Made by a program: the position numbers and the translations under genes | Virus record (IMG/VR): IMGVR_UViG_3300028400_000156 | Coordinates: 1 to 59,685 of that record | Reading direction: 5' to 3' (one strand) | DNA from: a virus | Length of the DNA: 59,685 nucleotides | Shown: in pieces, positions 1 to 59,685 of the stretch | How the letters are laid out: every line of letters begins with the position of its first letter | Position numbering within the stretch: position 1 is the first letter of the stretch | Notes under the pieces: model-generated | What the model was told of the DNA's origin: nothing | The model's input: only the letters and a program-made list of their open reading frames with translations | Database searches by the model: none

Positions 1-486
1 CTCAACGAGGTTTTCGCCCGCTTCAAGGCGCTCGCCGACAAGAAACACGAGATCTTCGACGAGGATCTGCAGGCGCTGGTCACCGAAACCAGCAGCGAAC
101 ACTACAACGAGGCCGTCAAACTGGTCAGCCTGCGGGTCTGCTGCGAAACCGGGGAGATCCCCAACGCGCGCATCACGCTGAATGTGGACGGCGAGGAGCA
201 GACTGCTGAATCCACCGGCAGCGGCCCCGTCGATGCCTCCTTCAAGGCCATCGAAAGCATCGTCCACTCCAGCGTCGAGCTGCAGCTCTACTCGGTCAAC
301 AACATCACCTCGGGGACCGACTCCCAGGGCGAAGTGACGGTGCGGCTGGCCAAGAACGGCAGCATCGTCAACGGTCAGGGCGCCGATACCGACATCGTCA
401 TCGCCTCGGCCAAGGCCTATGTCAACGCGCTGAACAAGCTGATCGCCGACGAACAGCGCACCCATCCGCAACGCGGCATCATGTAA
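1..486 (+). CDS. leuA: 2-isopropylmalate synthase, C-terminal part
   Basis: The reading frame is open from the first base, so the gene starts outside the window. The visible 161 codons match the C-terminal regulatory domain of LeuA, which condenses acetyl-CoA with 2-oxoisovalerate in leucine synthesis and carries the leucine feedback site. Typical stretches are EIFDEDLQALV, the GSGPVDASFKAIE motif and QGEVTVRLAKNG, followed by a short end. It is host DNA, co-oriented with the next gene and 5 bp from it. The family call is secure; the catalytic domain is not visible. Confidence 0.93.
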   Translation, partial: LNEVFARFKALADKKHEIFDEDLQALVTETSSEHYNEAVKLVSLRVCCETGEIPNARITLNVDGEEQTAESTGSGPVDASFKAIESIVHSSVELQLYSVNNITSGTDSQGEVTVRLAKNGSIVNGQGADTDIVIASAKAYVNALNKLIADEQRTHPQRGIM

Positions 487-491
487 CGGGG

Positions 492-1301
492 ATGCCCATG
501 CTCAGCGCAAGACAACAGCACTGTCTGCAGGGCATGGGCATCCGCCTGTGGCGGGAGCGTGGCGAGGAAACCGTGCCCGCCGAAACCCCGCAAGCGGCGG
601 CGCCGGAGACCGAAAGAAAACCCGCGCCGCCACTTGAAGAACTGCTCGGGACGTCAACCGCCCCGGCTTCTGCCGGAGTCGCCCCGCCAGAAAAGAAGGC
701 CGGCAGCATGAACGAAACTCGCAGCTTCCCCCTGGACAGCTGGGACCAGCTTCACGAGGGCATCGAAGCCTGCCGTAACTGCGCTCTCGGCGACAGCTGC
801 ACCCGCAAGGTGCCCGGAAAGGGCAATCACGAAGCCTCGCTGATGATCATCGGAGAAGCGCCCGGCGCCCAGGAAGACCGCCAGGGCATGCCCTTCGTCG
901 GCCGCGCCGGCCAACTGCTCGACCGCATGCTGAAGGCCATCGACCTGAAAACCGAGGATGTCTACATCACCAACATCCTCAAGTGCCGGCCACCCAACAA
1001 CCGCGACCCGCTGCCCAGCGAAGTCATGGCCTGCCAGCCCTTTCTGCAGGCACAGATCCGCCTGCTGCAGCCCAGGGTTATTCTCTCCGTGGGCCGCGTC
1101 AGCGCCCAAAACCTGCTCGGTCAGAACACCGCCCTCGGGCGGCTGCGCCAGCAGCAGCACCATCTCCCCGGCAGCGATATCCCTCTGCTCGTAACCTATC
1201 ACCCGGCTTATCTGCTGCGGAACCCGGTGGAGAAGGCCAAGGTCTGGCAAGACCTGAAAAGACTGAAACATTCTCTTTCCGGATCGAACACTGAGACATG
1301 A
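492..1301 (+). CDS. Family 4 uracil-DNA glycosylase
   Basis: This 269-aa protein matches the iron-sulfur type 4 uracil-DNA glycosylases, which remove uracil from DNA in base excision repair. After a low-complexity N-terminus of about 90 residues come CRNCALGDSCTR (the first two cluster cysteines), the uracil-pocket motif GEAPGAQEDRQGMPFVGRAG, NILKCRPPNNRDP and the later motif VTYHPAYLLR. The start at 492 sits just after the leuA stop; an internal start at about 708 (MNETRSFPL) would remove the variable extension. It is the last clearly host gene on the left side. Confidence 0.9.
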   Translation: MPMLSARQQHCLQGMGIRLWRERGEETVPAETPQAAAPETERKPAPPLEELLGTSTAPASAGVAPPEKKAGSMNETRSFPLDSWDQLHEGIEACRNCALGDSCTRKVPGKGNHEASLMIIGEAPGAQEDRQGMPFVGRAGQLLDRMLKAIDLKTEDVYITNILKCRPPNNRDPLPSEVMACQPFLQAQIRLLQPRVILSVGRVSAQNLLGQNTALGRLRQQQHHLPGSDIPLLVTYHPAYLLRNPVEKAKVWQDLKRLKHSLSGSNTET

Positions 1302-1473
1302 CCCGACAGCCGGGCCATATTACCGACGAAAAGGAGCAGTAAAAAGCTATAATCCCGGTCATACCATAGATTACTGCCTCGCTATTTCTTCAGAGGCACT
1401 CGCTGCCAGCAGCCGAAACACACGCACGGCTCAGTTTTTGGCATAACCAACTTGCCATATCAAGGATCGCACG
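1302..1473 (+). promoter_or_regulatory. Intergenic spacer with a possible promoter
   Basis: This 172-bp gap has no gene. It contains a consensus -10 box TATAAT at 1348-1353, with only a weak -35 candidate (GACGAA, 1325-1330) 17 bp upstream. A short stem AGCCG/CGGCT (1411-1415 with 1427-1431) precedes a run of five T, which could be a weak terminator. No tRNA or obvious attachment core is present. Promoter use is inferred from the -10 box alone. Confidence 0.3.
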
Positions 1474-2997
1474 ATGAAACTTTCAAGACGCCTGTTCCTA
1501 CTCTCACCTTTAGCCCTGGCTTACAAGCCCTCCTGGGGCGCACTGTCCTTTCCCCTGCCCCAAGGGCATTTTGTTCCGGCCAAGATGCCGATGCACCCGG
1601 TTTACCCGAGACCGGACTCTGAGACCCAGGCCCATGCTCGCCATCGCTGGGCGCATCCTGACTTTCGATACGAGATCCCAATCGGTGTCCAGGGAGGAGC
1701 TTGGCCTTTCAAGTATGAAATCATCAATGGGCCATCGGGTGCCACCATTGGCCAGCACTATGGTGACCCCGATTATGGCGTGGTCAAATGGACACCTACC
1801 AATGGAGACAGCGGCACAAAAACTTTTACTGTTCGTGTCACGGATCAAGAACTGAACACTGCCGATCTGACTTGGACTACAACTATTGATGATAATCAGT
1901 TTGTGTTTGTTGATGCCAGCGCAGCATCGACTGGTAGCGGTACGATTAGCAGCCCACTCAAAACTTTTGCAGATTGGTATAAGGGTGATGTAGACGCGAC
2001 TGATGCGACTTACCACAAAAAAATTATCGTTTTCCGTGGCGGGAACTATAATGCCACCGGATCGGCTGCTAACTCAGGGAATGTTCGACTGGAGTCCGCG
2101 TATAAGACTATATCGTTTATAGGCTACCCCGATGAAGTTGTTAATATAGATTGCTCAACGGCTGTATTTTTCACTGCGGATGGTGGAATGTCAGATTTGT
2201 TCGTTGGGAATCTCCGATTCAACAACGCACGAGCAGATGTCGCCAATTCGCATTTTTGGTGGATAGGAAGCACTCCAGAGCGCGTCACCTTCTGGAATAA
2301 TGTTTTCGACTCACTGGGCAATGGCACATCAGGAGGTGACAATCCTTGTGGCATTTTCATGTCCGATACTAGCACAGACAAAAATAATTTCCTTATTAAA
2401 GGTAATACTTTCCAGAACTTTACGAATGACGGCCCGAACGGCTCGTTCGTAGATATGTACCGTGTTTATTATGTACTGATTGAAGAAAATCTGATGCAAA
2501 ATAGTACGCCCGAATACGGACTGTGGGCAAAAGTCACTAAGGCCTATGTAACAATCCGCGCCAACATGCTGGAGAATGTACGCGCCGGAATCAATCTATG
2601 GTATGGGGATGCCGCACCTGGTACTCCGCACGACCATGAGGTGTGTTGGAACAAGGTGACAATAGACCCGGTCTGGGGCACAAATACCAGGACTTTCTTA
2701 GTCATGGGAGACGCACCTAGTTCTATAAACTCTGGCCACTATAATACATTTATATATAGAAACTCATTTATTGATGGGGCATCGACAACACAATCCGTTG
2801 GGAATGATCCATACAATACGGATGGGAATGTCATAATGAGTAATAATCTCAGTGTGTGGCGGACGAATGAACAAGAAACAGTGATACCAAACCTCACCGG
2901 GAACATGTCATCGGGGATTGCAGATACTACGACCGGCGAACTGGTAGGGTCATACAGGACACAGTACCTCGGCACACGAGGACACGAGGTAATATGA
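1474..2997 (+). CDS. Beta-helix spike-like protein with signal-type N-terminus (left copy)
   Basis: This 507-aa protein has repeated Asn/Gly-rich turns typical of right-handed parallel beta-helix spikes and pectate-lyase-like proteins. Residues from about 37 (KMPMHPVYPRP) to about 430 match the right-hand gene at 56988-58871 almost residue for residue. The two ends differ. This copy begins MKLSRRLFLLSPLALAY, a basic then hydrophobic stretch like a Sec/Tat signal, instead of the virion-type N-terminus. Its C-terminus (LGTRGHEVI) also differs and contains two phage-type octamers at 2973-2988. RBS AAGGA lies ahead of ATG 1474. It is probably a recombinant gene: host 5' part, phage 3' part. Enzyme activity is not known. 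Confidence 0.75.
   Translation: MKLSRRLFLLSPLALAYKPSWGALSFPLPQGHFVPAKMPMHPVYPRPDSETQAHARHRWAHPDFRYEIPIGVQGGAWPFKYEIINGPSGATIGQHYGDPDYGVVKWTPTNGDSGTKTFTVRVTDQELNTADLTWTTTIDDNQFVFVDASAASTGSGTISSPLKTFADWYKGDVDATDATYHKKIIVFRGGNYNATGSAANSGNVRLESAYKTISFIGYPDEVVNIDCSTAVFFTADGGMSDLFVGNLRFNNARADVANSHFWWIGSTPERVTFWNNVFDSLGNGTSGGDNPCGIFMSDTSTDKNNFLIKGNTFQNFTNDGPNGSFVDMYRVYYVLIEENLMQNSTPEYGLWAKVTKAYVTIRANMLENVRAGINLWYGDAAPGTPHDHEVCWNKVTIDPVWGTNTRTFLVMGDAPSSINSGHYNTFIYRNSFIDGASTTQSVGNDPYNTDGNVIMSNNLSVWRTNEQETVIPNLTGNMSSGIADTTTGELVGSYRTQYLGTRGHEVI
1582..2762 (+). repeat. Left copy of 1.18-kb direct repeat in spike gene
   Basis: The stretch pairs with 57414-58594 at a constant offset of 55,832 bp and no indels. 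Identity is mosaic: 2269-2762 is identical by eye (494 bp). Around 1670-1756 it is also identical, while 1757-2051 differs at many silent sites. Similarity drops sharply after 2762 and before 1582. The identical block is the likely crossover or gene-conversion tract. Confidence 0.85.
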
Positions 2998-2998
2998 G

Positions 2999-4255
2999 AT
3001 GACAATAAAATTATGGGTCAATTTTGATGGGTCGTTAGTCAATAACGACTACACAACGGGTGCTACAGAGCTGCCCGCATCAACATTGCTGATGACAGCC
3101 CAGCAATTCAGCATCACCGCTCCTGGTGGAGCGTGGGGGACGCGGAATATAGCTGACCTGTGGGGCGGATCGGGATTTGATATAAACCCTGTCCCTACAG
3201 CAAACGGCGGCTCGTCATATCCGGTCAGATTCGCGATCCTCGTCGAAGACACTGGCACTGGAGCTAATCGGATAATTTTTGACCTATCACCATCGGGTGG
3301 CGATGGTGGCGTCGAGATTAAAGACAACGATGACGGGACAGCCACCGCGCGCATGTGGAACACTGCTGGGACGGAGGTATACGCCGTCACTTTCAATATC
3401 CCCGCCAGCGGTCCATATATCATTGAGGGCATACTAAACAGTGGGGCCACAAATGCCCCCGAACGGTTGCAGGTTCGGGCATGGGCATTGGGTGGTACTG
3501 CCCCAGCATTTGTGCAGACGACAGCCGATTACGCGGGCTGGACGCCAGCAACTGGAGTTGCTCAGTTGCGAGTGCGTGACGCAGCATACAACATTGGTCA
3601 GCTCATCCTCTCTGATGACGTAACCGAGGATCTGTCGGCGCTGATTGAGCAAAACGATTACTCAGCAGGTGGTGATACAACAGCCCCGACTCTGAGTAAC
3701 CCGACGCTCACTGTCAACAGCAACACCGCCGTAACATTCGGCGCAACATCATCTGAGGACGGCACAGCCCATGCCGTTGTCCGCCTCGCATCCGATCCGG
3801 CGGCAACGCAGCAGGAAATCGTTGACGGCACATACGCCAATGCGGTAGCGATCCCGGCCGATGTAGCTATCACCGCAAACACTGCCTATCAATTCGCGCA
3901 GGTCACTGGGCTGACCGGAAATACAGCTTATGCTGTTGACCAAGTGGCTACAGATGCCGCAGGCAATATCAGTGCTATAAGCACGCAGACATTCACGACG
4001 CAGAGCAAAGCGCTTCGCCTCACCCTGCAAGGAGGTGCGAGCAAAACGCTCAATGTCGTGCTGTTTGACGCGGCCACCGAGGATACCAACGCGGTACTCA
4101 AGACCCTGGCGAATCAGGTAGTCTCCACTGACGGCTCGATCACACTTGACCTCAATGACACTTCCATCGCTGACGGGAGCGCGGTCGAGGGACTGGGCAA
4201 GGACGCCTCCAATGGCGATCCGTACCCGCTACAGGGCACGGTGACGGTGCAGTAA
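2999..4255 (+). CDS. Phage virion-associated protein with fibronectin-like segment
   Basis: This 418-aa protein begins one base after the spike stop. The first 220 residues look like a beta-sandwich carbohydrate-binding or lectin-like fold. A segment around 225-335 resembles a fibronectin type III/Ig-like repeat (DTTAPTLSNPTLTVN, then TGNTAYAVDQVATDAAGN). The end, from about 338, is a short beta domain. Position in the late unit directly behind the spike suggests a receptor-binding or spike-accessory protein on the virion. No catalytic motif was recognised. Confidence 0.6.
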   Translation: MTIKLWVNFDGSLVNNDYTTGATELPASTLLMTAQQFSITAPGGAWGTRNIADLWGGSGFDINPVPTANGGSSYPVRFAILVEDTGTGANRIIFDLSPSGGDGGVEIKDNDDGTATARMWNTAGTEVYAVTFNIPASGPYIIEGILNSGATNAPERLQVRAWALGGTAPAFVQTTADYAGWTPATGVAQLRVRDAAYNIGQLILSDDVTEDLSALIEQNDYSAGGDTTAPTLSNPTLTVNSNTAVTFGATSSEDGTAHAVVRLASDPAATQQEIVDGTYANAVAIPADVAITANTAYQFAQVTGLTGNTAYAVDQVATDAAGNISAISTQTFTTQSKALRLTLQGGASKTLNVVLFDAATEDTNAVLKTLANQVVSTDGSITLDLNDTSIADGSAVEGLGKDASNGDPYPLQGTVTVQ

Positions 4256-4258
4256 ACC

Positions 4259-5974
4259 GTGCCGTGGAACAAGACATCAACATGGAACTCCGCGCCGGTA
4301 CTGTCGTCGTGGAATAGTCAGTCCACATGGAACGCCGGCGGAACTGGAGCGAGCGGAGGCACTTGGGCCAGCACAACCTTCGCGGTCGATTATGCAAACC
4401 TTGACCCATCCAGTCCGTTTGCTGGAAATACTGAATTTTCCGCCATCGTTGCCGGAGACATCTGCTACTACCGGCCGACAACAACACCGGGCGGCAATTC
4501 CGTCTCCATGTCCGGCGATGGCGTGTTCACCCTCACGCCGCCCGCTAGTGCGGATGAGTCGTTCGAGTATTACATCCATGACATTTCAGATGGCACTGAC
4601 GGGCCGATAGGCACGATAACAGTCTCGCCCGTGAGCGCCCCTGCGATAACCGCCGTCAGTTCCATCCGTGGCGCGGATATTGTCACCGATGAGGCGCAGT
4701 TCACGATTACCGGAACGGGCCTGACCGGCACGGCCAGCGTCACGGTCAATGGCGTAGCAGCAACAGCCGTCACGGTTGTCAGCGACGCCGAAGTCACCGC
4801 CACTGCGCCACATGGATTCGCGGCAGCCTACGGATCGAGCGGCAATGTCGTAGTCAACAACGGCACGGCGTCCAACGCCTACGCCGTGACCCTCATGCCA
4901 CCCCAGGGCATGAACTACACCGCGTTCACGGTGGACTACGCCGGGCTTGATCCGAATAGCCCGTATGCCGGCGATACCGAGTTCAGCAACATCACGGTCG
5001 GGGCGCAGGATGTCTACGATGCGCAGACCACGCCGGACGGGATCGCAGTGTCCATGTCCGGGGACGGCGTGTTCACACTGGCCAGCCAGCCGTCCACCGC
5101 GCAGTCATTCCGCACCTTCATCTACGACCCGACCGATCAGACTGTCGGCGCGGATGTGACCGTAACGGTCGAGGCTGTCGCTACCGCCACGATCACATCG
5201 ACCGGGCAGACCGCGACGGACACGCAATCGGCAACCGTGAGCGTTATCGTATCGGTCAACGCTGGCAATCAGGTTGCAGCAGAAATGCAATCGGGAGCGT
5301 TCTCGGTTCAGAGTCTGGCGACAATCACATCCAGCGGTCAGGTCGCGCAGGACAGCCAGAGCGCCGCGTTCGAGGCTGTGACAGGCATCACTGCCGGCAA
5401 TCAGGCGGCTGTAGATACTCAGGCCGGTGCGTTCAGCGTAGAGACTACCCTGCAAGCGGGCAACCAGGCCGCCCAGGATAGCCAGAGCGGCGCGTTCCAT
5501 GTCGCCCCGGTATCAACACTCACATCGACTGGCCAAACGGCCACAGACAGCCAGAGCGGCGGCAGCTTTGTTCTTCAAGTCGGCGGCCGGCGCAATATCA
5601 ACGCACAATTTTCGCCGGGCAGCACAGTCACGATCACGCTCTACGACACGATCACCGGGAAGCCAGTGCCTCTACTCGGCAGCAGCATGATCGAGATCGG
5701 CGGGGCCGGGCTGTTCTTGTTCGATCTGGACAAGGTCGTCGACCAGCCAATTCGGCGCACGGAATACGCCTGGGTGGCGACAGACGGTACGACAACGCAG
5801 ACAGGCGTAGTGGTTATCGAACCTGAGATCAACGACATCTGGCAGCGGCTCGATCTCGACCCAGACGCACCGAACACCTATGCCGAATCGCTGACCAGCA
5901 TCCTCGGCGGATTCGGTCGGATCGACAAGGCCAATAACGGCGACGGCACAGTGACGACAACGAGGACGCCATGA
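4259..5974 (+). CDS. Repeat-rich virion protein with IPT/TIG-like domain
   Basis: The 571-aa product starts with GTG. It holds two copies of a roughly 75-residue module (FAVDYANLDPSSPFAG and FTVDYAGLDPNSPYAG, each followed by a VSMSGDGVFTL core) on either side of an IPT/TIG-like Ig domain (ITAVSSIRGADIVTDEAQFT). From about residue 308 come six short repeats of the type TSTGQTATDSQSGAF or AGNQAAQDSQSGAF. A last beta domain (RRNINAQFSPGSTVTITLYD) resembles adaptor domains of tail proteins. It is probably a decoration or fibre protein. Its stop overlaps the next start (ATGA). Confidence 0.6.
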   Translation: MPWNKTSTWNSAPVLSSWNSQSTWNAGGTGASGGTWASTTFAVDYANLDPSSPFAGNTEFSAIVAGDICYYRPTTTPGGNSVSMSGDGVFTLTPPASADESFEYYIHDISDGTDGPIGTITVSPVSAPAITAVSSIRGADIVTDEAQFTITGTGLTGTASVTVNGVAATAVTVVSDAEVTATAPHGFAAAYGSSGNVVVNNGTASNAYAVTLMPPQGMNYTAFTVDYAGLDPNSPYAGDTEFSNITVGAQDVYDAQTTPDGIAVSMSGDGVFTLASQPSTAQSFRTFIYDPTDQTVGADVTVTVEAVATATITSTGQTATDTQSATVSVIVSVNAGNQVAAEMQSGAFSVQSLATITSSGQVAQDSQSAAFEAVTGITAGNQAAVDTQAGAFSVETTLQAGNQAAQDSQSGAFHVAPVSTLTSTGQTATDSQSGGSFVLQVGGRRNINAQFSPGSTVTITLYDTITGKPVPLLGSSMIEIGGAGLFLFDLDKVVDQPIRRTEYAWVATDGTTTQTGVVVIEPEINDIWQRLDLDPDAPNTYAESLTSILGGFGRIDKANNGDGTVTTTRTP

Positions 5975-6204
5975 TCGGCGAAGCCTGGGCGACGGGCTGC
6001 GTCGATGCTGCAATCTCGCTCGAATGGGTGCAGTGCGAGCAGATTCCGATACCGATTCCGAGACCGGGCGGGGGATACGTTACCCCCTGGCCGAGTAAAT
6101 CGTATGACGACCTTCGCAAGGAGCGGTATTATGAACAGGCATTGGCAGAGGATCAGGAACTGATTGAGATGTTGACCGCACTGCTGACACAGAGGATTCT
6201 GTAA
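5971..6204 (+). CDS. Small phage protein of unknown function
   Basis: A 77-aa product whose ATG overlaps the stop of the preceding virion gene (ATGA), indicating translational coupling. It is acidic towards the C-terminus, with a possible helix (KERYYEQALAEDQELIEMLTALLTQRIL) and a proline-rich middle (PIPIPRPGGGY). No signal peptide or membrane segment is present. It is followed after one base by the 1522-aa gene. Function is unknown. Confidence 0.55.
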   Translation: MIGEAWATGCVDAAISLEWVQCEQIPIPIPRPGGGYVTPWPSKSYDDLRKERYYEQALAEDQELIEMLTALLTQRIL

Positions 6205-6205
6205 C

Positions 6206-9200
6206 ATGAAGAGCCTAGCAACCTGCCTGGCGGCGCACAAGGTAGATCCCGATGACCGCCAGCTGATAAACGATATTCATCAGCAGCTACTGACTGCCGG
6301 GGTGGACCCGCGCGTTGCCCCGCTGCAGGCAGTGGTAGATACGATTAACATCGCGGTCGGCGACTACAACGCCATCATCAAGCAACTCCGCCGGCACGAC
6401 AAATCACTGGAATACCACCCGCCCTACGAAGCCCCCGCCAGCATGGCGGATGTGCAGCGCGCCGTGGCGGAGGGGGCGGCAACATTGGAGCGAACCAAGA
6501 AGGCAAAGAAGCCGGGGCTGCACAAGCGCAACTTCGAGACAGTCGAGCAGGTAGAGCTGGCTGAGCAGCAGGTTGCAGATGGCACCTATGAGCCGCCCAT
6601 CCAGCCCAAGCCCATCGACGAGATCAAGGTCAAGGTGAAGCGCAAGCGCACGGCGCCGCGTGACGAGGGAACCGATTACATCCAGAAACGCGACTGGTTC
6701 GACTCTCTGGTGGACCTCGAGCGGGTCGGCGGCCTAGATGCTCGGCAGGATGTTGTAATCAAACAAGTATTTGGCCAGTTGGGAGGCGTTATCCCAGTGC
6801 TGGCCGACGTGAACACCTTGCAGGATTTCCTCGACAAGACTGCTGAATATGGCGGCTTCACCTCGTTGAAGGATCTGCTGAAGGTCATCTCTGCGAAGCT
6901 GCACGGCAACGACCCTTACAAGCGACTGGCAGACTGGCTGCTCAATGTCGACTTCGGTGCTGACACAATCCTCGTTGCCAGAACTTCCGGTGCGCTGCTG
7001 GAGCGTGACCCAGGGCGGGCGCTTGGCTCGTACTACCACGTGCCTTATACCATCACGAACAAAGCTGGCGTAGAGATGGACGCCTCCCTACGCATCATCG
7101 CCCTCGACGCTGAGCACGCCGCGGATAATGATACGCTTACACGGTTGCTCAAAAGGGAGGGACAGCACGATCTGTCTTCACTCACCATGCGGCTCCTTCT
7201 CCACGAAGCTGTCCACGCCGCCACCGTGCACAAGATGGCGCTGGATGAGAAGTTCTCTCAGGAAGTCGACGCCCTGCGCCGGCGCATGATCGCCCACTAC
7301 GCCAGCAAGTACGACATGCCGAAGTCGAGAGTCATCGAGTCCGTGTACGGGCTGCGCAATCCTCTCGAATTCCTGGCGGAGATGATGACCGACGCCAACC
7401 TGCAGAAGGAAGCCATGCAGGTGTCCTATACTGCCGGCGATACCCGGGCCGAACCCGGACCCGCATCCACCGTCCTGCACAAGTTCATCGAAGCGGTGCG
7501 CCGGTTCCTCCGGGTGCCGCCTACCATTGCCACTGTGTTCGACCGCACTATGCTGCTGGCTGAGTCACTTCGCGTGGAGTACTCCGACGCCCTTGGTGAG
7601 CAGAGTGCGGCCTACAAGACCATCCCCAAGGTCATTGCCGAGATCGACGAGAAGCTCTACGGGACGGACTTCGCCGGCACGTCCAGCAAGGAGACCACTG
7701 ACTTCATCAGCAAGGCCAAGGCGCACGATTCTGTTCTCGGCAAGGTCGTGTCACCCATCGCGTCGGTGCTCAGTGACAACACCGAGCAGCAGCTTGCGGA
7801 CACATGGGCCAAGATCCGGCAGGGCGGGCACGCTACTGCGGAAACCCTGCTCGGCATGCTGACGCTGGATCACATCCAGTCGCGGTTCAGCAAACTGTTC
7901 CAACGACCGGACAATAACCCGCTCAACGACTACGTGGATGCCAAGTCCCGTGAGCAGGCAGTCGCAAAGAAGTTCGAGCGGTCGGGCGAGCACCTGCACG
8001 CGCAGTGGCTGTCCATCGAGAAGAAGCACCGCGGACAGCCTGTCATGCAGGAGTTCGAGGACATGGTGACAGACTCCACCGTGTTCCAGGTCCATCCGGA
8101 CAAGGCATGGCTCGACCCCGCCCATGACGCGATCCGCAAGAACAAGGTCCGCGCCAAGGTCGCGGAGAAGGCCCATGCACGCCTGCGTTCCACGTGGAAC
8201 AAATTGCCGCCGGACATGAAAGCTGCCTACAAGGCCACCCGGGAGTTCTATCGCAACTCTCTGGTGCAAATGCTGGACACCGTCATCAACAATCTGACGA
8301 GCATGTATGGCCTGACCGATCCGCTGCTGCTCGATGCCATTGAATCCGCGCCGGACACGGAGTCCCTGCTCAAGCTGGAGGTACCGCTCAGCAACTGGGA
8401 CTCGCTCGCCCGGTCCATCGGCCACATGAAGGAGTTGATCCGCAAATCCGGTCCCTACTTCCCGCTCAACCGGTTCGGCAATTACGCTATCAGCTACCGC
8501 AAGAAGGAAGTCTATTCCGGGTATTCCAGCAAGCAGAAAGCCTACGACGCAGCGCAGTCGCTGGCGTCGACCATGCCGGGCGCGGTGCGTGGGAAGCCAG
8601 AGAAGGTGGCTGGCCAGTGGCAATTCACCATGACGACGGAAGGATTCCAGCTGTTCGAGAACCTGTCCGACGCCGAGGCGGCTCGCGCTGCACTGCAGGA
8701 AGATGGCTATGAAGTCGGTGGCATCACGAAGAAGGTGGAGATGGAGATCCCTGACATGTCCGTGGCGGGCCGCATCCTGGCCGTAGCTGCCAAGAAGCTC
8801 AACAAGGACGGCAAGGTGTCGCAGGCGTACCTCGAGATGAAGAACGCGCTGGCAACCATGCTGCCGGACACCTCCTTCAACAATCGCCTGCTGCGCAGGA
8901 AGAATATCCATGGCGCCAGCAAGAACCATCGGCGCGCGTTGGCCAGCTACATCCAGGCCGCGAGCTGGCAGCTGGCCCGGCTCAAGCATCGCAAGGATGT
9001 CGACGAGGCGCTCGCCGGGCTGCGCGAAGTGGGCAAGTCCCGCCCGGGTCAGGATGATGGCATCAAGACCTCGCAGGTCGTCAACGAGATCATGCGCCGG
9101 GAGGCCATCAACCACGGCGACCGGTCAAAGGTCGGCGAGGCCATCGCCAAGTTCGGCTTCATCAACTTCCTGCTCACAGGCAGCTACGCCGCGATCAACG

Positions 9201-10774
9201 CGATGCAGCCCTACCTGCTGACACTGCCGCATCTCGGCGGGCGCTTCGGTGCCAACCGGGCCATCGGCGCCATGTCGCGGGCGTATCGCATGGTTGGGAA
9301 GGACATCGCCGGCGTCGTCATGAAGTCACGAGGTGGCCTTGCTGCCTTTGACTTCGTCAGTGGCGATGCCGACCTCAACATCGCAGTGGACCAGATCATC
9401 GAGGTAGCCTCCAACGAGAATCCGAAGCTCGGCAGCATGCTGCGGGAGCTGGCGGACCTCGGCGTCATCGACTCCACCTTCGCCCTCGAGGTATCCGAGG
9501 CTGCGCACAGTGACAAGCGCACGTTCCTGGACAAGATTGTGGAGGCTGGCCGCATGTTGCCGTTCGCCATCGAGATCCTTAACCGCGCGACGACTGCCAT
9601 TGCTGCCTACGAACTTGAGATGGATCGGCTCACAAAGGCCGGGTTCCCGGCGGCGAAGCGCCACGAGCAGGCCACGCAGTACGCCAAGACCGCTGTCGTG
9701 AAGACGCAGATCGACTACTCGGAGCTGAACCGGCCGCGCCACTTCGTGCGCAATACCGTGCTGCGGGCGATGACCATGTTCAAAATCTACCCGTTGGCCA
9801 TCCTGCAGTATCTGGCACTCAATACCCGCCGGGCGATGGACAGTAATGCAAGTGTCGACGAGCGCCGGGAGGCCGCGACGATCCTGGCGCTGACCGTAGG
9901 CACGCACTTCACGCTGGCCGGCGCTGCAGGCTCGATCTTCATGGAACCCGTGCGGCTGTTCCTGATGATGCTCACCGGCATCTTCGACCTCGAGGACGAC
10001 GAGGGCTGGCAGGAGTTCATCAAGGAGCCGGACATGATGACACGGAACTTCATCTACGATGCGACTGGCAGTGCGAAGATCGCCGAGGCCATTACCTATG
10101 GCGCGCCGCGGCTGCTCGACTTCGATATGTCGGCTCGTGTCGGCCTGCAGAACCTGATGATTCAGTGGAATAAGCAGGATACCTGGTATGGCACTGTGGT
10201 GGGGTCACTCGTGAACTCACTGGCTGGGCCGCTATTCGGCACCGGACAGAGTATGCAGCGGGGCATGGAGTACCTGCAGCGCGGTGGCACCGTGGCGCGG
10301 TCGCTGGAGTATTTCGCACCGAAGCAACTGCGTGACCTGCTGCGCGCCTATCGCTACAGCGAGACCGGCATGACGGACTGGAATGGCAGGGTGCTGGCCC
10401 GGGCCGATGAGTTCTCGACCTACGACCTGGCGGTGCGTGCCTTCGGGTTCACCACTGCGAAGGAAGCGAACATCTACGAGGCGAGGGACTACCTGTTACG
10501 GAAGGAGAGGGGCATAGAGAAGGAGTCGCAGGCATTGCGCCTGCGGTATGCCAATGCGAAGACGCGCCGGGAGCAGCGCGCGGTGTGGGAGGATGTGCAG
10601 AAATTCAACGAGTCTCTGCCGCCGGACATGCGCCGGGCATTCCGCCTGACGCGACGTGACCTCGTGCGCGGGGTCATCGCCAAGCGCCGGGCGGAGCGGA
10701 AGACTCGCAAGGGGATCGTCGTCGACAAGAAGAACCGGGCCATGCAGCACCGGATCAGGTCGATCAATCCGTAG
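6206..10774 (+). CDS. Giant polyvalent internal virion protein with zincin-like motif
   Basis: At 1522 aa this is the largest gene and the last of the late unit. A classic zinc-peptidase motif HEAVH lies near residue 333 (RLLLHEAVHAATVHK), with a downstream acidic stretch EFLAEMM that could supply the third ligand. A long helical middle follows. The C-terminal third (VKTQIDYSELNRPR, then FKIYPLAILQYLALN and hydrophobic segments) resembles the large polyvalent protein domains of podoviruses, of which LPD38 is my best tentative match. Such proteins are packaged and injected with the DNA. Its end overlaps the convergent primase gene by 11 bp. Confidence 0.75.
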   Translation: MKSLATCLAAHKVDPDDRQLINDIHQQLLTAGVDPRVAPLQAVVDTINIAVGDYNAIIKQLRRHDKSLEYHPPYEAPASMADVQRAVAEGAATLERTKKAKKPGLHKRNFETVEQVELAEQQVADGTYEPPIQPKPIDEIKVKVKRKRTAPRDEGTDYIQKRDWFDSLVDLERVGGLDARQDVVIKQVFGQLGGVIPVLADVNTLQDFLDKTAEYGGFTSLKDLLKVISAKLHGNDPYKRLADWLLNVDFGADTILVARTSGALLERDPGRALGSYYHVPYTITNKAGVEMDASLRIIALDAEHAADNDTLTRLLKREGQHDLSSLTMRLLLHEAVHAATVHKMALDEKFSQEVDALRRRMIAHYASKYDMPKSRVIESVYGLRNPLEFLAEMMTDANLQKEAMQVSYTAGDTRAEPGPASTVLHKFIEAVRRFLRVPPTIATVFDRTMLLAESLRVEYSDALGEQSAAYKTIPKVIAEIDEKLYGTDFAGTSSKETTDFISKAKAHDSVLGKVVSPIASVLSDNTEQQLADTWAKIRQGGHATAETLLGMLTLDHIQSRFSKLFQRPDNNPLNDYVDAKSREQAVAKKFERSGEHLHAQWLSIEKKHRGQPVMQEFEDMVTDSTVFQVHPDKAWLDPAHDAIRKNKVRAKVAEKAHARLRSTWNKLPPDMKAAYKATREFYRNSLVQMLDTVINNLTSMYGLTDPLLLDAIESAPDTESLLKLEVPLSNWDSLARSIGHMKELIRKSGPYFPLNRFGNYAISYRKKEVYSGYSSKQKAYDAAQSLASTMPGAVRGKPEKVAGQWQFTMTTEGFQLFENLSDAEAARAALQEDGYEVGGITKKVEMEIPDMSVAGRILAVAAKKLNKDGKVSQAYLEMKNALATMLPDTSFNNRLLRRKNIHGASKNHRRALASYIQAASWQLARLKHRKDVDEALAGLREVGKSRPGQDDGIKTSQVVNEIMRREAINHGDRSKVGEAIAKFGFINFLLTGSYAAINAMQPYLLTLPHLGGRFGANRAIGAMSRAYRMVGKDIAGVVMKSRGGLAAFDFVSGDADLNIAVDQIIEVASNENPKLGSMLRELADLGVIDSTFALEVSEAAHSDKRTFLDKIVEAGRMLPFAIEILNRATTAIAAYELEMDRLTKAGFPAAKRHEQATQYAKTAVVKTQIDYSELNRPRHFVRNTVLRAMTMFKIYPLAILQYLALNTRRAMDSNASVDERREAATILALTVGTHFTLAGAAGSIFMEPVRLFLMMLTGIFDLEDDEGWQEFIKEPDMMTRNFIYDATGSAKIAEAITYGAPRLLDFDMSARVGLQNLMIQWNKQDTWYGTVVGSLVNSLAGPLFGTGQSMQRGMEYLQRGGTVARSLEYFAPKQLRDLLRAYRYSETGMTDWNGRVLARADEFSTYDLAVRAFGFTTAKEANIYEARDYLLRKERGIEKESQALRLRYANAKTRREQRAVWEDVQKFNESLPPDMRRAFRLTRRDLVRGVIAKRRAERKTRKGIVVDKKNRAMQHRIRSINP

Positions 10775-13475
10775 GGATATCCATCTCGATAGCACGCACC
10801 CGGACCTCGGACATGGAGCCCATGCCCAGGCCGGGAGTCAATGTGCTGCGCCGCTCCGTGGCGTTGTGGTGATTCTTCAAATCGTTGATGGTGGAGTAGG
10901 GATGGAAGCCATGGTCCATGAGCCACTTGCGGAACTCAGGCAGGTTGATCCGCATCCTGTTCGCAGACTTCGAGGCGTAGATCAGAACCGGCTGCCGGTC
11001 TGGGTACTTGAAGACCTCGCCCTGATCGTGGCCGTGGCCCCGGCCTGGGAACCGCTCGGTGATGTAGGTGTTGTCAACGGCATCCGTCATGAATTGCCGC
11101 ACTGCCTGGAGCGATGAGTCATCCGCCAGCACTGCCTCTGCAGTATCTTCGTTGTCCACACGCATCTTCTTGATGGTGTCGATCAGGATGTTCAGGATGC
11201 CGCGGGTATCGAAGTCAACCAGCCCGATGGATTTGGCGATGCCGGCACCGACGATGATGGTGGCGACTGTCGTCACCCAGAACCGTTCATCCTGCGTGGC
11301 GTCGATGGATTTGGCGATGAGGCGCTCCGCTTCAAGCACCCGGTCAGTCAGCTTCTCACGCATCCCTACAAGAGTGCGCGCATACATCATGCCTGCGTGG
11401 CCATAGTTCTCTTCAACAGCACGGAGCGTCTGTGATGCTGTCGGGTTGTAGGGTATTTCCTGAGTCTTCTTGATGGTGAGTTCCAGCACACGGAGCATGC
11501 CGGCATTGGTAGACACGATGTTTGCGTCGATGTGGTCGAGCAGTGCCTCGTTGGAGGCTACCGTGATGAGTGTCTTCCAGCCGCCGGTCATCATCTGCTC
11601 GGAGGTCTTTGTGAGCCGGGTCTTGTCGCGGCCCTGGCCGGCCCGAAACACGAAGTTCAGGAACTCCGACACGTCGCGACGTTGCCGCAGCTCGTCCCAG
11701 TACAGGGGTAGCGTGTTCAAGGTGCTCATGCGGTGCGATACGGAGTTGGCAGTATCGTTGAGTGCATTCACACCGTTGACAGGGTGCCCCCACACCGCCT
11801 GCGCGACCTTCATCGCCGAGCTCTTGCCGGTGCCGGATGCCTTGCTGATGATGGAGAGGACCGCACCGGAGACGTTTGAGAACGCCACCAGCGGAGCGGC
11901 GAAGGTAGATGCCAACAGAACCTGTAGCTCGATGTAAGGTCCGTTGACGACGAGGTCAGCCGCAGCCTTCCACGCCTCGAGATTGCCCATGGGCAGGTAA
12001 GCTGCCTGCAGGGACTTGTCTGCGATGGGAGAGTCGATCTCCCCATCCTTTGTGATGAGCTTGCCGCCGGCGATGAATCCATTACGTGACCATCCGAACC
12101 GGCTGGCGAGGAGGTTGACCGACTTGGCGGCCTGCAACTGCTGTGCCCATGCTGCCATGATATGCTTGATCCCCTTGAACTCTTCAAGTTTGAGATTGAT
12201 CCCTGCTACCTGCAGCGATACGTGGAGGTTTGTCAGAGACTCCTTGTTCGCCAGGAACGGCAGGGGCTTTGAATCCCCGATGCGGAACTCCATGTAGTTC
12301 GATATTTCTCCTGTATCCGGGTTCTCCCTGACCTCGAATTTCTCGATCCGGTATGCACTCACCTGTTCCCGCTTGTCGTCCACCAACGTATAGATCCCGG
12401 CTGCATCCTGCTTGAATGGGTACGGGATCTCGTTCGGGTCGTTGGCGCTGGCTCGGCCCAGGCTTATGGGCGAACGCAGCTTGCCGCTGAATGGGCAGTC
12501 ATCGCACTTCGCCTGCGGATACTGCGCGAAGGTCTTGCACAGGGTTGGCCCACTGCGCCCAGCCTCTTTCGCTTCGACTCGGAGGTTGAACTTGCGCTCA
12601 GTAGTGCGGGAGTCGTAGGTCGGATGGCCGCTCGACACCGTGTGGATGAAGTCCCGGCCATCCGTGCAGAACGCCAACAGGTTGAGCGTCTGCATCCATA
12701 ACGGCTCTCCGCAGTCCTTGCCGTTGGTATCTGCGATATAGCCCATGGTCGGGCATTTGGCGATGATCTCCTCTGCATACCAGTCGATCTTCTCCAGCGT
12801 GGCGTTGGACAGATCATCCACATCCACTTCCGGGAGGTCGAAGGGCAGAGGCTCAATCACTTCCTTGGCGTTGAGGATCTGCGCGATGGACTCCGGATCG
12901 TAGTCCTTGCCGCTGTCGAGCAGCACCTTGCACTCACGCGGGTCACTCGGGTTCTTTGTGTTCATCGACCCCGGCGCTCGCATGATGCGCGCCACGTCCG
13001 CAGTTATGGCGTGGTCGATGGGGAACCTGTATTTGTTCGTCAGCTCGTTGAGGCGCTCAGCCATGTGCGCCCACTCGTCATGAGGAATGGCATAGGTGAA
13101 TGTCCAGTAGGCATGCACACCATAACCGGAGCTGACGATGATGGAGGGTGAGGGTAGCTGTGTCTCGGCACAGAACTGCTTGAGCTCAGTGAGCGCCGTG
13201 GCGCGGTCGGGAAACCCCTTGCCCTCGCCGCAGTCCATGTCGATATACAGTGCCTTCTTGCTGGCGACGTTATCGCCGCGTCGAGATTTTGAACTTTGAA
13301 AGCTGGCCGTGGCGAAGTAGACATTGTGGCCAGTGGCAGCAGCTTTTTCGGAAATCGTGGCCGCGTTTTCCAGTGTGGATACGGCTCTGTTTATGAACTT
13401 GTCGCCCTTCTGAGTGACAATGAAATAGGTGCCGCTGTCTGGCAACACCCGCTCATAGAATGTACTTGTTTCCAT
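10764..13475 (-). CDS. Primase-helicase: AEP-type PrimPol fused to DUF927-like helicase
   Basis: This 903-aa replication protein has an N-terminal archaeo-eukaryotic primase-like domain with YIDMDCGEG near residue 77 (metal-binding Asp pair), SSGYGVHAYW near 113 and RIMRAPGSMN near 160. A cysteine group (CKTFAQYPQAKCDDCP) near 305-325 suggests a zinc finger. The C-terminal DUF927-type ATPase has Walker A SGTGKSS near 548 and LYWDELRQRRD as the likely Walker B. It should lay primers and unwind DNA for the phage polymerase. It is last in the early unit and overlaps the convergent 1522-aa gene by 11 bp. Confidence 0.85.
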   Translation of the reverse strand: METSTFYERVLPDSGTYFIVTQKGDKFINRAVSTLENAATISEKAAATGHNVYFATASFQSSKSRRGDNVASKKALYIDMDCGEGKGFPDRATALTELKQFCAETQLPSPSIIVSSGYGVHAYWTFTYAIPHDEWAHMAERLNELTNKYRFPIDHAITADVARIMRAPGSMNTKNPSDPRECKVLLDSGKDYDPESIAQILNAKEVIEPLPFDLPEVDVDDLSNATLEKIDWYAEEIIAKCPTMGYIADTNGKDCGEPLWMQTLNLLAFCTDGRDFIHTVSSGHPTYDSRTTERKFNLRVEAKEAGRSGPTLCKTFAQYPQAKCDDCPFSGKLRSPISLGRASANDPNEIPYPFKQDAAGIYTLVDDKREQVSAYRIEKFEVRENPDTGEISNYMEFRIGDSKPLPFLANKESLTNLHVSLQVAGINLKLEEFKGIKHIMAAWAQQLQAAKSVNLLASRFGWSRNGFIAGGKLITKDGEIDSPIADKSLQAAYLPMGNLEAWKAAADLVVNGPYIELQVLLASTFAAPLVAFSNVSGAVLSIISKASGTGKSSAMKVAQAVWGHPVNGVNALNDTANSVSHRMSTLNTLPLYWDELRQRRDVSEFLNFVFRAGQGRDKTRLTKTSEQMMTGGWKTLITVASNEALLDHIDANIVSTNAGMLRVLELTIKKTQEIPYNPTASQTLRAVEENYGHAGMMYARTLVGMREKLTDRVLEAERLIAKSIDATQDERFWVTTVATIIVGAGIAKSIGLVDFDTRGILNILIDTIKKMRVDNEDTAEAVLADDSSLQAVRQFMTDAVDNTYITERFPGRGHGHDQGEVFKYPDRQPVLIYASKSANRMRINLPEFRKWLMDHGFHPYSTINDLKNHHNATERRSTLTPGLGMGSMSEVRVRAIEMDIPTD

Positions 13476-13540
13476 CTGGTTCTCCGAAGGATGAGCGGCC
13501 GGCCTCGTGCTGGGCCGGCCGCCCTACTCTACGGCAAGGG

Positions 13541-14524
13541 CTACTTGCCTTCAAGCTCCGCGATGATCGCGTCGATGTCATCGAGACCGCCAGAGTCAGC
13601 AGCCGCCGGTGCATCTTCCTTCTGCTCGGGCTCCTCTTCCTTCGGTGCAGCCTTTTTGGCAGCGGCCTTCTTTTTCGGAGCAGCCTTCTTCGGCTTCGGT
13701 GCCTCGTCCGGCTCCTGCTCGGGCGCCTCCTCGAACTCCGTGTCCACGGTGGACGTGGGCTTGTCTTCCTCGGCCGGACGCTTGGCACTGGAGTCGAAGT
13801 CAGACTCGGAGAGGATGCGACCGATAAGGTCATCACGGGACAGCTCGGCGATCACCTTGGCCTCAGCCGTGTTGATGGGGCGCACAGCCTTGAAGGTCAG
13901 CTTCGGATAGGAAGCGTCGATATCGAAGCCCAGGCGCGTGATGACGGCGTTGTAGGGGAAGCCCTTGTCCATCATCTTCCGGCCGTAGACGGCGAGATCC
14001 TGCAGCGAGGTGGCGGGGATACGCAGCAGCATGGGGTCGTCGTTCACACCCTCGGGCAGTGGCGACATGACCTTGACCGCGACCCGGCGATGGTCCGCAC
14101 AGGCTTTCGCCTTCTTGCCACTGTCCGTGATGCGGGAACCCCACTGGTTCTTCGGGCAGGAGGCGCAGTTGTCGGCCTGCTTGTGGAGCGAGTCCGGCTC
14201 CGGAGTTTCGCCGTTGATGCTGTAGCAGTCCGGCGCCTCGGCGTCACCATCCGAGTAGCTTTTCTCGTAGTACATCTTGGAGATGTTGCGGTTCGCCTTG
14301 ATGAGGACGACCTGAATGCTGGCCGCAGGGTCGCCGTCCTCATTGGTGATGAGGAAATCCTCGCCGCCGGACTTCACGCGCCACTTGGAGGATTTGATGC
14401 TGAGTACCTGGAACCCGCCGCCGGTGGCGCCATGTACCAGATCATCACCCAGGGCCTCGGCATCGAAGATGTCACGCATCTCTGCCGGCAGGTTGTCAAA
14501 GATTGAAATTACGTCGTTGCTCAT
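13541..14524 (-). CDS. Putative phage ssDNA-binding protein
   Basis: A 327-aa protein with a folded N-terminal part of about 210 residues, four clustered cysteines (CYSINGETPEPD, then CASCPKNQWGS, then KAKACADHRR), a Lys/Ala/Pro-rich linker (KPKKAAPKKKAAAKKAAPKE) and an acidic tail (DDIDAIIAELEGK). Acidic C-terminal tails behind flexible linkers are typical of ssDNA-binding proteins, which use them to bind partners. The gene sits between the primase-helicase and the helicase/nuclease genes. The assignment is inferred from architecture and context; it could be another recombination accessory factor. Confidence 0.5.
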   Translation of the reverse strand: MSNDVISIFDNLPAEMRDIFDAEALGDDLVHGATGGGFQVLSIKSSKWRVKSGGEDFLITNEDGDPAASIQVVLIKANRNISKMYYEKSYSDGDAEAPDCYSINGETPEPDSLHKQADNCASCPKNQWGSRITDSGKKAKACADHRRVAVKVMSPLPEGVNDDPMLLRIPATSLQDLAVYGRKMMDKGFPYNAVITRLGFDIDASYPKLTFKAVRPINTAEAKVIAELSRDDLIGRILSESDFDSSAKRPAEEDKPTSTVDTEFEEAPEQEPDEAPKPKKAAPKKKAAAKKAAPKEEEPEQKEDAPAAADSGGLDDIDAIIAELEGK

Positions 14525-14533
14525 GGTTTACTC

Positions 14534-14917
14534 CTATGATCGCCTCACGCCAACGGTGAGATCAGTTGAAAGTGAAACACCCGGAATGAGCTCCCCGGTG
14601 TTCTCCAGCAAGTCCTTTACCCCCTCGGGGCTGAGGCGGCGGACAAGCATGTGGTGGTACCCGTTATCGAGTACATAGCGCAGCGCTTCGTCCCAATCCT
14701 GGACCTTGACGGATGTGCGCTGAGATCTGTAAACAGTGCCAGCCTTCGTGCGCGCTGACTCCGTGCCGACCTTGTTGAGCATCTCGAGCATCGCATTCTC
14801 GATAGCCGACATACGTTCGTTGATCGGTCTGAGTTCTTCGGAATGCCGCTCCTTGACCTGTTTCTTCAGGTCGCGCAGCTTGATATACGCTGCGGCAAGG
14901 TCATCAAGTTTTGCCAT
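14534..14917 (-). CDS. Conserved phage protein of unknown function, coiled-coil N-terminus
   Basis: The 127-aa product starting MAKLDDLAAAY has a helical N-terminal half (KLRDLKKQVKERHSEELRPI) and a C-terminal half with GTVYRSQRTSVKVQDWDEAL, a layout I recall from other podovirus replication regions. The ATG at 14917 is inside the last codons of the helicase gene (14-nt overlap), which argues for this start over the upstream ATG at 14974. Function is unknown; context suggests a role in replication or recombination. Confidence 0.6.
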   Translation of the reverse strand: MAKLDDLAAAYIKLRDLKKQVKERHSEELRPINERMSAIENAMLEMLNKVGTESARTKAGTVYRSQRTSVKVQDWDEALRYVLDNGYHHMLVRRLSPEGVKDLLENTGELIPGVSLSTDLTVGVRRS

Positions 14918-16463
14918 CTGGTTCGCCCTCGAATAACTCCAGTAGTGCGCCCTGGAGGGATTGCTTTGATTCAAGGCGGCGCACCGCCCGGGCCTCGACC
15001 TTCGAGGCCACGATATGAATGATGTTGGTGTGGAACTTCTGCCCGGGCCGCGCGATCCTGGCGTTGGCCTGATCGTAGATTTCGTAGGAACTGGGCAGAG
15101 AGAACCATACGATTGTGCTGGCCGCAGTGAGCGTCAGACCATGCGACATCGTGGCCGGGTGGGCTACGATTACCCGCGGGTTCAGCGAGCGCATGAAATC
15201 ACTGAATATCCGATCCCGCTCCCGCTTCGGCACGTCGCCATACACCATCTCGCAACTGATGCCGACGCGAGACAGCACAGTATGTAACATCCGCACCCCT
15301 GCTGTGAAGGGTACGAACACAATTACTTTCTGCTCGGTCTCACGCAGGATCTCCAGCAGGAGCTGCAGCCGAGGCTTATTGTTGATGTAGATCGCCTTGC
15401 CGTCGGCGTCGTATATGAACCCAGCCGATATCTGCATCAGCTTGCTGAGCTTCACGCCCTCGTTCGCGGCGGTGATTTTGCCGCTGGCGTACTCGATATG
15501 GAACATGGTCATCATGTTCTTGTAGGCGTCCTGCTGAGGCTTCGTCAGTTTGCATTCAAGCGTCTGCGTAGTGGAGGGCGGCAGGTCTATGCAATCCTCG
15601 GTTGCGAACCGTACAGCGGGCTGCAGGGCCTGATGGACGAGGGTATTCGCATCGGGCTTCGGTGCCCACTTGAACTGCGTGATCTGGCGCATCGTCTTTT
15701 GCTGCCACTGCTTGAAGAATTTGGGCACAGACCATGGCGTGAGCAGGCGGGCCTGTGCCCATGCGTCGGTTGGCGCGTTGGGGGTTGGCAGGCCGGTAAG
15801 GCCCCAGGCATACTCGCGCTTCTGCAGCACCTTGCTCAGTGCCTTCCACCGCCGGGTACGCGCATTCCGAAACGCAGCCAGTTCGTCGATGATGACGCAG
15901 TCTATATCTCGTGCGCCGGTGAGCTCGGCCAGGATCGTGTGGATGCCGTCATGGTTGATGACATAGATTTCGGCGTCGCTCTGCAGGGCACGGATGCGCT
16001 GCGCTCGCGTCCCATGCAACACGGCTGTGTTCAGGTGCGGGAACGCCATGAATACTTCATGCTCCCACACGGTCGTGAGCGTGGAGAGCGGGGCCACGAT
16101 CAATGCCTTGCGCACTTCGCCAATGCGCATCAAATAGTCCAGTGCGTACAGGGCCGCCCGGGTCTTGCCGGACCCCATGCCATTGAGTACATAGGCCCGC
16201 TTGTTGTCCGCCAGCAGGGCAGCAGTCACACGCTGGTGTGCGAACGGCGTACCACTGGCCCAGTTGTACTCGACTTCAATGGGGGACGGCACAGTGAATC
16301 CAAGGTTGCGCAGCAAGCGCACCTCATCCTGCTTGTGCGGGACAGCCAGATACTTGCCATCTCGTAGCGGGGTGCTGTGCGGGATCATGGCGGCAAGCCG
16401 GCCTGACCCTGGCACGACAAGCAGTTTCCGCCCGGGCACGGGACGTGCTACGAGCGCGTTCAT
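14904..16463 (-). CDS. SNF2-like superfamily 2 DNA helicase/translocase
   Basis: This 519-aa protein shows the SF2 motif series: Walker A GMGSGKT near residue 95, IVAPLSTLTTVWEHE (motif Ia), DELA in CVIIDELAAF near 190 (motif II), WGLTGLPTPN (motif III), then the second RecA fold with HPATMSHGLTLTAAS and QANARIARPGQ (motif VI). SNF2-type phage proteins translocate on double-stranded DNA or remodel forks. The start ATG overlaps the stop of the VRR nuclease gene (ATGA), so the two are probably made together and may work together. Confidence 0.85.
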   Translation of the reverse strand: MNALVARPVPGRKLLVVPGSGRLAAMIPHSTPLRDGKYLAVPHKQDEVRLLRNLGFTVPSPIEVEYNWASGTPFAHQRVTAALLADNKRAYVLNGMGSGKTRAALYALDYLMRIGEVRKALIVAPLSTLTTVWEHEVFMAFPHLNTAVLHGTRAQRIRALQSDAEIYVINHDGIHTILAELTGARDIDCVIIDELAAFRNARTRRWKALSKVLQKREYAWGLTGLPTPNAPTDAWAQARLLTPWSVPKFFKQWQQKTMRQITQFKWAPKPDANTLVHQALQPAVRFATEDCIDLPPSTTQTLECKLTKPQQDAYKNMMTMFHIEYASGKITAANEGVKLSKLMQISAGFIYDADGKAIYINNKPRLQLLLEILRETEQKVIVFVPFTAGVRMLHTVLSRVGISCEMVYGDVPKRERDRIFSDFMRSLNPRVIVAHPATMSHGLTLTAASTIVWFSLPSSYEIYDQANARIARPGQKFHTNIIHIVASKVEARAVRRLESKQSLQGALLELFEGEPDGKT

Positions 16464-16750
16464 TCCGACCAGTCCAGATTAGTGATGAGCTCGACGAGCG
16501 GTCCTGTATCGCCATCAATTACGATGCAGGGTACGCCCTTCTCTTCATAGCGACGCATCGTCTCCTGTTGGCGTGGAGTAGGCTTCTTGCCGGGGGCCTT
16601 GGCCTCGATGCAGAATATGCGCCCGCCCACTGCGCAGATGAAATCCAGCGTCGGCTCGCCGAACCCACCGGGGACAGGCATATACCACCAGCAGCCGTAA
16701 GACTTGAGCACGCGCTTGATGGCGGCCTTGACCCTGCCTTCAGGCGTCAT
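16460..16750 (-). CDS. VRR-NUC domain nuclease
   Basis: A 96-aa stand-alone VRR-NUC nuclease. From MTPEGRVKAAIKRVLKSYG it has GFGEPTLDFICAV (catalytic Asp), then IFCIEAKAPGKKPTPRQQE (the ExK and Gln/Arg helix). These small PD-(D/E)XK enzymes are structure-specific or nicking nucleases in phages and often sit beside SF2 helicases, as here. The ATG at 16750 is chosen because the longer reading frame upstream overlaps the preceding gene and lacks family features. Confidence 0.85.
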   Translation of the reverse strand: MTPEGRVKAAIKRVLKSYGCWWYMPVPGGFGEPTLDFICAVGGRIFCIEAKAPGKKPTPRQQETMRRYEEKGVPCIVIDGDTGPLVELITNLDWSE

Positions 16751-16925
16751 CGAAGATGTCCTCCAGATCCTCCACACCCAGCTCACGCAGCTCACGACGT
16801 AGCTGCATGGCCTCGTATTTGGCGAGCGCCTCCATGTGCCGCTCCTTCGCCGGGTCACTGACCTTCGGCATGGGCGGGCGCTGGGACGGATTGATGTGGT
16901 AGTTACGATAGGGATGTTTACTCAT
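16740..16925 (-). CDS. Small charged phage protein
   Basis: A 61-aa product (MSKHPYRNYHINPSQRPP...) with a basic, proline-rich start and an acidic helical end (RRELRELGVEDLEDIFDDA). It lies between the Cas4-like and VRR nucleases and overlaps the latter by 11 nt, so it belongs to the same coupled set. ATG 16925 is preferred over the in-frame ATG at 16982, which lies inside the nuclease gene. Function is unknown. Confidence 0.5.
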   Translation of the reverse strand: MSKHPYRNYHINPSQRPPMPKVSDPAKERHMEALAKYEAMQLRRELRELGVEDLEDIFDDA

Positions 16926-16933
16926 GATAATCC

Positions 16934-17587
16934 TCACTTGCCGTTGTAGGGGCAGTCCTTGTATCCGCAGTATTTCTCGCACAGAAAGTTCTGCTTGAGT
17001 GGCCAGGAATCAGTAGCGTAGGAGTTCTCTATCCGGTCGAGCACGGGGTGGACCTTCGCCCACACCCTCGGGAATTCTGCGGTGGTCAGCGGCTGCGGCG
17101 TGATCTTCTTGTCCTTCGTCCAGTAGTAGGCCAGGGTGAATTGCTCAACGTCCGGCAGGTAGGTGTGCAGGGCGATGGCGCTGAGCTCCAGCTGCAGGAA
17201 GTCGTCGTACCTGCGGCCTGTCTTGTGATCGACCACGAGCGCCCGGCCATCGTTGACCTTAGCATAGTCGATGACGCAGCGGAACCACACGTCCTTGTCG
17301 AAGTATCCGGTCGGCTCCAGATCCTCTGTGAGGGCGAGCTTCTGCTCTGGCATACCTTCGCCGGAGGCGTCGCGCAGTTTCTTGAGCACCTTCTCATGGT
17401 GTTTGAGGTCCAGTGGTAGCGGCGAGCCCTTCATCAGGTAGTTCTCGAACTTCTTGTGCACCATCTTGCCGTACTCAGCGGCGTCGTTGGACTTGAATGG
17501 CACGACCTTGGCCACCTTCTCAGCCCAGTATTTGCGCGGGCAGGTCTTGTAGAGCGAAAGCGCGGAGTAGCTCCAGGCAAATGACAT
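16934..17587 (-). CDS. Cas4/RecB-like PD-(D/E)XK exonuclease with Fe-S cysteines
   Basis: The 217-aa protein has the PD-(D/E)XK order of RecB/Cas4-like nucleases: SYSALSLYKTCPRKYW at the start, GKMVHKKFE, CVIDYAKV, the catalytic ALVVDHKTGR and QLELSAIALH (motif QhxxY-like). One N-terminal Cys (TCPRKYW) and three near the end (CEKYCGYKDCPYNG) are spaced as in the 4Fe-4S staple of Cas4 and AddB. It probably resects DNA ends in phage recombination. Nothing CRISPR-like surrounds it. Confidence 0.82.
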   Translation of the reverse strand: MSFAWSYSALSLYKTCPRKYWAEKVAKVVPFKSNDAAEYGKMVHKKFENYLMKGSPLPLDLKHHEKVLKKLRDASGEGMPEQKLALTEDLEPTGYFDKDVWFRCVIDYAKVNDGRALVVDHKTGRRYDDFLQLELSAIALHTYLPDVEQFTLAYYWTKDKKITPQPLTTAEFPRVWAKVHPVLDRIENSYATDSWPLKQNFLCEKYCGYKDCPYNGK

Positions 17588-17821
17588 AGCATTCTCCTTA
17601 CGAATTACGTCAACTTTGTTGACAAATATCCACGGCTACCAACAAAAGGCGCCGCAGACTTGAATTAGGGTGCGGGTGTCCAGGCTTATGGCGTTTCTAA
17701 TTACGGCGCCCACCTTTGACCACTGGCCTGCATGTGATGAAAAACAGGGGCATGCGAGGTGTGGCAGCACTGGCACTTACCGGTACCCGCTGGACCGGGG
17801 GTGAGGAGTTAGGCGCCAACC
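17588..17821 (-). promoter_or_regulatory. Structured leader upstream of Cas4-like gene
   Basis: A 234-bp gene-free gap in an otherwise tightly packed early unit. It has a perfect palindrome GTCAACTTTGTTGAC (17609-17623) just ahead of the RBS and a longer stem: GGCGCCG 17648-17654 with CGGCGCC 17704-17710, then ATTAG 17664-17668 with CTAAT 17697-17701. These could form an operator and an RNA leader. No promoter close to consensus was found. The regulatory role is inferred. Confidence 0.4.
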
Positions 17822-18040
17822 CTATACCTCGGTAACCCAGAATATCATATACCACTCAGGGTCAGCGTTATCGGTGACGACGGACAGCTGCGCCGTGTGG
17901 TACACGACGTAGTCATCCCCACGCTTGTATTTCTCGTCGGCCGCGGCGTCGACGCGGGCGGCGTAGGTGTCCACATCGTCGGGCAGCTCCTTGACGACCT
18001 CAGCGAGCTTCTCGCACTCCTGGCGTTTGATGACTTTCAT
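17822..18040 (-). CDS. Small phage protein of unknown function
   Basis: A 72-aa acidic product (MKVIKRQECEKLAEVVKEL...). It starts inside the end of the exonuclease gene (4-nt overlap), so it is translationally coupled to it. It has a predicted N-terminal helix and a beta-rich end (DDYVVYHTAQLSVV, YMIFWVTEV). It is the last gene before a 234-bp structured gap. Function is unknown. Confidence 0.5.
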   Translation of the reverse strand: MKVIKRQECEKLAEVVKELPDDVDTYAARVDAAADEKYKRGDDYVVYHTAQLSVVTDNADPEWYMIFWVTEV

Positions 18041-18714
18041 AGGATAGTAACTCCTCGGGATAGCAATTCCCGGTTGATGCTGATGAGATGTTGGGCCTGG
18101 GCCGTGGCGTCGGCGAGTGCACTGTGCGCAACCGCAGGTTTGACTTTCGATGCGAGCCTGTGACCTCCAGTGGCCTCGATCCGCGCCTTGATACGGTCAG
18201 CCAGCTCCACGTCGCCACGAGCGATCATCCGCTTAAGGGCGGGGTTCGTAGGGCTGGGCACTCGCAGTGCCTTGACGGTGCGGTAGCAACGGTCGGTCCA
18301 GAACTCCCATGCGGGGGTGACGCCGACCGCGGCCATGGCGTGCTTGATGATGACGTTGTCGAAGCCAGCGCCGTTGCCCCACACCTCCTTGTCGGAGACA
18401 AAAGTGTTGAACGCTTCAAGGGCTTCGCGCAGGGGCAGGTGCATGCTGGTGTTGTCCGTCAGCAGACGACGTGCGGCATCGGACTGCTTCATCCACCACT
18501 GCAGGGTTTTGGCGTTGACCTTGAGGCCAGCGTCGAGGCAGCTCTGGATATCCACGAGCACCTCGAAGGATGCACGGATAGTCTCCATGTCGAACCGCAC
18601 GGCACCGATGGACAGGATGACGGAGTCAGGCTCGGTGCCCATGGTTTCGATGTCGACCATGATGTGCTGATCCGCGAGCTCTGTGTTGTCGTCGAATATG
18701 GATAGTTGGGTCAT
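18037..18714 (-). CDS. DnaQ-fold 3'-5' exonuclease (DEDD type)
   Basis: A 225-aa exonuclease with Exo I MVDIETMGTEPDS, Exo II VWGNGAGFDNVIIKHAM and Exo III-like AHSALADATAQAQ, giving the DEDDh set of metal and catalytic residues. It resembles the T4 DexA-like phage exonucleases. It could process ssDNA or assist proofreading next to the family A polymerase, with whose stop codon its ATG overlaps (4 nt). Confidence 0.85.
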   Translation of the reverse strand: MTQLSIFDDNTELADQHIMVDIETMGTEPDSVILSIGAVRFDMETIRASFEVLVDIQSCLDAGLKVNAKTLQWWMKQSDAARRLLTDNTSMHLPLREALEAFNTFVSDKEVWGNGAGFDNVIIKHAMAAVGVTPAWEFWTDRCYRTVKALRVPSPTNPALKRMIARGDVELADRIKARIEATGGHRLASKVKPAVAHSALADATAQAQHLISINRELLSRGVTIL

Positions 18715-20540
18715 TTCGCCTCCTTGTAATTGTCGGCAATTGAAAGGTCTGCCTCGAGGGGCAGGTTTGGTAGCCAGGCGGGCGGGGTAGTGAGTTCGTC
18801 ATGCAGCAGCTGCCGCACCCGCTCGGCGGATTTATGGGAATACACAAGTTCGTCATGCACGGACAGCTGTGCATGGAACCCATGTGCCACCATGCGCAGC
18901 TCTGCCTCCACGAGCACGATGCGGGCCAGGGCCTGCACGATGTTCTCAAGCATGGCGGCGCCGTAAATTTTCTTCCACCCGTTGGAGGACCGGTACCGGT
19001 ACCCGTCCGACACTCGATGCAGGTCAGGGTAGTGGATCATCATGCCATTCGGCAAGATCAATTTCTTGCCCGCGAAGCGTACTGGCCCCACTGCAGTGCC
19101 GGACCCATCGAAGCTCATCCTGCCGAGTACGCGGTCCAGATGTTTCCACAGCCTGGGAATCTCCGGGTATGCGCTGCGATAAGTCTTAACCGCGACCTCA
19201 GCTTCCGATAACGTGACCTTGTTGCCTGATGCCGTGACAGAGTAGTGGAACCTCGTTGCGCTCATACCGAAGCCCAGCCCGAGGATGCACATCTTGCCAA
19301 TGAAGCGCTGCGCCACTGTGATCTCCTCCTCTGGCAGATGGTAGAGCTCATTGGCAGCGAAGGCTCGATACGGATCACCGTTGACGAAGGCGTCCACGAG
19401 CTTCTGACAGTTGGCGAGGACAGCGGTGATGCGGGCCTCGATCTGAGAGAGGTCTCCAACGATCAACTTCTCGCCCGGGGCGGGCAATATCGCCTCTCGC
19501 AGGTCGCTGCCACGTGGCAGGTTCTGCAGGTTCAGCTTGTCGTACCCACTGAACCGCCCGGTATGCGCTCCATAGTACAGGATAGGCACAGCAAAGGTCT
19601 CGGATATGCTGGCCAATGTCATGAGCCGGCGTGTCCTCGTGGCCTTGATGGTTGACGATGCCTGTATCTTGGCCTCCGCCAGACGTCGGATCATTGGGTC
19701 GTTGTGGATCAACAGGCTGCGCATGAACTCGTCGGTCTTGGCGAATGCGTAGGCTTGTTGCCCGGTGCGTGGGCTGATCTTTGTGCCCGGCATGACGCCG
19801 TTGGCCTGCAGTATCGCAGCAAACTTGGTGGGACTGCGCAACTCCTTGATGTCGGACACCCCCGCTGCCTGCAGTGCGCCTGCAAGCGTCAGCTTCTCCA
19901 TGTGGTCGGCGCGCCTGAGTACACCGAGGTCGAGCCTCAGCCGTGGCTGGACGTATTTGCGTACGGTCTCGCCGATCATGCGCACTTCCGCCGCCGGCAA
20001 CTTGTTGATCGTCCGCAGAAAGATATCCCGGCAGAGGTCAACGTCCTGAGCGCAGTAGTTCCGCATGGGGACTATGAGCTCAGGGTGTAACGTCTTGATC
20101 TCGTTCCAGGGCGGGATGGTGCGGGTCTTGTCGATGAAGTCGCCCTTGTACCCGGCCCCGCCGCCTTCCATCTCGCTGATATAGCTGGCCACATCGGCGA
20201 GGCGAACACGGCCACGCGGTATGAACGGTGCGTAGACAGGCCGGGAAGCGAACATGGTGCAGTAGTAATGCTTGGGCACATGGCCAAAACGCCACGCCGT
20301 GACGGCGGCATCGAACATGGCGTTGTGGGCGACGAGCATAGCGTTATCCCAGTCGACCTCGCCCAGCAGTTTTGCGATTGCCTTGGTGCCGGCGGCAACC
20401 TGAGTCTCGCCATCATTGATCTTGAGGCCCAGCATCACCGCCTCGAACCGGTCGTCGAGGATGTACTCCTGCATCGTCATCTTGGCGAGGGAGTACTCCG
20501 AGTCGAACACCGTCTCATAGTCCAGGGTTATGATGTCCAT
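18711..20540 (-). CDS. Family A DNA polymerase with proofreading domain
   Basis: The 609-aa phage replicative polymerase has a 3'-5' exonuclease domain at the N-terminus (TLDYETVFD; AHNAMFDAAV; YCAQDVDLC) and the three pol A motifs: A VGDLSQIEARI near residue 361, B RFIGKMCILGLGFG near 412-425, and C SVHDELV near 560. Motif B has Phe instead of Tyr in the last part of KxxxxLGxxYG, a common phage variant that may affect nucleotide choice. It sits in the early unit with its exonuclease. Confidence 0.92.
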   Translation of the reverse strand: MDIITLDYETVFDSEYSLAKMTMQEYILDDRFEAVMLGLKINDGETQVAAGTKAIAKLLGEVDWDNAMLVAHNAMFDAAVTAWRFGHVPKHYYCTMFASRPVYAPFIPRGRVRLADVASYISEMEGGGAGYKGDFIDKTRTIPPWNEIKTLHPELIVPMRNYCAQDVDLCRDIFLRTINKLPAAEVRMIGETVRKYVQPRLRLDLGVLRRADHMEKLTLAGALQAAGVSDIKELRSPTKFAAILQANGVMPGTKISPRTGQQAYAFAKTDEFMRSLLIHNDPMIRRLAEAKIQASSTIKATRTRRLMTLASISETFAVPILYYGAHTGRFSGYDKLNLQNLPRGSDLREAILPAPGEKLIVGDLSQIEARITAVLANCQKLVDAFVNGDPYRAFAANELYHLPEEEITVAQRFIGKMCILGLGFGMSATRFHYSVTASGNKVTLSEAEVAVKTYRSAYPEIPRLWKHLDRVLGRMSFDGSGTAVGPVRFAGKKLILPNGMMIHYPDLHRVSDGYRYRSSNGWKKIYGAAMLENIVQALARIVLVEAELRMVAHGFHAQLSVHDELVYSHKSAERVRQLLHDELTTPPAWLPNLPLEADLSIADNYKEAK

Positions 20541-20713
20541 TTCACAGCCTTGAATCCTATACAGCTGAACACAGCTCGATCACCATCGAGGGAGATGGAG
20601 AACTTGATGTTACGAATACGTGCACCGCGGGGAGGCGGCGCCGACTTGGCGCACTCCCTGCGCCGCGGGCAATACTCGTTCGAGCAGTAGGTTGGCATAT
20701 ATGCGAGCTTCAT
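20528..20713 (-). CDS. Small Cys-rich phage protein
   Basis: A 61-aa product (MKLAYMPTYCSNEYCPRRREC...) with three close cysteines, C-x4-C-x5-C, and a fourth near residue 53. It may bind a metal. RBS GGAG is placed correctly for ATG 20713, and the 16-bp palindrome of the phage ends 12 bp upstream. It overlaps the polymerase start by 13 nt, so its expression may set that of the polymerase. Function is unknown. Confidence 0.5.
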   Translation of the reverse strand: MKLAYMPTYCSNEYCPRRRECAKSAPPPRGARIRNIKFSISLDGDRAVFSCIGFKAVKWTS

Positions 20714-20724
20714 GACTTCACTCC

Positions 20725-20740
20725 TCACGTATGTATGTTA
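20725..20740. promoter_or_regulatory. 16-bp palindromic operator-like site 1
   Basis: TCACGTATGTATGTTA, one mismatch from the phage consensus TAACRTAYRTACGTTA. It lies just in front of the small Cys-rich gene that leads the polymerase segment, in the only clear gap around it. Five other copies occur at 31.5, 31.9, 32.06, 32.08 and 34.2 kb. Confidence 0.6.
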
Positions 20741-20746
20741 TACACA

Positions 20747-21271
20747 CTATCCTTTTTCGAGGACAGTTTCAACAGCTGCCGTGATGTGGCTGGCCAGGCG
20801 GGTCAAGTCCTGTGCCATCTGCCGGGCCTTGGTCACTGTGATATTGACATCCGCGAGGCTCCGAAGCTCCTCCAGGTCGTAGGTGTGCATGTCTACTGCA
20901 TCAAGTGTCCGCCACAACAATTTGCGCCGCATCATCTCGTCCTTGAGTTTTTCGTTGAGGGATTTACTGGGCCGCACTATGGCGCGGGCGCTGTGCTTCT
21001 TGCCTCTGGCGAACCCCTCCCGCCATGGATAACTGTCCAGCGGTTTGGTCGCGATGTTGAGATACGGCACCGGGCCGTGGATCTTCGGGTCGTCCTTGTT
21101 GCCAGGGATCTGCTTAATCATCTCACGCTCACGCAGTATGGTGAGCGCCGAGGACACGGTCTGATACCGCGAGGTGCCGAGTTTCTCGACGATCTGCGGG
21201 AGTGTGAGTCCATCCTTGTGTTCAGGACGGGTGAGCAGTTCCATGGTGCGGTAGATTATTGACTGAGGCAT
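20747..21271 (-). CDS. Putative winged-helix DNA-binding regulator
   Basis: A 174-aa protein. Residues 1-60 fit a winged helix-turn-helix (ELLTRPEHKDGLTLPQIVEK, then SRYQTVSSALTILREREM), followed by a basic linker and a helical C-terminus (ARQMAQDLTRLASHITAAVE). It may regulate phage transcription or bind the origin, and is one candidate for recognising the 16-bp palindrome next to it. RBS GGAG precedes ATG 21271. The function is inferred from fold only. Confidence 0.5.
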   Translation of the reverse strand: MPQSIIYRTMELLTRPEHKDGLTLPQIVEKLGTSRYQTVSSALTILREREMIKQIPGNKDDPKIHGPVPYLNIATKPLDSYPWREGFARGKKHSARAIVRPSKSLNEKLKDEMMRRKLLWRTLDAVDMHTYDLEELRSLADVNITVTKARQMAQDLTRLASHITAAVETVLEKG

Positions 21272-21287
21272 GATGGTTCTCCAATGG

Positions 21288-21854
21288 TTATATGACGCCG
21301 TGTTGGCTCAGCATGGCGAAGTAGTCGTGGGCCATCCGCACAGCCCGTGGGTTTCCTCCGTAGTAGGCGATCCATTCCGCATACAAGTCGGAGCTAATAG
21401 GCATTTTGAGCCGGAAGGCGATGTCATCCCAAGTAAGCATTGAGGTGGGTGGGCGGCGGAAGGCAGCGAGCGCGATACTTACCAGCTTGCTCCGCTCCTT
21501 TTCGGTGCTTCCTGCGCTACCAACTTTCTGAATGAATCGGAACGCAGCCACTGGGTTGTCCTCGAAGTAAAACTTATAGAGACGATTGACTACAACGATG
21601 CTGGCCGCGCCCTTGTGTGGATTGAACCTTGCAGCGATAAACTGCTCGCGCGGAGATCGGACGATGATGTAGTTCTTATCGCCAGCTGACCTGTGGATGG
21701 GCTTGACGCCCCACTCCTTCGACGAGAAGGTGGCCTCGAAGCGACGCGTCCCACAATTGTCGGATATGGTCAGTGAGGAACAGGTTAGCGGATCTTCCCG
21801 CGGCGCCGTAAATGTTATGATATCCCGCAGAGACGATTGCAGTTCGATGCTCAT
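21288..21854 (-). CDS. Phage protein of unknown function
   Basis: A 188-aa product with RBS AAGGAGG well placed before ATG 21854. The N-terminal two thirds look beta-rich (DNCGTRRFEATFSSKEWG, NYIIVRSPREQFIAARF); the C-terminal part is helical and may contain a helix-turn-helix-like segment (LTWDDIAFRLKMPISSDLY). No signal peptide, membrane segment or known motif was recognised. It lies between a regulator and the VWA gene. Confidence 0.55.
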   Translation of the reverse strand: MSIELQSSLRDIITFTAPREDPLTCSSLTISDNCGTRRFEATFSSKEWGVKPIHRSAGDKNYIIVRSPREQFIAARFNPHKGAASIVVVNRLYKFYFEDNPVAAFRFIQKVGSAGSTEKERSKLVSIALAAFRRPPTSMLTWDDIAFRLKMPISSDLYAEWIAYYGGNPRAVRMAHDYFAMLSQHGVI

Positions 21855-21866
21855 ATCGAATCCTCC

Positions 21867-23012
21867 TTATGAAATGTCGAGATAAATTGTGCGGCCGTAG
21901 GGCGGGCTGATGCCTTCCGTGGTGGATGTCCACAACACCGGGCACTGAGGCTCGTTGGCCCGGTCGAAGCTCGTGTACCCATCGGTGAGCACGATGATCG
22001 CCTCACAGTCAAGGATATGCTCCTCGATCACCGGGAACGCAGCCTCCATGTCCGTGCCGCCACCGCCCTTCGGCGAGAGATCGAGCAGATTGGTGGTATC
22101 GTCGATGTCGTCGATACCGGCAACCTTCGAGTCCGTCCAGAAGATGGCAGCGCGTCGTGGCGATACCTCCTTGACGATGGAGTCGACTTCACTGAGAAAC
22201 GTATTCAGCTCGTCCTGGCTTATCGACCCGGAGGTGTCAATCACGATGGCCAGCTCGCCCATCGTCTCGCTGATGCGCCCAGGGGTGTAGACGCCGGGCG
22301 CCATGACGAGGCGCCGCTTGAAGGGACGCTTCCACGTGCGCTCGCCGATGCCGACCGTGCGCTGCACGAACTCCCGTAGCTGGTCACGCCAGTCGACCTT
22401 GCCTTCAATCAGCTCGTCGACGATCCGCTGCAGCGACCCAGGCATACTGCCACGGACTTTCTGCGCTGCCGCCGCTGCCGCCGCTGCCTGCTTGACCTCG
22501 GCATCAGTCGGCGCATCCTCTCCGTCCATACTGTGCTCGTCGAACCCACCGGGTTCATCGTCTGGAGGCGGGTTCTTCATCAGCTCGATGTAGACTTCAT
22601 CAGCCGACATCCCCGACGTGAACCTCGAATCAATAAGGCCAATGTCAGGCATACTGCCAACCCCAGACTCCACCAGCGTGGAGTTGATGACGTAATCGGT
22701 CGCATAGCCCATCACTTTCGGATTGTAGGCCGTGCCGTCCGGGCCGACACCGCGGGCGAAGTACTCCTTCATGCGGGGAAGATGCTGCAGCAGAATGTGC
22801 AGTGCCTCGTGGGCCAGGACGAATACGCGCTCATCCTGCGTGAACTTGTTGAAGTACTGCTTGTTGCAGATGATGTTGCGACCGTCCGTGGCCGCAGGGT
22901 ATGGGAACTCATCCACTTCCCGGATGACAGCCAGCTTCGTGACCAGCACCGCAAAGAATGGGTGGTGGAAAGTCAGCCGACTGATGGCGTGTTGCAGGGC
23001 TTCGCTTCTCAT
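21867..23012 (-). CDS. Metallopeptidase-like/VWA-like protein (DUF2201 type)
   Basis: The 381-aa protein joins an N-terminal domain with the zinc motif HEALH (residues 68-72 in VLAHEALHILLQH) to a C-terminal von Willebrand A-like domain with a full MIDAS: DTSGS at about 259-263, GGGGTD near 320 and LTDGY near 344. An Ala-rich linker separates them. Such proteins are usually encoded with MoxR AAA+ ATPases, here two genes upstream, and are thought to act in protein remodelling or metal-dependent assembly. ATG 23012 has RBS GAGGAGG at good distance. Confidence 0.8.
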   Translation of the reverse strand: MRSEALQHAISRLTFHHPFFAVLVTKLAVIREVDEFPYPAATDGRNIICNKQYFNKFTQDERVFVLAHEALHILLQHLPRMKEYFARGVGPDGTAYNPKVMGYATDYVINSTLVESGVGSMPDIGLIDSRFTSGMSADEVYIELMKNPPPDDEPGGFDEHSMDGEDAPTDAEVKQAAAAAAAAQKVRGSMPGSLQRIVDELIEGKVDWRDQLREFVQRTVGIGERTWKRPFKRRLVMAPGVYTPGRISETMGELAIVIDTSGSISQDELNTFLSEVDSIVKEVSPRRAAIFWTDSKVAGIDDIDDTTNLLDLSPKGGGGTDMEAAFPVIEEHILDCEAIIVLTDGYTSFDRANEPQCPVLWTSTTEGISPPYGRTIYLDIS

Positions 23013-23023
23013 GTCAGTCCTCC

Positions 23024-23956
23024 TCAGAACCATTCGATTTCAGTATGCGCAGTGACGATGAGCTCCTTCGCCTGCTGCAGAGTTTGTTGGATATCCCCAG
23101 CCGGAGCAGACTTGTAGAAGTCCACCGAGTGGGCGGTCAGCTTCTCGATGACCTCGTCGGCGAAGTTCACCATGTCCTGCCGGTCGAGGCCGATGGCCGT
23201 GTCGCGCAGCAACTGCGCCGATGCCTCGAGGTTGCCGACCAGGCTCTTGTAGAGCTTGGGCTTGTCCTCGTCGAGCAGGCGCTGCAGCTTGTCCGCCATG
23301 TTGGAGATGTTCTCCAGCAACTGATGTCGTACGTTGTCCACCGCACGCTTGGCGGCGTCCATCTGGCGCATGGCCATCCGGGTGCCGAGCGTCTGCGCCA
23401 GCGGGGCGGGGATGTGCACCTTCTCGAAGTCGGTGACAGCCGGCACGGGGCGGATGTCGATGCTATCGCCGAACTTGCCGCGCAGAGTGTCCACGTCAGG
23501 GTAGTCCGACTCCTTGGCGGCATCACCGAGGTTGGCGATGGCTTCGGCCCGCCGCTGGTCGTAGACCGCCAGGAATGCCTCGATGGCCTCGCAGACCTCG
23601 TGCCGCCGTGCGTTGTACTTCTGAAGGAAGTCCAGCGACCGGGCCACGGGGAGGAGGCGCGGGCCTCGTGCCACCCCGGAGTTGGTCGACCACGGCAGAG
23701 TGTTGGCGTAGACGAACCCACGCAGGGCATCCAGCGCGCTGTTCGCTTCCTTCAGCTCGGCGTCGGCGCCGGCCAGCAGCGTCTTGACGGCACGGATGGC
23801 GCCCTGGCGGGCATGCTTGGACGACGCCACCTCGTCACTCAGATCCTTGTCCATCGTGCGCCCGCTCCACTTGCGGATGGTCTGCTCGACGAGCAGGAAC
23901 CCACCGGACAGGGCTTCGTTGATGGCGTTGATGTCCACTTCGTTGGTGTCAGTCAT
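23024..23956 (-). CDS. DUF3150-like partner protein between MoxR and VWA genes
   Basis: A 310-aa, largely helical protein (LEKANS-like Ala/Glu/Leu-rich segments, e.g. RQMDAAKRAVDNVRHQLLEN). It begins with a short segment containing KWSGRTMDKDLSDEV and has a conserved-looking middle (GFVYANTLPWSTNSG). Size, helical content and position between MoxR and VWA genes recall DUF3150 proteins, which I offer as a tentative family. It is probably a substrate-recruiting or structural partner of the ATPase module. Confidence 0.5.
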   Translation of the reverse strand: MTDTNEVDINAINEALSGGFLLVEQTIRKWSGRTMDKDLSDEVASSKHARQGAIRAVKTLLAGADAELKEANSALDALRGFVYANTLPWSTNSGVARGPRLLPVARSLDFLQKYNARRHEVCEAIEAFLAVYDQRRAEAIANLGDAAKESDYPDVDTLRGKFGDSIDIRPVPAVTDFEKVHIPAPLAQTLGTRMAMRQMDAAKRAVDNVRHQLLENISNMADKLQRLLDEDKPKLYKSLVGNLEASAQLLRDTAIGLDRQDMVNFADEVIEKLTAHSVDFYKSAPAGDIQQTLQQAKELIVTAHTEIEWF

Positions 23957-23966
23957 AGTGTTTCTC

Positions 23967-24044
23967 CTATATCAGGTTGAAGATCCCGAGCACGATGGCG
24001 GCGAGGATCACCGCCAACATGCCCAGGAAGAAGTCTCGGATCAC
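23967..24044 (-). CDS. 25-aa hydrophobic microprotein coupled to MoxR
   Basis: A short reading frame starting with GTG, whose first bases overlap the MoxR stop (GTGA). It encodes VIRDFFLGMLAVILAAIVLG plus FNLI, a single membrane-spanning helix with two charged residues near the N-terminus. It ends at TAG just before the RBS of the DUF3150-like gene. The overlap and the pure transmembrane composition support a real gene; it could anchor the module to the membrane. Confidence 0.5.
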   Translation of the reverse strand: MIRDFFLGMLAVILAAIVLGIFNLI

Positions 24045-25165
24045 AGCGTGTTATCGAGCAGGCTACGATTCTGCTCGAGGAACTGCGTGGTTTTCTCCGA
24101 GGAGGAACACACCGCAACCATCTCGGGGATGGAGACGATGTCGCGCACCGTTGCGATGCGCAGCTCGGGCGGGAGCCGCCCGATGTAGGTCATGACGGCG
24201 TCGATGACCTGAGTTCGTGTCGCCATGTCCTTGTCCTTGTGCTGGCGGGCGACCTCAACGGCCAGCTGGGCGGCAGCGTAGACCGCATCGAGGCGGTCGG
24301 AGCCCGGCACCTTGGCCGTGTCTGGGGTCTCGAGGATGTCCGTCGCCGTGGGCAGAAGGTTGTGCGTCTTGAGGAACGCAGCGAGGTGGGTCGCCGTGGC
24401 ATCGCCGATGGCCCCGGCCACGACTTCCATGGTGATGTCGTCGGCGGGCAGCGGCTTGGAAATATCCGACTCCAACAACTTGAAGTACTCGCATACGCCG
24501 GCGAAGGATCGGGCGGTGGAGAAGGGCTCGGGCGTTGCCGGCACCTGCTCGCTGAACACGTACTGCGGCTGGAACTTGCTGAAGGCGACGAGCAGCGGGT
24601 GGTAGCCGCGGTAGGCCGCCCAGGCCGCCCAGTCATCCGGGGTCGTGTGCACATCGAGGATCACCATGCGGTTCGCCACGAAGGACAGCAGCGGCTTGAC
24701 GCCGGCACGGTGCTCGGTGCGGTTACTGGCCATGATGACCCACCAGCCATCGGGCAGCTTGAAGCCGTTGACCTCCCGGTCGTGAATGAGCTGCGCGGCG
24801 GCCTTCTGCATGTCGTGCTCGGCCTGCGAGAACTCGTCCAGGAACAGCACGCCATACTCCTTGCCGGTGGCGAGCACGCGGCGCACCACGTCAGGCATGG
24901 TGTAGGTGGCGACGGGCACCTCGCCATCGCCGAAGTCAGACTTCGACGGCACCATGAAGCCCGCCATGTCGACGGACTCCCGGGTGGTCAGCAGGTATTC
25001 CACCAGCCCGAATGAACCCGCCGGCAGGTTGAGCGCATCCTCGAGGGCGGCGGGCAGGGCGCGGATGGTGTCGGTCTTGCCGCAGCCGGGTGCGCCCTGC
25101 AGCAGGACGGACTTGCGGGTCTTGTACAGGCTGGGGGCTACTTTTACAAAGTTTGAGAGTTTCAT
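24041..25165 (-). CDS. MoxR-family AAA+ ATPase
   Basis: A 374-aa ATPase with Walker A GAPGCGKTD near residue 26-34, Walker B VLFLDEFSQAE near 107, sensor-1 IMASNRTEHRAG and a helical lid. MoxR-type ATPases act with VWA proteins to remodel or metal-load protein complexes; here the VWA gene lies two genes downstream in the same unit. It follows directly on the Cys-cluster array, so the module and array are likely co-expressed. Confidence 0.85.
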   Translation of the reverse strand: MKLSNFVKVAPSLYKTRKSVLLQGAPGCGKTDTIRALPAALEDALNLPAGSFGLVEYLLTTRESVDMAGFMVPSKSDFGDGEVPVATYTMPDVVRRVLATGKEYGVLFLDEFSQAEHDMQKAAAQLIHDREVNGFKLPDGWWVIMASNRTEHRAGVKPLLSFVANRMVILDVHTTPDDWAAWAAYRGYHPLLVAFSKFQPQYVFSEQVPATPEPFSTARSFAGVCEYFKLLESDISKPLPADDITMEVVAGAIGDATATHLAAFLKTHNLLPTATDILETPDTAKVPGSDRLDAVYAAAQLAVEVARQHKDKDMATRTQVIDAVMTYIGRLPPELRIATVRDIVSIPEMVAVCSSSEKTTQFLEQNRSLLDNTL

Positions 25166-25167
25166 TT

Positions 25168-25614
25168 CTATTCCTCATCAGATTGAGCACGTGGATGGGC
25201 ACCGTCACAGCCGTGCTCGGAAACCGTGGCGGTGGTGTTGAAGTCAGGTATCAGGTTGTGCTCCCGCAGGAGATTGATGAGCTGGTCAGCGCCTGCCCTG
25301 GCTGGCATAGAGTCGCCGAGGTCATGTATCGGGTCGATGTTGTGTCCGATCAGTATCGACAGCAGGCGGCGCTTGTGTTCGTCACCAAGCAGCGCCTCGA
25401 TGTAGTCGATCAGCAGTTCTGTCTCCTCGATATCGAACGCAGCGGGGGCCAGGATGCTCAGGCAGGGGAACCCACAAAACGGCGGTACTGGAGTGGTATC
25501 CTTGCTGGGGCACGGCAGCAGAGAGCACAGCTTCTGTATGCGGTCGGCCGAGGTGGGCAGCGACGCCGATCTGAGCATGCTGCCAAGCACCCGGCGCAGC
25601 TGGTCCCTGTCCAT
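25168..25614 (-). CDS. Cys-cluster paralogue 12 (variant cluster)
   Basis: A 148-aa member at the downstream end of the array. Its cluster is altered: C-x4-C-x11-C-x3-C (CSLLPCPSKDTTPVPPFCGF, then PC). The following block, LLIDYIEALLGDEHKRRLLS with IGHNIDP, matches the helical region that follows the cluster in the other paralogues. The ATG overlaps the upstream stop (TGATG). It probably binds a metal with relaxed spacing, or is a diverging copy. Confidence 0.6.
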   Translation of the reverse strand: MDRDQLRRVLGSMLRSASLPTSADRIQKLCSLLPCPSKDTTPVPPFCGFPCLSILAPAAFDIEETELLIDYIEALLGDEHKRRLLSILIGHNIDPIHDLGDSMPARAGADQLINLLREHNLIPDFNTTATVSEHGCDGAHPRAQSDEE

Positions 25615-25826
25615 CAGAACCGCACCGCGATCTTGACAGGCGCCGTCCGGATGCGCGCCGTCATGGGCTCAAGGCGCAGGCCACTCGGTGGCGCCGGGCA
25701 CGCCGTCATGCTGCCGGTCTGGCATGGCGTGGGCGTCGTGACCTTGTGGCGAGGTGTCGGGGTGTCGGGCAGCAGAAGCAGGGTGAGCAGCAGCAAAGCA
25801 GTCAGTAGTATTATCAGTCGGTTCAT
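25614..25826 (-). CDS. Small membrane-anchored or exported protein
   Basis: A 70-aa product starting MNRLIILLTALLLLTLLLLP, a strong signal anchor or signal peptide, then a Pro/Thr-rich region (DTPTPRHKVTTPTPC) and C-x6-C. RBS GGAGG precedes ATG 25826. The Pro/Thr segment is encoded by an 8-bp periodic tract at 25734-25765. It is the only membrane gene of the array. It could place array products at the membrane, but this is a guess. Confidence 0.55.
   Translation of the reverse strand: MNRLIILLTALLLLTLLLLPDTPTPRHKVTTPTPCQTGSMTACPAPPSGLRLEPMTARIRTAPVKIAVRF
25734..25765 (-). repeat. Degenerate octamer tract in membrane gene
   Basis: Four tandem 8-bp units on the + strand: CGTCGTGA, CCTTGTGG, CGAGGTGT, CGGGGTGT. 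It belongs to the dispersed CCACGAGG-type repeat and encodes the TPTPRHKV stretch in the minus-strand gene. Confidence 0.55.
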
Positions 25827-26242
25827 TCTGTTTCCTCCGGGTTTTGATTGGCAGCGAGGCGGGCGTCTTCTTCCTTGCACCATTGGTAGGTGTATAGGAG
25901 TTTCTTAATGAGGGCGTCGCGACGTGACCTCGTGGGCTTGGTCGGGACAAATGCTCCACCAGTAAGCAGCGCCCACATCTCGCGGAAACCATCCGTCGTA
26001 ACGTACGCCACGAGATTGCTCAAGGTCTCATCAGCCCTAAGCCTTGTACGCGAGGCGAAGCATGCGTTGCAACTGGAATGTCCTTCTATGTCGGCCAAGG
26101 ATAGGCGCTCATACGGGCACGAACCTAGCAGTATGCACGCAATGTCAGTTGTTACATAGCGTTGCACAAATCCTCGCTGATAGTGGTTGACTATTTTCCT
26201 GGCGGATATTACTTCAACGAGGTCGTTGGGGAGTTCAGTCAT
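25823..26242 (-). CDS. Cys-cluster paralogue 11
   Basis: A 139-aa member starting MTELPNDLVEVISARK. The cluster is C-x5-C-x15-C-x2-C (CILLGSCP ... CNACF), lacking the final Pro. The block after it (TLSNLVAYVTTDGFREMWAL, then GGAFVPTKPTRSRR) follows the family pattern. ATG 26242 overlaps the preceding stop by 8 nt (ATGACTGA), with RBS GAGGAGG. The Thr/Pro/Arg segment near residue 105 is again coded by octamer-like DNA. Function is unknown. Confidence 0.62.
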   Translation of the reverse strand: MTELPNDLVEVISARKIVNHYQRGFVQRYVTTDIACILLGSCPYERLSLADIEGHSSCNACFASRTRLRADETLSNLVAYVTTDGFREMWALLTGGAFVPTKPTRSRRDALIKKLLYTYQWCKEEDARLAANQNPEETE

Positions 26243-26561
26243 GGCCGCCCTCCTCAGATCCTGCTTTTGCCTGTTCATACCTGCGCAGTAGCTCATCCAG
26301 CGCCACCGTTCGCATATCATGGCCCAGTGGCTTGAGCCTGAGTCCTGTGCGCGCAGCCCATATATCAGGGAAGTTCTTTGAAGTGCAGAGCGCGACGTAA
26401 TTATCCACGCAGTTGCCGGCCGCAGCTGCATTGAGAGGGCAATCACGACAAGGAACTTTGATGCTCATAGTAGAATACCCGGCTAGGCTAGGGCAGGATG
26501 GGAATATGTCGCATGCTGCGTCATCATCTATCACTTCGCAAATGTCATCAGGTATTTCCAT
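26235..26561 (-). CDS. Cys-cluster paralogue 10
   Basis: A 108-aa compact member. The N-terminus is MEIPDDICEVIDDDA, the cluster C-x5-C-x14-C-x2-CP (CDIFPSCP ... CRDCP), then NCVDNYVALCTSKNFPDIWA and a helical end. With little outside the cluster and the helical block it may show the minimal functional unit. Start and stop overlap both neighbours (14 and 8 nt), so translation is coupled. Confidence 0.62.
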   Translation of the reverse strand: MEIPDDICEVIDDDAACDIFPSCPSLAGYSTMSIKVPCRDCPLNAAAAGNCVDNYVALCTSKNFPDIWAARTGLRLKPLGHDMRTVALDELLRRYEQAKAGSEEGGHD

Positions 26562-27000
26562 TATTGTCCTCCGGCGTTAGCAGTTTGTCGAGGGCCGCCT
26601 TCCCCTGCGCGTCTATGGATACGCCTTCGTTCATGTCAGAGGGCGGCAATTGTAGGTTCTCCAGGAAGAACCCTGTGAAGACGATGTCGTTGTACATGTG
26701 AAACTGTGGAGTCAGAACGCCGTTTGACAGCAGGGAGAGCATGTCCACATCCTGCCGCTCTGGCTCGGACCCGGCGTTGATGGCCCGCTGTATGCGGAAC
26801 ATCAGGCGCAGAACTATGGGTGTTCCCTCATGCTTGCCGGCGATAACATCATCGAGGGGGTGGACCAATGGACACGCCGCGCACTCGCCGCTGCAAGTTA
26901 CGCCAGCCGCACACAGGTTGGCCTGTGGTACCGTCCCCCGTATTTTGCGAACTGCCTGAATCCGCCACAATAGATCATTTATCAATTGTTTGTCATCCAT
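26548..27000 (-). CDS. Cys-cluster paralogue 9 (shortest cluster)
   Basis: A 150-aa member with the tightest cluster, C-x5-C-x3-C-x2-CP (CAAGVTCSGECAACP, residues 29-43). Flanking helices are kept (LINDLLWRIQAVRKIRG before; VLRLMFRIQRAIN after). The loop between the two Cys pairs varies from 3 to 20 residues in the family, which suggests a loop that is exposed and free to change. RBS GAGAAAG lies before ATG 27000. Confidence 0.62.
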   Translation of the reverse strand: MDDKQLINDLLWRIQAVRKIRGTVPQANLCAAGVTCSGECAACPLVHPLDDVIAGKHEGTPIVLRLMFRIQRAINAGSEPERQDVDMLSLLSNGVLTPQFHMYNDIVFTGFFLENLQLPPSDMNEGVSIDAQGKAALDKLLTPEDNNGNT

Positions 27001-27052
27001 TTTCTTTCTCTAAAAGTTCGAGGATGCGGGCTATGTATTCAACCTTCATCAT
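26993..27052 (-). CDS. Possible 19-aa coupling ORF
   Basis: MMKVEYIARILELLEKENG, a short amphipathic helix. It begins at a double ATG inside the end of paralogue 8, behind RBS GAGGAGG, and ends inside the start of paralogue 9. It may serve only to carry ribosomes across the 38-bp gap, or be a microprotein. Confidence 0.35.
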   Translation of the reverse strand: MMKVEYIARILELLEKENG

Positions 27053-27608
27053 GTTCCTCCTCCTCCACGCTGTCGCATTTGCGGTTGTCTACCAAGCGCA
27101 GCAGGTTGCACACAGCAGCGAGCAGGTGAGAGCTGGATACATCGACTTGGCCTCGTACCCGCAGCTCGACCATTGCGTGCCCTTGTGGCGAGAGCAGCAA
27201 GAACAGGTTGGTAAATACGTTCTCGGCGCCCCTGTCCGGGTCGAGCGGGCACGCATCACAGTCTATGGGCACGATGTCGTGATCCACCGGGCAACCGGAC
27301 GACGAGGCGCAAGGGATCTCGGCGGCGGGCAGGTCCGTGCCGGCGACCTGCGTGAAGAACTCCACGAGCGGCTCGATGTCGTCGGACTCCAAGTGCTCGA
27401 TGCGGGTGTGGCGCCGTGCTTCGATGGCCCGCAGTCGGGCCAGGGCTTCCTCTATCGTGGGCAGTGTGTCCATAGGAACCTCCTCGATGACTTCCTTTAA
27501 CATACCATCCGAACTCGCAGTCTCCTTGAACTCGGAGGCCAGGGTGCCGGCGTCGTCAGCAACCAGCAAAGTCAGCTCAAGATGAGGTATCCTCCTTCTA
27601 AATATCAT
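27039..27608 (-). CDS. Cys-cluster paralogue 8
   Basis: A 189-aa member, most similar to the gene at 28616-29185: both have EIPCxSSSxCPV, C-x5-C-x10-C-x2-CP, NLFLL and SPQGH/TPRGH after the cluster, and an acidic tail here. An in-frame ATG at 27473 with its own GAGGAGG RBS would give a 144-aa product aligned with the conserved part; both starts are plausible. The close pair suggests a recent duplication inside the array. Function is unknown. Confidence 0.62.
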   Translation of the reverse strand: MIFRRRIPHLELTLLVADDAGTLASEFKETASSDGMLKEVIEEVPMDTLPTIEEALARLRAIEARRHTRIEHLESDDIEPLVEFFTQVAGTDLPAAEIPCASSSGCPVDHDIVPIDCDACPLDPDRGAENVFTNLFLLLSPQGHAMVELRVRGQVDVSSSHLLAAVCNLLRLVDNRKCDSVEEEEHDEG

Positions 27609-28086
27609 TATGGTTTTCCTCCGGCAGTAGATGGTCGGGCAGGTAGCTGTTCAATTCCCGCGTGCACAACCTCGCCGACGCCTGCTGCATGATCCGCCAG
27701 GCGTCACGTCGGATGTTTCCGAATCCTATATCGCAGTGGATACGTCCGCCTACCTGCAGCTCAAACAGCCGCCTCGTGGCCTCGTTGGTCAAGTAGTCCC
27801 TGAACCCCCGCCACATTGCAACACGGCGCTGTGCCAACGCCAGAGGCGGAGCGCCATCGCTGATTGAAGGAACTCCACCCTCGCCGGGGCATACGTCGCA
27901 GCCGGCGCGGAACTTGCCGGGCTGCATGATCGTCTGGAGGGTATCTCCTCGGACTGTAGGGCACTTGTAAATGTAGCAGCACGGTGAGGAGAAGTACTCG
28001 GCCTGCGCCAGCGGGGCCAGCTCCTCGACAGGTACACACTCCAGGCGGGCGACGTGGGTCACTACGACTTCGTGAAACTCGTTCAT
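27598..28086 (-). CDS. Cys-cluster paralogue 7
   Basis: A 162-aa member with the longest cluster loop, C-x5-C-x20-C-x2-CP (CCYIYKCP ... CDVCP), and an extra Cys next to the first ligand. The helical block after it (MWRGFRDYLTNEATRRLFEL, then GGRIHCDIGFG) fits the family. It overlaps the next gene by 11 nt and the previous one by 4 nt. Function is unknown. Confidence 0.62.
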   Translation of the reverse strand: MNEFHEVVVTHVARLECVPVEELAPLAQAEYFSSPCCYIYKCPTVRGDTLQTIMQPGKFRAGCDVCPGEGGVPSISDGAPPLALAQRRVAMWRGFRDYLTNEATRRLFELQVGGRIHCDIGFGNIRRDAWRIMQQASARLCTRELNSYLPDHLLPEENHNDI

Positions 28087-28478
28087 GGTGTATTCTCCTT
28101 GTCTGTGAGGGTGTTATACACGCCCATTGCCCGCTGGTACGCCACCCAGAATTTGGTGTCGATATCGTGCACGACCTCGGTATTGTCGGCGGCCAGTCTG
28201 ATCTTCAACAGGTCCAGAAATTGCTTGTTGCTCAGCAGATTGTAGAAGTTGGTGAGGGAGTCCCTCGCAGGCTGCGACGACGAGAGCGGGCACAGGTCGC
28301 ACATATCCCTAAAAACTGGCCGATACACCAGCGGGCAGCCGTAAAACAGGGTACAGGCAGCCATGCCTATATCAAGCGTGCCGCTGGAAATCATATTATC
28401 GAGCGACGTGTCCTTCGTCGGGATTACCTTCGCATCGAGCAGCACCTCCACGAAGTCGTCGGGCAGGGTGTAGGTCAT
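28083..28478 (-). CDS. Cys-cluster paralogue 6
   Basis: A 131-aa member starting MTYTLPDDFVEVLLDAKVIP. Its N-terminus resembles that of paralogue 11 (TELPNDLVEVISARKI). The cluster is C-x5-C-x11-C-x2-CP (CTLFYGCP ... CDLCP); the following NFYNLLSNKQFLDLLKIRLA is the family helix block. Its ATG overlaps the stop of the 45-aa gene upstream (ATGA). Function is unknown. Confidence 0.62.
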   Translation of the reverse strand: MTYTLPDDFVEVLLDAKVIPTKDTSLDNMISSGTLDIGMAACTLFYGCPLVYRPVFRDMCDLCPLSSSQPARDSLTNFYNLLSNKQFLDLLKIRLAADNTEVVHDIDTKFWVAYQRAMGVYNTLTDKENTP

Positions 28479-28612
28479 GGTGTGTTCTCCTGAGCTATAA
28501 GCAGGGCGTAGACGATGTGGGCCACCTCCCTACTGGTGTGGATACGTGCATCCAGATCGACCGGCTTGTACATGCCAGGCGGTGCGGACCAGCTCAGGTG
28601 TTCGTACCTCAT
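28475..28612 (-). CDS. Small array gene without cysteines
   Basis: A 45-aa product (MRYEHLSWSAPPGMYKPVDL...) ending NTP and overlapping the next ATG. It has no Cys cluster, but HTSREVAHIVYALLIAQENT resembles the helical ends of neighbours. A second ATG 7 nt upstream (28619) is better placed for RBS GAGGAAAA but opens another frame that stops after 29 codons. It could be a remnant of a paralogue or a true small gene. Confidence 0.4.
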   Translation of the reverse strand: MRYEHLSWSAPPGMYKPVDLDARIHTSREVAHIVYALLIAQENTP

Positions 28613-28615
28613 CAG

Positions 28616-29185
28616 TCATGGTGTTTTCCTCGTCTTATGTGACCCGAAGGGATAGCTCGGCGGCAGGCGCACCTCGTTGCGACTGACCACCCGCAGCAGG
28701 TTCGCCACCGCCTGTCGGATATGGTAGGTGGCAACGGTGACACGGACGCCGGCACGTAGTGATACCACCTCGTGTCCTCGTGGCGTGCACAGCAGGAACA
28801 GATTGTGGACCGGGCCGGGCGGCTTGCCCGACGGGTCGAACGGGCAGTCGCTGCAGTTAACGGGTACATCCTTGTGGTTAACCGGACACGCCGACGACGA
28901 CCCGCAAGGGATCTCGTTCACCGGCAGTGGCGGGTGGGGGTGCGCATTGATGTACTCCACCAGCAGCGCCAGGTCTTCGGCGGATATGTCCACGGTGTCC
29001 AGCTCGGGTCCGTCCGCCAGGCCCGCTTCCATCTCGACAAACGGACGCCATGTATCCTTGATCTCCCGGCGTGGGAGGTATCCACCATCGCGTGCACTCT
29101 CAAGCAGTGCCGCTATGAGGTCGCGCAGTGGCATGTTTCGCCAGCTGTCGGGCGACAGGGTAGCTTCAGGTATGGTGTTCGTCAT
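28616..29185 (-). CDS. Cys-cluster paralogue 5
   Basis: A 189-aa member with cluster C-x5-C-x10-C-x2-CP (CGSSSACP ... CSDCP, near residues 93-112). The peptide CTPRGHEV after it is encoded by two octamers at 28768-28783. It is the closest relative of paralogue 8 (27039-27608). RBS GGAGG precedes ATG 29185, inside the end of the frameshifted gene. Function is unknown. Confidence 0.62.
   Translation of the reverse strand: MTNTIPEATLSPDSWRNMPLRDLIAALLESARDGGYLPRREIKDTWRPFVEMEAGLADGPELDTVDISAEDLALLVEYINAHPHPPLPVNEIPCGSSSACPVNHKDVPVNCSDCPFDPSGKPPGPVHNLFLLCTPRGHEVVSLRAGVRVTVATYHIRQAVANLLRVVSRNEVRLPPSYPFGSHKTRKTP
28768..28783 (-). repeat. Two tandem octamers in paralogue 5
   Basis: CCTCGTGT and CCTCGTGG on the + strand, members of the dispersed octamer family, encoding PRGHE on the minus strand. 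Confidence 0.5.
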
Positions 29186-29703
29186 GCGAGTCCTCCGCTA
29201 TGAGTTGTCTGAACTTGCCTTCGATATCGCCGATCCCGCGCAGGCGATCATGCGTCGACGTGATCGCATCCGGATAAAACGTCGCACCGAGGCGGACGGC
29301 GGTCAGGGTCCGGCGCGTCTCCGAGACCAGGTTGAGCAGCGTCTCCTCGACAATGAACCGCAGGATGTCGAGCGGGTCCGTCAGACCTGCCGCCTGCGCA
29401 TCCCGCTGGTGCACCGCCGGACAGATCGCACAGCTGCGGCGGATGTCATTGGCCGGTGGAACATGACTACAGTCCGCGAACAGCCGGCAAGTCATAGGCT
29501 CCACAGAGGACGGCACCCTGCCTGACGATGTCCGGCCGGCAGCCGTTACCGGCGCCGCAGTGACCCGCGCCGCCAGCGCCCTGGCCTCGTGGCCTCGTGG
29601 CGAGGACTGCATTCAGACTGTCCAGCGCCACGACAAGATTGCGCCCGTCCGAACTGAGCTCGTCCGGCAACGAGTGTGGTACAGACCGCAAGGTGATACT
29701 CAT
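29166..29703 (-). pseudogene. Cys-cluster paralogue 4, frameshifted at an octamer tract
   Basis: The start (ATG 29703, RBS GGAGG, MSITLRSVPHSLPDELSSDG...) and the conserved remainder (cluster C-x5-C-x12-C-x2-CP, then VEETLLNL and VRLGATFYPDA) are in different frames. They meet at two octamers, GCCACGAG twice, at 29586-29601. Adding one octamer restores one reading frame of 181 aa, reading LATRPRGHEARAL at the junction, which lines up with LATTPRRHEDLSAL in the neighbouring 181-aa paralogue; that gene and paralogue 3 carry three octamers. It is therefore either a pseudogene or a phase-variable gene in the off state. Confidence 0.7.
29586..29601 (-). repeat. Two-octamer tract at the frameshift
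   Basis: Two exact copies of CTCGTGGC on the + strand (GCCACGAG on the coding strand). The same position in paralogues 2 and 3 has three copies (24 bp, eight codons). Confidence 0.8.
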
Positions 29704-29724
29704 GGAACCTCCATAGGGTGTTGT

Positions 29725-30240
29725 TTACAGGGTGGGCTCGGCAAGTTGCTCGAACTGCTCCGCCAGGGCATTGAGTTCGCCCAGCCGCTCCAGAGTGGTA
29801 TAGACCCGCGCAGGATTGAAGGATGCACCGAACCGGATTGTATTGAAGGCGATGCGGTCCCGGTTCGCGAGGTTTAACAGTGTCTCCTCGACGAGATGGC
29901 ACAGGGCGTTGAGCGGGTTAGTGGATGGGAGGCCGACCCACTCAAAGTCGCCCTCCATATCAGCAGCAGGACACAAAGTACAGATCGCCGGCGCAGTCGG
30001 CGATCTGTCTACATGTATTACATGCAGGCACTGGTTGAACGCACGGCACATCGCCCCCTCCCTCTCACCATCATCCTTGACTTTGAGCGTGCGCCATGCG
30101 AGCTGCTCGGCCTCACCTCTACGTGGCGACGTGGCGACGTGGCGCAGTGCAGCACCGAGTCGCGCCAGCGCAGTAGCAATAGCAACCCCATCATCGCTGA
30201 GGTTCGCCGGCAAGTTTGTGAGTTCAATTGGATCAGACAT
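29725..30240 (-). CDS. Cys-cluster paralogue 3
   Basis: A 171-aa member starting MSDPIELTNLPANLSDDG, like the start of paralogue 4. Before the cluster is HVATSPRRGEAE, encoded by a three-octamer tract. The cluster is C-x5-C-x15-C-x2-CP (CRAFNQC ... CTLCP). The end has VEETLLNLANRDR and IRFGASFNPARVYTTLERL, nearly the same as in paralogue 4. ATG overlaps the preceding stop by 8 nt. Function is unknown. Confidence 0.65.
   Translation of the reverse strand: MSDPIELTNLPANLSDDGVAIATALARLGAALRHVATSPRRGEAEQLAWRTLKVKDDGEREGAMCRAFNQCLHVIHVDRSPTAPAICTLCPAADMEGDFEWVGLPSTNPLNALCHLVEETLLNLANRDRIAFNTIRFGASFNPARVYTTLERLGELNALAEQFEQLAEPTL
30120..30143 (-). repeat. Three-octamer tract in paralogue 3
   Basis: TACGTGGC then two GACGTGGC on the + strand. 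The length of 24 bp keeps the reading frame; gain or loss of one unit would shift it. Confidence 0.75.
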
Positions 30241-30778
30241 GGCTGTCCTCGCTGGGTTGGAGGTTGGTGCCAGTGCCGGCACAGTGCCGGACGAACTCGG
30301 CGAACCGCCGGACCCGCTCAGCGCGAATCCTCGTGGCGGCCACCTGGCCGAGATGGATCACATGGCCGGTGCGCAGCGTGTGCAGGGTGCGGGCGCCATC
30401 GTCGGTCAGTACATCATGGAGATAATTCACCATGAAGTTCAACGCGGCCACGGAGTCCGGCGGCTCGGGGCAGATAACGGACCAGAGCGGCGAGTTCGGA
30501 GCGGCAACATAGGCCGGGCAGACAGGACAGCGTTCGTCTGAAGTGGGATCGTCGTACCCGGAGGTGCAGAACCTACAAGTGGACATCAGAGAACATAGGA
30601 CGGACTCCTGCGGCACCTGATGTGCCGCGACAGTCCGAGAGTACTCCGCCATCAGAGCGCTCAGATCCTCGTGGCGTCGTGGCGTCGTGGCGAGGTACGC
30701 GGCAAGAGCATCCTGCAACTCCTCGACAATGGCAATGACCATGCGCTTAGACTCACTCGTACGACGAACAGTTGTCAT
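30233..30778 (-). CDS. Cys-cluster paralogue 2
   Basis: A 181-aa member. Helical N-terminus with LATTPRRHED from a three-octamer tract, then C-x5-C-x15-C-x2-CP with one extra Cys in the loop (CSLMSTCRFC ... CPVCP), then FMVNYLHDVLTDDGARTLHT and helices. Its length equals that of paralogue 4 after repair of the octamer tract. Function is unknown. Confidence 0.65.
   Translation of the reverse strand: MTTVRRTSESKRMVIAIVEELQDALAAYLATTPRRHEDLSALMAEYSRTVAAHQVPQESVLCSLMSTCRFCTSGYDDPTSDERCPVCPAYVAAPNSPLWSVICPEPPDSVAALNFMVNYLHDVLTDDGARTLHTLRTGHVIHLGQVAATRIRAERVRRFAEFVRHCAGTGTNLQPSEDSHV
30668..30691 (-). repeat. Three-octamer tract in paralogue 2
   Basis: CTCGTGGC then two GTCGTGGC on the + strand, encoding ATTPRRHE on the minus strand. 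Confidence 0.75.
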
Positions 30779-30862
30779 AGATTACTCCTGAATTGGTGAG
30801 GTGACGATGTGTCGGACGGCTTCGTGTATGGCCGTACGAGCTGCGATCTGTTGAGGGTATGT

Positions 30863-31432
30863 CTACCCCTTGCCGGAGCGAGATCGTGGCGTGGTGGCTG
30901 AATTTGCCCCGGTGGCGTCGATGTTTGGGGGCGCCAGTGCGTCCAGCTGGGCGCGGGATGCGTTGCTGTCGCGGATCGCGCCAATTGCCTGAAGCACGCG
31001 CTTGCGCCGTTCCTCAGTGATCTCGACATAGGCCGGGTTGAACTGGTAGGAACTCGACAGCGCGAACAGGTCTCGTGCGTGTGGGTCCAGAAGGACGGCA
31101 AGCGCATTGTCGATGTAATCCACAGGGGATGCGAACCCGCGCTGCTTCTGAGACGCAAACGGGCAGATCCTGCACTTGGCGTCCGCATCACCCTGCGAAG
31201 GCGTCAGCGGGGTGAGGAACCCGCAGGTGGTCAGCGCCAGGCACAGTAGGGGTTCGTCCCGAGCTCCAGGCCCGGCAGCTTTGGCAAGTAACTCTGTCGC
31301 CCGTGCATCCCCCATCAGATGGACGGCACGAGACATCCCGGCACGCAGGGTAGTGAACAATTCCACGAGGGTCGCGTAGTCGTCGTGGATCGGTTCGATG
31401 ATGGTCATGCGGTGGGTCGGAGGTTGAGTCAT
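30863..31432 (-). CDS. Cys-cluster paralogue 1, first gene of the array
   Basis: A 189-aa member starting MTQPPTHRMTIIEPIHDD with RBS AGGAG before ATG 31432. The cluster is C-x5-C-x16-C-x2-CP (CLALTTC ... CRICP). The block after it (SPVDYIDNALAVLLDPHARD, then SSYQFNPAYVEITEERRKR) is the family helix region, and the tail holds SATTPRSRSGKG from octamer-like DNA. It is separated from the non-coding origin hub only by a leader with a palindromic operator at 31483, so it probably leads the transcript of the array. Confidence 0.65.
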   Translation of the reverse strand: MTQPPTHRMTIIEPIHDDYATLVELFTTLRAGMSRAVHLMGDARATELLAKAAGPGARDEPLLCLALTTCGFLTPLTPSQGDADAKCRICPFASQKQRGFASPVDYIDNALAVLLDPHARDLFALSSSYQFNPAYVEITEERRKRVLQAIGAIRDSNASRAQLDALAPPNIDATGANSATTPRSRSGKG

Positions 31433-31482
31433 AGATGCTCCTGAGTTGTTGAGTGGTTCAGTGGCCGGGAGGTACGGCACTT

Positions 31483-31498
31483 TAACGTGTGTATGTTA
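31483..31498. promoter_or_regulatory. 16-bp palindromic operator-like site 2
   Basis: TAACGTGTGTATGTTA. Read on the minus strand it is TAACATACACACGTTA, identical to site 6 in the late promoter. It is 51 bp upstream of the first array gene. Confidence 0.65.
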
Positions 31499-31530
31499 CC
31501 TCGTGGCGGGGTGGCTGGGTGGCGGGGTGA
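31499..31530 (+). repeat. Octamer tract, four units, non-coding
   Basis: CCTCGTGG, CGGGGTGG, CTGGGTGG and CGGGGTGA in tandem directly next to operator site 2. The first 23 bp recur at 31639-31661. Confidence 0.7.
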
Positions 31531-31638
31531 CCCGGCCGGCGGTGCTGTTGTGAATGTCCTCACGAAGTTGAGGAGGTTGTGTCACTGGGGGGTGACACGC
31601 GTAAGTCATTGATTTTATTGTTTATGTCCACGAATTGG

Positions 31639-31662
31639 CCTCGTGGCGGGGTGGCTGGGTGC
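31639..31662 (+). repeat. Octamer tract, three units, beside inverted repeat
   Basis: CCTCGTGG, CGGGGTGG, CTGGGTGC; it ends three bases before the left arm of the large inverted repeat. Confidence 0.7.
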
Positions 31663-31664
31663 GC

Positions 31665-31862
31665 GTAAGTCATTGATTTATAAGTTTCTGTCCAAATCGT
31701 CCAAATCGTCCATGGACATAAAGAGACCCATTTGAAAATCAATTATCACACCAAATAACCGACCAAATATGTCAACTATATAGATATATATATCTATAGA
31801 CCTATATACAGTATTGGACGATTTGGACGATTTGGACAGAAACTTATAAATCAACAACTTAC
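31665..31862. other. Putative replication origin: inverted repeat, iterons, AT-rich core
   Basis: Arms at 31665-31712 and 31815-31862 are inverted repeats of 48 bp with two mismatches. Each arm holds two tandem 9-bp iterons (AAATCGTCC at 31694 and 31703; GGACGATTT at 31816 and 31825). Further copies are at 31891 and, with one mismatch, 32018. The 102-bp centre is very AT-rich and contains the perfect palindrome TATAGATATATATATCTATA (31779-31798). Iterons plus an AT-rich unwinding region are typical of origins; origin function is inferred. Confidence 0.6.
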
Positions 31863-31900
31863 AAGCGTGCCGTAAAGATGGACAGGCGATGGACGATTTA

Positions 31901-31916
31901 TAACGTATGTATGTTA
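31901..31916. promoter_or_regulatory. 16-bp palindromic operator-like site 3
   Basis: TAACGTATGTATGTTA next to the distal iteron. On the minus strand it continues into TTATAA, a possible -10 box, so it may overlap a leftward promoter reading through the origin hub towards the array. Confidence 0.6.
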
Positions 31917-31950
31917 TTGGAGTAAAATCAACCTCCACAACAATACGAAA

Positions 31951-31982
31951 TGCACGTCGCCACGACGCCACGAGGTCACGGG
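31951..31982 (+). repeat. Octamer tract, four units, non-coding
   Basis: TGCACGTC, GCCACGAC, GCCACGAG, GTCACGGG in tandem, opposite orientation to the other hub tracts. Confidence 0.7.
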
Positions 31983-32056
31983 TCATTCACTTGTGCCGTC
32001 ACCTCGTCCGACGAGTCTAATCGTCCAACAATTCGATGCCGTCCACCCGACCGATT

Positions 32057-32091
32057 TAACGTACATACGTTAAAATAACATACATACGTTA
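32057..32091. promoter_or_regulatory. Tandem palindromic operator-like sites 4 and 5
   Basis: TAACGTACATACGTTA (32057-32072, a perfect palindrome) and TAACATACATACGTTA (32076-32091) are separated by three bases. Centre-to-centre spacing is 19 bp, about two helical turns, which suits cooperative binding on one DNA face. Confidence 0.7.
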
Positions 32092-32320
32092 ACCGGATCA
32101 GACGCCCCTCAACTTTTCAACGAAGTTATCAGTAACTCCGACGAAAAGTTACTGACTGGGTAGGTGGCCGACAATGCTTAGTGGGATGGATTGTCCCGGC
32201 TGTCCCGTGTCGCACGAGGTCGGCGGCTCGCCTGTCGCTTCAGATTCCCAGGGGTTCGCCTGCACCCCACGCCACGACAGGAAGGCGGATTGATTGTGCC
32301 GCTTCCTTGCGGCTTGTGAA
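32092..32320. other. Gene-free stretch with hairpins
   Basis: The stretch holds CAGTAAC/GTTACTG (32130-32136 with 32148-32154), with an outer ACTTTTC/GAAAAGT (32112-32118 with 32143-32149) as an alternative fold. No convincing gene was seen on either strand. It closes the origin hub before the stop of the next minus-strand gene. Confidence 0.45.
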
Positions 32321-32902
32321 TCATTGGCCGAACACCCGCTCCAGATATTCGGAGTACGCGGGCGTGGTTATCCCGATCTGGACCAGGGCGACGGCGGTAC
32401 CGCGCAGTTTCTGGTGGACCTCCACCGCGATGTATTGCGGATCTTGCCACCAACTCGGCAGCATCGGCACGAAGCCAATGTGCTCGAAGGTGGATACCTT
32501 CCGGACAGACCCATCCGGCTGGGCCTGCTCGACGGAGCGCCGCTCGGTCACGGCACGCAGGGGGAGGACGCCCTTCCGCGTCAGCGCCTCACTCAGCGCC
32601 TCACTCAGCGCCACGGTCAGGCCGAAATGGCCCCCAATCATGGCAGCCGGCGCGGCCATCTCATCGACCCAGCCGGCGATGTCGGCAGCCCGATCCTCGA
32701 GTGATGGGGGGATATCATACATCGGCGGAATCGTCAGCATCCAGCTGAGATCATCCGGCGCGCGGGTTTCCCAGTCGGCGGGGTCACCCTCAGTCCCGGC
32801 CAGCCATTCGCTGTGACCGAGGAACTCGTCGTGCCACTCCACGACGCCCGCCTGGATCTGGGTGTCAGTGGCGCGGTGCTGGGTCAGGTTGATGATCCTC
32901 AT
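32321..32902 (-). CDS. Conserved phage/bacterial protein of unknown function
   Basis: A 193-aa product starting MRIINLTQHRATDTQIQAGV, a start motif (INLTQHxAT) I recall from small uncharacterised proteins in many phages and bacteria. The second half may be Rossmann-like (AAMIGGHFGLTVALSEAL, GTAVALVQIGITTPAYSEYL). The ALSEALSEAL segment is coded by a 12-bp tandem repeat near 32580-32612. It is the second gene of the early unit. Function is unknown. Confidence 0.6.
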   Translation of the reverse strand: MRIINLTQHRATDTQIQAGVVEWHDEFLGHSEWLAGTEGDPADWETRAPDDLSWMLTIPPMYDIPPSLEDRAADIAGWVDEMAAPAAMIGGHFGLTVALSEALSEALTRKGVLPLRAVTERRSVEQAQPDGSVRKVSTFEHIGFVPMLPSWWQDPQYIAVEVHQKLRGTAVALVQIGITTPAYSEYLERVFGQ

Positions 32903-32921
32903 GTCGTCTCCTCGAATCGGC

Positions 32922-32971
32922 GATGCAACATTGCATCATCAAACACCCTCGACGAAGGCGCTTGATGATGC
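32922..32971 (-). promoter_or_regulatory. Leader hairpins upstream of the 193-aa gene
   Basis: GCATCATCAA 32933-32942 pairs with TTGATGATGC 32962-32971. A shorter palindrome GATGCAA-CA-TTGCATC (32922-32937) is nested with it, so two folds compete. A similar hairpin stands the same distance before the next gene upstream (33613-33653). Confidence 0.5.
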
Positions 32972-32979
32972 GGTCACTT

Positions 32980-33019
32980 CCCTGTGACCTTGTGGCCGCG
33001 TGGCCTAGTGCTTCGTGGC
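32980..33019 (-). repeat. Octamer tract, five units, over a stop codon
   Basis: CCCTGTGA, CCTTGTGG, CCGCGTGG, CCTAGTGC, TTCGTGGC on the + strand. The tract spans the last codons and TAG stop of the 191-aa gene (ATKH*), so unit changes would alter its C-terminus. Confidence 0.65.
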
Positions 33020-33580
33020 GTTGGCCGCCTCGGCCTCGGCCTCGGCCTCGGCCTTCGCACGGGCGGCGAGGAGTTCGCCGGGCGTGGTGACCTTTTCGTC
33101 CTCGGTGCTGAGGTTCTCAGCCTCCAAGAACTCAGCGACAACCGTCGCGAAGCCCAGGGCGACGGACTCTTCGACTTCGCCGCTCTTAGCGGCCTTCATG
33201 GCGCGCTGCACCAGCCGCGAGGCGGCCGCGACAAGATCGAATTCCTTGTGGACGCTATCCGCCTTGAAGCTGTCCCATCGGACAGCCTTCGCCTGTTCGA
33301 GCAGGGCCTGCGCCGGCTTCGTGCCGGCATCCTTGCGGAAGATGGTCTGCTTGTCCTCACGGGCGAACTCACCCTTCATGAAAACGCTCAGGTACTGGCG
33401 CAACTTGGCGCCACCGATCTTCGGCATTGCGTCCACGAGGGAGCACGCCAGCGAGCTGTCGCCGTGGTCCTTGTAGTGTTCGATCACGGCCACGGCCGTT
33501 TTCTGGACGTGGTTCACGAACGATGCGCCGCGACGGGATACGGACTGGATCATTTTTTCAATCTCTTTGCGAGTGGCCAT
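33005..33580 (-). CDS. Early phage protein of unknown function
   Basis: A 191-aa, mostly helical protein (MATRKEIEKMIQSVSRRGAS...) with an acidic repeat end (AEAEAEAEAA) coded by a short GAGGCC-like repeat. RBS AGAGGAA precedes ATG 33580. It is the first gene of the early unit and therefore likely among the first expressed. Many first early phage proteins counter host functions, but nothing in the sequence shows a specific role. Confidence 0.6.
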   Translation of the reverse strand: MATRKEIEKMIQSVSRRGASFVNHVQKTAVAVIEHYKDHGDSSLACSLVDAMPKIGGAKLRQYLSVFMKGEFAREDKQTIFRKDAGTKPAQALLEQAKAVRWDSFKADSVHKEFDLVAAASRLVQRAMKAAKSGEVEESVALGFATVVAEFLEAENLSTEDEKVTTPGELLAARAKAEAEAEAEAANATKH

Positions 33581-34183
33581 TTTGTTTTCCTCTTTCAGGT
33601 TCGACGCAACATCGCGCCTTGATGATCTCTCACGGAAAGCCCATCAAGGCGCGCCCTCACAAGGAAGGCGCGCCAGTCAAGCATGCCGGAATTGCGATGT
33701 GTCACCGTCAGGCACAGTGTGACCCGTACCTGACGCGCGCGCTGTTAAGCCTACGCCATCGCTCACCGGCATGGCCGATTCGCTTTTTCGGCAGTCTCGA
33801 CTGTTCAGGCGATGTATGCACATCGCGGCCTTGTCATTTGTGACTGCGCCCGTGGCCCTCACGGGATAGATCGGCGCTGGCATTCAAGGCGTCATCAAGT
33901 GTCCTGCATCCGGCATGACGCCGTGGCCTTGTGCGCGGGGCAGTCGGTCGCTATTCAGCTATTCCGCCCCACTCGCGCTCCTTGAGTGTCCCGACGATGG
34001 CCTGTGAATCAGGGAGACCTGCCGGCTACATGCGCGCCACCGATGGAAGTCAGCTTGTGCGCCTCAAGTGTAGATCCTGCGTTCCTTGCAACTATAGGGG
34101 TCAAGCGGCTAGGACGGGGGGGTGGGGGCGTCGCGCGGTGGCGGGGGGTATCCCCCCTCTTATCTCACCCACGAGGTCACGAG
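33581..34183. other. Divergent control region between early and late units
   Basis: About 600 bp without a convincing gene. It holds a perfect 12-bp stem CGCGCCTTGATG (33613-33624) with its complement at 33642-33653, GGCGTCAT/ATGACGCC (33888-33895 with 33915-33922), GTCAGG/CCTGAC (33707-33712 with 33729-33734) and GGGGGG-TAT-CCCCCC (34143-34157). Two octamers (CCCACGAG, GTCACGAG; 34168-34183) directly border the late promoter. The region probably carries leaders and promoters for both units. Confidence 0.5.
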
Positions 34184-34211
34184 TTGTTTTCATAACATAC
34201 ACACGTTATAC
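34184..34211 (+). promoter_or_regulatory. Late promoter with overlapping operator (site 6)
   Basis: TTGTTT (34184-34189), a 16-bp spacer and TTATAC (34206-34211) form a sigma70-like promoter. The palindrome TAACATACACACGTTA (34193-34208) covers the spacer and part of the -10 box, so a bound protein would block or redirect RNA polymerase. The likely start site, about 34218, is almost at the ATG at 34220, so the first late mRNA could be leaderless. Confidence 0.6.
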
Positions 34212-34219
34212 TCTCACCC

Positions 34220-34489
34220 ATGACGACGATCACAGAAGACCGTTACATCGCGATCTACGCCATGGAGAGCGCACCCAGCCACCAGGACAAGTCGAAATCC
34301 CTGACGTGGTTCACAGCGGGCGTATTCGTTACAGAGTCCGAGGCTGTACTCAACCTCATGACCATGCAAAGCATGGCCTATTTCAAGATCATGAAAGTGC
34401 CGCTCCCCGTTGCCACGACGCCAGCCGAGCGAATTACTGACGATGCCATGCCGAAGACCACGTTGGAACGTCTGCCAGGAGGAAACTGA
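34220..34489 (+). CDS. First gene of late unit, unknown function
   Basis: An 89-aa product (MTTITEDRYIAIYAMESAPS...) with a mixed alpha/beta composition and the peptide VATTPAER, encoded by octamer-like DNA (34412-34427), like the ATTPRR of the array proteins. No RBS can be seen because the promoter -10 box lies 9 bp upstream. It shares one base with the RHH gene start. Function is unknown; a role in switching to late expression is possible. Confidence 0.5.
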   Translation: MTTITEDRYIAIYAMESAPSHQDKSKSLTWFTAGVFVTESEAVLNLMTMQSMAYFKIMKVPLPVATTPAERITDDAMPKTTLERLPGGN

Positions 34490-34674
34490 TGGCCAAGCAA
34501 CCCACCGGAAAGAAGCGGATTAACTTCTATGTGCCGGAGAAACACCTCGAAATTGCCGCACAGATGGCGAGGCACCGCGGCATAACCGTGTCAGAACTCC
34601 TTCGGTGGTGTATCCTTCAGGGGTTGAGAATTGCCGCCAACGAGGACCGGGTAACCAACCCAAGCAATGAGTAG
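34489..34674 (+). CDS. Ribbon-helix-helix DNA-binding protein
   Basis: A 61-aa protein with the Arc/MetJ-type pattern: a basic start, the strand RINFYVPEKHLE, helix AAQMARHRG and helix TVSELLRWCILQGLRI. RBS AGGAGG precedes ATG 34489. RHH proteins bind palindromic operators as dimers, often cooperatively on neighbouring sites. With one operator overlapping its own promoter it is the best candidate to recognise the 16-bp palindrome. Confidence 0.75.
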   Translation: MAKQPTGKKRINFYVPEKHLEIAAQMARHRGITVSELLRWCILQGLRIAANEDRVTNPSNE

Positions 34675-35128
34675 CCTGACCCCGATATCCATTGATCCGG
34701 AGAACCTGAGCTCCCAGCTCGCCTATGATGTGGCGAGCAAACTGCTGACGGTCGACGATATCCTCGTGAAGTATGAACTCACGCGCGAGGAGTTCATGCG
34801 GTTGGTGAAAACCGATGAGTTCAAGAAGCTCTATGCCGAGGCGAAGCTGGCCTGGGAAGGAGATGCCAAGGCGCGCATCCAGGCCAAGGCGGCGATGGCG
34901 GTGGAGGACTCACTGCTGACCGTCCACAGCATGCTGGTCAACGATATGGTGCCAGCCACGGCGCGGCTTGAAGCCTTCAAACAGCTCAAATCCATCGCTG
35001 GGGTCGAGCCCGACAAGAAGGAAACAGGCACCGGCGCCCACGTCGCCATCTCGATCAATCTTGGCGATGCCGGTGGAACGACCATCGAGGCCACGGCGAC
35101 ACCAATAGCCTCCGATGACAGCACCTGA
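34667..35128 (+). CDS. Terminase small subunit
   Basis: A 153-aa protein in the classic position directly before the large subunit. It has a helix-turn-helix-like N-terminal part (LLTVDDILVKYELTREEF), a central helical region (KARIQAKAAMAVEDSLLTVH; MVPATARLEAFKQLKSIAG) and a flexible C-terminus. TerS binds pac/cos DNA and regulates TerL. It overlaps the RHH gene by 8 nt and its stop shares a base with the TerL ATG. Confidence 0.75.
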   Translation: MSSLTPISIDPENLSSQLAYDVASKLLTVDDILVKYELTREEFMRLVKTDEFKKLYAEAKLAWEGDAKARIQAKAAMAVEDSLLTVHSMLVNDMVPATARLEAFKQLKSIAGVEPDKKETGTGAHVAISINLGDAGGTTIEATATPIASDDST

Positions 35129-36525
35129 TGGCTGGTGATTTCACGTTTGACTACACCCCGCCGCCGACGCTCAGACGCATGATGCTGTCGGACGCCCGGG
35201 TGCGGGTGGTGCGTGGCCCAGTGGGTTCGGGCAAGACGACAGCGATGATTATGGAGCTGTTGCGACGTGCCGCGGCGCAGGCACCTGGCCCCGACGGCGT
35301 GCGGCGATCCCGTGGCGTCGTGGTGCGCAACACCCTGCCCCAGCTCAAATCCACCTGTCTCGAGTCCATAATGACCCTGCTCGGGCCCATAGCGCGGTAC
35401 AGGGCCAGTGACCATATCGTGCAGATCCGGGCGGGTGACATTCACTCGGACTGGCTGTTGTTGCCGCTCGACACTGCCGAGAACGTGCAGCGGCTGCTCT
35501 CCCTGGAGCTCACCTTCGGCTGGATATCCGAGGTGCGGGAAGTGGACCCGCAGATCGCCATGGACGTGTACTCGCGGCTGGGGCGGTATCCGTCGAAGGC
35601 CATCGTGCCGCCGACGTGGTATGGCCTCGTGATGGAGACCAACTCGTTCTCGGAGGACTCGCCGTGGAACGAGCTGCTGGAGCACAACCTGCCTGACAAC
35701 TGGGAGTATTTCATCCAGCCATCGGGCCTCTCGCCGGAGGCGGAGAACGTGGAGAACCTCCCGCCGGACTACTACAAGGACATGGTGGCGTCCAACACGC
35801 CGGAGTGGGTGGAGCAGTACGTCGAGAACAAGGTCACGCCGTCACTCAGTGGCCAGGCGGTCTACAAGGAGTCCTGGGTCGATGACTTCCATACGGCGCG
35901 GGGGCTCACCACATCGCCGGGCATGCCGCTCATCGTCGGCATGGACTTCGCCCGGTGGCCGGCCGCGGTCATCACGCAGCTCGACAATCGCGGGTCGCTG
36001 CGGGTGTTCAAGGAGCTGGAGCACGAGAACTGCGGCGTGGAGAAATTTGTCGACGAGGACTTGTTGCCGACGCTCATGGAGGACGAACGGTTCCGGTCCA
36101 AGTCCATACTGGTCGTGGGCGACCCGTCGGGCGTGAGCCGGGGGGAGATCGGCGAGGAGTCGGTGTTCGACATGCTCAAGCGCAAGGGGTTTTCGGCGGC
36201 GCCGGCGATGACCAATAACATCCAGCCGCGCATACGTGCCGTCGAGAAGTACCTGTTGCAGCAGCGCTCGGGCAAGGCGGCACTGCTGGTGGACCGTGAC
36301 GGATGCCCCAAACTCATACAGGGCTTCCGTGGGGAGTACCGGTACAAGAGAAAACGGGGGTCTGGCGTTATGGATACGAAGCCCGACAAGACGAACCGGC
36401 CATTTGCTGACTTGCATGACGCCCTGCAGTACGCCTGCCTGGGTACATCCAAGCAGATACTGGGCCGCGTGATGGTCAGATCGCGCGAGCCGGAGCGTCC
36501 GCCGCCCATAGCGAGCTGGACTTGA
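35128..36525 (+). CDS. Terminase large subunit
   Basis: The 465-aa DNA packaging motor. N-terminal ATPase: Walker A GPVGSGKTT near residue 31-39, with GWISEVREVD as probable Walker B/catalytic Glu. C-terminal RNase H-like nuclease: LIVGMDFAR near 270, VVGDPSGVSRGE near 330 and FADLHDALQYACLG near 430 supply the metal-binding Asp residues. It cuts and pumps phage DNA through the portal. Two octamer-like units lie inside its 5' part. Confidence 0.88.
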   Translation: MAGDFTFDYTPPPTLRRMMLSDARVRVVRGPVGSGKTTAMIMELLRRAAAQAPGPDGVRRSRGVVVRNTLPQLKSTCLESIMTLLGPIARYRASDHIVQIRAGDIHSDWLLLPLDTAENVQRLLSLELTFGWISEVREVDPQIAMDVYSRLGRYPSKAIVPPTWYGLVMETNSFSEDSPWNELLEHNLPDNWEYFIQPSGLSPEAENVENLPPDYYKDMVASNTPEWVEQYVENKVTPSLSGQAVYKESWVDDFHTARGLTTSPGMPLIVGMDFARWPAAVITQLDNRGSLRVFKELEHENCGVEKFVDEDLLPTLMEDERFRSKSILVVGDPSGVSRGEIGEESVFDMLKRKGFSAAPAMTNNIQPRIRAVEKYLLQQRSGKAALLVDRDGCPKLIQGFRGEYRYKRKRGSGVMDTKPDKTNRPFADLHDALQYACLGTSKQILGRVMVRSREPERPPPIASWT

Positions 36526-36548
36526 CATGGCCTCGTGGCTACTATAGC
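36522..36548 (+). promoter_or_regulatory. Possible promoter before portal gene
   Basis: A consensus -35 TTGACA (36522-36527) overlaps the TerL stop; TATAGC (36543-36548) is a fair -10 box but the spacer is only 15 bp and contains a CCTCGTGG octamer. Confidence 0.3.
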
Positions 36549-36577
36549 TGCGAGCAAACCCACCTGGAGTCACCACC

Positions 36578-38557
36578 TTGGCCATTTTCACTCCTGTGCA
36601 GGGCACGGCAGACGTAGCACTCGATGCCGAGGCCACTCCGCAGCCGGAGCCCATAACCGGGCTGGCGGCGTTTATTCGTGAGCGATTTTCCGAGTTTCGC
36701 AACCACCGGGACTCAGAGGGGATCAGCGACAGGCTGGTGTCTTCCCTCAGACAGTACAACGGCGAGTATTCCGAGGACAAGCTGCAGAGTATTCGGCAGT
36801 TCGGCGGGTCCGAGGTGTTTGCCCGGCTCACCACGGTGAAGTGTCGCGGCGCCACGGCGTTGCTCCGGGACGTGTTCCTCGGCGCGGAGCGCACGTGGGC
36901 GCTGGCGCCGTCACCAGTACCAACTCTGCCGGAGGATGTCCTGCAGTCGGTCGACCAACTCCTGGCCACGGAGATGCTCGCCGCGGCGCAGCAGGGCGTG
37001 CAGGTGGACCCGCAGCAGGTGCTCGACAGGCGCGATGCGCTCATAGCCGCTGCCGAGAAGGCTGCCGTGCGTCGGGCCAAGGACGAAGCCCGGGAGGCGG
37101 AGACCTACATCGACGACATCCTGCGCGAGGGGGGCTTCTACACGGCACTCAGCGACTTTTTGGTCGACCTGCCCATATTCCCCTACGCCGTGCTCAAGGG
37201 CCCCGTAGTGCGGCTAGTGCCGAAAATCAAGTGGGTGAATGGTGCCGTGACCATGCAGCAAGTGCCGCGGATGCACTGGGTTCGGGTATCTCCGGACAAT
37301 GTGTGGTTCACGCCCGGGGCCGGCACGCTGGAGGATGCCTCCGTCATCGAGCGTATCAAGGTGTCGCGGGCCGAGCTCAACGGGCTCCTGGGCCTGCCCG
37401 GCTACTTCGAGGACGCCGTGCGCGCGGTGCTCAACGACTACGACAAGGGACTCACGGACTGGCTCTCGCGCATCGACCAGGAGATGTCGGACCTGCAGGA
37501 CAAGGAGAGTCCGGTCACCAACACCTCCGAACTCATTGACTCACTGGAGTTTCATGGCCCGGTCAAGGGCTCCTACCTCGTAGAGCTTGGATTCACCAAG
37601 GGCCAGGTGCCCGACCCCGACCGCGACTACCACGTGACGGCGTGGCTGATTGGCCGGCACGTCATCAAGGTGCAGATCAACCCCAATCCGCGGGCGGCCA
37701 AGCCCTATTACACCACGGCGTTCGAGCAGGTGCCGGGGTCCATCACTGGCCATGGCATCCCGGAAATCATCAACGATGTGCAGGATGTGGCCAACGCCTG
37801 CATGCGCTCGATGGTCAACAACATGAGCATCTCCTCCGGCCCGCAGGTGGCCATAAACGAGGATCGGCTCTCGGCATCGACGGACGCCAACTCGCTCTAC
37901 CCCTGGAAACGCTGGCGGTTTACGTCAGACCCCATGGGCACGGCGGCGCCACCCATCGAGTTCTTCCAGCCCAAGTCCAACGCGGCTGAGTTGCTGGCCA
38001 TCTACAAGGAGATGCAGAATGTGGCGGACGAGACTTCGGCCATTCCGCGATATGTCACTGGCTCGGAGAAGGTCGGTGGCGCGGCGTCAACGGCGTCCGG
38101 CCTGGCCATGCTCATGAACAATGCGTCGAAAGTGCTGCAGAACGTGGCGGCGTCCATCGACCAGAACGTCATCTCGCCGGTCCTGCGTAACCTCTACGAC
38201 ATGCTGATGCTCACCGATGCCTCCGGGCGGTTCCGTGGTGACGAGAACATTATCGTGCGCGGCGTCACCGTGGCGCAGCAGAAGGAGACCAATCGGGCCC
38301 GCCGCCTCGAGTTCCTGCAGCTCACGGCCAACCCGCTCGACATGGAGATTATCGGCCCGGCCAACCGGGCGAAAATCCTGTCTTCAATTGCTGAAGACCT
38401 GGGCCTTGCCGGTGAGGATATTGTCCGTGATCCTGCAGAGATCGAGCAGGCGCTGGCCAACGCGCAGGAGGCCACGAAGGAAGCCGGCCAGCACATGGCG
38501 CAGACTGACCGACCCAAAGATTCCCAACAAGTCCTACTACCAGGAGGTGCTGCTTGA
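36578..38557 (+). CDS. Portal protein
   Basis: A 659-aa protein right after TerL, with portal-like composition: helical N-terminal part (SDRLVSSLRQYNGEYSED), a central DKESPVTNTSELIDSLEFHG region, YYTTAFEQVPGSITGHGIPE and NNASKVLQNVAASIDQNVIS near the end. It forms the dodecameric channel for DNA at the capsid vertex. The start is TTG, with GGAG nine bases upstream. The size fits podovirus portals. Confidence 0.83.
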   Translation: MAIFTPVQGTADVALDAEATPQPEPITGLAAFIRERFSEFRNHRDSEGISDRLVSSLRQYNGEYSEDKLQSIRQFGGSEVFARLTTVKCRGATALLRDVFLGAERTWALAPSPVPTLPEDVLQSVDQLLATEMLAAAQQGVQVDPQQVLDRRDALIAAAEKAAVRRAKDEAREAETYIDDILREGGFYTALSDFLVDLPIFPYAVLKGPVVRLVPKIKWVNGAVTMQQVPRMHWVRVSPDNVWFTPGAGTLEDASVIERIKVSRAELNGLLGLPGYFEDAVRAVLNDYDKGLTDWLSRIDQEMSDLQDKESPVTNTSELIDSLEFHGPVKGSYLVELGFTKGQVPDPDRDYHVTAWLIGRHVIKVQINPNPRAAKPYYTTAFEQVPGSITGHGIPEIINDVQDVANACMRSMVNNMSISSGPQVAINEDRLSASTDANSLYPWKRWRFTSDPMGTAAPPIEFFQPKSNAAELLAIYKEMQNVADETSAIPRYVTGSEKVGGAASTASGLAMLMNNASKVLQNVAASIDQNVISPVLRNLYDMLMLTDASGRFRGDENIIVRGVTVAQQKETNRARRLEFLQLTANPLDMEIIGPANRAKILSSIAEDLGLAGEDIVRDPAEIEQALANAQEATKEAGQHMAQTDRPKDSQQVLLPGGAA

Positions 38558-38796
38558 TAGACCGATACAAGGCGAGCGAGAAACTACTCAAGGCCATCAT
38601 CGCGCTGGAGCAGTCAGAGGACTTCCGCGTGGTGCTCACTGAGCTTCTCGCAAGCAATCTGGAGGACGCCACCAATACGGCGCTCTTCCATATTCAACCC
38701 GATGTGCGTGAAAGGGCAAGCGGCGAGGCACGATGCCTCACGATGCTCTTGAACACCATCACAACTGCTCGTGAAGAGCTTTCAAAACGTAACTGA
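38554..38796 (+). CDS. Small head-region protein
   Basis: An 80-aa helical product (MIDRYKASEKLLKAIIALEQ...) starting at TTG inside the portal stop (TTGA), with RBS AGGAGG. Its end overlaps the spacer before the scaffold gene. Position suggests a head-assembly accessory protein. No motif was recognised. Confidence 0.55.
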   Translation: MIDRYKASEKLLKAIIALEQSEDFRVVLTELLASNLEDATNTALFHIQPDVRERASGEARCLTMLLNTITTAREELSKRN

Positions 38797-38806
38797 GGAA
38801 TATGCC

Positions 38807-39919
38807 ATGGCACTCCCTGCACAAATCAAGAAACAGGTAAAGAAAGCGAAGAAGATTCATGATGAGGTTTATTCCAATGAACAAGCTGAAAATAGCGATC
38901 CGGCTGCTGAACAAACTCCACCGCCCGGCGCGGAAGGGCAGCCTCTGGCCCAGGTTGGTGATGTTGCAGAAGCGCCCGTGGAGGGCGACGGGAATCCCGA
39001 TGAGCCGGCTGCAGTACCGGACGGCGCGGCTGCCAGTGCCGAAGGACAGACTGCCGGAGATGAGGTTCCGACTGACGGCCAGGGCGAAGAGGTAGATCCG
39101 CGCGAGGACGACCCCGAGTTCTGGAAGCACAAGTACTCCGTCCTCGAAGGCAAGTATCGCGCCGAGGTACCGCGCCTGCACGACCAGAACCGAGAGCTCC
39201 ATGAGCAGCTCAACCGCGTGGAGCAGTTGCTTGCCTCCATGAGCCCGCCCGAGGTCAATGCTCCCGCACCTGTGGAAACGCCGCGGCTGACCGAGGATGA
39301 CGTTGAAGCCTGGGGCAGTGACATGGTCGACTTCGTGAAGCGCGCAGCCGCCGAGATGGTGGCGGAGCAGATCCAGCCCCTGCGCGAGGAGAACGACCAG
39401 CTCAAGGCCATGCTCGGCCAGGTGTCCTCCACCGCGAAGGAGACCGCCCGCGAGGCCATGCTGCGACAGCTGGCTGCGCAAGTGCCTGATTGGGAAGCAC
39501 AAAATGTTGATCCCGGGTTCCTTGCATGGCTGAATGAACCTGATATATACTCAGGAGTAAGCCGGCGGCAGTTGCTGACCGATGCGTTTGAACAGAACCA
39601 CACAGCCCGCGTGGTTGCGCTGTTCAAAGGGTACCAAGCTGAGAATCAGCCCACCGCGACTCCAAGTGCTCCGCAGACGGTTGAACAGGAAACACCCCCT
39701 CAACCGGTTGTGAATATGGACTCGCTCGTGGCTCCGGGAAAACCGAGTCAGGCTTCTGGAGATGCTGAGCAAGGATCAGCCAAGTACTTCACGCAGCAGG
39801 AGATTTCTGCGTTCTATGCGGATGTTCGGTCAGGCAAATATCGCAAGCGACCCGAGTTGAGGCAACAGATCGAGCAGGAAATCTTCGATGCGGTTAATGC
39901 GGGCAGAGTGACACCGTAA
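38807..39919 (+). CDS. Scaffolding protein
   Basis: A 370-aa acidic protein between portal and coat genes. It has a basic start (LPAQIKKQVKKAKKIHDEVY), a long Pro/Ala/Glu-rich disordered region, a coiled coil (LHDQNRELHEQLNRVEQLLA and QPLREENDQLKAMLGQ) and a basic C-terminal helix (VRSGKYRKRPELRQQIEQE), the usual coat-binding end of podovirus scaffolds. ATG 38807 is preferred to the in-frame ATG at 38771, which overlaps the previous gene and has no RBS. Confidence 0.75.
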   Translation: MALPAQIKKQVKKAKKIHDEVYSNEQAENSDPAAEQTPPPGAEGQPLAQVGDVAEAPVEGDGNPDEPAAVPDGAAASAEGQTAGDEVPTDGQGEEVDPREDDPEFWKHKYSVLEGKYRAEVPRLHDQNRELHEQLNRVEQLLASMSPPEVNAPAPVETPRLTEDDVEAWGSDMVDFVKRAAAEMVAEQIQPLREENDQLKAMLGQVSSTAKETAREAMLRQLAAQVPDWEAQNVDPGFLAWLNEPDIYSGVSRRQLLTDAFEQNHTARVVALFKGYQAENQPTATPSAPQTVEQETPPQPVVNMDSLVAPGKPSQASGDAEQGSAKYFTQQEISAFYADVRSGKYRKRPELRQQIEQEIFDAVNAGRVTP

Positions 39920-39940
39920 ACCCAACTCGAGAGCACTATC

Positions 39941-40915
39941 ATGGCTTATCCTATTGCAACAACCAAGTACGGCACAGATGTTGCCGCCAATCCGGCTTAT
40001 TCCGGCACCTTCATTCCGGAGCTGTGGTCCGGCAAGATGATCGAGAAGTTCTACGACGCTACCGTCGTAGGCGCCATCGCCAACACCAATTGGGAAGGCG
40101 AGATCAAGAACCACGGCGACAAGGTCATCATCCGCACCAAGCCGACCATCGCCATCAACGCCTATTCGGCCGACCAGTTGCTGGTCTATGAGCGCCCGAG
40201 CTCCAACATCGTCGAGCTGCTCATCGACAAAGGCTACTACTGGAACACCATCCTGGATGATGTCATGGAGGTTCAGTCCGACATCGACCAGATGAGCCTA
40301 TGGGCCGAAGATGCGTCGGAGCAGATGAAGATCAAGATCGACACCGAGTGCCTGGCCTACTTCGTCACCGACGTGAATGCCGCCAACCAGGGCGCCAACG
40401 CGGGTCGCATCTCCGGCAACATCAACCTGGGTGCCGCCGGCGCTCCGCTGGAGCTGTCCAAGGATGGTGCTACCACTGGCGAGACCGACATCCTGGATGC
40501 CATCATTCGCCTGGGCCAAGTCCTGGACGAGCAGAACATCCCGGAGACCGGTCGCTGGCTGATCCTGCCGGCCTGGGCCAGCGCCATGCTGAAGGCTTCC
40601 GACCTGCGTCGGGCCGATGTCATGGGCGACAGCACCTCCGTGTTCCGCAACGGCAACCTGGGCATGCTGGACCGGTTCAATGTGTACTCCTCCAACCTGC
40701 TTCCCCAGTCCTCTGGCGAGGTCGGCGGCGAGGCCACGTACATCATGGCCGGCCACTCCCATGGCCTGACTTTCGCCTCGCAGCTCTCCAAGATGGAGAC
40801 CCTGCGCGGTGAGAGCACCTTCGGGCAGATCATGCGCGGTCTGCAAATCTACGGTCGTAAGGTCGTGGACAACACCGCGCTGACCTACCTGTACGCTCGC
40901 AAGTCAACCCTGTAA
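39941..40915 (+). CDS. Major capsid protein
   Basis: A 324-aa protein in the standard place after the scaffold. The N-arm (MAYPIATTKYGTDVAANPAY), E-loop-like segment, the middle (LLIDKGYYWNTILDDVMEVQ) and the conserved-looking LILPAWASAMLKASDLRR fit HK97-fold coat proteins of P22/T7-like type. It should be the most highly expressed gene; a strong terminator follows directly. The codons are GC-rich and regular. Confidence 0.83.
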   Translation: MAYPIATTKYGTDVAANPAYSGTFIPELWSGKMIEKFYDATVVGAIANTNWEGEIKNHGDKVIIRTKPTIAINAYSADQLLVYERPSSNIVELLIDKGYYWNTILDDVMEVQSDIDQMSLWAEDASEQMKIKIDTECLAYFVTDVNAANQGANAGRISGNINLGAAGAPLELSKDGATTGETDILDAIIRLGQVLDEQNIPETGRWLILPAWASAMLKASDLRRADVMGDSTSVFRNGNLGMLDRFNVYSSNLLPQSSGEVGGEATYIMAGHSHGLTFASQLSKMETLRGESTFGQIMRGLQIYGRKVVDNTALTYLYARKSTL

Positions 40916-40929
40916 GCAGCAGCCCTCTT

Positions 40930-40957
40930 GATGGCCCCTCACGGGGCCATCTTTTTT
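40930..40957 (+). terminator. Rho-independent terminator after coat gene
   Basis: GATGGCCCC (40930-40938), loop TCAC, GGGGCCATC (40943-40951), then six T. The stem is a perfect 9 bp. It should lower expression of the genes after the coat gene. Confidence 0.9.
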
Positions 40958-40969
40958 CAGGAGATTACT

Positions 40970-41224
40970 ATGGCCCGTAGATTACTGCGCAACACCAAGA
41001 CCGGTGTTGTGTTCGCATACAACCCCATGATGGCTGAACAGCCGAATATGGAGGAGTTCACAGAGATCGAGGCAACGTCTGTCGAGGTCGAGAAAACTGC
41101 TCCGAAAAAGAAGGCCGCGAAAAAGAAGGCCGCGAAAAAGAAGGCTGCCCCCGAGGTAGCACCTCTGGAGGCTGACGCCGATCTCATGGCTTCACTGGGA
41201 GCCCTGGATGACCTCGATAGCTGA
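40970..41224 (+). CDS. Small head protein with Lys/Ala repeats
   Basis: An 84-aa product starting MARRLLRNTKTGVVFAYNPM. It has the repeat KKKAAKKKAAKKKAA, coded by a 15-bp tandem repeat near 41100-41140, and an acidic end (ADADLMASLGALDDLDS). The basic/acidic build resembles small head-completion or DNA-binding proteins of podoviruses. RBS AGGAG precedes ATG 40970. Confidence 0.55.
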   Translation: MARRLLRNTKTGVVFAYNPMMAEQPNMEEFTEIEATSVEVEKTAPKKKAAKKKAAKKKAAPEVAPLEADADLMASLGALDDLDS

Positions 41225-41549
41225 TGTTGTCAACGTCGCGCGTGACCTGCTCCAGGACACATTGGAGCCCTATCGCCACGACGACATCAAGCTGGTGCGA
41301 TATGTAAACTTCGCGCTGGCTGAAGCCCAGCGTGTGCGCCCTGATCTGTTCATTAGGCTGGACCACACGCTCCCCGATATCGACCCATCGGACCTCTCGA
41401 TGGAGTTCCCCCTGCATCCCATGTATGCCCCGCATGTGGCGATCTACATCGCCGGTATGGTAGAGTTGTCCGATGACGAGTTCTCCACGGATGGCCGCGC
41501 TGTAGCGCTGCTGTCACGATTCACTGCGGGGCTGAAGGGAAATGCTTGA
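41208..41549 (+). CDS. Head-tail adaptor-like protein
   Basis: A 113-aa, mostly helical protein (VVNVARDLLQDTLEPYRHDD; YVNFALAEAQRVRPDLF) with a pattern I recall from podovirus connector proteins placed right behind the coat genes. It overlaps both neighbours. The assignment rests on position and helical layout. Confidence 0.55.
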   Translation: MTSIADVVNVARDLLQDTLEPYRHDDIKLVRYVNFALAEAQRVRPDLFIRLDHTLPDIDPSDLSMEFPLHPMYAPHVAIYIAGMVELSDDEFSTDGRAVALLSRFTAGLKGNA

Positions 41550-42144
41550 TATTGCCGAATGGCTCGACGAGCTGCGCACCCTGACTCAGGGCGCCGATGA
41601 TAACCTGCTGAAGCAGCAGCTCCGCCTCACGGTGCGAGACTTCGCCCGCCGAAGCGTAACCTGGCGGAAGGAATACGCAGATGTGAACGTGCGCGCCGGC
41701 AGGTCACGGTATGACTTCTCTCGTATCCAAGGTGGTATTGCACACATCGTCCATAGTGTCATGCTCTCCGGCCGGCCTATACCGCTGTATGACAACCGCC
41801 CTGTAACGGGCGCCACGGGGCGCTTTGCCTATGTGGCAGCGCCTGGCATCATCCATCTGAACCCTGAGCCCACAGAGGACATCACGGACGGATTGAGCGT
41901 CGTTGTGAGCTACATCCCCACTGGTGACAAGGTACCGGATGAGTTCGTGAACATGTGGTATGACGCCATTGCAGCAGGGGCTGCGGCCCGTCTCAGGGCC
42001 ATTCCTGACCGTCCGTTCACAAGTTACCCGCTGGCGCAGTTCGACGCCAGGCGATACCGCGCGCTCGTGGCTGAGGCACGCATTGACGCAAACGCGCGGT
42101 TCTCGAAGGCCGAGACTGGGTGGGCATTCCCTCGGTGGGCGTAG
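41542..42144 (+). CDS. Head-tail connector or tail tube-like protein
   Basis: A 200-aa product. Helical start (IAEWLDELRTLTQGADDNLL), then a beta-rich part (RSRYDFSRIQGGIAHIVHSV) and a helical end (RRYRALVAEARIDANARFSK). This order is like podovirus gatekeeper/tubular proteins (T7 gp11 type). It overlaps the adaptor gene by 8 nt. The function is tentative. Confidence 0.55.
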   Translation: MLDIAEWLDELRTLTQGADDNLLKQQLRLTVRDFARRSVTWRKEYADVNVRAGRSRYDFSRIQGGIAHIVHSVMLSGRPIPLYDNRPVTGATGRFAYVAAPGIIHLNPEPTEDITDGLSVVVSYIPTGDKVPDEFVNMWYDAIAAGAAARLRAIPDRPFTSYPLAQFDARRYRALVAEARIDANARFSKAETGWAFPRWA

Positions 42145-42366
42145 ATGGCGATCAACGAACGAGGCATCAATGAAGTCGCCATCAATGCCGGCGATGAGAC
42201 GATAGCGCCGCTGGTAGATGCCACCGACTTCGCGGTCGTACCCCCGCGCATCTTCTCTGCAGTGGTGCGGCCGCACGTGCCCCCCGCCAAGGTTCCGAGC
42301 AGATCGAGAGCTGCGATGGTACAATCCTACAATCGAACAGTGGTGGTACAGCATGCTTCTGGCTGA
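42145..42366 (+). CDS. Small virion-region protein
   Basis: A 73-aa product (MAINERGINEVAINAGDETI...) immediately behind the connector stop. The N-terminus INERGINEVAIN looks like the short strand repeats of tail proteins. The end overlaps the next gene by 14 nt. Function is unknown. Confidence 0.5.
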   Translation: MAINERGINEVAINAGDETIAPLVDATDFAVVPPRIFSAVVRPHVPPAKVPSRSRAAMVQSYNRTVVVQHASG

Positions 42367-42649
42367 ATTTGAACAAGGCGCGAATGACTATCTCCAGTAT
42401 GAGATTGACTATTCTCAGTGGATTCAGGCGGGCGAGGTTTTGACCACATCTGTAGCCACTGTGCAGGATAACACACCAACTCCCCTGCAGGTCTCTACCT
42501 TGCTGGACGTATCGGCGTCGAAAGTAAATCTAATCGTCCATGGTGGCGAGCCTGGTGCTTACTATAACATCCTGCTCCTGACTTCTACTGATACCCCACA
42601 AACTCAGGAAGATTGCATATCCATGTATATTCGTGAGGTTTGTGCATGA
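42353..42649 (+). CDS. Small tail-region protein
   Basis: A 98-aa product from ATG 42353 (MLLAEFEQGANDYLQYEIDY...), with beta-rich content (VNLIVHGGEPGAYYNILLLT) resembling the short Ig-like adaptor proteins that precede fibre genes. The stop overlaps the fibre ATG (ATGA). The longer in-frame extension upstream overlaps the previous gene without an RBS and is not favoured. Confidence 0.5.
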   Translation: MLLAEFEQGANDYLQYEIDYSQWIQAGEVLTTSVATVQDNTPTPLQVSTLLDVSASKVNLIVHGGEPGAYYNILLLTSTDTPQTQEDCISMYIREVCA

Positions 42650-44514
42650 TCCAGTTCGCCAACAATTTCCAGGCATCGCTGACGAGTTCGATTGCAGCTG
42701 CGGATACAGCCATCCCACTGACAACGACTTCCGGGCTGCCAACTTTGACCGCTGCTAGTCCGCTATATCTAACCTTAGAGACTTCCGACCAGCTTACAAG
42801 GGAAATTGTGCGAGTAGAAGAGGTCTCTGGCAATACTATTACTGTTGTTAGGGGACTCGATGGGACTTCACCTTTCGCGTTCCCAATGGGCTCTGTGGCA
42901 GAAGTACGACTCCCGCGCATAGCACTGCAGGAGTTCGTGCAAAAAAGCGGGGGTCAGACTATCTCTGGGGATCTCACCCTAGAAGGTACGTTGGATGCTA
43001 GTTCTGTTGCTACGGCGGCGCTAAAGGATGCAGCCGGCGCCGTTCGTCTTAATACCACAGACGCTGGTATCTTTGTGACTGGCTCTGCAGGGCATGAAGT
43101 ACAGATCGGAAACACAGCCACAAAAATCGCCGGCGGCGGTCACCTCGTAGGGATAGCAACCGGCGTCGAATTTTGGCGATGTAATTACGATGCGGATTAT
43201 TTCCAAGTGAATCGCCTGCTGCGCGCTAATGCCGGCATCTATGCAGTGGAGGATATCACTTCGACGCACCATCTAACTATAGATTCTCGTGGGCAGGCTT
43301 CTTCCGCTACCGAGCTCAATTTCTATAACGATTACGCCGGCCCCGGCGGCGCGTGGGACGTCGTCACGCTGGATTCTGACGGCTCGATGCGTATCCGTGC
43401 ATTCACGGACAATACTGCATCAGTTATCGCCAAACAGTTCAAATTCTTGGCGGATGGGGCGCTAGTAGTCCAGGGCACTGGCAATTTCGGAGACGTGTTG
43501 TACGCAACTAAAAATATGCGTATCACAGGAACTTCAACAGGCACTGCGAATAGTTCTTGGCTCGGGTTCTATCAATCCGATGGGAACGCTCGCGATGCCT
43601 ATATAGGGATAGGCAGTACATCGTCCTACGACCTGTATCTGCACCAGGAGCACTTTGGTGCCAATACGGTCATCCGCGGTTACAACTCCGCGGGTACTTT
43701 ACGCAGCACAGGTATATTTGGCGGAGATAATGCCCAGGCTTGGCTCTACTACGATGGCACCTTGCGGTTCAACACTACGAGTATTGGTACCTACACTTCT
43801 GGAACAGCTGCTATATCTTCTACAGTAGCGCATGTAGGATATCATCAGCATTACGATTATGATGACGGCTATGGATCTGCGAACTATCTGCGTTCTTATT
43901 TGCGGGATGGGATTTATTACACCTATGGCGCCGGCAACGCTGTAGATTGGACTCATCGTCTTCAAAAAGGCAACCTGCACGTTGGCTATAGCAAAACCTC
44001 CGGCAGCACGTACCTGACGATTGAAGCAGACACAGACAATAACAATGAGTCCGATCATCCAGTCCTTGACTTCAAGCAGGACGGTGCAGGTGTTATATGG
44101 CGCCTGCAGATAGGCGGAACCAATGGCAATTCCTTTGCTATCCGCAATACGGTAGGCACAGAACGGAACGTCGAACTGTGGAACCAGGCCGGGACTTCAG
44201 CCACCATGCAGCTCAATTCAGAGACTGGCGTGGGCACCGGTGCGGACTGGATCGCCACCTCCGATCGCAGGATCAAGAGCAACATCGAGCGCATTGACCG
44301 CGCCCTGCAGCGCTTAAGCGCCGTCACAGGCTGCACCTTCAACAAGCAGGGTGCAGCCCGTCGCATGGCCGGAGTCATCGCCCAGGATGTCGAGGAAGCC
44401 TTGCCAGAAGCAGTCGTTGACGGTAATGTGAAGGCTGTATCCGCACAGGCCATGATCGGACTGCTGGTCGAGGCCGTGAAGGAGCTTGAGCAGCGAGTAG
44501 AGGCACTGCAATGA
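42646..44514 (+). CDS. Tail fibre 1 with S74 self-cleaving chaperone domain
   Basis: A 622-aa fibre. Residues 1-95 form an attachment domain (ADTAIPLTTTSGLPT, ITVVRGLDGTSPF). The middle is a repetitive beta-structured shaft with Gly/Tyr-rich stretches. The last 110 residues are an intramolecular chaperone of the endosialidase/S74 type: SDRRIKSNIERIDRALQRL (Ser/Lys catalytic pair) and AGVIAQDVEEALPEA. The chaperone trimerises the fibre and then cuts itself off. ATG 42646 has an RBS GAGG. Confidence 0.85.
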   Translation: MIQFANNFQASLTSSIAAADTAIPLTTTSGLPTLTAASPLYLTLETSDQLTREIVRVEEVSGNTITVVRGLDGTSPFAFPMGSVAEVRLPRIALQEFVQKSGGQTISGDLTLEGTLDASSVATAALKDAAGAVRLNTTDAGIFVTGSAGHEVQIGNTATKIAGGGHLVGIATGVEFWRCNYDADYFQVNRLLRANAGIYAVEDITSTHHLTIDSRGQASSATELNFYNDYAGPGGAWDVVTLDSDGSMRIRAFTDNTASVIAKQFKFLADGALVVQGTGNFGDVLYATKNMRITGTSTGTANSSWLGFYQSDGNARDAYIGIGSTSSYDLYLHQEHFGANTVIRGYNSAGTLRSTGIFGGDNAQAWLYYDGTLRFNTTSIGTYTSGTAAISSTVAHVGYHQHYDYDDGYGSANYLRSYLRDGIYYTYGAGNAVDWTHRLQKGNLHVGYSKTSGSTYLTIEADTDNNNESDHPVLDFKQDGAGVIWRLQIGGTNGNSFAIRNTVGTERNVELWNQAGTSATMQLNSETGVGTGADWIATSDRRIKSNIERIDRALQRLSAVTGCTFNKQGAARRMAGVIAQDVEEALPEAVVDGNVKAVSAQAMIGLLVEAVKELEQRVEALQ

Positions 44515-45098
44515 CCCTACAAACATCCGGCAACATTTCACTGACCGACCTCCAGGGTGAGTTCGGGGGGGCGGCTCCGCTCAAATTGACGGACTACTAC
44601 GCCGGCGGTGGGCTTGTTCCGGCCGGTGCGACCGACGGCTCAGGCAACCCGATCCCGTCCAGCGGGACGATCAAGCTGACGGATTTTTATGGTGCGGCAA
44701 ATGTTGGAATAACTCTTTCTGACCATACTGTGTGGCGTGGCATTACAGGCAGCTCTGTCACGGCTGTGTTTACGTTATACTCCGATGGATTGGCTCAGGG
44801 CATAGGAACCTCAATCGTAGACTATACCCCGGAGTGGGCTTCCAACCAGCCAAATACCGTCGGTTCGGATTATGAATGTAAGGCAACCCAGGTAAGCGGG
44901 GATGCTGTGTCTGGAGATACACTAGGGACATGGTTATCTCTACTTGGTAGCAGATCGTGGTCATTATCGGCCAACGCGCCAGCTGGTACTACTGACAGCA
45001 AATCTGGAGTTATATTTGTCGAGATAAGGAGGGCTGGCACAACACAGGTTTTAGCGTCAGCAAATATAACTATACAGGCTACTGCAGAGAATTTGTGA
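44511..45098 (+). CDS. Tail protein, probably fibre-associated
   Basis: A 195-aa product starting MTLQTSGNISLTDLQGEFGG, with the pair SLTDLQGEFGG and LKLTDYYAGG repeated again as IKLTDFYGAANVG. This short pattern is common in phage tail tip proteins. The remainder is an Ig-like beta domain. It overlaps the stop of the fibre gene (ATGA). Confidence 0.6.
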   Translation: MTLQTSGNISLTDLQGEFGGAAPLKLTDYYAGGGLVPAGATDGSGNPIPSSGTIKLTDFYGAANVGITLSDHTVWRGITGSSVTAVFTLYSDGLAQGIGTSIVDYTPEWASNQPNTVGSDYECKATQVSGDAVSGDTLGTWLSLLGSRSWSLSANAPAGTTDSKSGVIFVEIRRAGTTQVLASANITIQATAENL

Positions 45099-45181
45099 TG
45101 TCTGCATTCATATTCGCCATGGTAATTATTATTGCCATGGAAATTATCGACTACATACTCAAAAAGCATCGGAGACATTGA
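45098..45181 (+). CDS. 27-aa membrane microprotein
   Basis: MSAFIFAMVIIIAMEIIDYI followed by LKKHRRH: one membrane helix with a basic tail. It overlaps the previous stop (TGATG) and lies one base from the next start. Positioned at the beginning of the lysis region, it could be a small holin-like or antiholin protein. Confidence 0.5.
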   Translation: MSAFIFAMVIIIAMEIIDYILKKHRRH

Positions 45182-45346
45182 ATGGCACTCTCATCTGACA
45201 CTGTCAACAATATCATCAATTTCATGCGCCGTGACGTGAAGGCAAACGGCGACGAGGCGTACATCTACGTGCGTTGCATGGAAGAACTGAAGAGCATGTT
45301 GACTCAGCCGGAGCAGACCAATGAGTCTGAGGACGAAGCAGAGTAA
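45182..45346 (+). CDS. Small acidic lysis-region protein
   Basis: A 54-aa product (MALSSDTVNNIINFMRRDVK...) with helical content and an acidic end (NESEDEAE). It overlaps the endolysin start by 26 nt. Function is unknown; coupling suggests control of endolysin translation. Confidence 0.5.
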   Translation: MALSSDTVNNIINFMRRDVKANGDEAYIYVRCMEELKSMLTQPEQTNESEDEAE

Positions 45347-45656
45347 ATTCGCACGCATGGCCGCGGAGTTGATCCTGGCCATGTTCGCACGAGGCTACGA
45401 GGTCACGTTGGGCGATGCCTATCGTGACCCTCGTGTATTTGGCGCAGTGGGCACGAAGAAAGGGTATGGCAATCCGGTATCCTTGCACAAGTCGCGCCTC
45501 GCCATTGACATCAATCTGTTCAAGAATGGCAAATACCTGACGACCACCGAGGACCATCGTGAGTTCGGCGAGCTGTGGGAATCCTGGGGCGGGTCGTGGG
45601 GTGGACGATTCGATGACGCGAATCACTACAGCCTGGAACACAACGGGAGAAAGTGA
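45321..45656 (+). CDS. M15-family peptidase endolysin
   Basis: A 111-aa L-alanyl-D-glutamate/D-Ala-D-Ala-type peptidase: GDAYRDPRVFG, the zinc motif HKSRLAIDINLF (His and Asp seven apart) and DDANHYSLEH (final zinc His). It cleaves peptide cross-links of peptidoglycan at lysis. It has no signal sequence, so it needs a holin. The run ARGYEVTL is coded by DNA with octamer-like spacing, likely by chance because the peptide is usual for the family. Confidence 0.87.
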   Translation: MSLRTKQSKFARMAAELILAMFARGYEVTLGDAYRDPRVFGAVGTKKGYGNPVSLHKSRLAIDINLFKNGKYLTTTEDHREFGELWESWGGSWGGRFDDANHYSLEHNGRK

Positions 45657-45808
45657 TGCCGGTTAAGAAGTGCACGAAGGGCGGTAAGCCCGGGTACCAG
45701 TACGGGTCACAGAAGTGTTACACCGGTCCAGGAGCCCACAAGAAAGCCGTCAAGCAGGGGCAGGCCATCAAAGCCTCGCAAGCCTGCAAAAAGAGGAAGC
45801 CCAAATGA
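45656..45808 (+). CDS. Small basic Cys-containing phage protein
   Basis: A 50-aa product (MPVKKCTKGGKPGYQYGSQK...), very basic, with three cysteines. The start MPVKKC-x-KGGKPGY and the pattern KCYTGPGAHKKAVKQGQAI recall a small conserved phage protein family of unknown role. It overlaps the endolysin stop and the holin start. Confidence 0.6.
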   Translation: MPVKKCTKGGKPGYQYGSQKCYTGPGAHKKAVKQGQAIKASQACKKRKPK

Positions 45809-46008
45809 TCTCGAAAAAAGTTTTCAACCCACGATCACGACAGCATTGGTTCGGAGTCGCCCTCGGCATTGCCGGTGGGCTCCTGTCCACGCTGCCATCC
45901 GTGCGCGAGTTCATCCCGGAGCAGGCATACGGCCCGGCGTTCGTAGCGCTGTCCGTGGCTGTCATCGTACTGCGCAACATCACCAAAACCCCCATTGACC
46001 AGCGATGA
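45805..46008 (+). CDS. Holin-like membrane protein
   Basis: A 67-aa protein with two hydrophobic segments (WFGVALGIAGGLLSTLPS and GPAFVALSVAVIVLRNI) and charged ends, the size and topology of small holins or R-type membrane proteins. It lies between endolysin and spanins. ATG 45805 overlaps the previous stop (ATGA). Confidence 0.65.
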   Translation: MISKKVFNPRSRQHWFGVALGIAGGLLSTLPSVREFIPEQAYGPAFVALSVAVIVLRNITKTPIDQR

Positions 46009-46238
46009 TAAAGAAGATCCTAGCTGACTTCTTCGCTCCGCTCGTGGCGATTATCGCTGCGCTCCTGGCATTGCTGGCTCGTAAAGCTGCAACGGATGCG
46101 AAGGAGGAACTGCGCAGGGCAGACGAACAACGGGAGTATGAGCAGGCTGGGTCCGAGGCCATTGTTGATGCGCTGGAGAGAGAACAGGAGATCCGCGATG
46201 AGAAGCCTGATCCTGGCCCTCGCGACCATTTCAGTTAG
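46005..46238 (+). CDS. Inner-membrane spanin (Rz-like)
   Basis: A 77-aa protein with an N-terminal membrane anchor (ILADFFAPLVAIIAALLALL) and a long charged helix (KAATDAKEELRRADEQREYE). The outer-membrane spanin starts inside it in another frame, the classic overlapped Rz/Rz1 layout. It disrupts the outer membrane in the last lysis step. Confidence 0.7.
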   Translation: MIKKILADFFAPLVAIIAALLALLARKAATDAKEELRRADEQREYEQAGSEAIVDALEREQEIRDEKPDPGPRDHFS

Positions 46239-46443
46239 TGCCTGCGCGCCCCGCGTGGAATATGTCACGCCGCACGTCGCGCTGCCGAGCCCACTGGTCT
46301 TGCCGAAGGTTTCAGACCCTTCCGCATTGGAGTGTCTCGACGAGGAGACGTACCAAACTTTGAAGCTGCGTGATAAACTTCAGACCAACAGGCGGCTGTT
46401 ATATCGCCAACTCCTGCTCAACCTGAATGGAGCCAGCAAATGA
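46198..46443 (+). CDS. Outer-membrane spanin lipoprotein (Rz1-like)
   Basis: An 81-aa product starting MRSLILALATISVSAC; the lipobox SVSAC gives a mature N-terminal Cys. The mature part is Pro-rich first (PHVALPSPLVLPKVSDP) and helical at the end. Its ATG 46198 lies in the other frame within the Rz-like gene (41-nt overlap). Confidence 0.75.
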   Translation: MRSLILALATISVSACAPRVEYVTPHVALPSPLVLPKVSDPSALECLDEETYQTLKLRDKLQTNRRLLYRQLLLNLNGASK

Positions 46444-47459
46444 GTGCACTCTTCACCAACGGAGCCACGACTTCGTTGGCTTCCAATATCCTGAGTACCG
46501 AGACCACCCTGGTTGTTGCGACAAATACAGGGTCGAAGTTCCCATCCATTACCGGCTCTGACTACTTCACGATCACTCTCGAGAAGTCCGGCATCGTTGA
46601 GCACATGAAGTGCACTGCGCGCTCTGGGGACACTCTGACAGTAGTACGCGGAATTGATGGGTCTACGCCGGTTGATTGGACTGCTGGCGATTTAGTAGAG
46701 CTACGGCTGATTTCATCTGTCTTAAATAAGTTTGCTCAGGTAGATTCGCCGACTACGTTTCAGGATGATGTAACAATAAACGGTGCCTTTACTACTTATG
46801 GCACAGCGTCGTTTTCTAGCAATATAGCAGTATCTGGTGCCGCTACGTTTGGAGGGACCGTAAGCGTAACGGGGGCCATTACAGGTGATCTGTCTGGGAC
46901 AGCTTCTAATGCTAATGCTCTTGATGGCCTGGGTTCGACCCAATTCCTTCGATCTGATACTACGGACCACAAAACTGCAGGGAGCCTTGTAGTTGATGAT
47001 AACGTGAAGCTCGCACTTGGTACCAGTTCGGACTGCTACTTCTCATGGACTGGCTCAGCCCTCGGGCTCACATCAACGTCCACGCATATTTTCGACATCA
47101 TCCAAAATGGGTCGCTGAGATTTCGGTTTGATGGCGCCCCTGGTGATTTCCACGCCGCCGGCGATGTCATCGCGGTATCAAACTTCACATCATCTGACCC
47201 GGCACTCAAGGACAACATCACCACCCTTACCGGCGCGGTAGACCGCATCCGCGCCCTGCGCGGTGTCGGGTTCACCTGGAAGTCCAATGACCGGCCGAGC
47301 TACGGTGTGCTGTCCACCGATGTCCGTAAAGTCTTGCCCGATGCCGTGAATCGCATCGCTGGCATCAATGGCTCCCACGACGTGGTCAACTACAACGCGA
47401 TCATCGCACTACTGGTGGAGGCCGTGAAGGAACTCGCCGATGGCTACGCTGCAGCTTAA
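46440..47459 (+). CDS. Tail fibre 2 with S74-type chaperone domain
   Basis: A 339-aa fibre, a paralogue of fibre 1 at both ends. The N-terminus (TETTLVVATNTGSKFPS; LTVVRGIDGSTPVDW) matches the fibre 1 attachment domain, and the C-terminus (SSDPALKDNITTLTGAVDRI; YGVLSTDVRKVLPDA) is the same chaperone family. The shaft is much shorter. Two different receptor binders could widen host range. Confidence 0.8.
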   Translation: MSALFTNGATTSLASNILSTETTLVVATNTGSKFPSITGSDYFTITLEKSGIVEHMKCTARSGDTLTVVRGIDGSTPVDWTAGDLVELRLISSVLNKFAQVDSPTTFQDDVTINGAFTTYGTASFSSNIAVSGAATFGGTVSVTGAITGDLSGTASNANALDGLGSTQFLRSDTTDHKTAGSLVVDDNVKLALGTSSDCYFSWTGSALGLTSTSTHIFDIIQNGSLRFRFDGAPGDFHAAGDVIAVSNFTSSDPALKDNITTLTGAVDRIRALRGVGFTWKSNDRPSYGVLSTDVRKVLPDAVNRIAGINGSHDVVNYNAIIALLVEAVKELADGYAAA

Positions 47460-49257
47460 TCTTTTCTCCGGGGAGATCCCCCGGATGGGCGACACAAAGA
47501 TACCAGACAACGCAGCAAGCAAGGCTGTAAACAGTCTGCTTTTGTCCGGTGACCTGCGTGCGCTCAAGAACCCCGCGCAGCTCTACTACTTCACAGGGGC
47601 CTCTGGCACGGTGAAGTGGGCTTTTTACCTCCCACAGAAAGGCGCTTATACAGAGCGGTGGGTGGGGTTCACGGAGGATCGCGTCGCGTTCCTCAAAGGC
47701 CCGCTGACAAACGATGCCTATGACCGGTTCTACCTGACAAAGACAGGTTCAGCTCCGCTGATGACGACTCGTGATCGCATCGAAGCGGGGTCGACCGAGT
47801 ATCTGCTTGGCACGCCGGGCCCAGCCACGGCGCCCACGGCGACACCAGACGGCTCAGGTACAGGCCAGACCGTGACACGAGCCTACGTCTATACCTGGGT
47901 GTCACCATACGGTGAAGAAGGCCCTACATCACCACCAGTCATTGCTACTGGCAAGGATGACGACGTATGGAACCTGTCCGGTTTGGAGACTTCCGTACCT
48001 GACGCAGCGCAACGCCCGACGGGATATACGAAGCGCATCTACCGCACTGTGACCACAGTGAATGCGACTGCGCAGTATCATTTCGTGGCGGAGATTGCCG
48101 ACAGTGCGTCTACCTACGCGGACTCGAACAACACCGCGGAGGTCTCGCTCAACGACTCCTGCGAATCCTTCTACTGGCAACCGCCACCGGCCACCTTGGA
48201 GGGGCTGAAGGCGCACCCTGCAGGGTTCCTCGTGGGGTTCACCGGCCGCGATATCTACTTCAGCGAACCGTATCGCCCGCACGCCTGGCCACCGCAATAT
48301 GCGTACTCGACGGACCAAGATATCGTCGGCCTGGGGGTGTTCGGCAATACTGTCGTCGTTATGACGGAAGGCTATCCCTACCTGCTCAATGGCATCCATC
48401 CTGCCACCTTGCGGCCTCAGAAGCACAACGCCTCCATACCGTGCATCTCGCCAGACTCCATTGTGGAGATGCCCTATGGCGTCTACTACGCGGCATCAGA
48501 CGGTCTGCAGCTGGCCTCAGCCGGCGGTATCATCAACGCCACTGAGCAGTTGCTGACCGTCGATGAGTGGACGCAGGAATACAACCTCACCAGCCTGCGC
48601 GCGGCACGGTACAACGACTTCTACATCGGGTTCTACACCAACACGGATGGGTTCATGTTCGCACCGAAGGAGCCGAATGCGACCTTTACCCAGCTCCGCG
48701 ATGTGTGGGATATCGACGGCATTCAACAAGACCCGATCCTTGGAAAGACCATAGTCCTGAGCAAGAACAATGTGGCTGAATGGTACCCTCCGGACGGCGC
48801 AGAGGTGCTTTACACGTGGCGTTCAAAGAAGTTCACCTTGCCGAAGCCGGCAAACTTCGGCGTCGCACGAGTCCAGTACACAGACCTTGATCCACAGGTT
48901 ACTGATAGCGACCTGCGCTCTGTCTACAACGCTGAGCGCATAACCTACCCCGGGCGGCCCATCGGCGCCGCGGCAATCGGGGTGGCCAAGGTGTACCTTG
49001 TAACCTACGCCTCGCTGTATGGATATCGCGCCCCGCTCGGTGGGCCCGTAACCTATGAACTATCCAACAGCAGTTCGCTCACCCTGGCGCTGTATGCCGA
49101 CGGAGACCTGGTTTTTCAAGGTGCTGTGACCTCGACGGAGGCTTTCCGCCTCCCCTGTGGATACAAGCGGACTCAGTTCGAGGTTGAGATCACCGGCAAT
49201 GTTCCGGTGAGTTCTGTCAAACTGGCCTCTACTGGCAAGGAGTTGGCAAGGATATGA
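47440..49257 (+). CDS. Large tail protein, tube or hub-like
   Basis: A 605-aa beta-rich protein starting MATLQLNLFSGEIPRMGDTK. It includes a fibronectin-like module (RAYVYTWVSPYGEEGPTSPP) and segments GFLVGFTGRDIYFSEPYRPH and GVYYAASDGLQLASAGG suggesting a propeller-like repeat, as in podovirus nozzle proteins (T7 gp12 type). It overlaps fibre 2 by 20 nt. Assignment is tentative. Confidence 0.6.
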   Translation: MATLQLNLFSGEIPRMGDTKIPDNAASKAVNSLLLSGDLRALKNPAQLYYFTGASGTVKWAFYLPQKGAYTERWVGFTEDRVAFLKGPLTNDAYDRFYLTKTGSAPLMTTRDRIEAGSTEYLLGTPGPATAPTATPDGSGTGQTVTRAYVYTWVSPYGEEGPTSPPVIATGKDDDVWNLSGLETSVPDAAQRPTGYTKRIYRTVTTVNATAQYHFVAEIADSASTYADSNNTAEVSLNDSCESFYWQPPPATLEGLKAHPAGFLVGFTGRDIYFSEPYRPHAWPPQYAYSTDQDIVGLGVFGNTVVVMTEGYPYLLNGIHPATLRPQKHNASIPCISPDSIVEMPYGVYYAASDGLQLASAGGIINATEQLLTVDEWTQEYNLTSLRAARYNDFYIGFYTNTDGFMFAPKEPNATFTQLRDVWDIDGIQQDPILGKTIVLSKNNVAEWYPPDGAEVLYTWRSKKFTLPKPANFGVARVQYTDLDPQVTDSDLRSVYNAERITYPGRPIGAAAIGVAKVYLVTYASLYGYRAPLGGPVTYELSNSSSLTLALYADGDLVFQGAVTSTEAFRLPCGYKRTQFEVEITGNVPVSSVKLASTGKELARI

Positions 49258-49508
49258 CATCTGCCCGCGACAAATCTCTTGCAGCGCTTGCGCCGCACCG
49301 CCCGCGGGTCAGTGCAACCTCGGCGGTGCCTATGCTGGAGGATGCCGCACTGCAACAGTTCCTGGCGTCGTTGGCGCATACACTCGACGTATTGACCAAG
49401 GAGCACCCGAACTCCCCGGAGGACTGGGCTGTACTCGTTGGCGATCTGCGACTGGTCTATGACCGCATCGTCGCTATCGAGGAGCGCCTGGACGCAGCCG
49501 GCCTATGA
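49254..49508 (+). CDS. Small helical tail-region protein
   Basis: An 84-aa product with two helices (LQQFLASLAHTLDVLTKEHP; VGDLRLVYDRIVAIEERLDA). It overlaps the stop of the large tail protein and the start of the acetyltransferase gene (4 nt each). Function is unknown; it may be a chaperone or structural peptide. Confidence 0.5.
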   Translation: MTSARDKSLAALAPHRPRVSATSAVPMLEDAALQQFLASLAHTLDVLTKEHPNSPEDWAVLVGDLRLVYDRIVAIEERLDAAGL

Positions 49509-49921
49509 ATTTCGAGCCTTACCGCCCGCAGATTCACATGGAGTGGGTTGGCAGGATCATCAAGCCTGTCTTCACTTCTGACATGAAGGGCATCATGGCC
49601 ATACGGGAAGACGGCAGCGTAGCCGGTGGTGTGCTGTTGTACAACTGGTCCTATAGTGGGGTGCAGATGCACTATGGCGCCGAGACCCCGATGGTGTGGC
49701 GCGCTGGCCTCCATCTTGAGGTGTTTCGCTACGTCTATCAGGTCTGTGACAAGGTAGTGCTCTCCGGGGCCACGCCAGAGAGCAACCTGCGCGCCAGGAA
49801 GTTCCAGCAGCGCATGGGGTTCAAGGAGACAGGTCGCATACCCAATGGTTATAAAGAGGGGGAAGACTATGTTATATTCAGCCAACAGCGGTCTGACTGC
49901 AAATATCTGGAGATACTGTAA
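49505..49921 (+). CDS. GNAT-type acetyltransferase-like protein
   Basis: A 138-aa protein with a GNAT-like order: MAIREDGSVAGGVLLYNW (strands around the substrate site), HLEVFRYVYQVCDKVVLSG and ATPESNLRARKFQQRMGFKE, the helix and MGF motif near the end of GNAT folds. Such genes are common between tail and internal-protein genes of podoviruses. The acceptor is unknown; a virion or host protein may be modified. Confidence 0.65.
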   Translation: MNFEPYRPQIHMEWVGRIIKPVFTSDMKGIMAIREDGSVAGGVLLYNWSYSGVQMHYGAETPMVWRAGLHLEVFRYVYQVCDKVVLSGATPESNLRARKFQQRMGFKETGRIPNGYKEGEDYVIFSQQRSDCKYLEIL

Positions 49922-50742
49922 TGGGCGGCAAAAGTGCTCCTGCACCCCCTGATTATACCCCTTTCACCGAGGCTGCCATCGAATCGGCGAAGCTGGCCCG
50001 GCAGACCGCTGTAGACCAGCTCGAGTTCTCCAAGCAGCGTTGGGCGGAGCAGCAGGATCTGCTGCGCAAAGTTCTTGACACCCAGCTACCTATCATGCAG
50101 CAGCAATTCGAGAATGCGCAGAAGGATCGCACCCGATACGAGACGAAGTTCCAGCCCCTTGAAGACAATCTCATCAAGGAGTTCCAGAGTTACGCATCCC
50201 CTGAGCGGGCCAACCTCGAAGCTGGCCGCGCTCAAGCTGGCGTAACGGATGCGTTCCAGGCCCAACGCGCCAACGCCGCGCGCCGCCTTGAGTCGTTCGG
50301 CGTGGACCCCAGCCAGACCCGGGCTGCTGCGCTCGACCTCGGGATGCGCGCCACGCAGGCCGCCACGCAGGCCGCGCAGGGCAATGCTGCCAGAACCCGC
50401 GTGGAGAATACGGGCCGGGCGCTCCGGGCGGAGTCCATTAACATCGGCCGAGGGCTTCCTTCGCAGGTGGCTGGTTCCTATGGACAGGCCATCGGTGCTG
50501 GCACCAACGCCGTAGGCAATTACAACCAGTCCTTCAACGCTAACACGAACTCCCGCGGTATCGCGGCCAACTTCATGAATGCTGGTACAGGGGCCATCAA
50601 CGCCGGCGCCAGCGCACTGAACCTGGGCTATAACAATGCCCTTGGCGCCGCCAAATATGAGGCGGACAATGGCCTCGGCGCGGCGCTCACGACACTCGGC
50701 GGCGCAGCGCTCGGCGGGTGGTCTACAACTTGGGGTGGATAA
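49921..50742 (+). CDS. Internal virion/DNA ejection protein, Ala/Gln-rich
   Basis: A 273-aa product. Helical first half (LARQTAVDQLEFSKQRWAEQ; FENAQKDRTRYETKFQPLE) and a Gly/Asn/Ala-rich end (GIAANFMNAGTGAINAGASA) with weak amphipathic repeats. This matches the smallest of the three ejection proteins in podoviruses (T7 gp14 or P22 gp7 role). It starts on the last base of the GNAT stop. Confidence 0.65.
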   Translation: MGGKSAPAPPDYTPFTEAAIESAKLARQTAVDQLEFSKQRWAEQQDLLRKVLDTQLPIMQQQFENAQKDRTRYETKFQPLEDNLIKEFQSYASPERANLEAGRAQAGVTDAFQAQRANAARRLESFGVDPSQTRAAALDLGMRATQAATQAAQGNAARTRVENTGRALRAESINIGRGLPSQVAGSYGQAIGAGTNAVGNYNQSFNANTNSRGIAANFMNAGTGAINAGASALNLGYNNALGAAKYEADNGLGAALTTLGGAALGGWSTTWGG

Positions 50743-50746
50743 TGCC

Positions 50747-52483
50747 ATGGGATTTGCACAGAACTTCGCAACAGGCTTCGGCGTAGGCCGTGATATAGGC
50801 AAGACCGTACAGGCAAACCGCCGCCGCAAGGGCATGGCGGCAGCGCTCAGTGATGTTCAAGAGCCGGCCATCCCCACAGAACAACAGCAGATGCTGAGCG
50901 ACCAGACTGCAGACTTCGCGCCTGAAGATGCAGCTCAGTACATGCCCACGACTACGGACTGGATTCAGCTGCGCCGCAATGGCGCGAAGAAGATTCTCGA
51001 TTCGGGTGGGTCGATGGAGGACGTAGTCAAGTTTCAGCAGTACGTCGACCAGACTCAGAAGCAGGGCCTGGAGCAATATGGCACTGCGGCGGCTGTAGCA
51101 CTGGAGCAGGGCGATCCGGATACCGCAGCGCGATATCTTGAGACGGCTTACTCCTATTTGCCGGATGGTCTCACTGTGAAGGCAACCAACGTGGACGGCC
51201 AGTTGTTGGCATTCCCGATGAGTGAAGAGGACGGACAGCTCGTCGCGCAGCCTGTGCCGGTCACTCCGGAATACATCCGCAAGCAATTGCTGGCGCTGAC
51301 GGACAACAATGCGTTCCTGGCATTCGCCGAGGACAACAAGCGCTGGAAGGAAGACAGCGCTCGCAAGGACAAGACCGCGGCCGCGCAGATCCGCGCCAAC
51401 GACATACGTGCTGCAGAGACTGAGCAGAAGTTGCGCACACCTGAGTACGGCGTCCTCTCCTCGAAAGGCGCACAACAGGCTGCCTCTGCAGTAGGTTGGA
51501 AGACTGCTGACCTCACACGTGAAGCATCCCGGCTTAATGATCTGTTCACGCAGTTCAACGCCGACAACTACGAGAAGTTCACTGGTATCCCGACAACGCT
51601 GGCCGATGTCTACGGAGTCGCAGTGGATAGCACAACGAACATGACGCCTGAAGAAAAGCAGGTGTTCGATGCCAACCTGCGAAAGGTTCAGCAGGCGGCA
51701 TTCGGCATTCTGGAAACCAACCCAGGCATCCCTGCAAATACTGCGTTGCGCGAGGCCGAGGAGCTCGTACGCATCGTCAACAAGGGCAAGGACTACTATG
51801 CCAAGTACTTCGCCAAGAACGCGAAGGAAGATCCCGACAGCCCGTCTGGCTACAGCGTGCGCATTGACAAGCGCAAAATCAACTTGCCCGTGTTCCTGGC
51901 ACCCGATGGCGGTGCTCGCGCGGAGCAGTGGATCAAGCGCAAGAACCTGCCCGCTGGCGCCGTTACCTATCTCAAACGTCCTGCAGCCGGCCTACCGGAA
52001 TGGTACAAGAAGAAGTACGGCATCAAGGACGACTCGCCGGTAGCCGTGGCCGCACCGCCTGCCGTGGCTCAGCAATCTGCTCTGCCACCCCAAGGCCAGG
52101 CCACTGCTGGCCCCGCGCCATCGCAGCAGGCTGCCCTGCCACCCCAAGGCCAGGCCCCGGCTCAGGCTGCGGCATCGCAGGGTGCAGTAACTCCGCCCCC
52201 ACTCGTAGGAAATTTGTCGCTGCCAACCAGTGCCCTACCGCAACAGGCGGCCGGGTCACCCGGCCTGCAAAACCTGATTCAGCGAGAACAGGGAGTGGTT
52301 GATGGCGTCGCTGCTGAGCTCGAGCAATACGTCGATCCGCAGACTGGACAGCTCGACATTCCGTGGCAGCGGGCGAAGGTGCTCGTGACGCAGCTCGCAG
52401 GGCTTGATTCGCCTCCTGCTGTCCAGCTTCGCGATAATCTGCTCAACTACATCAAGCAGGCCAGGCAGCAAGGAGTCCGATAA
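50747..52483 (+). CDS. Internal virion protein (second ejection protein)
   Basis: A 578-aa protein starting MGFAQNFATGFGVGRDIGKT, helical through most of its length, with a Gln/Pro/Ala-rich repeat region near residues 445-500 (AALPPQGQAPAQAAASQG, AALPPQGQATAGP) coded by imperfect 60-bp repeats. It corresponds by position to T7 gp15-like tunnel proteins. ATG 50747 follows the previous stop after four bases. The longer upstream frame overlaps the previous gene and is not favoured. Confidence 0.65.
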   Translation: MGFAQNFATGFGVGRDIGKTVQANRRRKGMAAALSDVQEPAIPTEQQQMLSDQTADFAPEDAAQYMPTTTDWIQLRRNGAKKILDSGGSMEDVVKFQQYVDQTQKQGLEQYGTAAAVALEQGDPDTAARYLETAYSYLPDGLTVKATNVDGQLLAFPMSEEDGQLVAQPVPVTPEYIRKQLLALTDNNAFLAFAEDNKRWKEDSARKDKTAAAQIRANDIRAAETEQKLRTPEYGVLSSKGAQQAASAVGWKTADLTREASRLNDLFTQFNADNYEKFTGIPTTLADVYGVAVDSTTNMTPEEKQVFDANLRKVQQAAFGILETNPGIPANTALREAEELVRIVNKGKDYYAKYFAKNAKEDPDSPSGYSVRIDKRKINLPVFLAPDGGARAEQWIKRKNLPAGAVTYLKRPAAGLPEWYKKKYGIKDDSPVAVAAPPAVAQQSALPPQGQATAGPAPSQQAALPPQGQAPAQAAASQGAVTPPPLVGNLSLPTSALPQQAAGSPGLQNLIQREQGVVDGVAAELEQYVDPQTGQLDIPWQRAKVLVTQLAGLDSPPAVQLRDNLLNYIKQARQQGVR

Positions 52484-55101
52484 TGGCCGAGAAGGCTATC
52501 GACTGGACCAGATCCTTCGACAACTTCGCATCTGTCGACGACGCCCCTGTCGCCGGCGAAGACGTGTGGGCGAACACCATCGAGGAATGGGACAGTCAGT
52601 ATCGGCAGGAGGCTCCGCCCCAGCAGGTAGATGAGGGGATCACCCTGGGCGATGCCGGCACAGCCTACATGCAAGGCTCTGCCGCTGTAGCCGAGGGCAT
52701 CGGTGGCGCACTCGAGTATGCAGGCCAGGCCACTGGGCTGGACACCCTGCGCGACGTAGGCACCGGGCTCCGGCAGGTGTCCAGCCGTGCACAGCAGCAG
52801 TGGGCCGAAGGATTCCAGATCGGCGACACTGAGCTCGGTGGGTATTCCGATGCAGCCCGCGGTGCGCAGGCCAAAAAGTGGTTCACGACCGGCGAAGAGG
52901 CCGCATGGAAAGATCCTGCAGCATGGGCCCTCGGAACCACTCAAGCACTGCCGTCACTTGCGTTATCCATCACCCCTGCCGGCATCGCATCGAAGCTCGG
53001 TGCATCTGCGAAGACTGTAGCAGGCGTCGCCGCCGGCACAAATGCTGGGCTGGTTGGCGGCGGAGTGCAGGCAAATATCGCTGGCGAGGTCGAGCGCATG
53101 ACGCCCGAGCAACTGGATCAGATCCCAGGTGTGATGGCCGCGCTTGATGCTGGCATGACCTATGACGAGATCAAGCAGGCCCTGATTGCCGAGGCTACGA
53201 AGTATGCTACCCCTCTGGCGGCAGCAGGCGGCGGCATTACGGGCTATGTCGCTGGCCCCATCGAAGCTGCCATTGCCACCAAAGTTGCTCCGCGGGGCGC
53301 TACCGGCCTGGCAGAGCAGGTCACTCACGTTGGCAGAGTCCGTGGGACAGCCATGGGCGCCGGTGTCGAAGCGGTGCAGGAAGGTATCGAGAGCGGTCCT
53401 GTGGAGACCGGGGCTACAAACCTCGGCCTCGGCCGCCCGCTCACACAGGACATGGCAGAGAATACCGTGCAAGGTATGGCCATTGGCATGGGTACCGGCG
53501 GCGCACTTGGGTTCGTATCCCCATCCGCTGTAGAGCCGCCGCAAGCCGACAACACTCCACCAGAGCAAACACCCCCACCTGTTACGGAGCCACCAGCGGA
53601 TACTACCGGCATGACACCGGAGGAGAAGATCCGTGCCTACAACGAATCCGTAGCAGCGCAGCAGGCGGCAGAGGCCGCCCAGCCAACCCCTGAGCCAGTG
53701 GAGTCAGAGCCTACCGGTGCGACTTATCATGCCCCGGAGGATGTGGACTACAAGGCCACGCAGACCGTGATGATCGCGCCGGATGGTCGCGTGGTTACTG
53801 GCGAGTCCCTGAACAAGGTGGCGAAGGATCTCGGATTCAAATCCCCGAAGGATGCTGTAGAGCGCGGCAACTGGGCCATTGCGGATCTTACTGGCAGATC
53901 CATCGGCGTCCGACATGGAGAGCTCACGGATGCGCAGCGCACGACGATGTCAACGATGCGCGAGAATACCGGCCAGGAGTTGAAGGCTGCCACGTACAAG
54001 AATGGCCGGGTGACACGGTACAAGCCGGTGCCTGCAGAAGGACTCAATGTGGTGGAACCCCAGGCAGCGCCAGAGCCTCCGCAAGCTGCGGAACCACAGG
54101 CACCCACACAGCCGGAACCTCCTGCTGCATCGAAGGAAGAGATCGCGTTGCGGTCGATCCTTGGGCGAGCGAAGGAGATTGACTCTGCCATCCCGCGCCG
54201 CCCGACAAAGGCATTCCGTGAAGCATTCCCGAACTCGGGTGGTGTTATCGAGTCCCGGGCAAAAGTGGCTGATGATGTAGTGTCTGCGCTGATAGCGATG
54301 GTTCCGCAGTTCGAGGCCCGCGGTGTTCCAATCCGCGATATGATGCGCAAGACGTTCAAGCCATTGATTGGTGCATCCATCGACAACATCATAGCCGGGC
54401 GTGCTCCGATGCCGTCTGAGCAGGTCTACAAGACCATTGGCTCCGGCGCTGCTATGGATGTCGCTGAGAACGTGGACACAGAGGGGGTCGGCACAGAGCA
54501 GATGGGCTCAGCCCGCCGCCGTGCCAGTGGCAAGATCACGCACAAGAAGCTGGATCAGTTCTACGCAAACGTCGAGAAACTGCTCGAGGATGTGGCGGGC
54601 TATTCGACCGCAACTGAATCGGATTCGGCTTTCGATATATACTCCACCAAGATAGAGAAGCCGGTGAAGGCAGAAGCTCAGCCAGCGAAGAAGGCGAAGC
54701 CAGTGGTTAAGAAGGCTGAGCCTACTCCGACGAAGAAGACCACTGAGTCGAAGAAGGTAGAGGAGGCAAAGAAGCGTGCGCAGGAAAAGAAAGCTGCAGC
54801 CAGACGAGAGAAGGAGGCAGCCAGAACAGCTGCTGAGGAGTCCCTTGCTGAAGCGAAGCGCAAGGAGAAGGCGAAAGCTGAAGAAGCCGCGCAGACGAGA
54901 GCGAAGTACGAAGCCGAGCCTTTTGCCGAGGCTGAACCAACTCTGCCGGCAAATCTCCACGGGGTGATGGTTGAAGTTCCTGCAAAGGTAGAGGGGACTG
55001 ACGAGATCCACATGATAACGGTACCTGCCAGGGAGGCGCTGGACTATGATGCGAAAAGGATTGCTGTTCTGAAACAAGTCATTGGGTGTTTGCTGAAGTG
55101 A
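52483..55101 (+). CDS. Large internal virion protein with membrane-like segment
   Basis: An 872-aa protein. Residues 140-345 are Gly/Ala-rich with hydrophobic helices (ALPSLALSITPAGIASKLGA; TPLAAAGGGITGYVAGPIEA), probably for insertion into the host membrane during ejection. A Pro/Glu linker follows, then a folded region (RPTKAFREAFPNSGGVIESR) and a long Lys/Ala/Glu coiled coil (KKRAQEKKAAARREKEAART). It complements the 1522-aa protein as part of the injected complex. Confidence 0.65.
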   Translation: MAEKAIDWTRSFDNFASVDDAPVAGEDVWANTIEEWDSQYRQEAPPQQVDEGITLGDAGTAYMQGSAAVAEGIGGALEYAGQATGLDTLRDVGTGLRQVSSRAQQQWAEGFQIGDTELGGYSDAARGAQAKKWFTTGEEAAWKDPAAWALGTTQALPSLALSITPAGIASKLGASAKTVAGVAAGTNAGLVGGGVQANIAGEVERMTPEQLDQIPGVMAALDAGMTYDEIKQALIAEATKYATPLAAAGGGITGYVAGPIEAAIATKVAPRGATGLAEQVTHVGRVRGTAMGAGVEAVQEGIESGPVETGATNLGLGRPLTQDMAENTVQGMAIGMGTGGALGFVSPSAVEPPQADNTPPEQTPPPVTEPPADTTGMTPEEKIRAYNESVAAQQAAEAAQPTPEPVESEPTGATYHAPEDVDYKATQTVMIAPDGRVVTGESLNKVAKDLGFKSPKDAVERGNWAIADLTGRSIGVRHGELTDAQRTTMSTMRENTGQELKAATYKNGRVTRYKPVPAEGLNVVEPQAAPEPPQAAEPQAPTQPEPPAASKEEIALRSILGRAKEIDSAIPRRPTKAFREAFPNSGGVIESRAKVADDVVSALIAMVPQFEARGVPIRDMMRKTFKPLIGASIDNIIAGRAPMPSEQVYKTIGSGAAMDVAENVDTEGVGTEQMGSARRRASGKITHKKLDQFYANVEKLLEDVAGYSTATESDSAFDIYSTKIEKPVKAEAQPAKKAKPVVKKAEPTPTKKTTESKKVEEAKKRAQEKKAAARREKEAARTAAEESLAEAKRKEKAKAEEAAQTRAKYEAEPFAEAEPTLPANLHGVMVEVPAKVEGTDEIHMITVPAREALDYDAKRIAVLKQVIGCLLK

Positions 55102-55382
55102 GACGGATACCTAAAGCTGCTGTAGAGAAGAAGCGCGAGCCAGAAGCTCAGCAGGCACCCGTGCAGGACATTGCTGCTGCGGTTGCGCAGTCTGTAGCTG
55201 AGGCAATGCCGTCGGCCCAGCCACTACATATGGACGTGGATCTGGAACCGGTGCTCGGCATGCTTCAAAAGCTGGAACTGCACCTGGCAATGCAAAACGA
55301 AGTGGAGTTGGTAGTGAAGCGAGATCCTAATACGCAGCTCATTTCCTCCTTGATAGTCAAAAGAAATGGTACGGTAAATTGA
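55098..55382 (+). CDS. Small late protein of unknown function
   Basis: A 94-aa product from GTG 55098, overlapping the previous stop (GTGA). It has a Lys/Glu-rich start, an Ala-rich helix (DIAAAVAQSVAEAMPSAQ) and a C-terminal strand pair (ELVVKRDPNTQLISSLIVKR) that is seen in phage coat-accessory proteins. Function is unknown. Confidence 0.5.
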   Translation: MRRIPKAAVEKKREPEAQQAPVQDIAAAVAQSVAEAMPSAQPLHMDVDLEPVLGMLQKLELHLAMQNEVELVVKRDPNTQLISSLIVKRNGTVN

Positions 55383-55383
55383 T

Positions 55384-55671
55384 ATGCGCGAATCATCAGC
55401 TGTGGACCTTGCAGTACTCCACAAACAGGTAGAGTATCTGGAAAAGGAGCTCAGAGAGAATGAACAGCATTACAAGAAGCAACTGGATCAGATCACACAG
55501 GAAACCCGCCGTCGAATTGCGGCGCTCGAGGAGAAGTCCAACCTTCTGGAGTCGCGCATCCGACTTGGTAAAGGGGTTTTTATTGGGATTTTCTTTACCC
55601 TTGGTGGTCTTGGGCTTGTTGCTTTTGATAAGGTACGCGCTATTATAACCACATTGAGGAGCCTACTATGA
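55384..55671 (+). CDS. Coiled-coil membrane protein
   Basis: A 95-aa protein. The first 62 residues are a coiled coil (LHKQVEYLEKELRENEQHYK, QLDQITQETRRRIAALEEKS), followed by one membrane span (GVFIGIFFTLGGLGLVAF). It resembles XhlA-like phage membrane proteins involved in lysis or superinfection exclusion. Its stop overlaps the next start (ATGA). Confidence 0.55.
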   Translation: MRESSAVDLAVLHKQVEYLEKELRENEQHYKKQLDQITQETRRRIAALEEKSNLLESRIRLGKGVFIGIFFTLGGLGLVAFDKVRAIITTLRSLL

Positions 55672-56027
55672 GGTTCGTAGTATTATTTGTTGTGTTGATG
55701 ACAGTAGCCCATGCAGCAGAGCGCGAGACCTACTACTCAGGCCGCTATTGCAATGCCTGGGGCGGACAACCAACAACGCTGCCGTCCGGTATTCGCCCGG
55801 ACTGCGAAACCGAGTTCGCCGTTGTCGAATTCGATTGGGCCAAGAGGCCGAAACATTACGAGTGCATCGGCCAGGCTCTGATCTACTCCGCGCAGACCGG
55901 AAAACTGCCCGTCTGCGCCTTGTTGTACCGCAACCCATCGGAGCGCGAATTCGCCGACCGCGTTACCGGATACATCCAGCAATCCGGCGTTACCGTGAGA
56001 ACACTACCAGCAGGGGCAAACCAATGA
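55668..56027 (+). CDS. Exported protein with possible nuclease-like fold
   Basis: A 119-aa product with a clear signal peptide (MRFVVLFVVLMTVAHAAERE). The mature part contains RPDCETEFAVVEFDWAKRPK and HYECIGQALIYSAQTGKLPV, a pattern (Asp, then ExDxxxK, then a helix with IGQAL) similar to restriction-nuclease-like folds. A periplasmic DNase or exclusion factor is conceivable. The call is tentative; no match was searched. Confidence 0.5.
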   Translation: MRFVVLFVVLMTVAHAAERETYYSGRYCNAWGGQPTTLPSGIRPDCETEFAVVEFDWAKRPKHYECIGQALIYSAQTGKLPVCALLYRNPSEREFADRVTGYIQQSGVTVRTLPAGANQ

Positions 56028-56251
56028 GCAAAATCATACTAGAAGTCGGTGGGAGAGAACTAGAGCCGATGACTCTTGAGGAGGCGAAGCAGTTGTTTAT
56101 CGCCTTGCAAGAGCTGTTCGGCGATAAAGGCCCGTCCATTGAGCCGTCTCGTCAGCCGCTCACTCCATACCCGCAGGTGCCAACGCGCGGTCCTTATTGG
56201 TATCCGATTATCACCCGCGGCGATTCATCTTCTCTGAGGGCAAACCAATGA
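56024..56251 (+). CDS. Small late protein of unknown function
   Basis: A 75-aa product from ATG 56024 (MSKIILEVGGRELEPMTLEE...). Its first half (LTLEEAKQLFIALQELFG-like) is a helix-containing fold common in small phage proteins; the second is Pro-rich (TPYPQVPTRGPYWYP). Stop and start overlaps show coupling with both neighbours. Confidence 0.5.
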   Translation: MSKIILEVGGRELEPMTLEEAKQLFIALQELFGDKGPSIEPSRQPLTPYPQVPTRGPYWYPIITRGDSSSLRANQ

Positions 56252-56598
56252 GCAAGAAGCCGACCAAGAAATTCAAAGGCGTGTTTACGCATGAGGTGTG
56301 GGATTACCGCCTCTCGACCGCCGTGCCGACGATCTACCGCCAGGGCACTTGGCAGGTTGCAATCGAAAGCAAAGGCCCAGCGCGTGAACCGCTCGAAGTC
56401 TACGATACAGGCATCCCGGTCGAGCCGGACGATATTCATGACCGGGAAAAAATCGCCGTCTGTTTCGAGTGGCTATACAAGCAGCGCGACAAATATGCGC
56501 TCCCTGACATCGAGGAACGCAAGCCCATCGTGCGGGCGCTACGGGAACTTGACCAAAAACGAGCCGAGCTTGAGAAAAGTCTGGAGGAACTGAAATGA
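56248..56598 (+). CDS. Late protein of unknown function
   Basis: A 116-aa product from ATG 56248 (MSKKPTKKFKGVFTHEVWDY...) with a beta-rich start and a charged helical end (LRELDQKRAELEKSLEELK). It overlaps the previous and next genes by 4 nt. No motif was recognised. Confidence 0.5.
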   Translation: MSKKPTKKFKGVFTHEVWDYRLSTAVPTIYRQGTWQVAIESKGPAREPLEVYDTGIPVEPDDIHDREKIAVCFEWLYKQRDKYALPDIEERKPIVRALRELDQKRAELEKSLEELK

Positions 56599-56984
56599 CT
56601 GTCCATCGCTCAACGGCCTACCGCGACGCGAAAGCCAACATCGACATCAGCCAGATCGGTCCATCCGCGCAGGTGCAGGTGCGCTCTGGCGTGAACGCGA
56701 CTACCGGAGGCCAGGGCACACTGCTCGCCCAGCTCACCGGAGACGCCACAGCCTGGGGTGTAGTGTCCAATGGTGTAGTTACTGTGAACCCGATCACCGA
56801 GGACAGCAGCGCTGACGCTACTGGAACCGCCGGCCATTACCAGATCAACACCAGCGCGGGGGTATTCGTCGAATCCGGACTGCTCGACGGCACTGACGGG
56901 ATGACCATCGACAACGCCAGCATCACCGCCGGCCAGGTGGTGCGCCTCAACGGCCCGTGGACGCGCACGGAGTTCGGAGCGTAA
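56595..56984 (+). CDS. Spike-proximal virion protein
   Basis: A 129-aa beta-rich protein (LAQLTGDATAWGVVSNGVVT; SAGVFVESGLLDGTDGMTID), likely a small structural or decoration protein. It stands three bases before the spike gene, with which it is probably co-translated. Codon use is GC-rich, as in the other late genes. Confidence 0.55.
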   Translation: MTVHRSTAYRDAKANIDISQIGPSAQVQVRSGVNATTGGQGTLLAQLTGDATAWGVVSNGVVTVNPITEDSSADATGTAGHYQINTSAGVFVESGLLDGTDGMTIDNASITAGQVVRLNGPWTRTEFGA

Positions 56985-56987
56985 CCC

Positions 56988-58871
56988 GTGACCATCCCCA
57001 GCTCAGGCAATCCGATAACTATTGCCATGCGCGCCGGACCCGGCGGGGTGCTTGAGCATGTTCCGCCTACCGGCGACACGACTGCGCCAGTAGTCACCCC
57101 ACCATCGGATACCGCAATCCAGTTTGCCAATGGCGGCGCGGGGCTGGCGCACAATGACCCGGCGCTGCAATCGTGGTTGTCCCAGGCGTCTGCTGTTGAT
57201 GAGACGGATGGCGCAGTTACGGTCAGCAACAATCTGACGGCCTACGCCGACCCATTGCCTGCTGGATCAGTAACAATCCAATTCAGCGCGACCGATGCTG
57301 CAGGGAACACCGGCACGGCGACGGCAAATCTGACGGTCTCCGAACAAGCCCCCGCAGGGGCGTGGCAGCTCGCTGGAGATGGCGTATCCGCAGACTCGCA
57401 TTGGGTGGCGGCTAAGATGCCGATGCACCCTGTTTACCCAAGGCCGGATTCAGAGACTCAGGCCCATGCTCGCCATCGCTGGGCGCATCCTGATTTCCGC
57501 TACGAGATCCCAATCGGTGTCCAGGGAGGAGCTTGGCCTTTCAAGTATGAAATCATCAATGGGCCATCGGGTGCCACCATTGGCCAGTATTACGGCGATC
57601 CTGATTATGGCGTGGTCAAATGGACACCTATCAACGGGGATAGCGGAACCAAAAGTTTCACGGTTCGTGTTACAGACCAAGAGCTGAATACCGTTGATCT
57701 GACTTGGACTACCACGATTGACGCCAATCAATTTGTCTTTGTGGATGCCGCCGCAGCATCTACGGGAAGCGGAACAATCACCAGCCCGCTCAAAACGTTT
57801 GCGGATTGGTACAAGGGCGATGTTGATGCCACAGACGCCACTTACCATAACAAGATCATCGTATTCCGCAGCGGAAATTACTCTGCCACCGGATCGGCTG
57901 CTAACTCAGGGAATGTTCGACTGGAGTCCGCGTATAAGACTATATCGTTTATAGGCTACCCCGATGCAATTGTTAACATTGATTGCTCAACGGCTGTATT
58001 TTTCACTGCGGATGGTGGAATGTCAGATCTGTTCGTAGGGAATCTCCGATTCAACAACGCTCGAGCAGATGTCGCCAATTCGCATTTTTGGTGGATAGGT
58101 AGCACTCCAGAGCGCGTCACCTTCTGGAATAATGTTTTCGACTCACTGGGCAATGGCACATCAGGAGGTGACAATCCTTGTGGCATTTTCATGTCCGATA
58201 CTAGCACAGACAAAAATAATTTCCTTATTAAAGGTAATACTTTCCAGAACTTTACGAATGACGGCCCGAACGGCTCGTTCGTAGATATGTACCGTGTTTA
58301 TTATGTACTGATTGAAGAAAATCTGATGCAAAATAGTACGCCCGAATACGGACTGTGGGCAAAAGTCACTAAGGCCTATGTAACAATCCGCGCCAACATG
58401 CTGGAGAATGTACGCGCCGGAATCAATCTATGGTATGGGGATGCCGCACCTGGTACTCCGCACGACCATGAGGTGTGTTGGAACAAGGTGACAATAGACC
58501 CGGTCTGGGGCACAAATACCAGGACTTTCTTAGTCATGGGAGACGCACCTAGTTCTATAAACTCTGGCCACTATAATACATTTATATATAGAAATACCTT
58601 TGTTGGTGGGGCCTCAACAACACAATCTGTAGGCGACGACCCATATTATACAGATGGGAATGTTATTATTAGTAACAACTTGAGGGTTTGGAGAACAAAT
58701 GAGCAGAAAACAGATATCCCAAATTTGACAGGCGGCATGAACTCTGGAATAACCGATAGCGTTGGCAACCTTTCAGGCAATAGTCGTAGAGAATTTTACG
58801 GTATAGTCGGCCATGAAATAAGTGACTCTTATACACTCAGACCTAAACCACCGGCCATAACCGTTAAATGA
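56988..58871 (+). CDS. Tail spike with beta-helix domain (right copy)
   Basis: A 627-aa protein with GTG start. Residues 1-130 are a virion-type head domain with an HYR/Ig-like module (TAPVVTPPSDTAIQFANGG; GSVTIQFSATDAAGNTGTAT). From about 144 (AKMPMHPVYPRP) it is the same beta-helix as the left copy. The end (SDSYTLRPKPPAITVK) is unlike the left copy and less GC-rich, and meets the IS remnant directly. It is likely recombinant: phage 5' part, host 3' part. It would bind and maybe cleave a surface glycan. Confidence 0.78.
   Translation: MTIPSSGNPITIAMRAGPGGVLEHVPPTGDTTAPVVTPPSDTAIQFANGGAGLAHNDPALQSWLSQASAVDETDGAVTVSNNLTAYADPLPAGSVTIQFSATDAAGNTGTATANLTVSEQAPAGAWQLAGDGVSADSHWVAAKMPMHPVYPRPDSETQAHARHRWAHPDFRYEIPIGVQGGAWPFKYEIINGPSGATIGQYYGDPDYGVVKWTPINGDSGTKSFTVRVTDQELNTVDLTWTTTIDANQFVFVDAAAASTGSGTITSPLKTFADWYKGDVDATDATYHNKIIVFRSGNYSATGSAANSGNVRLESAYKTISFIGYPDAIVNIDCSTAVFFTADGGMSDLFVGNLRFNNARADVANSHFWWIGSTPERVTFWNNVFDSLGNGTSGGDNPCGIFMSDTSTDKNNFLIKGNTFQNFTNDGPNGSFVDMYRVYYVLIEENLMQNSTPEYGLWAKVTKAYVTIRANMLENVRAGINLWYGDAAPGTPHDHEVCWNKVTIDPVWGTNTRTFLVMGDAPSSINSGHYNTFIYRNTFVGGASTTQSVGDDPYYTDGNVIISNNLRVWRTNEQKTDIPNLTGGMNSGITDSVGNLSGNSRREFYGIVGHEISDSYTLRPKPPAITVK
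57414..58594 (+). repeat. Right copy of 1.18-kb direct repeat in spike gene
   Basis: It pairs with 1582-2762 at a constant offset of 55,832 bp; 58101-58594 is identical by eye to 2269-2762. Beyond 58594 the copies are only partly alike. Confidence 0.85.
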
Positions 58872-59308
58872 CAATACACTACACCTTGAGGTTGCTATGT
58901 AAGGCGCTGGCCATCGAGATTGATACCTCGCTGCCCAGTGCCCGACTGGTTCGGGTATTTGAGCAACTGAAGGCAGAGCGCGGCTTGCCGGATGTGCTGC
59001 GCACCGACAACAGCCCGGAGTTTCTTGGTGAATGCTTTACCCGCTGGTGCCATGAAAACGGGGTGATGATCGACTACATCGAACCAGGCAAACCGAATCA
59101 GAATGCTTACATAGAGCGGTTCAACCGCAGCTACCGGACCGAGGTGCTCGATACCTGGCTATTCAGGGATCTTGATGAAGTCAGGGAGATCACCTGGGCC
59201 TGGATGCTCGAATACAACGAGGAACGAGATCACGACAGCCTCGACGGGATGACACCCATTGAGGCCCTTGAAAACGCCAAAGTCTCTACTTTTGAACTGT
59301 CCACTTGA
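58872..59308 (+). pseudogene. IS3-family transposase (OrfB) fragment
   Basis: The last part of an IS3-type rve integrase domain: RTDNSPEFLGECF with the second catalytic Asp, NAYIERFNRSYRTEVLD with the catalytic Glu, and NEERDHDSLDGMTPIE typical of the C-terminus. The first Asp and the whole front half are missing. Recognisable homology starts near 58903, soon after the spike stop. An older insertion probably truncated at this place; it is not expected to be active. Confidence 0.8.
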
Positions 59309-59323
59309 CGGGGAAGCTTACGT

Positions 59324-59685
59324 CTACAGCAGAAGCTGTACCTGCGGAGGCAGACCTTTCTTTTCGGTATCCACCCGACTCAGGCAGTTCAATACCCGCT
59401 CCGGTGCGATGCCCGAGGCCACCAGTTGCTTCTTGACCCAGGCGGCTCGTTGTTCGGCTAGGTCGAACAAGGATTGCTTGAGTTTTTCGTCGTCGGCAGG
59501 CGGGGTTTTCTTCTCTTTTGCGGCCTGCTCCTTCCGCCGTTGCAGCAGGGCCTCCCGGTCGCTGGTCGAGGCCAGTCCACAGGCCTTGATCTTCAGACCG
59601 GGTCGCTTCTTCATCAGCTCGATGACCTTGTTCAACAGCGCCTGCTGGCCTTCGGCCAGCTCCAGGCTGCCGGGCTGGAAGGTCA
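59324..59685 (-). CDS. DUF748/AsmA-like envelope protein, C-terminal part
   Basis: The last 120 codons of a gene that begins beyond the window edge. TFQPGSLELAEGQQALLNKV, KIKACGLASTSDREAL and ERVLNCLSRVDTEKKGLP fit the C-terminus of DUF748 (AsmA-like) proteins, which are involved in outer-membrane lipid transport. It is host DNA, running towards the IS remnant. Confidence 0.75.
   Translation of the reverse strand, partial: TFQPGSLELAEGQQALLNKVIELMKKRPGLKIKACGLASTSDREALLQRRKEQAAKEKKTPPADDEKLKQSLFDLAEQRAAWVKKQLVASGIAPERVLNCLSRVDTEKKGLPPQVQLLL

Follow-up and report, generated by a model that had tools for sequence, protein, structure and literature searches.

A gene-free gap in a podovirus record (IMG/VR IMGVR_UViG_3300028400_000156; its 59,685 nt, analysed in full, are the window referred to below) is very probably the origin of phage DNA replication, with the build known from SaPI and PICI elements; an initiator would bind there and the centre would melt. 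This reading draws on the anatomy of the region, its recurrence in distant relatives, and the domains and predicted fold of the proposed initiator, all directly seen in the data, and on analogy with characterized origins. The initial annotation had marked a replication origin candidate here, which is now supported, since the layout is kept in relatives while its letters change and the phage encodes an initiator of the matching class.

Two arms of 48 nt, separated by 102 nt, form 46 pairs (96% complementary), in agreement with the match first annotated. They are the single spaced inverted repeat of the window with at least 20 bp, 88% identity and a spacer of 20 to 400. The extension score of this repeat is 42, against top scores of 13 in 300 dinucleotide shuffles of the region and 16 in 5 shuffles of the whole window, which is far outside chance. 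The tandem 9-bp iterons and the iteron-like copies to their right, also annotated before, were recovered (Table 1): each arm holds three units in the order TTTCTGTCC-AAATCGTCC-AAATCGTCC, and additional GTCCA cores are found at 31626, 31713, 31879, 31890, 32023 and 32041. Of the eight AATCGTCC octamers in the window, six fall within 31695-32026, and scanning the window revealed no second iteron cluster of the arm type. The centre is indeed very AT-rich, its GC content of 28.4% being the minimum for any 102-bp stretch in the record, and it contains the palindrome already described. No family match was obtained for the ORFs inside the gap, whose exact bounds had to be corrected to 31433-32320. 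No DNA similarity to the region was found among annotated phages.

Table 1. Coordinates of the candidate origin and of the associated genes in the window.
Feature	Position	Strand	Evidence and remarks
PrimPol-DUF927 primase-helicase, 903 aa, proposed initiator	10764..13475	-	domain, PDB, alignment and fold evidence
Family A DNA polymerase, proposed primer extender	18711..20540	-	family match
Gap with origin-like region, 888 bp	31433..32320		ORF map and start-site reading; flanked by minus-strand genes 32321-32902 and 30863-31432
IHF-like element (TAAGYNNTTG core), outer copy	31600..31614	-	exact WATCAANNNNTTR match, conserved core
Outlying iteron-like copy TTTATGTCC	31622..31630	+	inside 33-nt direct repeat 31598-31630 / 31662-31694
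IHF-like element, outer end of left arm	31664..31678	-	WATCAANNNNTTR match, conserved core
Left arm, inverted repeat	31665..31712	+	repeat scan, shuffles
Left iteron set, three tandem 9-bp units	31685..31711	+	iteron mapping, strict tandem-inverted test
AT-rich centre, predicted melting site	31713..31814		lowest-GC 102 bp; 20-bp palindrome 31779-31798
Right arm, inverted repeat	31815..31862	-	repeat scan, shuffles
Right iteron set, three tandem 9-bp units, inverted	31816..31842	-	iteron mapping, strict tandem-inverted test
IHF-like element, outer end of right arm	31849..31863	+	WATCAANNNNTTR match, conserved core
Two additional iteron-like copies	31879..31899	-	iteron mapping
Three of five 16-bp palindromes TAACGTAYRTACGTTA	31901..32091 (31901, 32057, 32076)		probably regulator operators, not origin parts
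Two additional iteron-like copies	32019..32045	+	iteron mapping

The terminase gene is located at 35128-36525, with genes for connector, major head, internal virion and tail proteins to its right. To the left of the gap, the genes of a minus-strand replication unit encode exonucleases, a SNF2-type helicase and, as annotated initially, the phage's own primase-helicase and polymerase. Among the remaining genes, the one at 52483-55101 (+) encodes 872 aa, of which residues 134-448 match the N4-type giant virion RNA polymerase family (phrog_2206, 4e-10). The neighbor of the gap at 32321-32902 (-) has a weak, sub-threshold NCBIfam match to Csx20 (9e-9), a CRISPR-associated ring nuclease family, and its product is possibly an anti-CRISPR-type protein. 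Tandem 8-bp repeats of the GCCACGAG/GCCACGAC type are dispersed over the early genes (25731-33012), with 10 copies in one family, and could be related to ribosome sites.

The circularised 55.8-kb unit assumed in the initial annotation remains unproven. It relies on a 1315-bp repeat (1577-2891 / 57409-58723) within two tail-fibre-like genes, the left copy having a signal-peptide-like start; the copies are 91% identical and do not constitute an identical terminal repeat. A closed genome of this size is not established because the ends carry bacterial genes, for a LeuA dimerisation domain (1-486) and a uracil-DNA glycosylase (492-1301) on the left, and an integrase-core (IS) transposase on the right (58868-59308). 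These ends represent either host DNA around an integrated phage or a chimeric contig. A copy of the primase-helicase with 100% identity is present in a short low-coverage contig (JALVTA010000203.1, our L181) binned as a Thiotrichales bacterium, which gives a hint of the host.

As judged from sequence and from the predicted structure, the phage encodes an initiator helicase of the SaPIbov1 Rep / SCCmec Cch type. All 15 homologues in an alignment keep the D79/D81 acidic pair, H121 and the Walker A lysine K551. The NCBIfam matches of the protein, to SCC Cch1 and PriS, are sub-threshold, and the PDB sequence search retrieved SCCmec Cch (5DGK). The same structure was the top Foldseek match in the PDB (2.6e-18) for an AlphaFold2 model based on 13 aligned homologues (mean pLDDT 78), with SaPIbov1 Rep (8TCH) in second place (7e-14) and PrimPol structures after it. 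Cch carries DUF927 and is kin to SaPIbov1 Rep, and it is the C-terminal domain of SaPI Rep that reads the iterons (PMC7581432). Near the C-terminus of the phage protein, residues 832-899 are predicted to adopt the order strand-strand-helix-helix-strand-strand, which agrees with the winged-helix end reported for helicases of this class (PMC5862659). A PrimPol-DUF927 protein is encoded by all the relatives of at least 58 kb that were searched.

The relatives, mostly uncultured contigs, were gathered via the terminase from IMG/VR and GenBank and scanned for spaced inverted repeats and clustered 7-8-mers, the candidate regions being partly picked by eye. Many of them have an AT-rich intergenic gap with two opposed sets of 8-9-bp iterons, whose letters differ: AAATGTCCA in L020/G003, AAATGTCTA in L018/G002, TAATGGTCC in L010, AATTATCCA in L022/G004, TTCATTCCG in G018 and TATTCTTT in L037. 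The sets are 106, 96, 122, 130 and 93 bp apart in the clearest relatives (102 bp in the window), and 78 bp apart in one Ruminococcus phage. With a strict test, which demands an exact tandem pair and an inverted partner no more than 400 bp away, 11 of 27 candidate regions were positive, compared with 21 of 1729 control tiles. Outside the group, three unrelated DUF927 phages of Firmicutes were examined (Thermoanaerobacterium phage THSA-485A, Roseburia phage Jekyll and Ruminococcus phage phiRg507T2_3), all with opposed GTAAC-core iterons around AT-rich DNA close 3' of the helicase gene. Their layouts give independent support for an origin, and 9 of the 24 other regions are positive when these three are left out. 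Clear iterons were absent in several distant relatives (e.g. G011, G012 and G020) by repeat scans and the strict test. Scans of viral contigs for exact patterns of the iteron/spacer/iteron layout gave no matches because the iterons differ between phages. Since the iteron letters drift and the arrangement stays, the arrangement is probably the target of selection.

This comparison also bears on a long RNA hairpin or cruciform, acting as a small RNA, a processing site or a terminator-like structure. Folding of the strand is far above that of its shuffles (z -13.8), but what recurs with other letters is the succession of iterons, AT-rich centre and inverted iterons; therefore the conserved feature is this succession and not the long hairpin, whose stem is unconserved. 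Rfam gives only sub-threshold microRNA hairpins, which we discarded as an artefact of the long inverted repeat. We consider a hairpin or cruciform highly improbable as an explanation of the region, and the cruciform extrusion contemplated in the initial annotation is unlikely as a function because only short iteron sets, not 48 bp, are inverted in relatives.

Three exact WATCAANNNNTTR IHF-consensus sites, out of five in the whole record, adjoin the iterons on the outside; such sites at the arm ends were absent from the initial annotation. The corresponding conserved core in relatives is TAAGYNNTTG, mostly GCTAAGTNNTTGATTT, and the region in the window has three copies. The candidate regions, 14.5 kb in total, contain 19 copies of the core, spread over 15 of 22 genomes, against 24 copies in the remaining 1.01 Mb, so that the density of the GCTAAGTNNTTGATTT element is about 55 times higher in the candidate regions, from which the motif was partly learned; dinucleotide shuffles of these regions contain a mean of 1.4 and a maximum of 6. 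At loci outside the motif discovery, 7 of 26 matches are non-coding, where non-coding sequence amounts to 4.6% (binomial p 1e-4). The negative control was mixed, since Burkholderia phage BcepC6B, a terminase relative with a different primase, has zero elements and Cronobacter phage Ss1 has three. Several relatives keep TAAGYNNTTG yet depart from the IHF consensus. We dropped the idea of a plain IHF site and use the name IHF-like element because its conserved letters extend past that consensus and, in some relatives, contradict it. IHF would be the simplest reader of the element, but with these additional letters a different protein could also be the reader.

IHF sites occur in phage control regions too, and the gap heads the minus-strand early unit. 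It could thus be an early control region only, in which the iterons would be operators of a regulator, IHF would loop the DNA and the AT-rich centre would be a promoter. Operator-like sequences do exist there: the 16-bp palindrome TAACGTAYRTACGTTA has exactly five copies in the record (31483, 31901, 32057, 32076 and 34193), spanning 2.7 kb (31483-34208) and standing ahead of leftward and rightward genes alike. These copies are likely operators, their regulator perhaps being the ribbon-helix-helix protein at 34489-34674, and part of the gap would be regulatory because of their presence. However, the palindromes are a repeat type separate from the iterons and could be the operators instead, and the promoter scan of the region showed no excess. 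Moreover, the iteron layout follows the DUF927 helicase even in the unrelated phages, in which it is placed 3' of the gene for this helicase, and SaPI/PICI origins are described as having such symmetric iterons on both sides of the lowest-GC stretch. An exclusively regulatory role is, for these reasons, unlikely. In L010, a different palindrome (TTATTCGNGAATAA-like) is found at similar places; the idea that the protein at 33005-33580 has counterparts in L008 and L010 failed on comparison.

A packaging or site-specific recombination site (pac, cos or attachment site) was also considered, as the terminase genes are 3 kb away and inverted repeats with IHF sites are found at some recombination sites. 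Among relatives, however, the region sits at varying distances from the terminase gene and not always on the same side of it, while the DUF927 helicase is constantly present, and an integrase was not found among the genes tested. We regard such a site as very unlikely.

Regarding GC skew, a check proposed in the initial annotation, the cumulative curve has a maximum, and not a minimum, 80 bp from the site, a position confounded by the nearby change of gene direction. Of 14 phages, most have a skew extreme no more than 3 kb away from the candidate origin, its sign going either way. GC skew is undecisive because the direction of transcription changes nearby and the sign differs between phages.

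An origin of the theta type had been suggested, and of this proposal the origin stands, but the classical features of theta plasmids do not: no DnaA box is found near the iterons, the sole TTWTNCACA of the window being at 20738. Iteron plasmids such as RK2, pSC101 and R6K share with our region the iterons, the AT-rich DNA and, in many cases, an IHF site; their repeats are longer and direct and usually accompanied by DnaA boxes, whereas here the iterons are of 9 bp and in two inverted sets. Satellite phage P4 offers another likeness, as its alpha protein joins primase and helicase and iterons mark its ori/crr origin. Nevertheless, ori and crr are separate sites in P4, whose helicase is of a different family, while a single site is seen here and a diverged second one may exist.

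The SaPI/PICI origin provides the closest model. In PICI origins, an AT-rich region always has one set of iterons on each side (PMC6092414), which is the layout found in the window, and in one survey this layout was reported only for phage-parasitic chromosomal islands. The element-encoded helicase is likewise of the SaPIbov1 Rep class (DUF927; fold matches 8TCH and 5DGK), and resembles SCCmec Cch by sequence and predicted fold. In Cch2, the helicase also reads short repeats (PMC7581432), but it is a member of a different helicase family, and its origin, located downstream of the gene, has three direct repeats of 5 nt, in contrast to the two inverted 9-bp sets around an AT-rich centre. There are differences from the SaPI/PICI origins (SaPIbov1, EcCICFT073) as well: the primase is fused to the initiator, and there are additional conserved IHF-like elements. 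In addition, those origins are directly 3' of rep, whereas our region, at 31.7 kb, and the gene of the proposed initiator are 18 kb apart, which counts against the origin reading. The element is not a PICI because it is a complete phage, with terminase, connector, head and tail genes of its own in place of a dependence on helper structural genes. A SaPI-type origin in a full-size podovirus, at this distance from its initiator gene, is most likely the best reading.

In such an origin, the winged-helix-like C-terminal domain of the primase-helicase would bind the 9-bp iterons on both sides, and a bending protein, probably IHF, would occupy the elements that border the iteron sets on the outside and help give the complex its shape. 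The AT-rich centre would then be melted by helicase rings assembled on both sides, the fused PrimPol domain would prime, and the phage family A polymerase would extend the primers, probably bidirectionally.

We tentatively suggest, as a possibility that goes well beyond this region, that these phages are a large group of complete podoviruses with SaPI-type origins, that GCTAAGTNNTTGATTT is a part of the initiation machinery beyond an IHF site, and that an ancestral DUF927 replicon was shared with SaPI/PICI, the iterons drifting together with the initiator. The presence of the SaPI-type layout and of the same initiator class in full-size phages would link satellite and phage replicons, and the layout predicts origin positions for many uncultured phages. 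In a cultured one, Rhizobium phage RHph_TM3_14A, the origin is predicted at about 19.4-20.1 kb. The diverged natural pairs of iterons and initiators may help to clarify DNA recognition and melting by DUF927 (MCM-like) helicases, and the extra conserved element would be a new and testable part.
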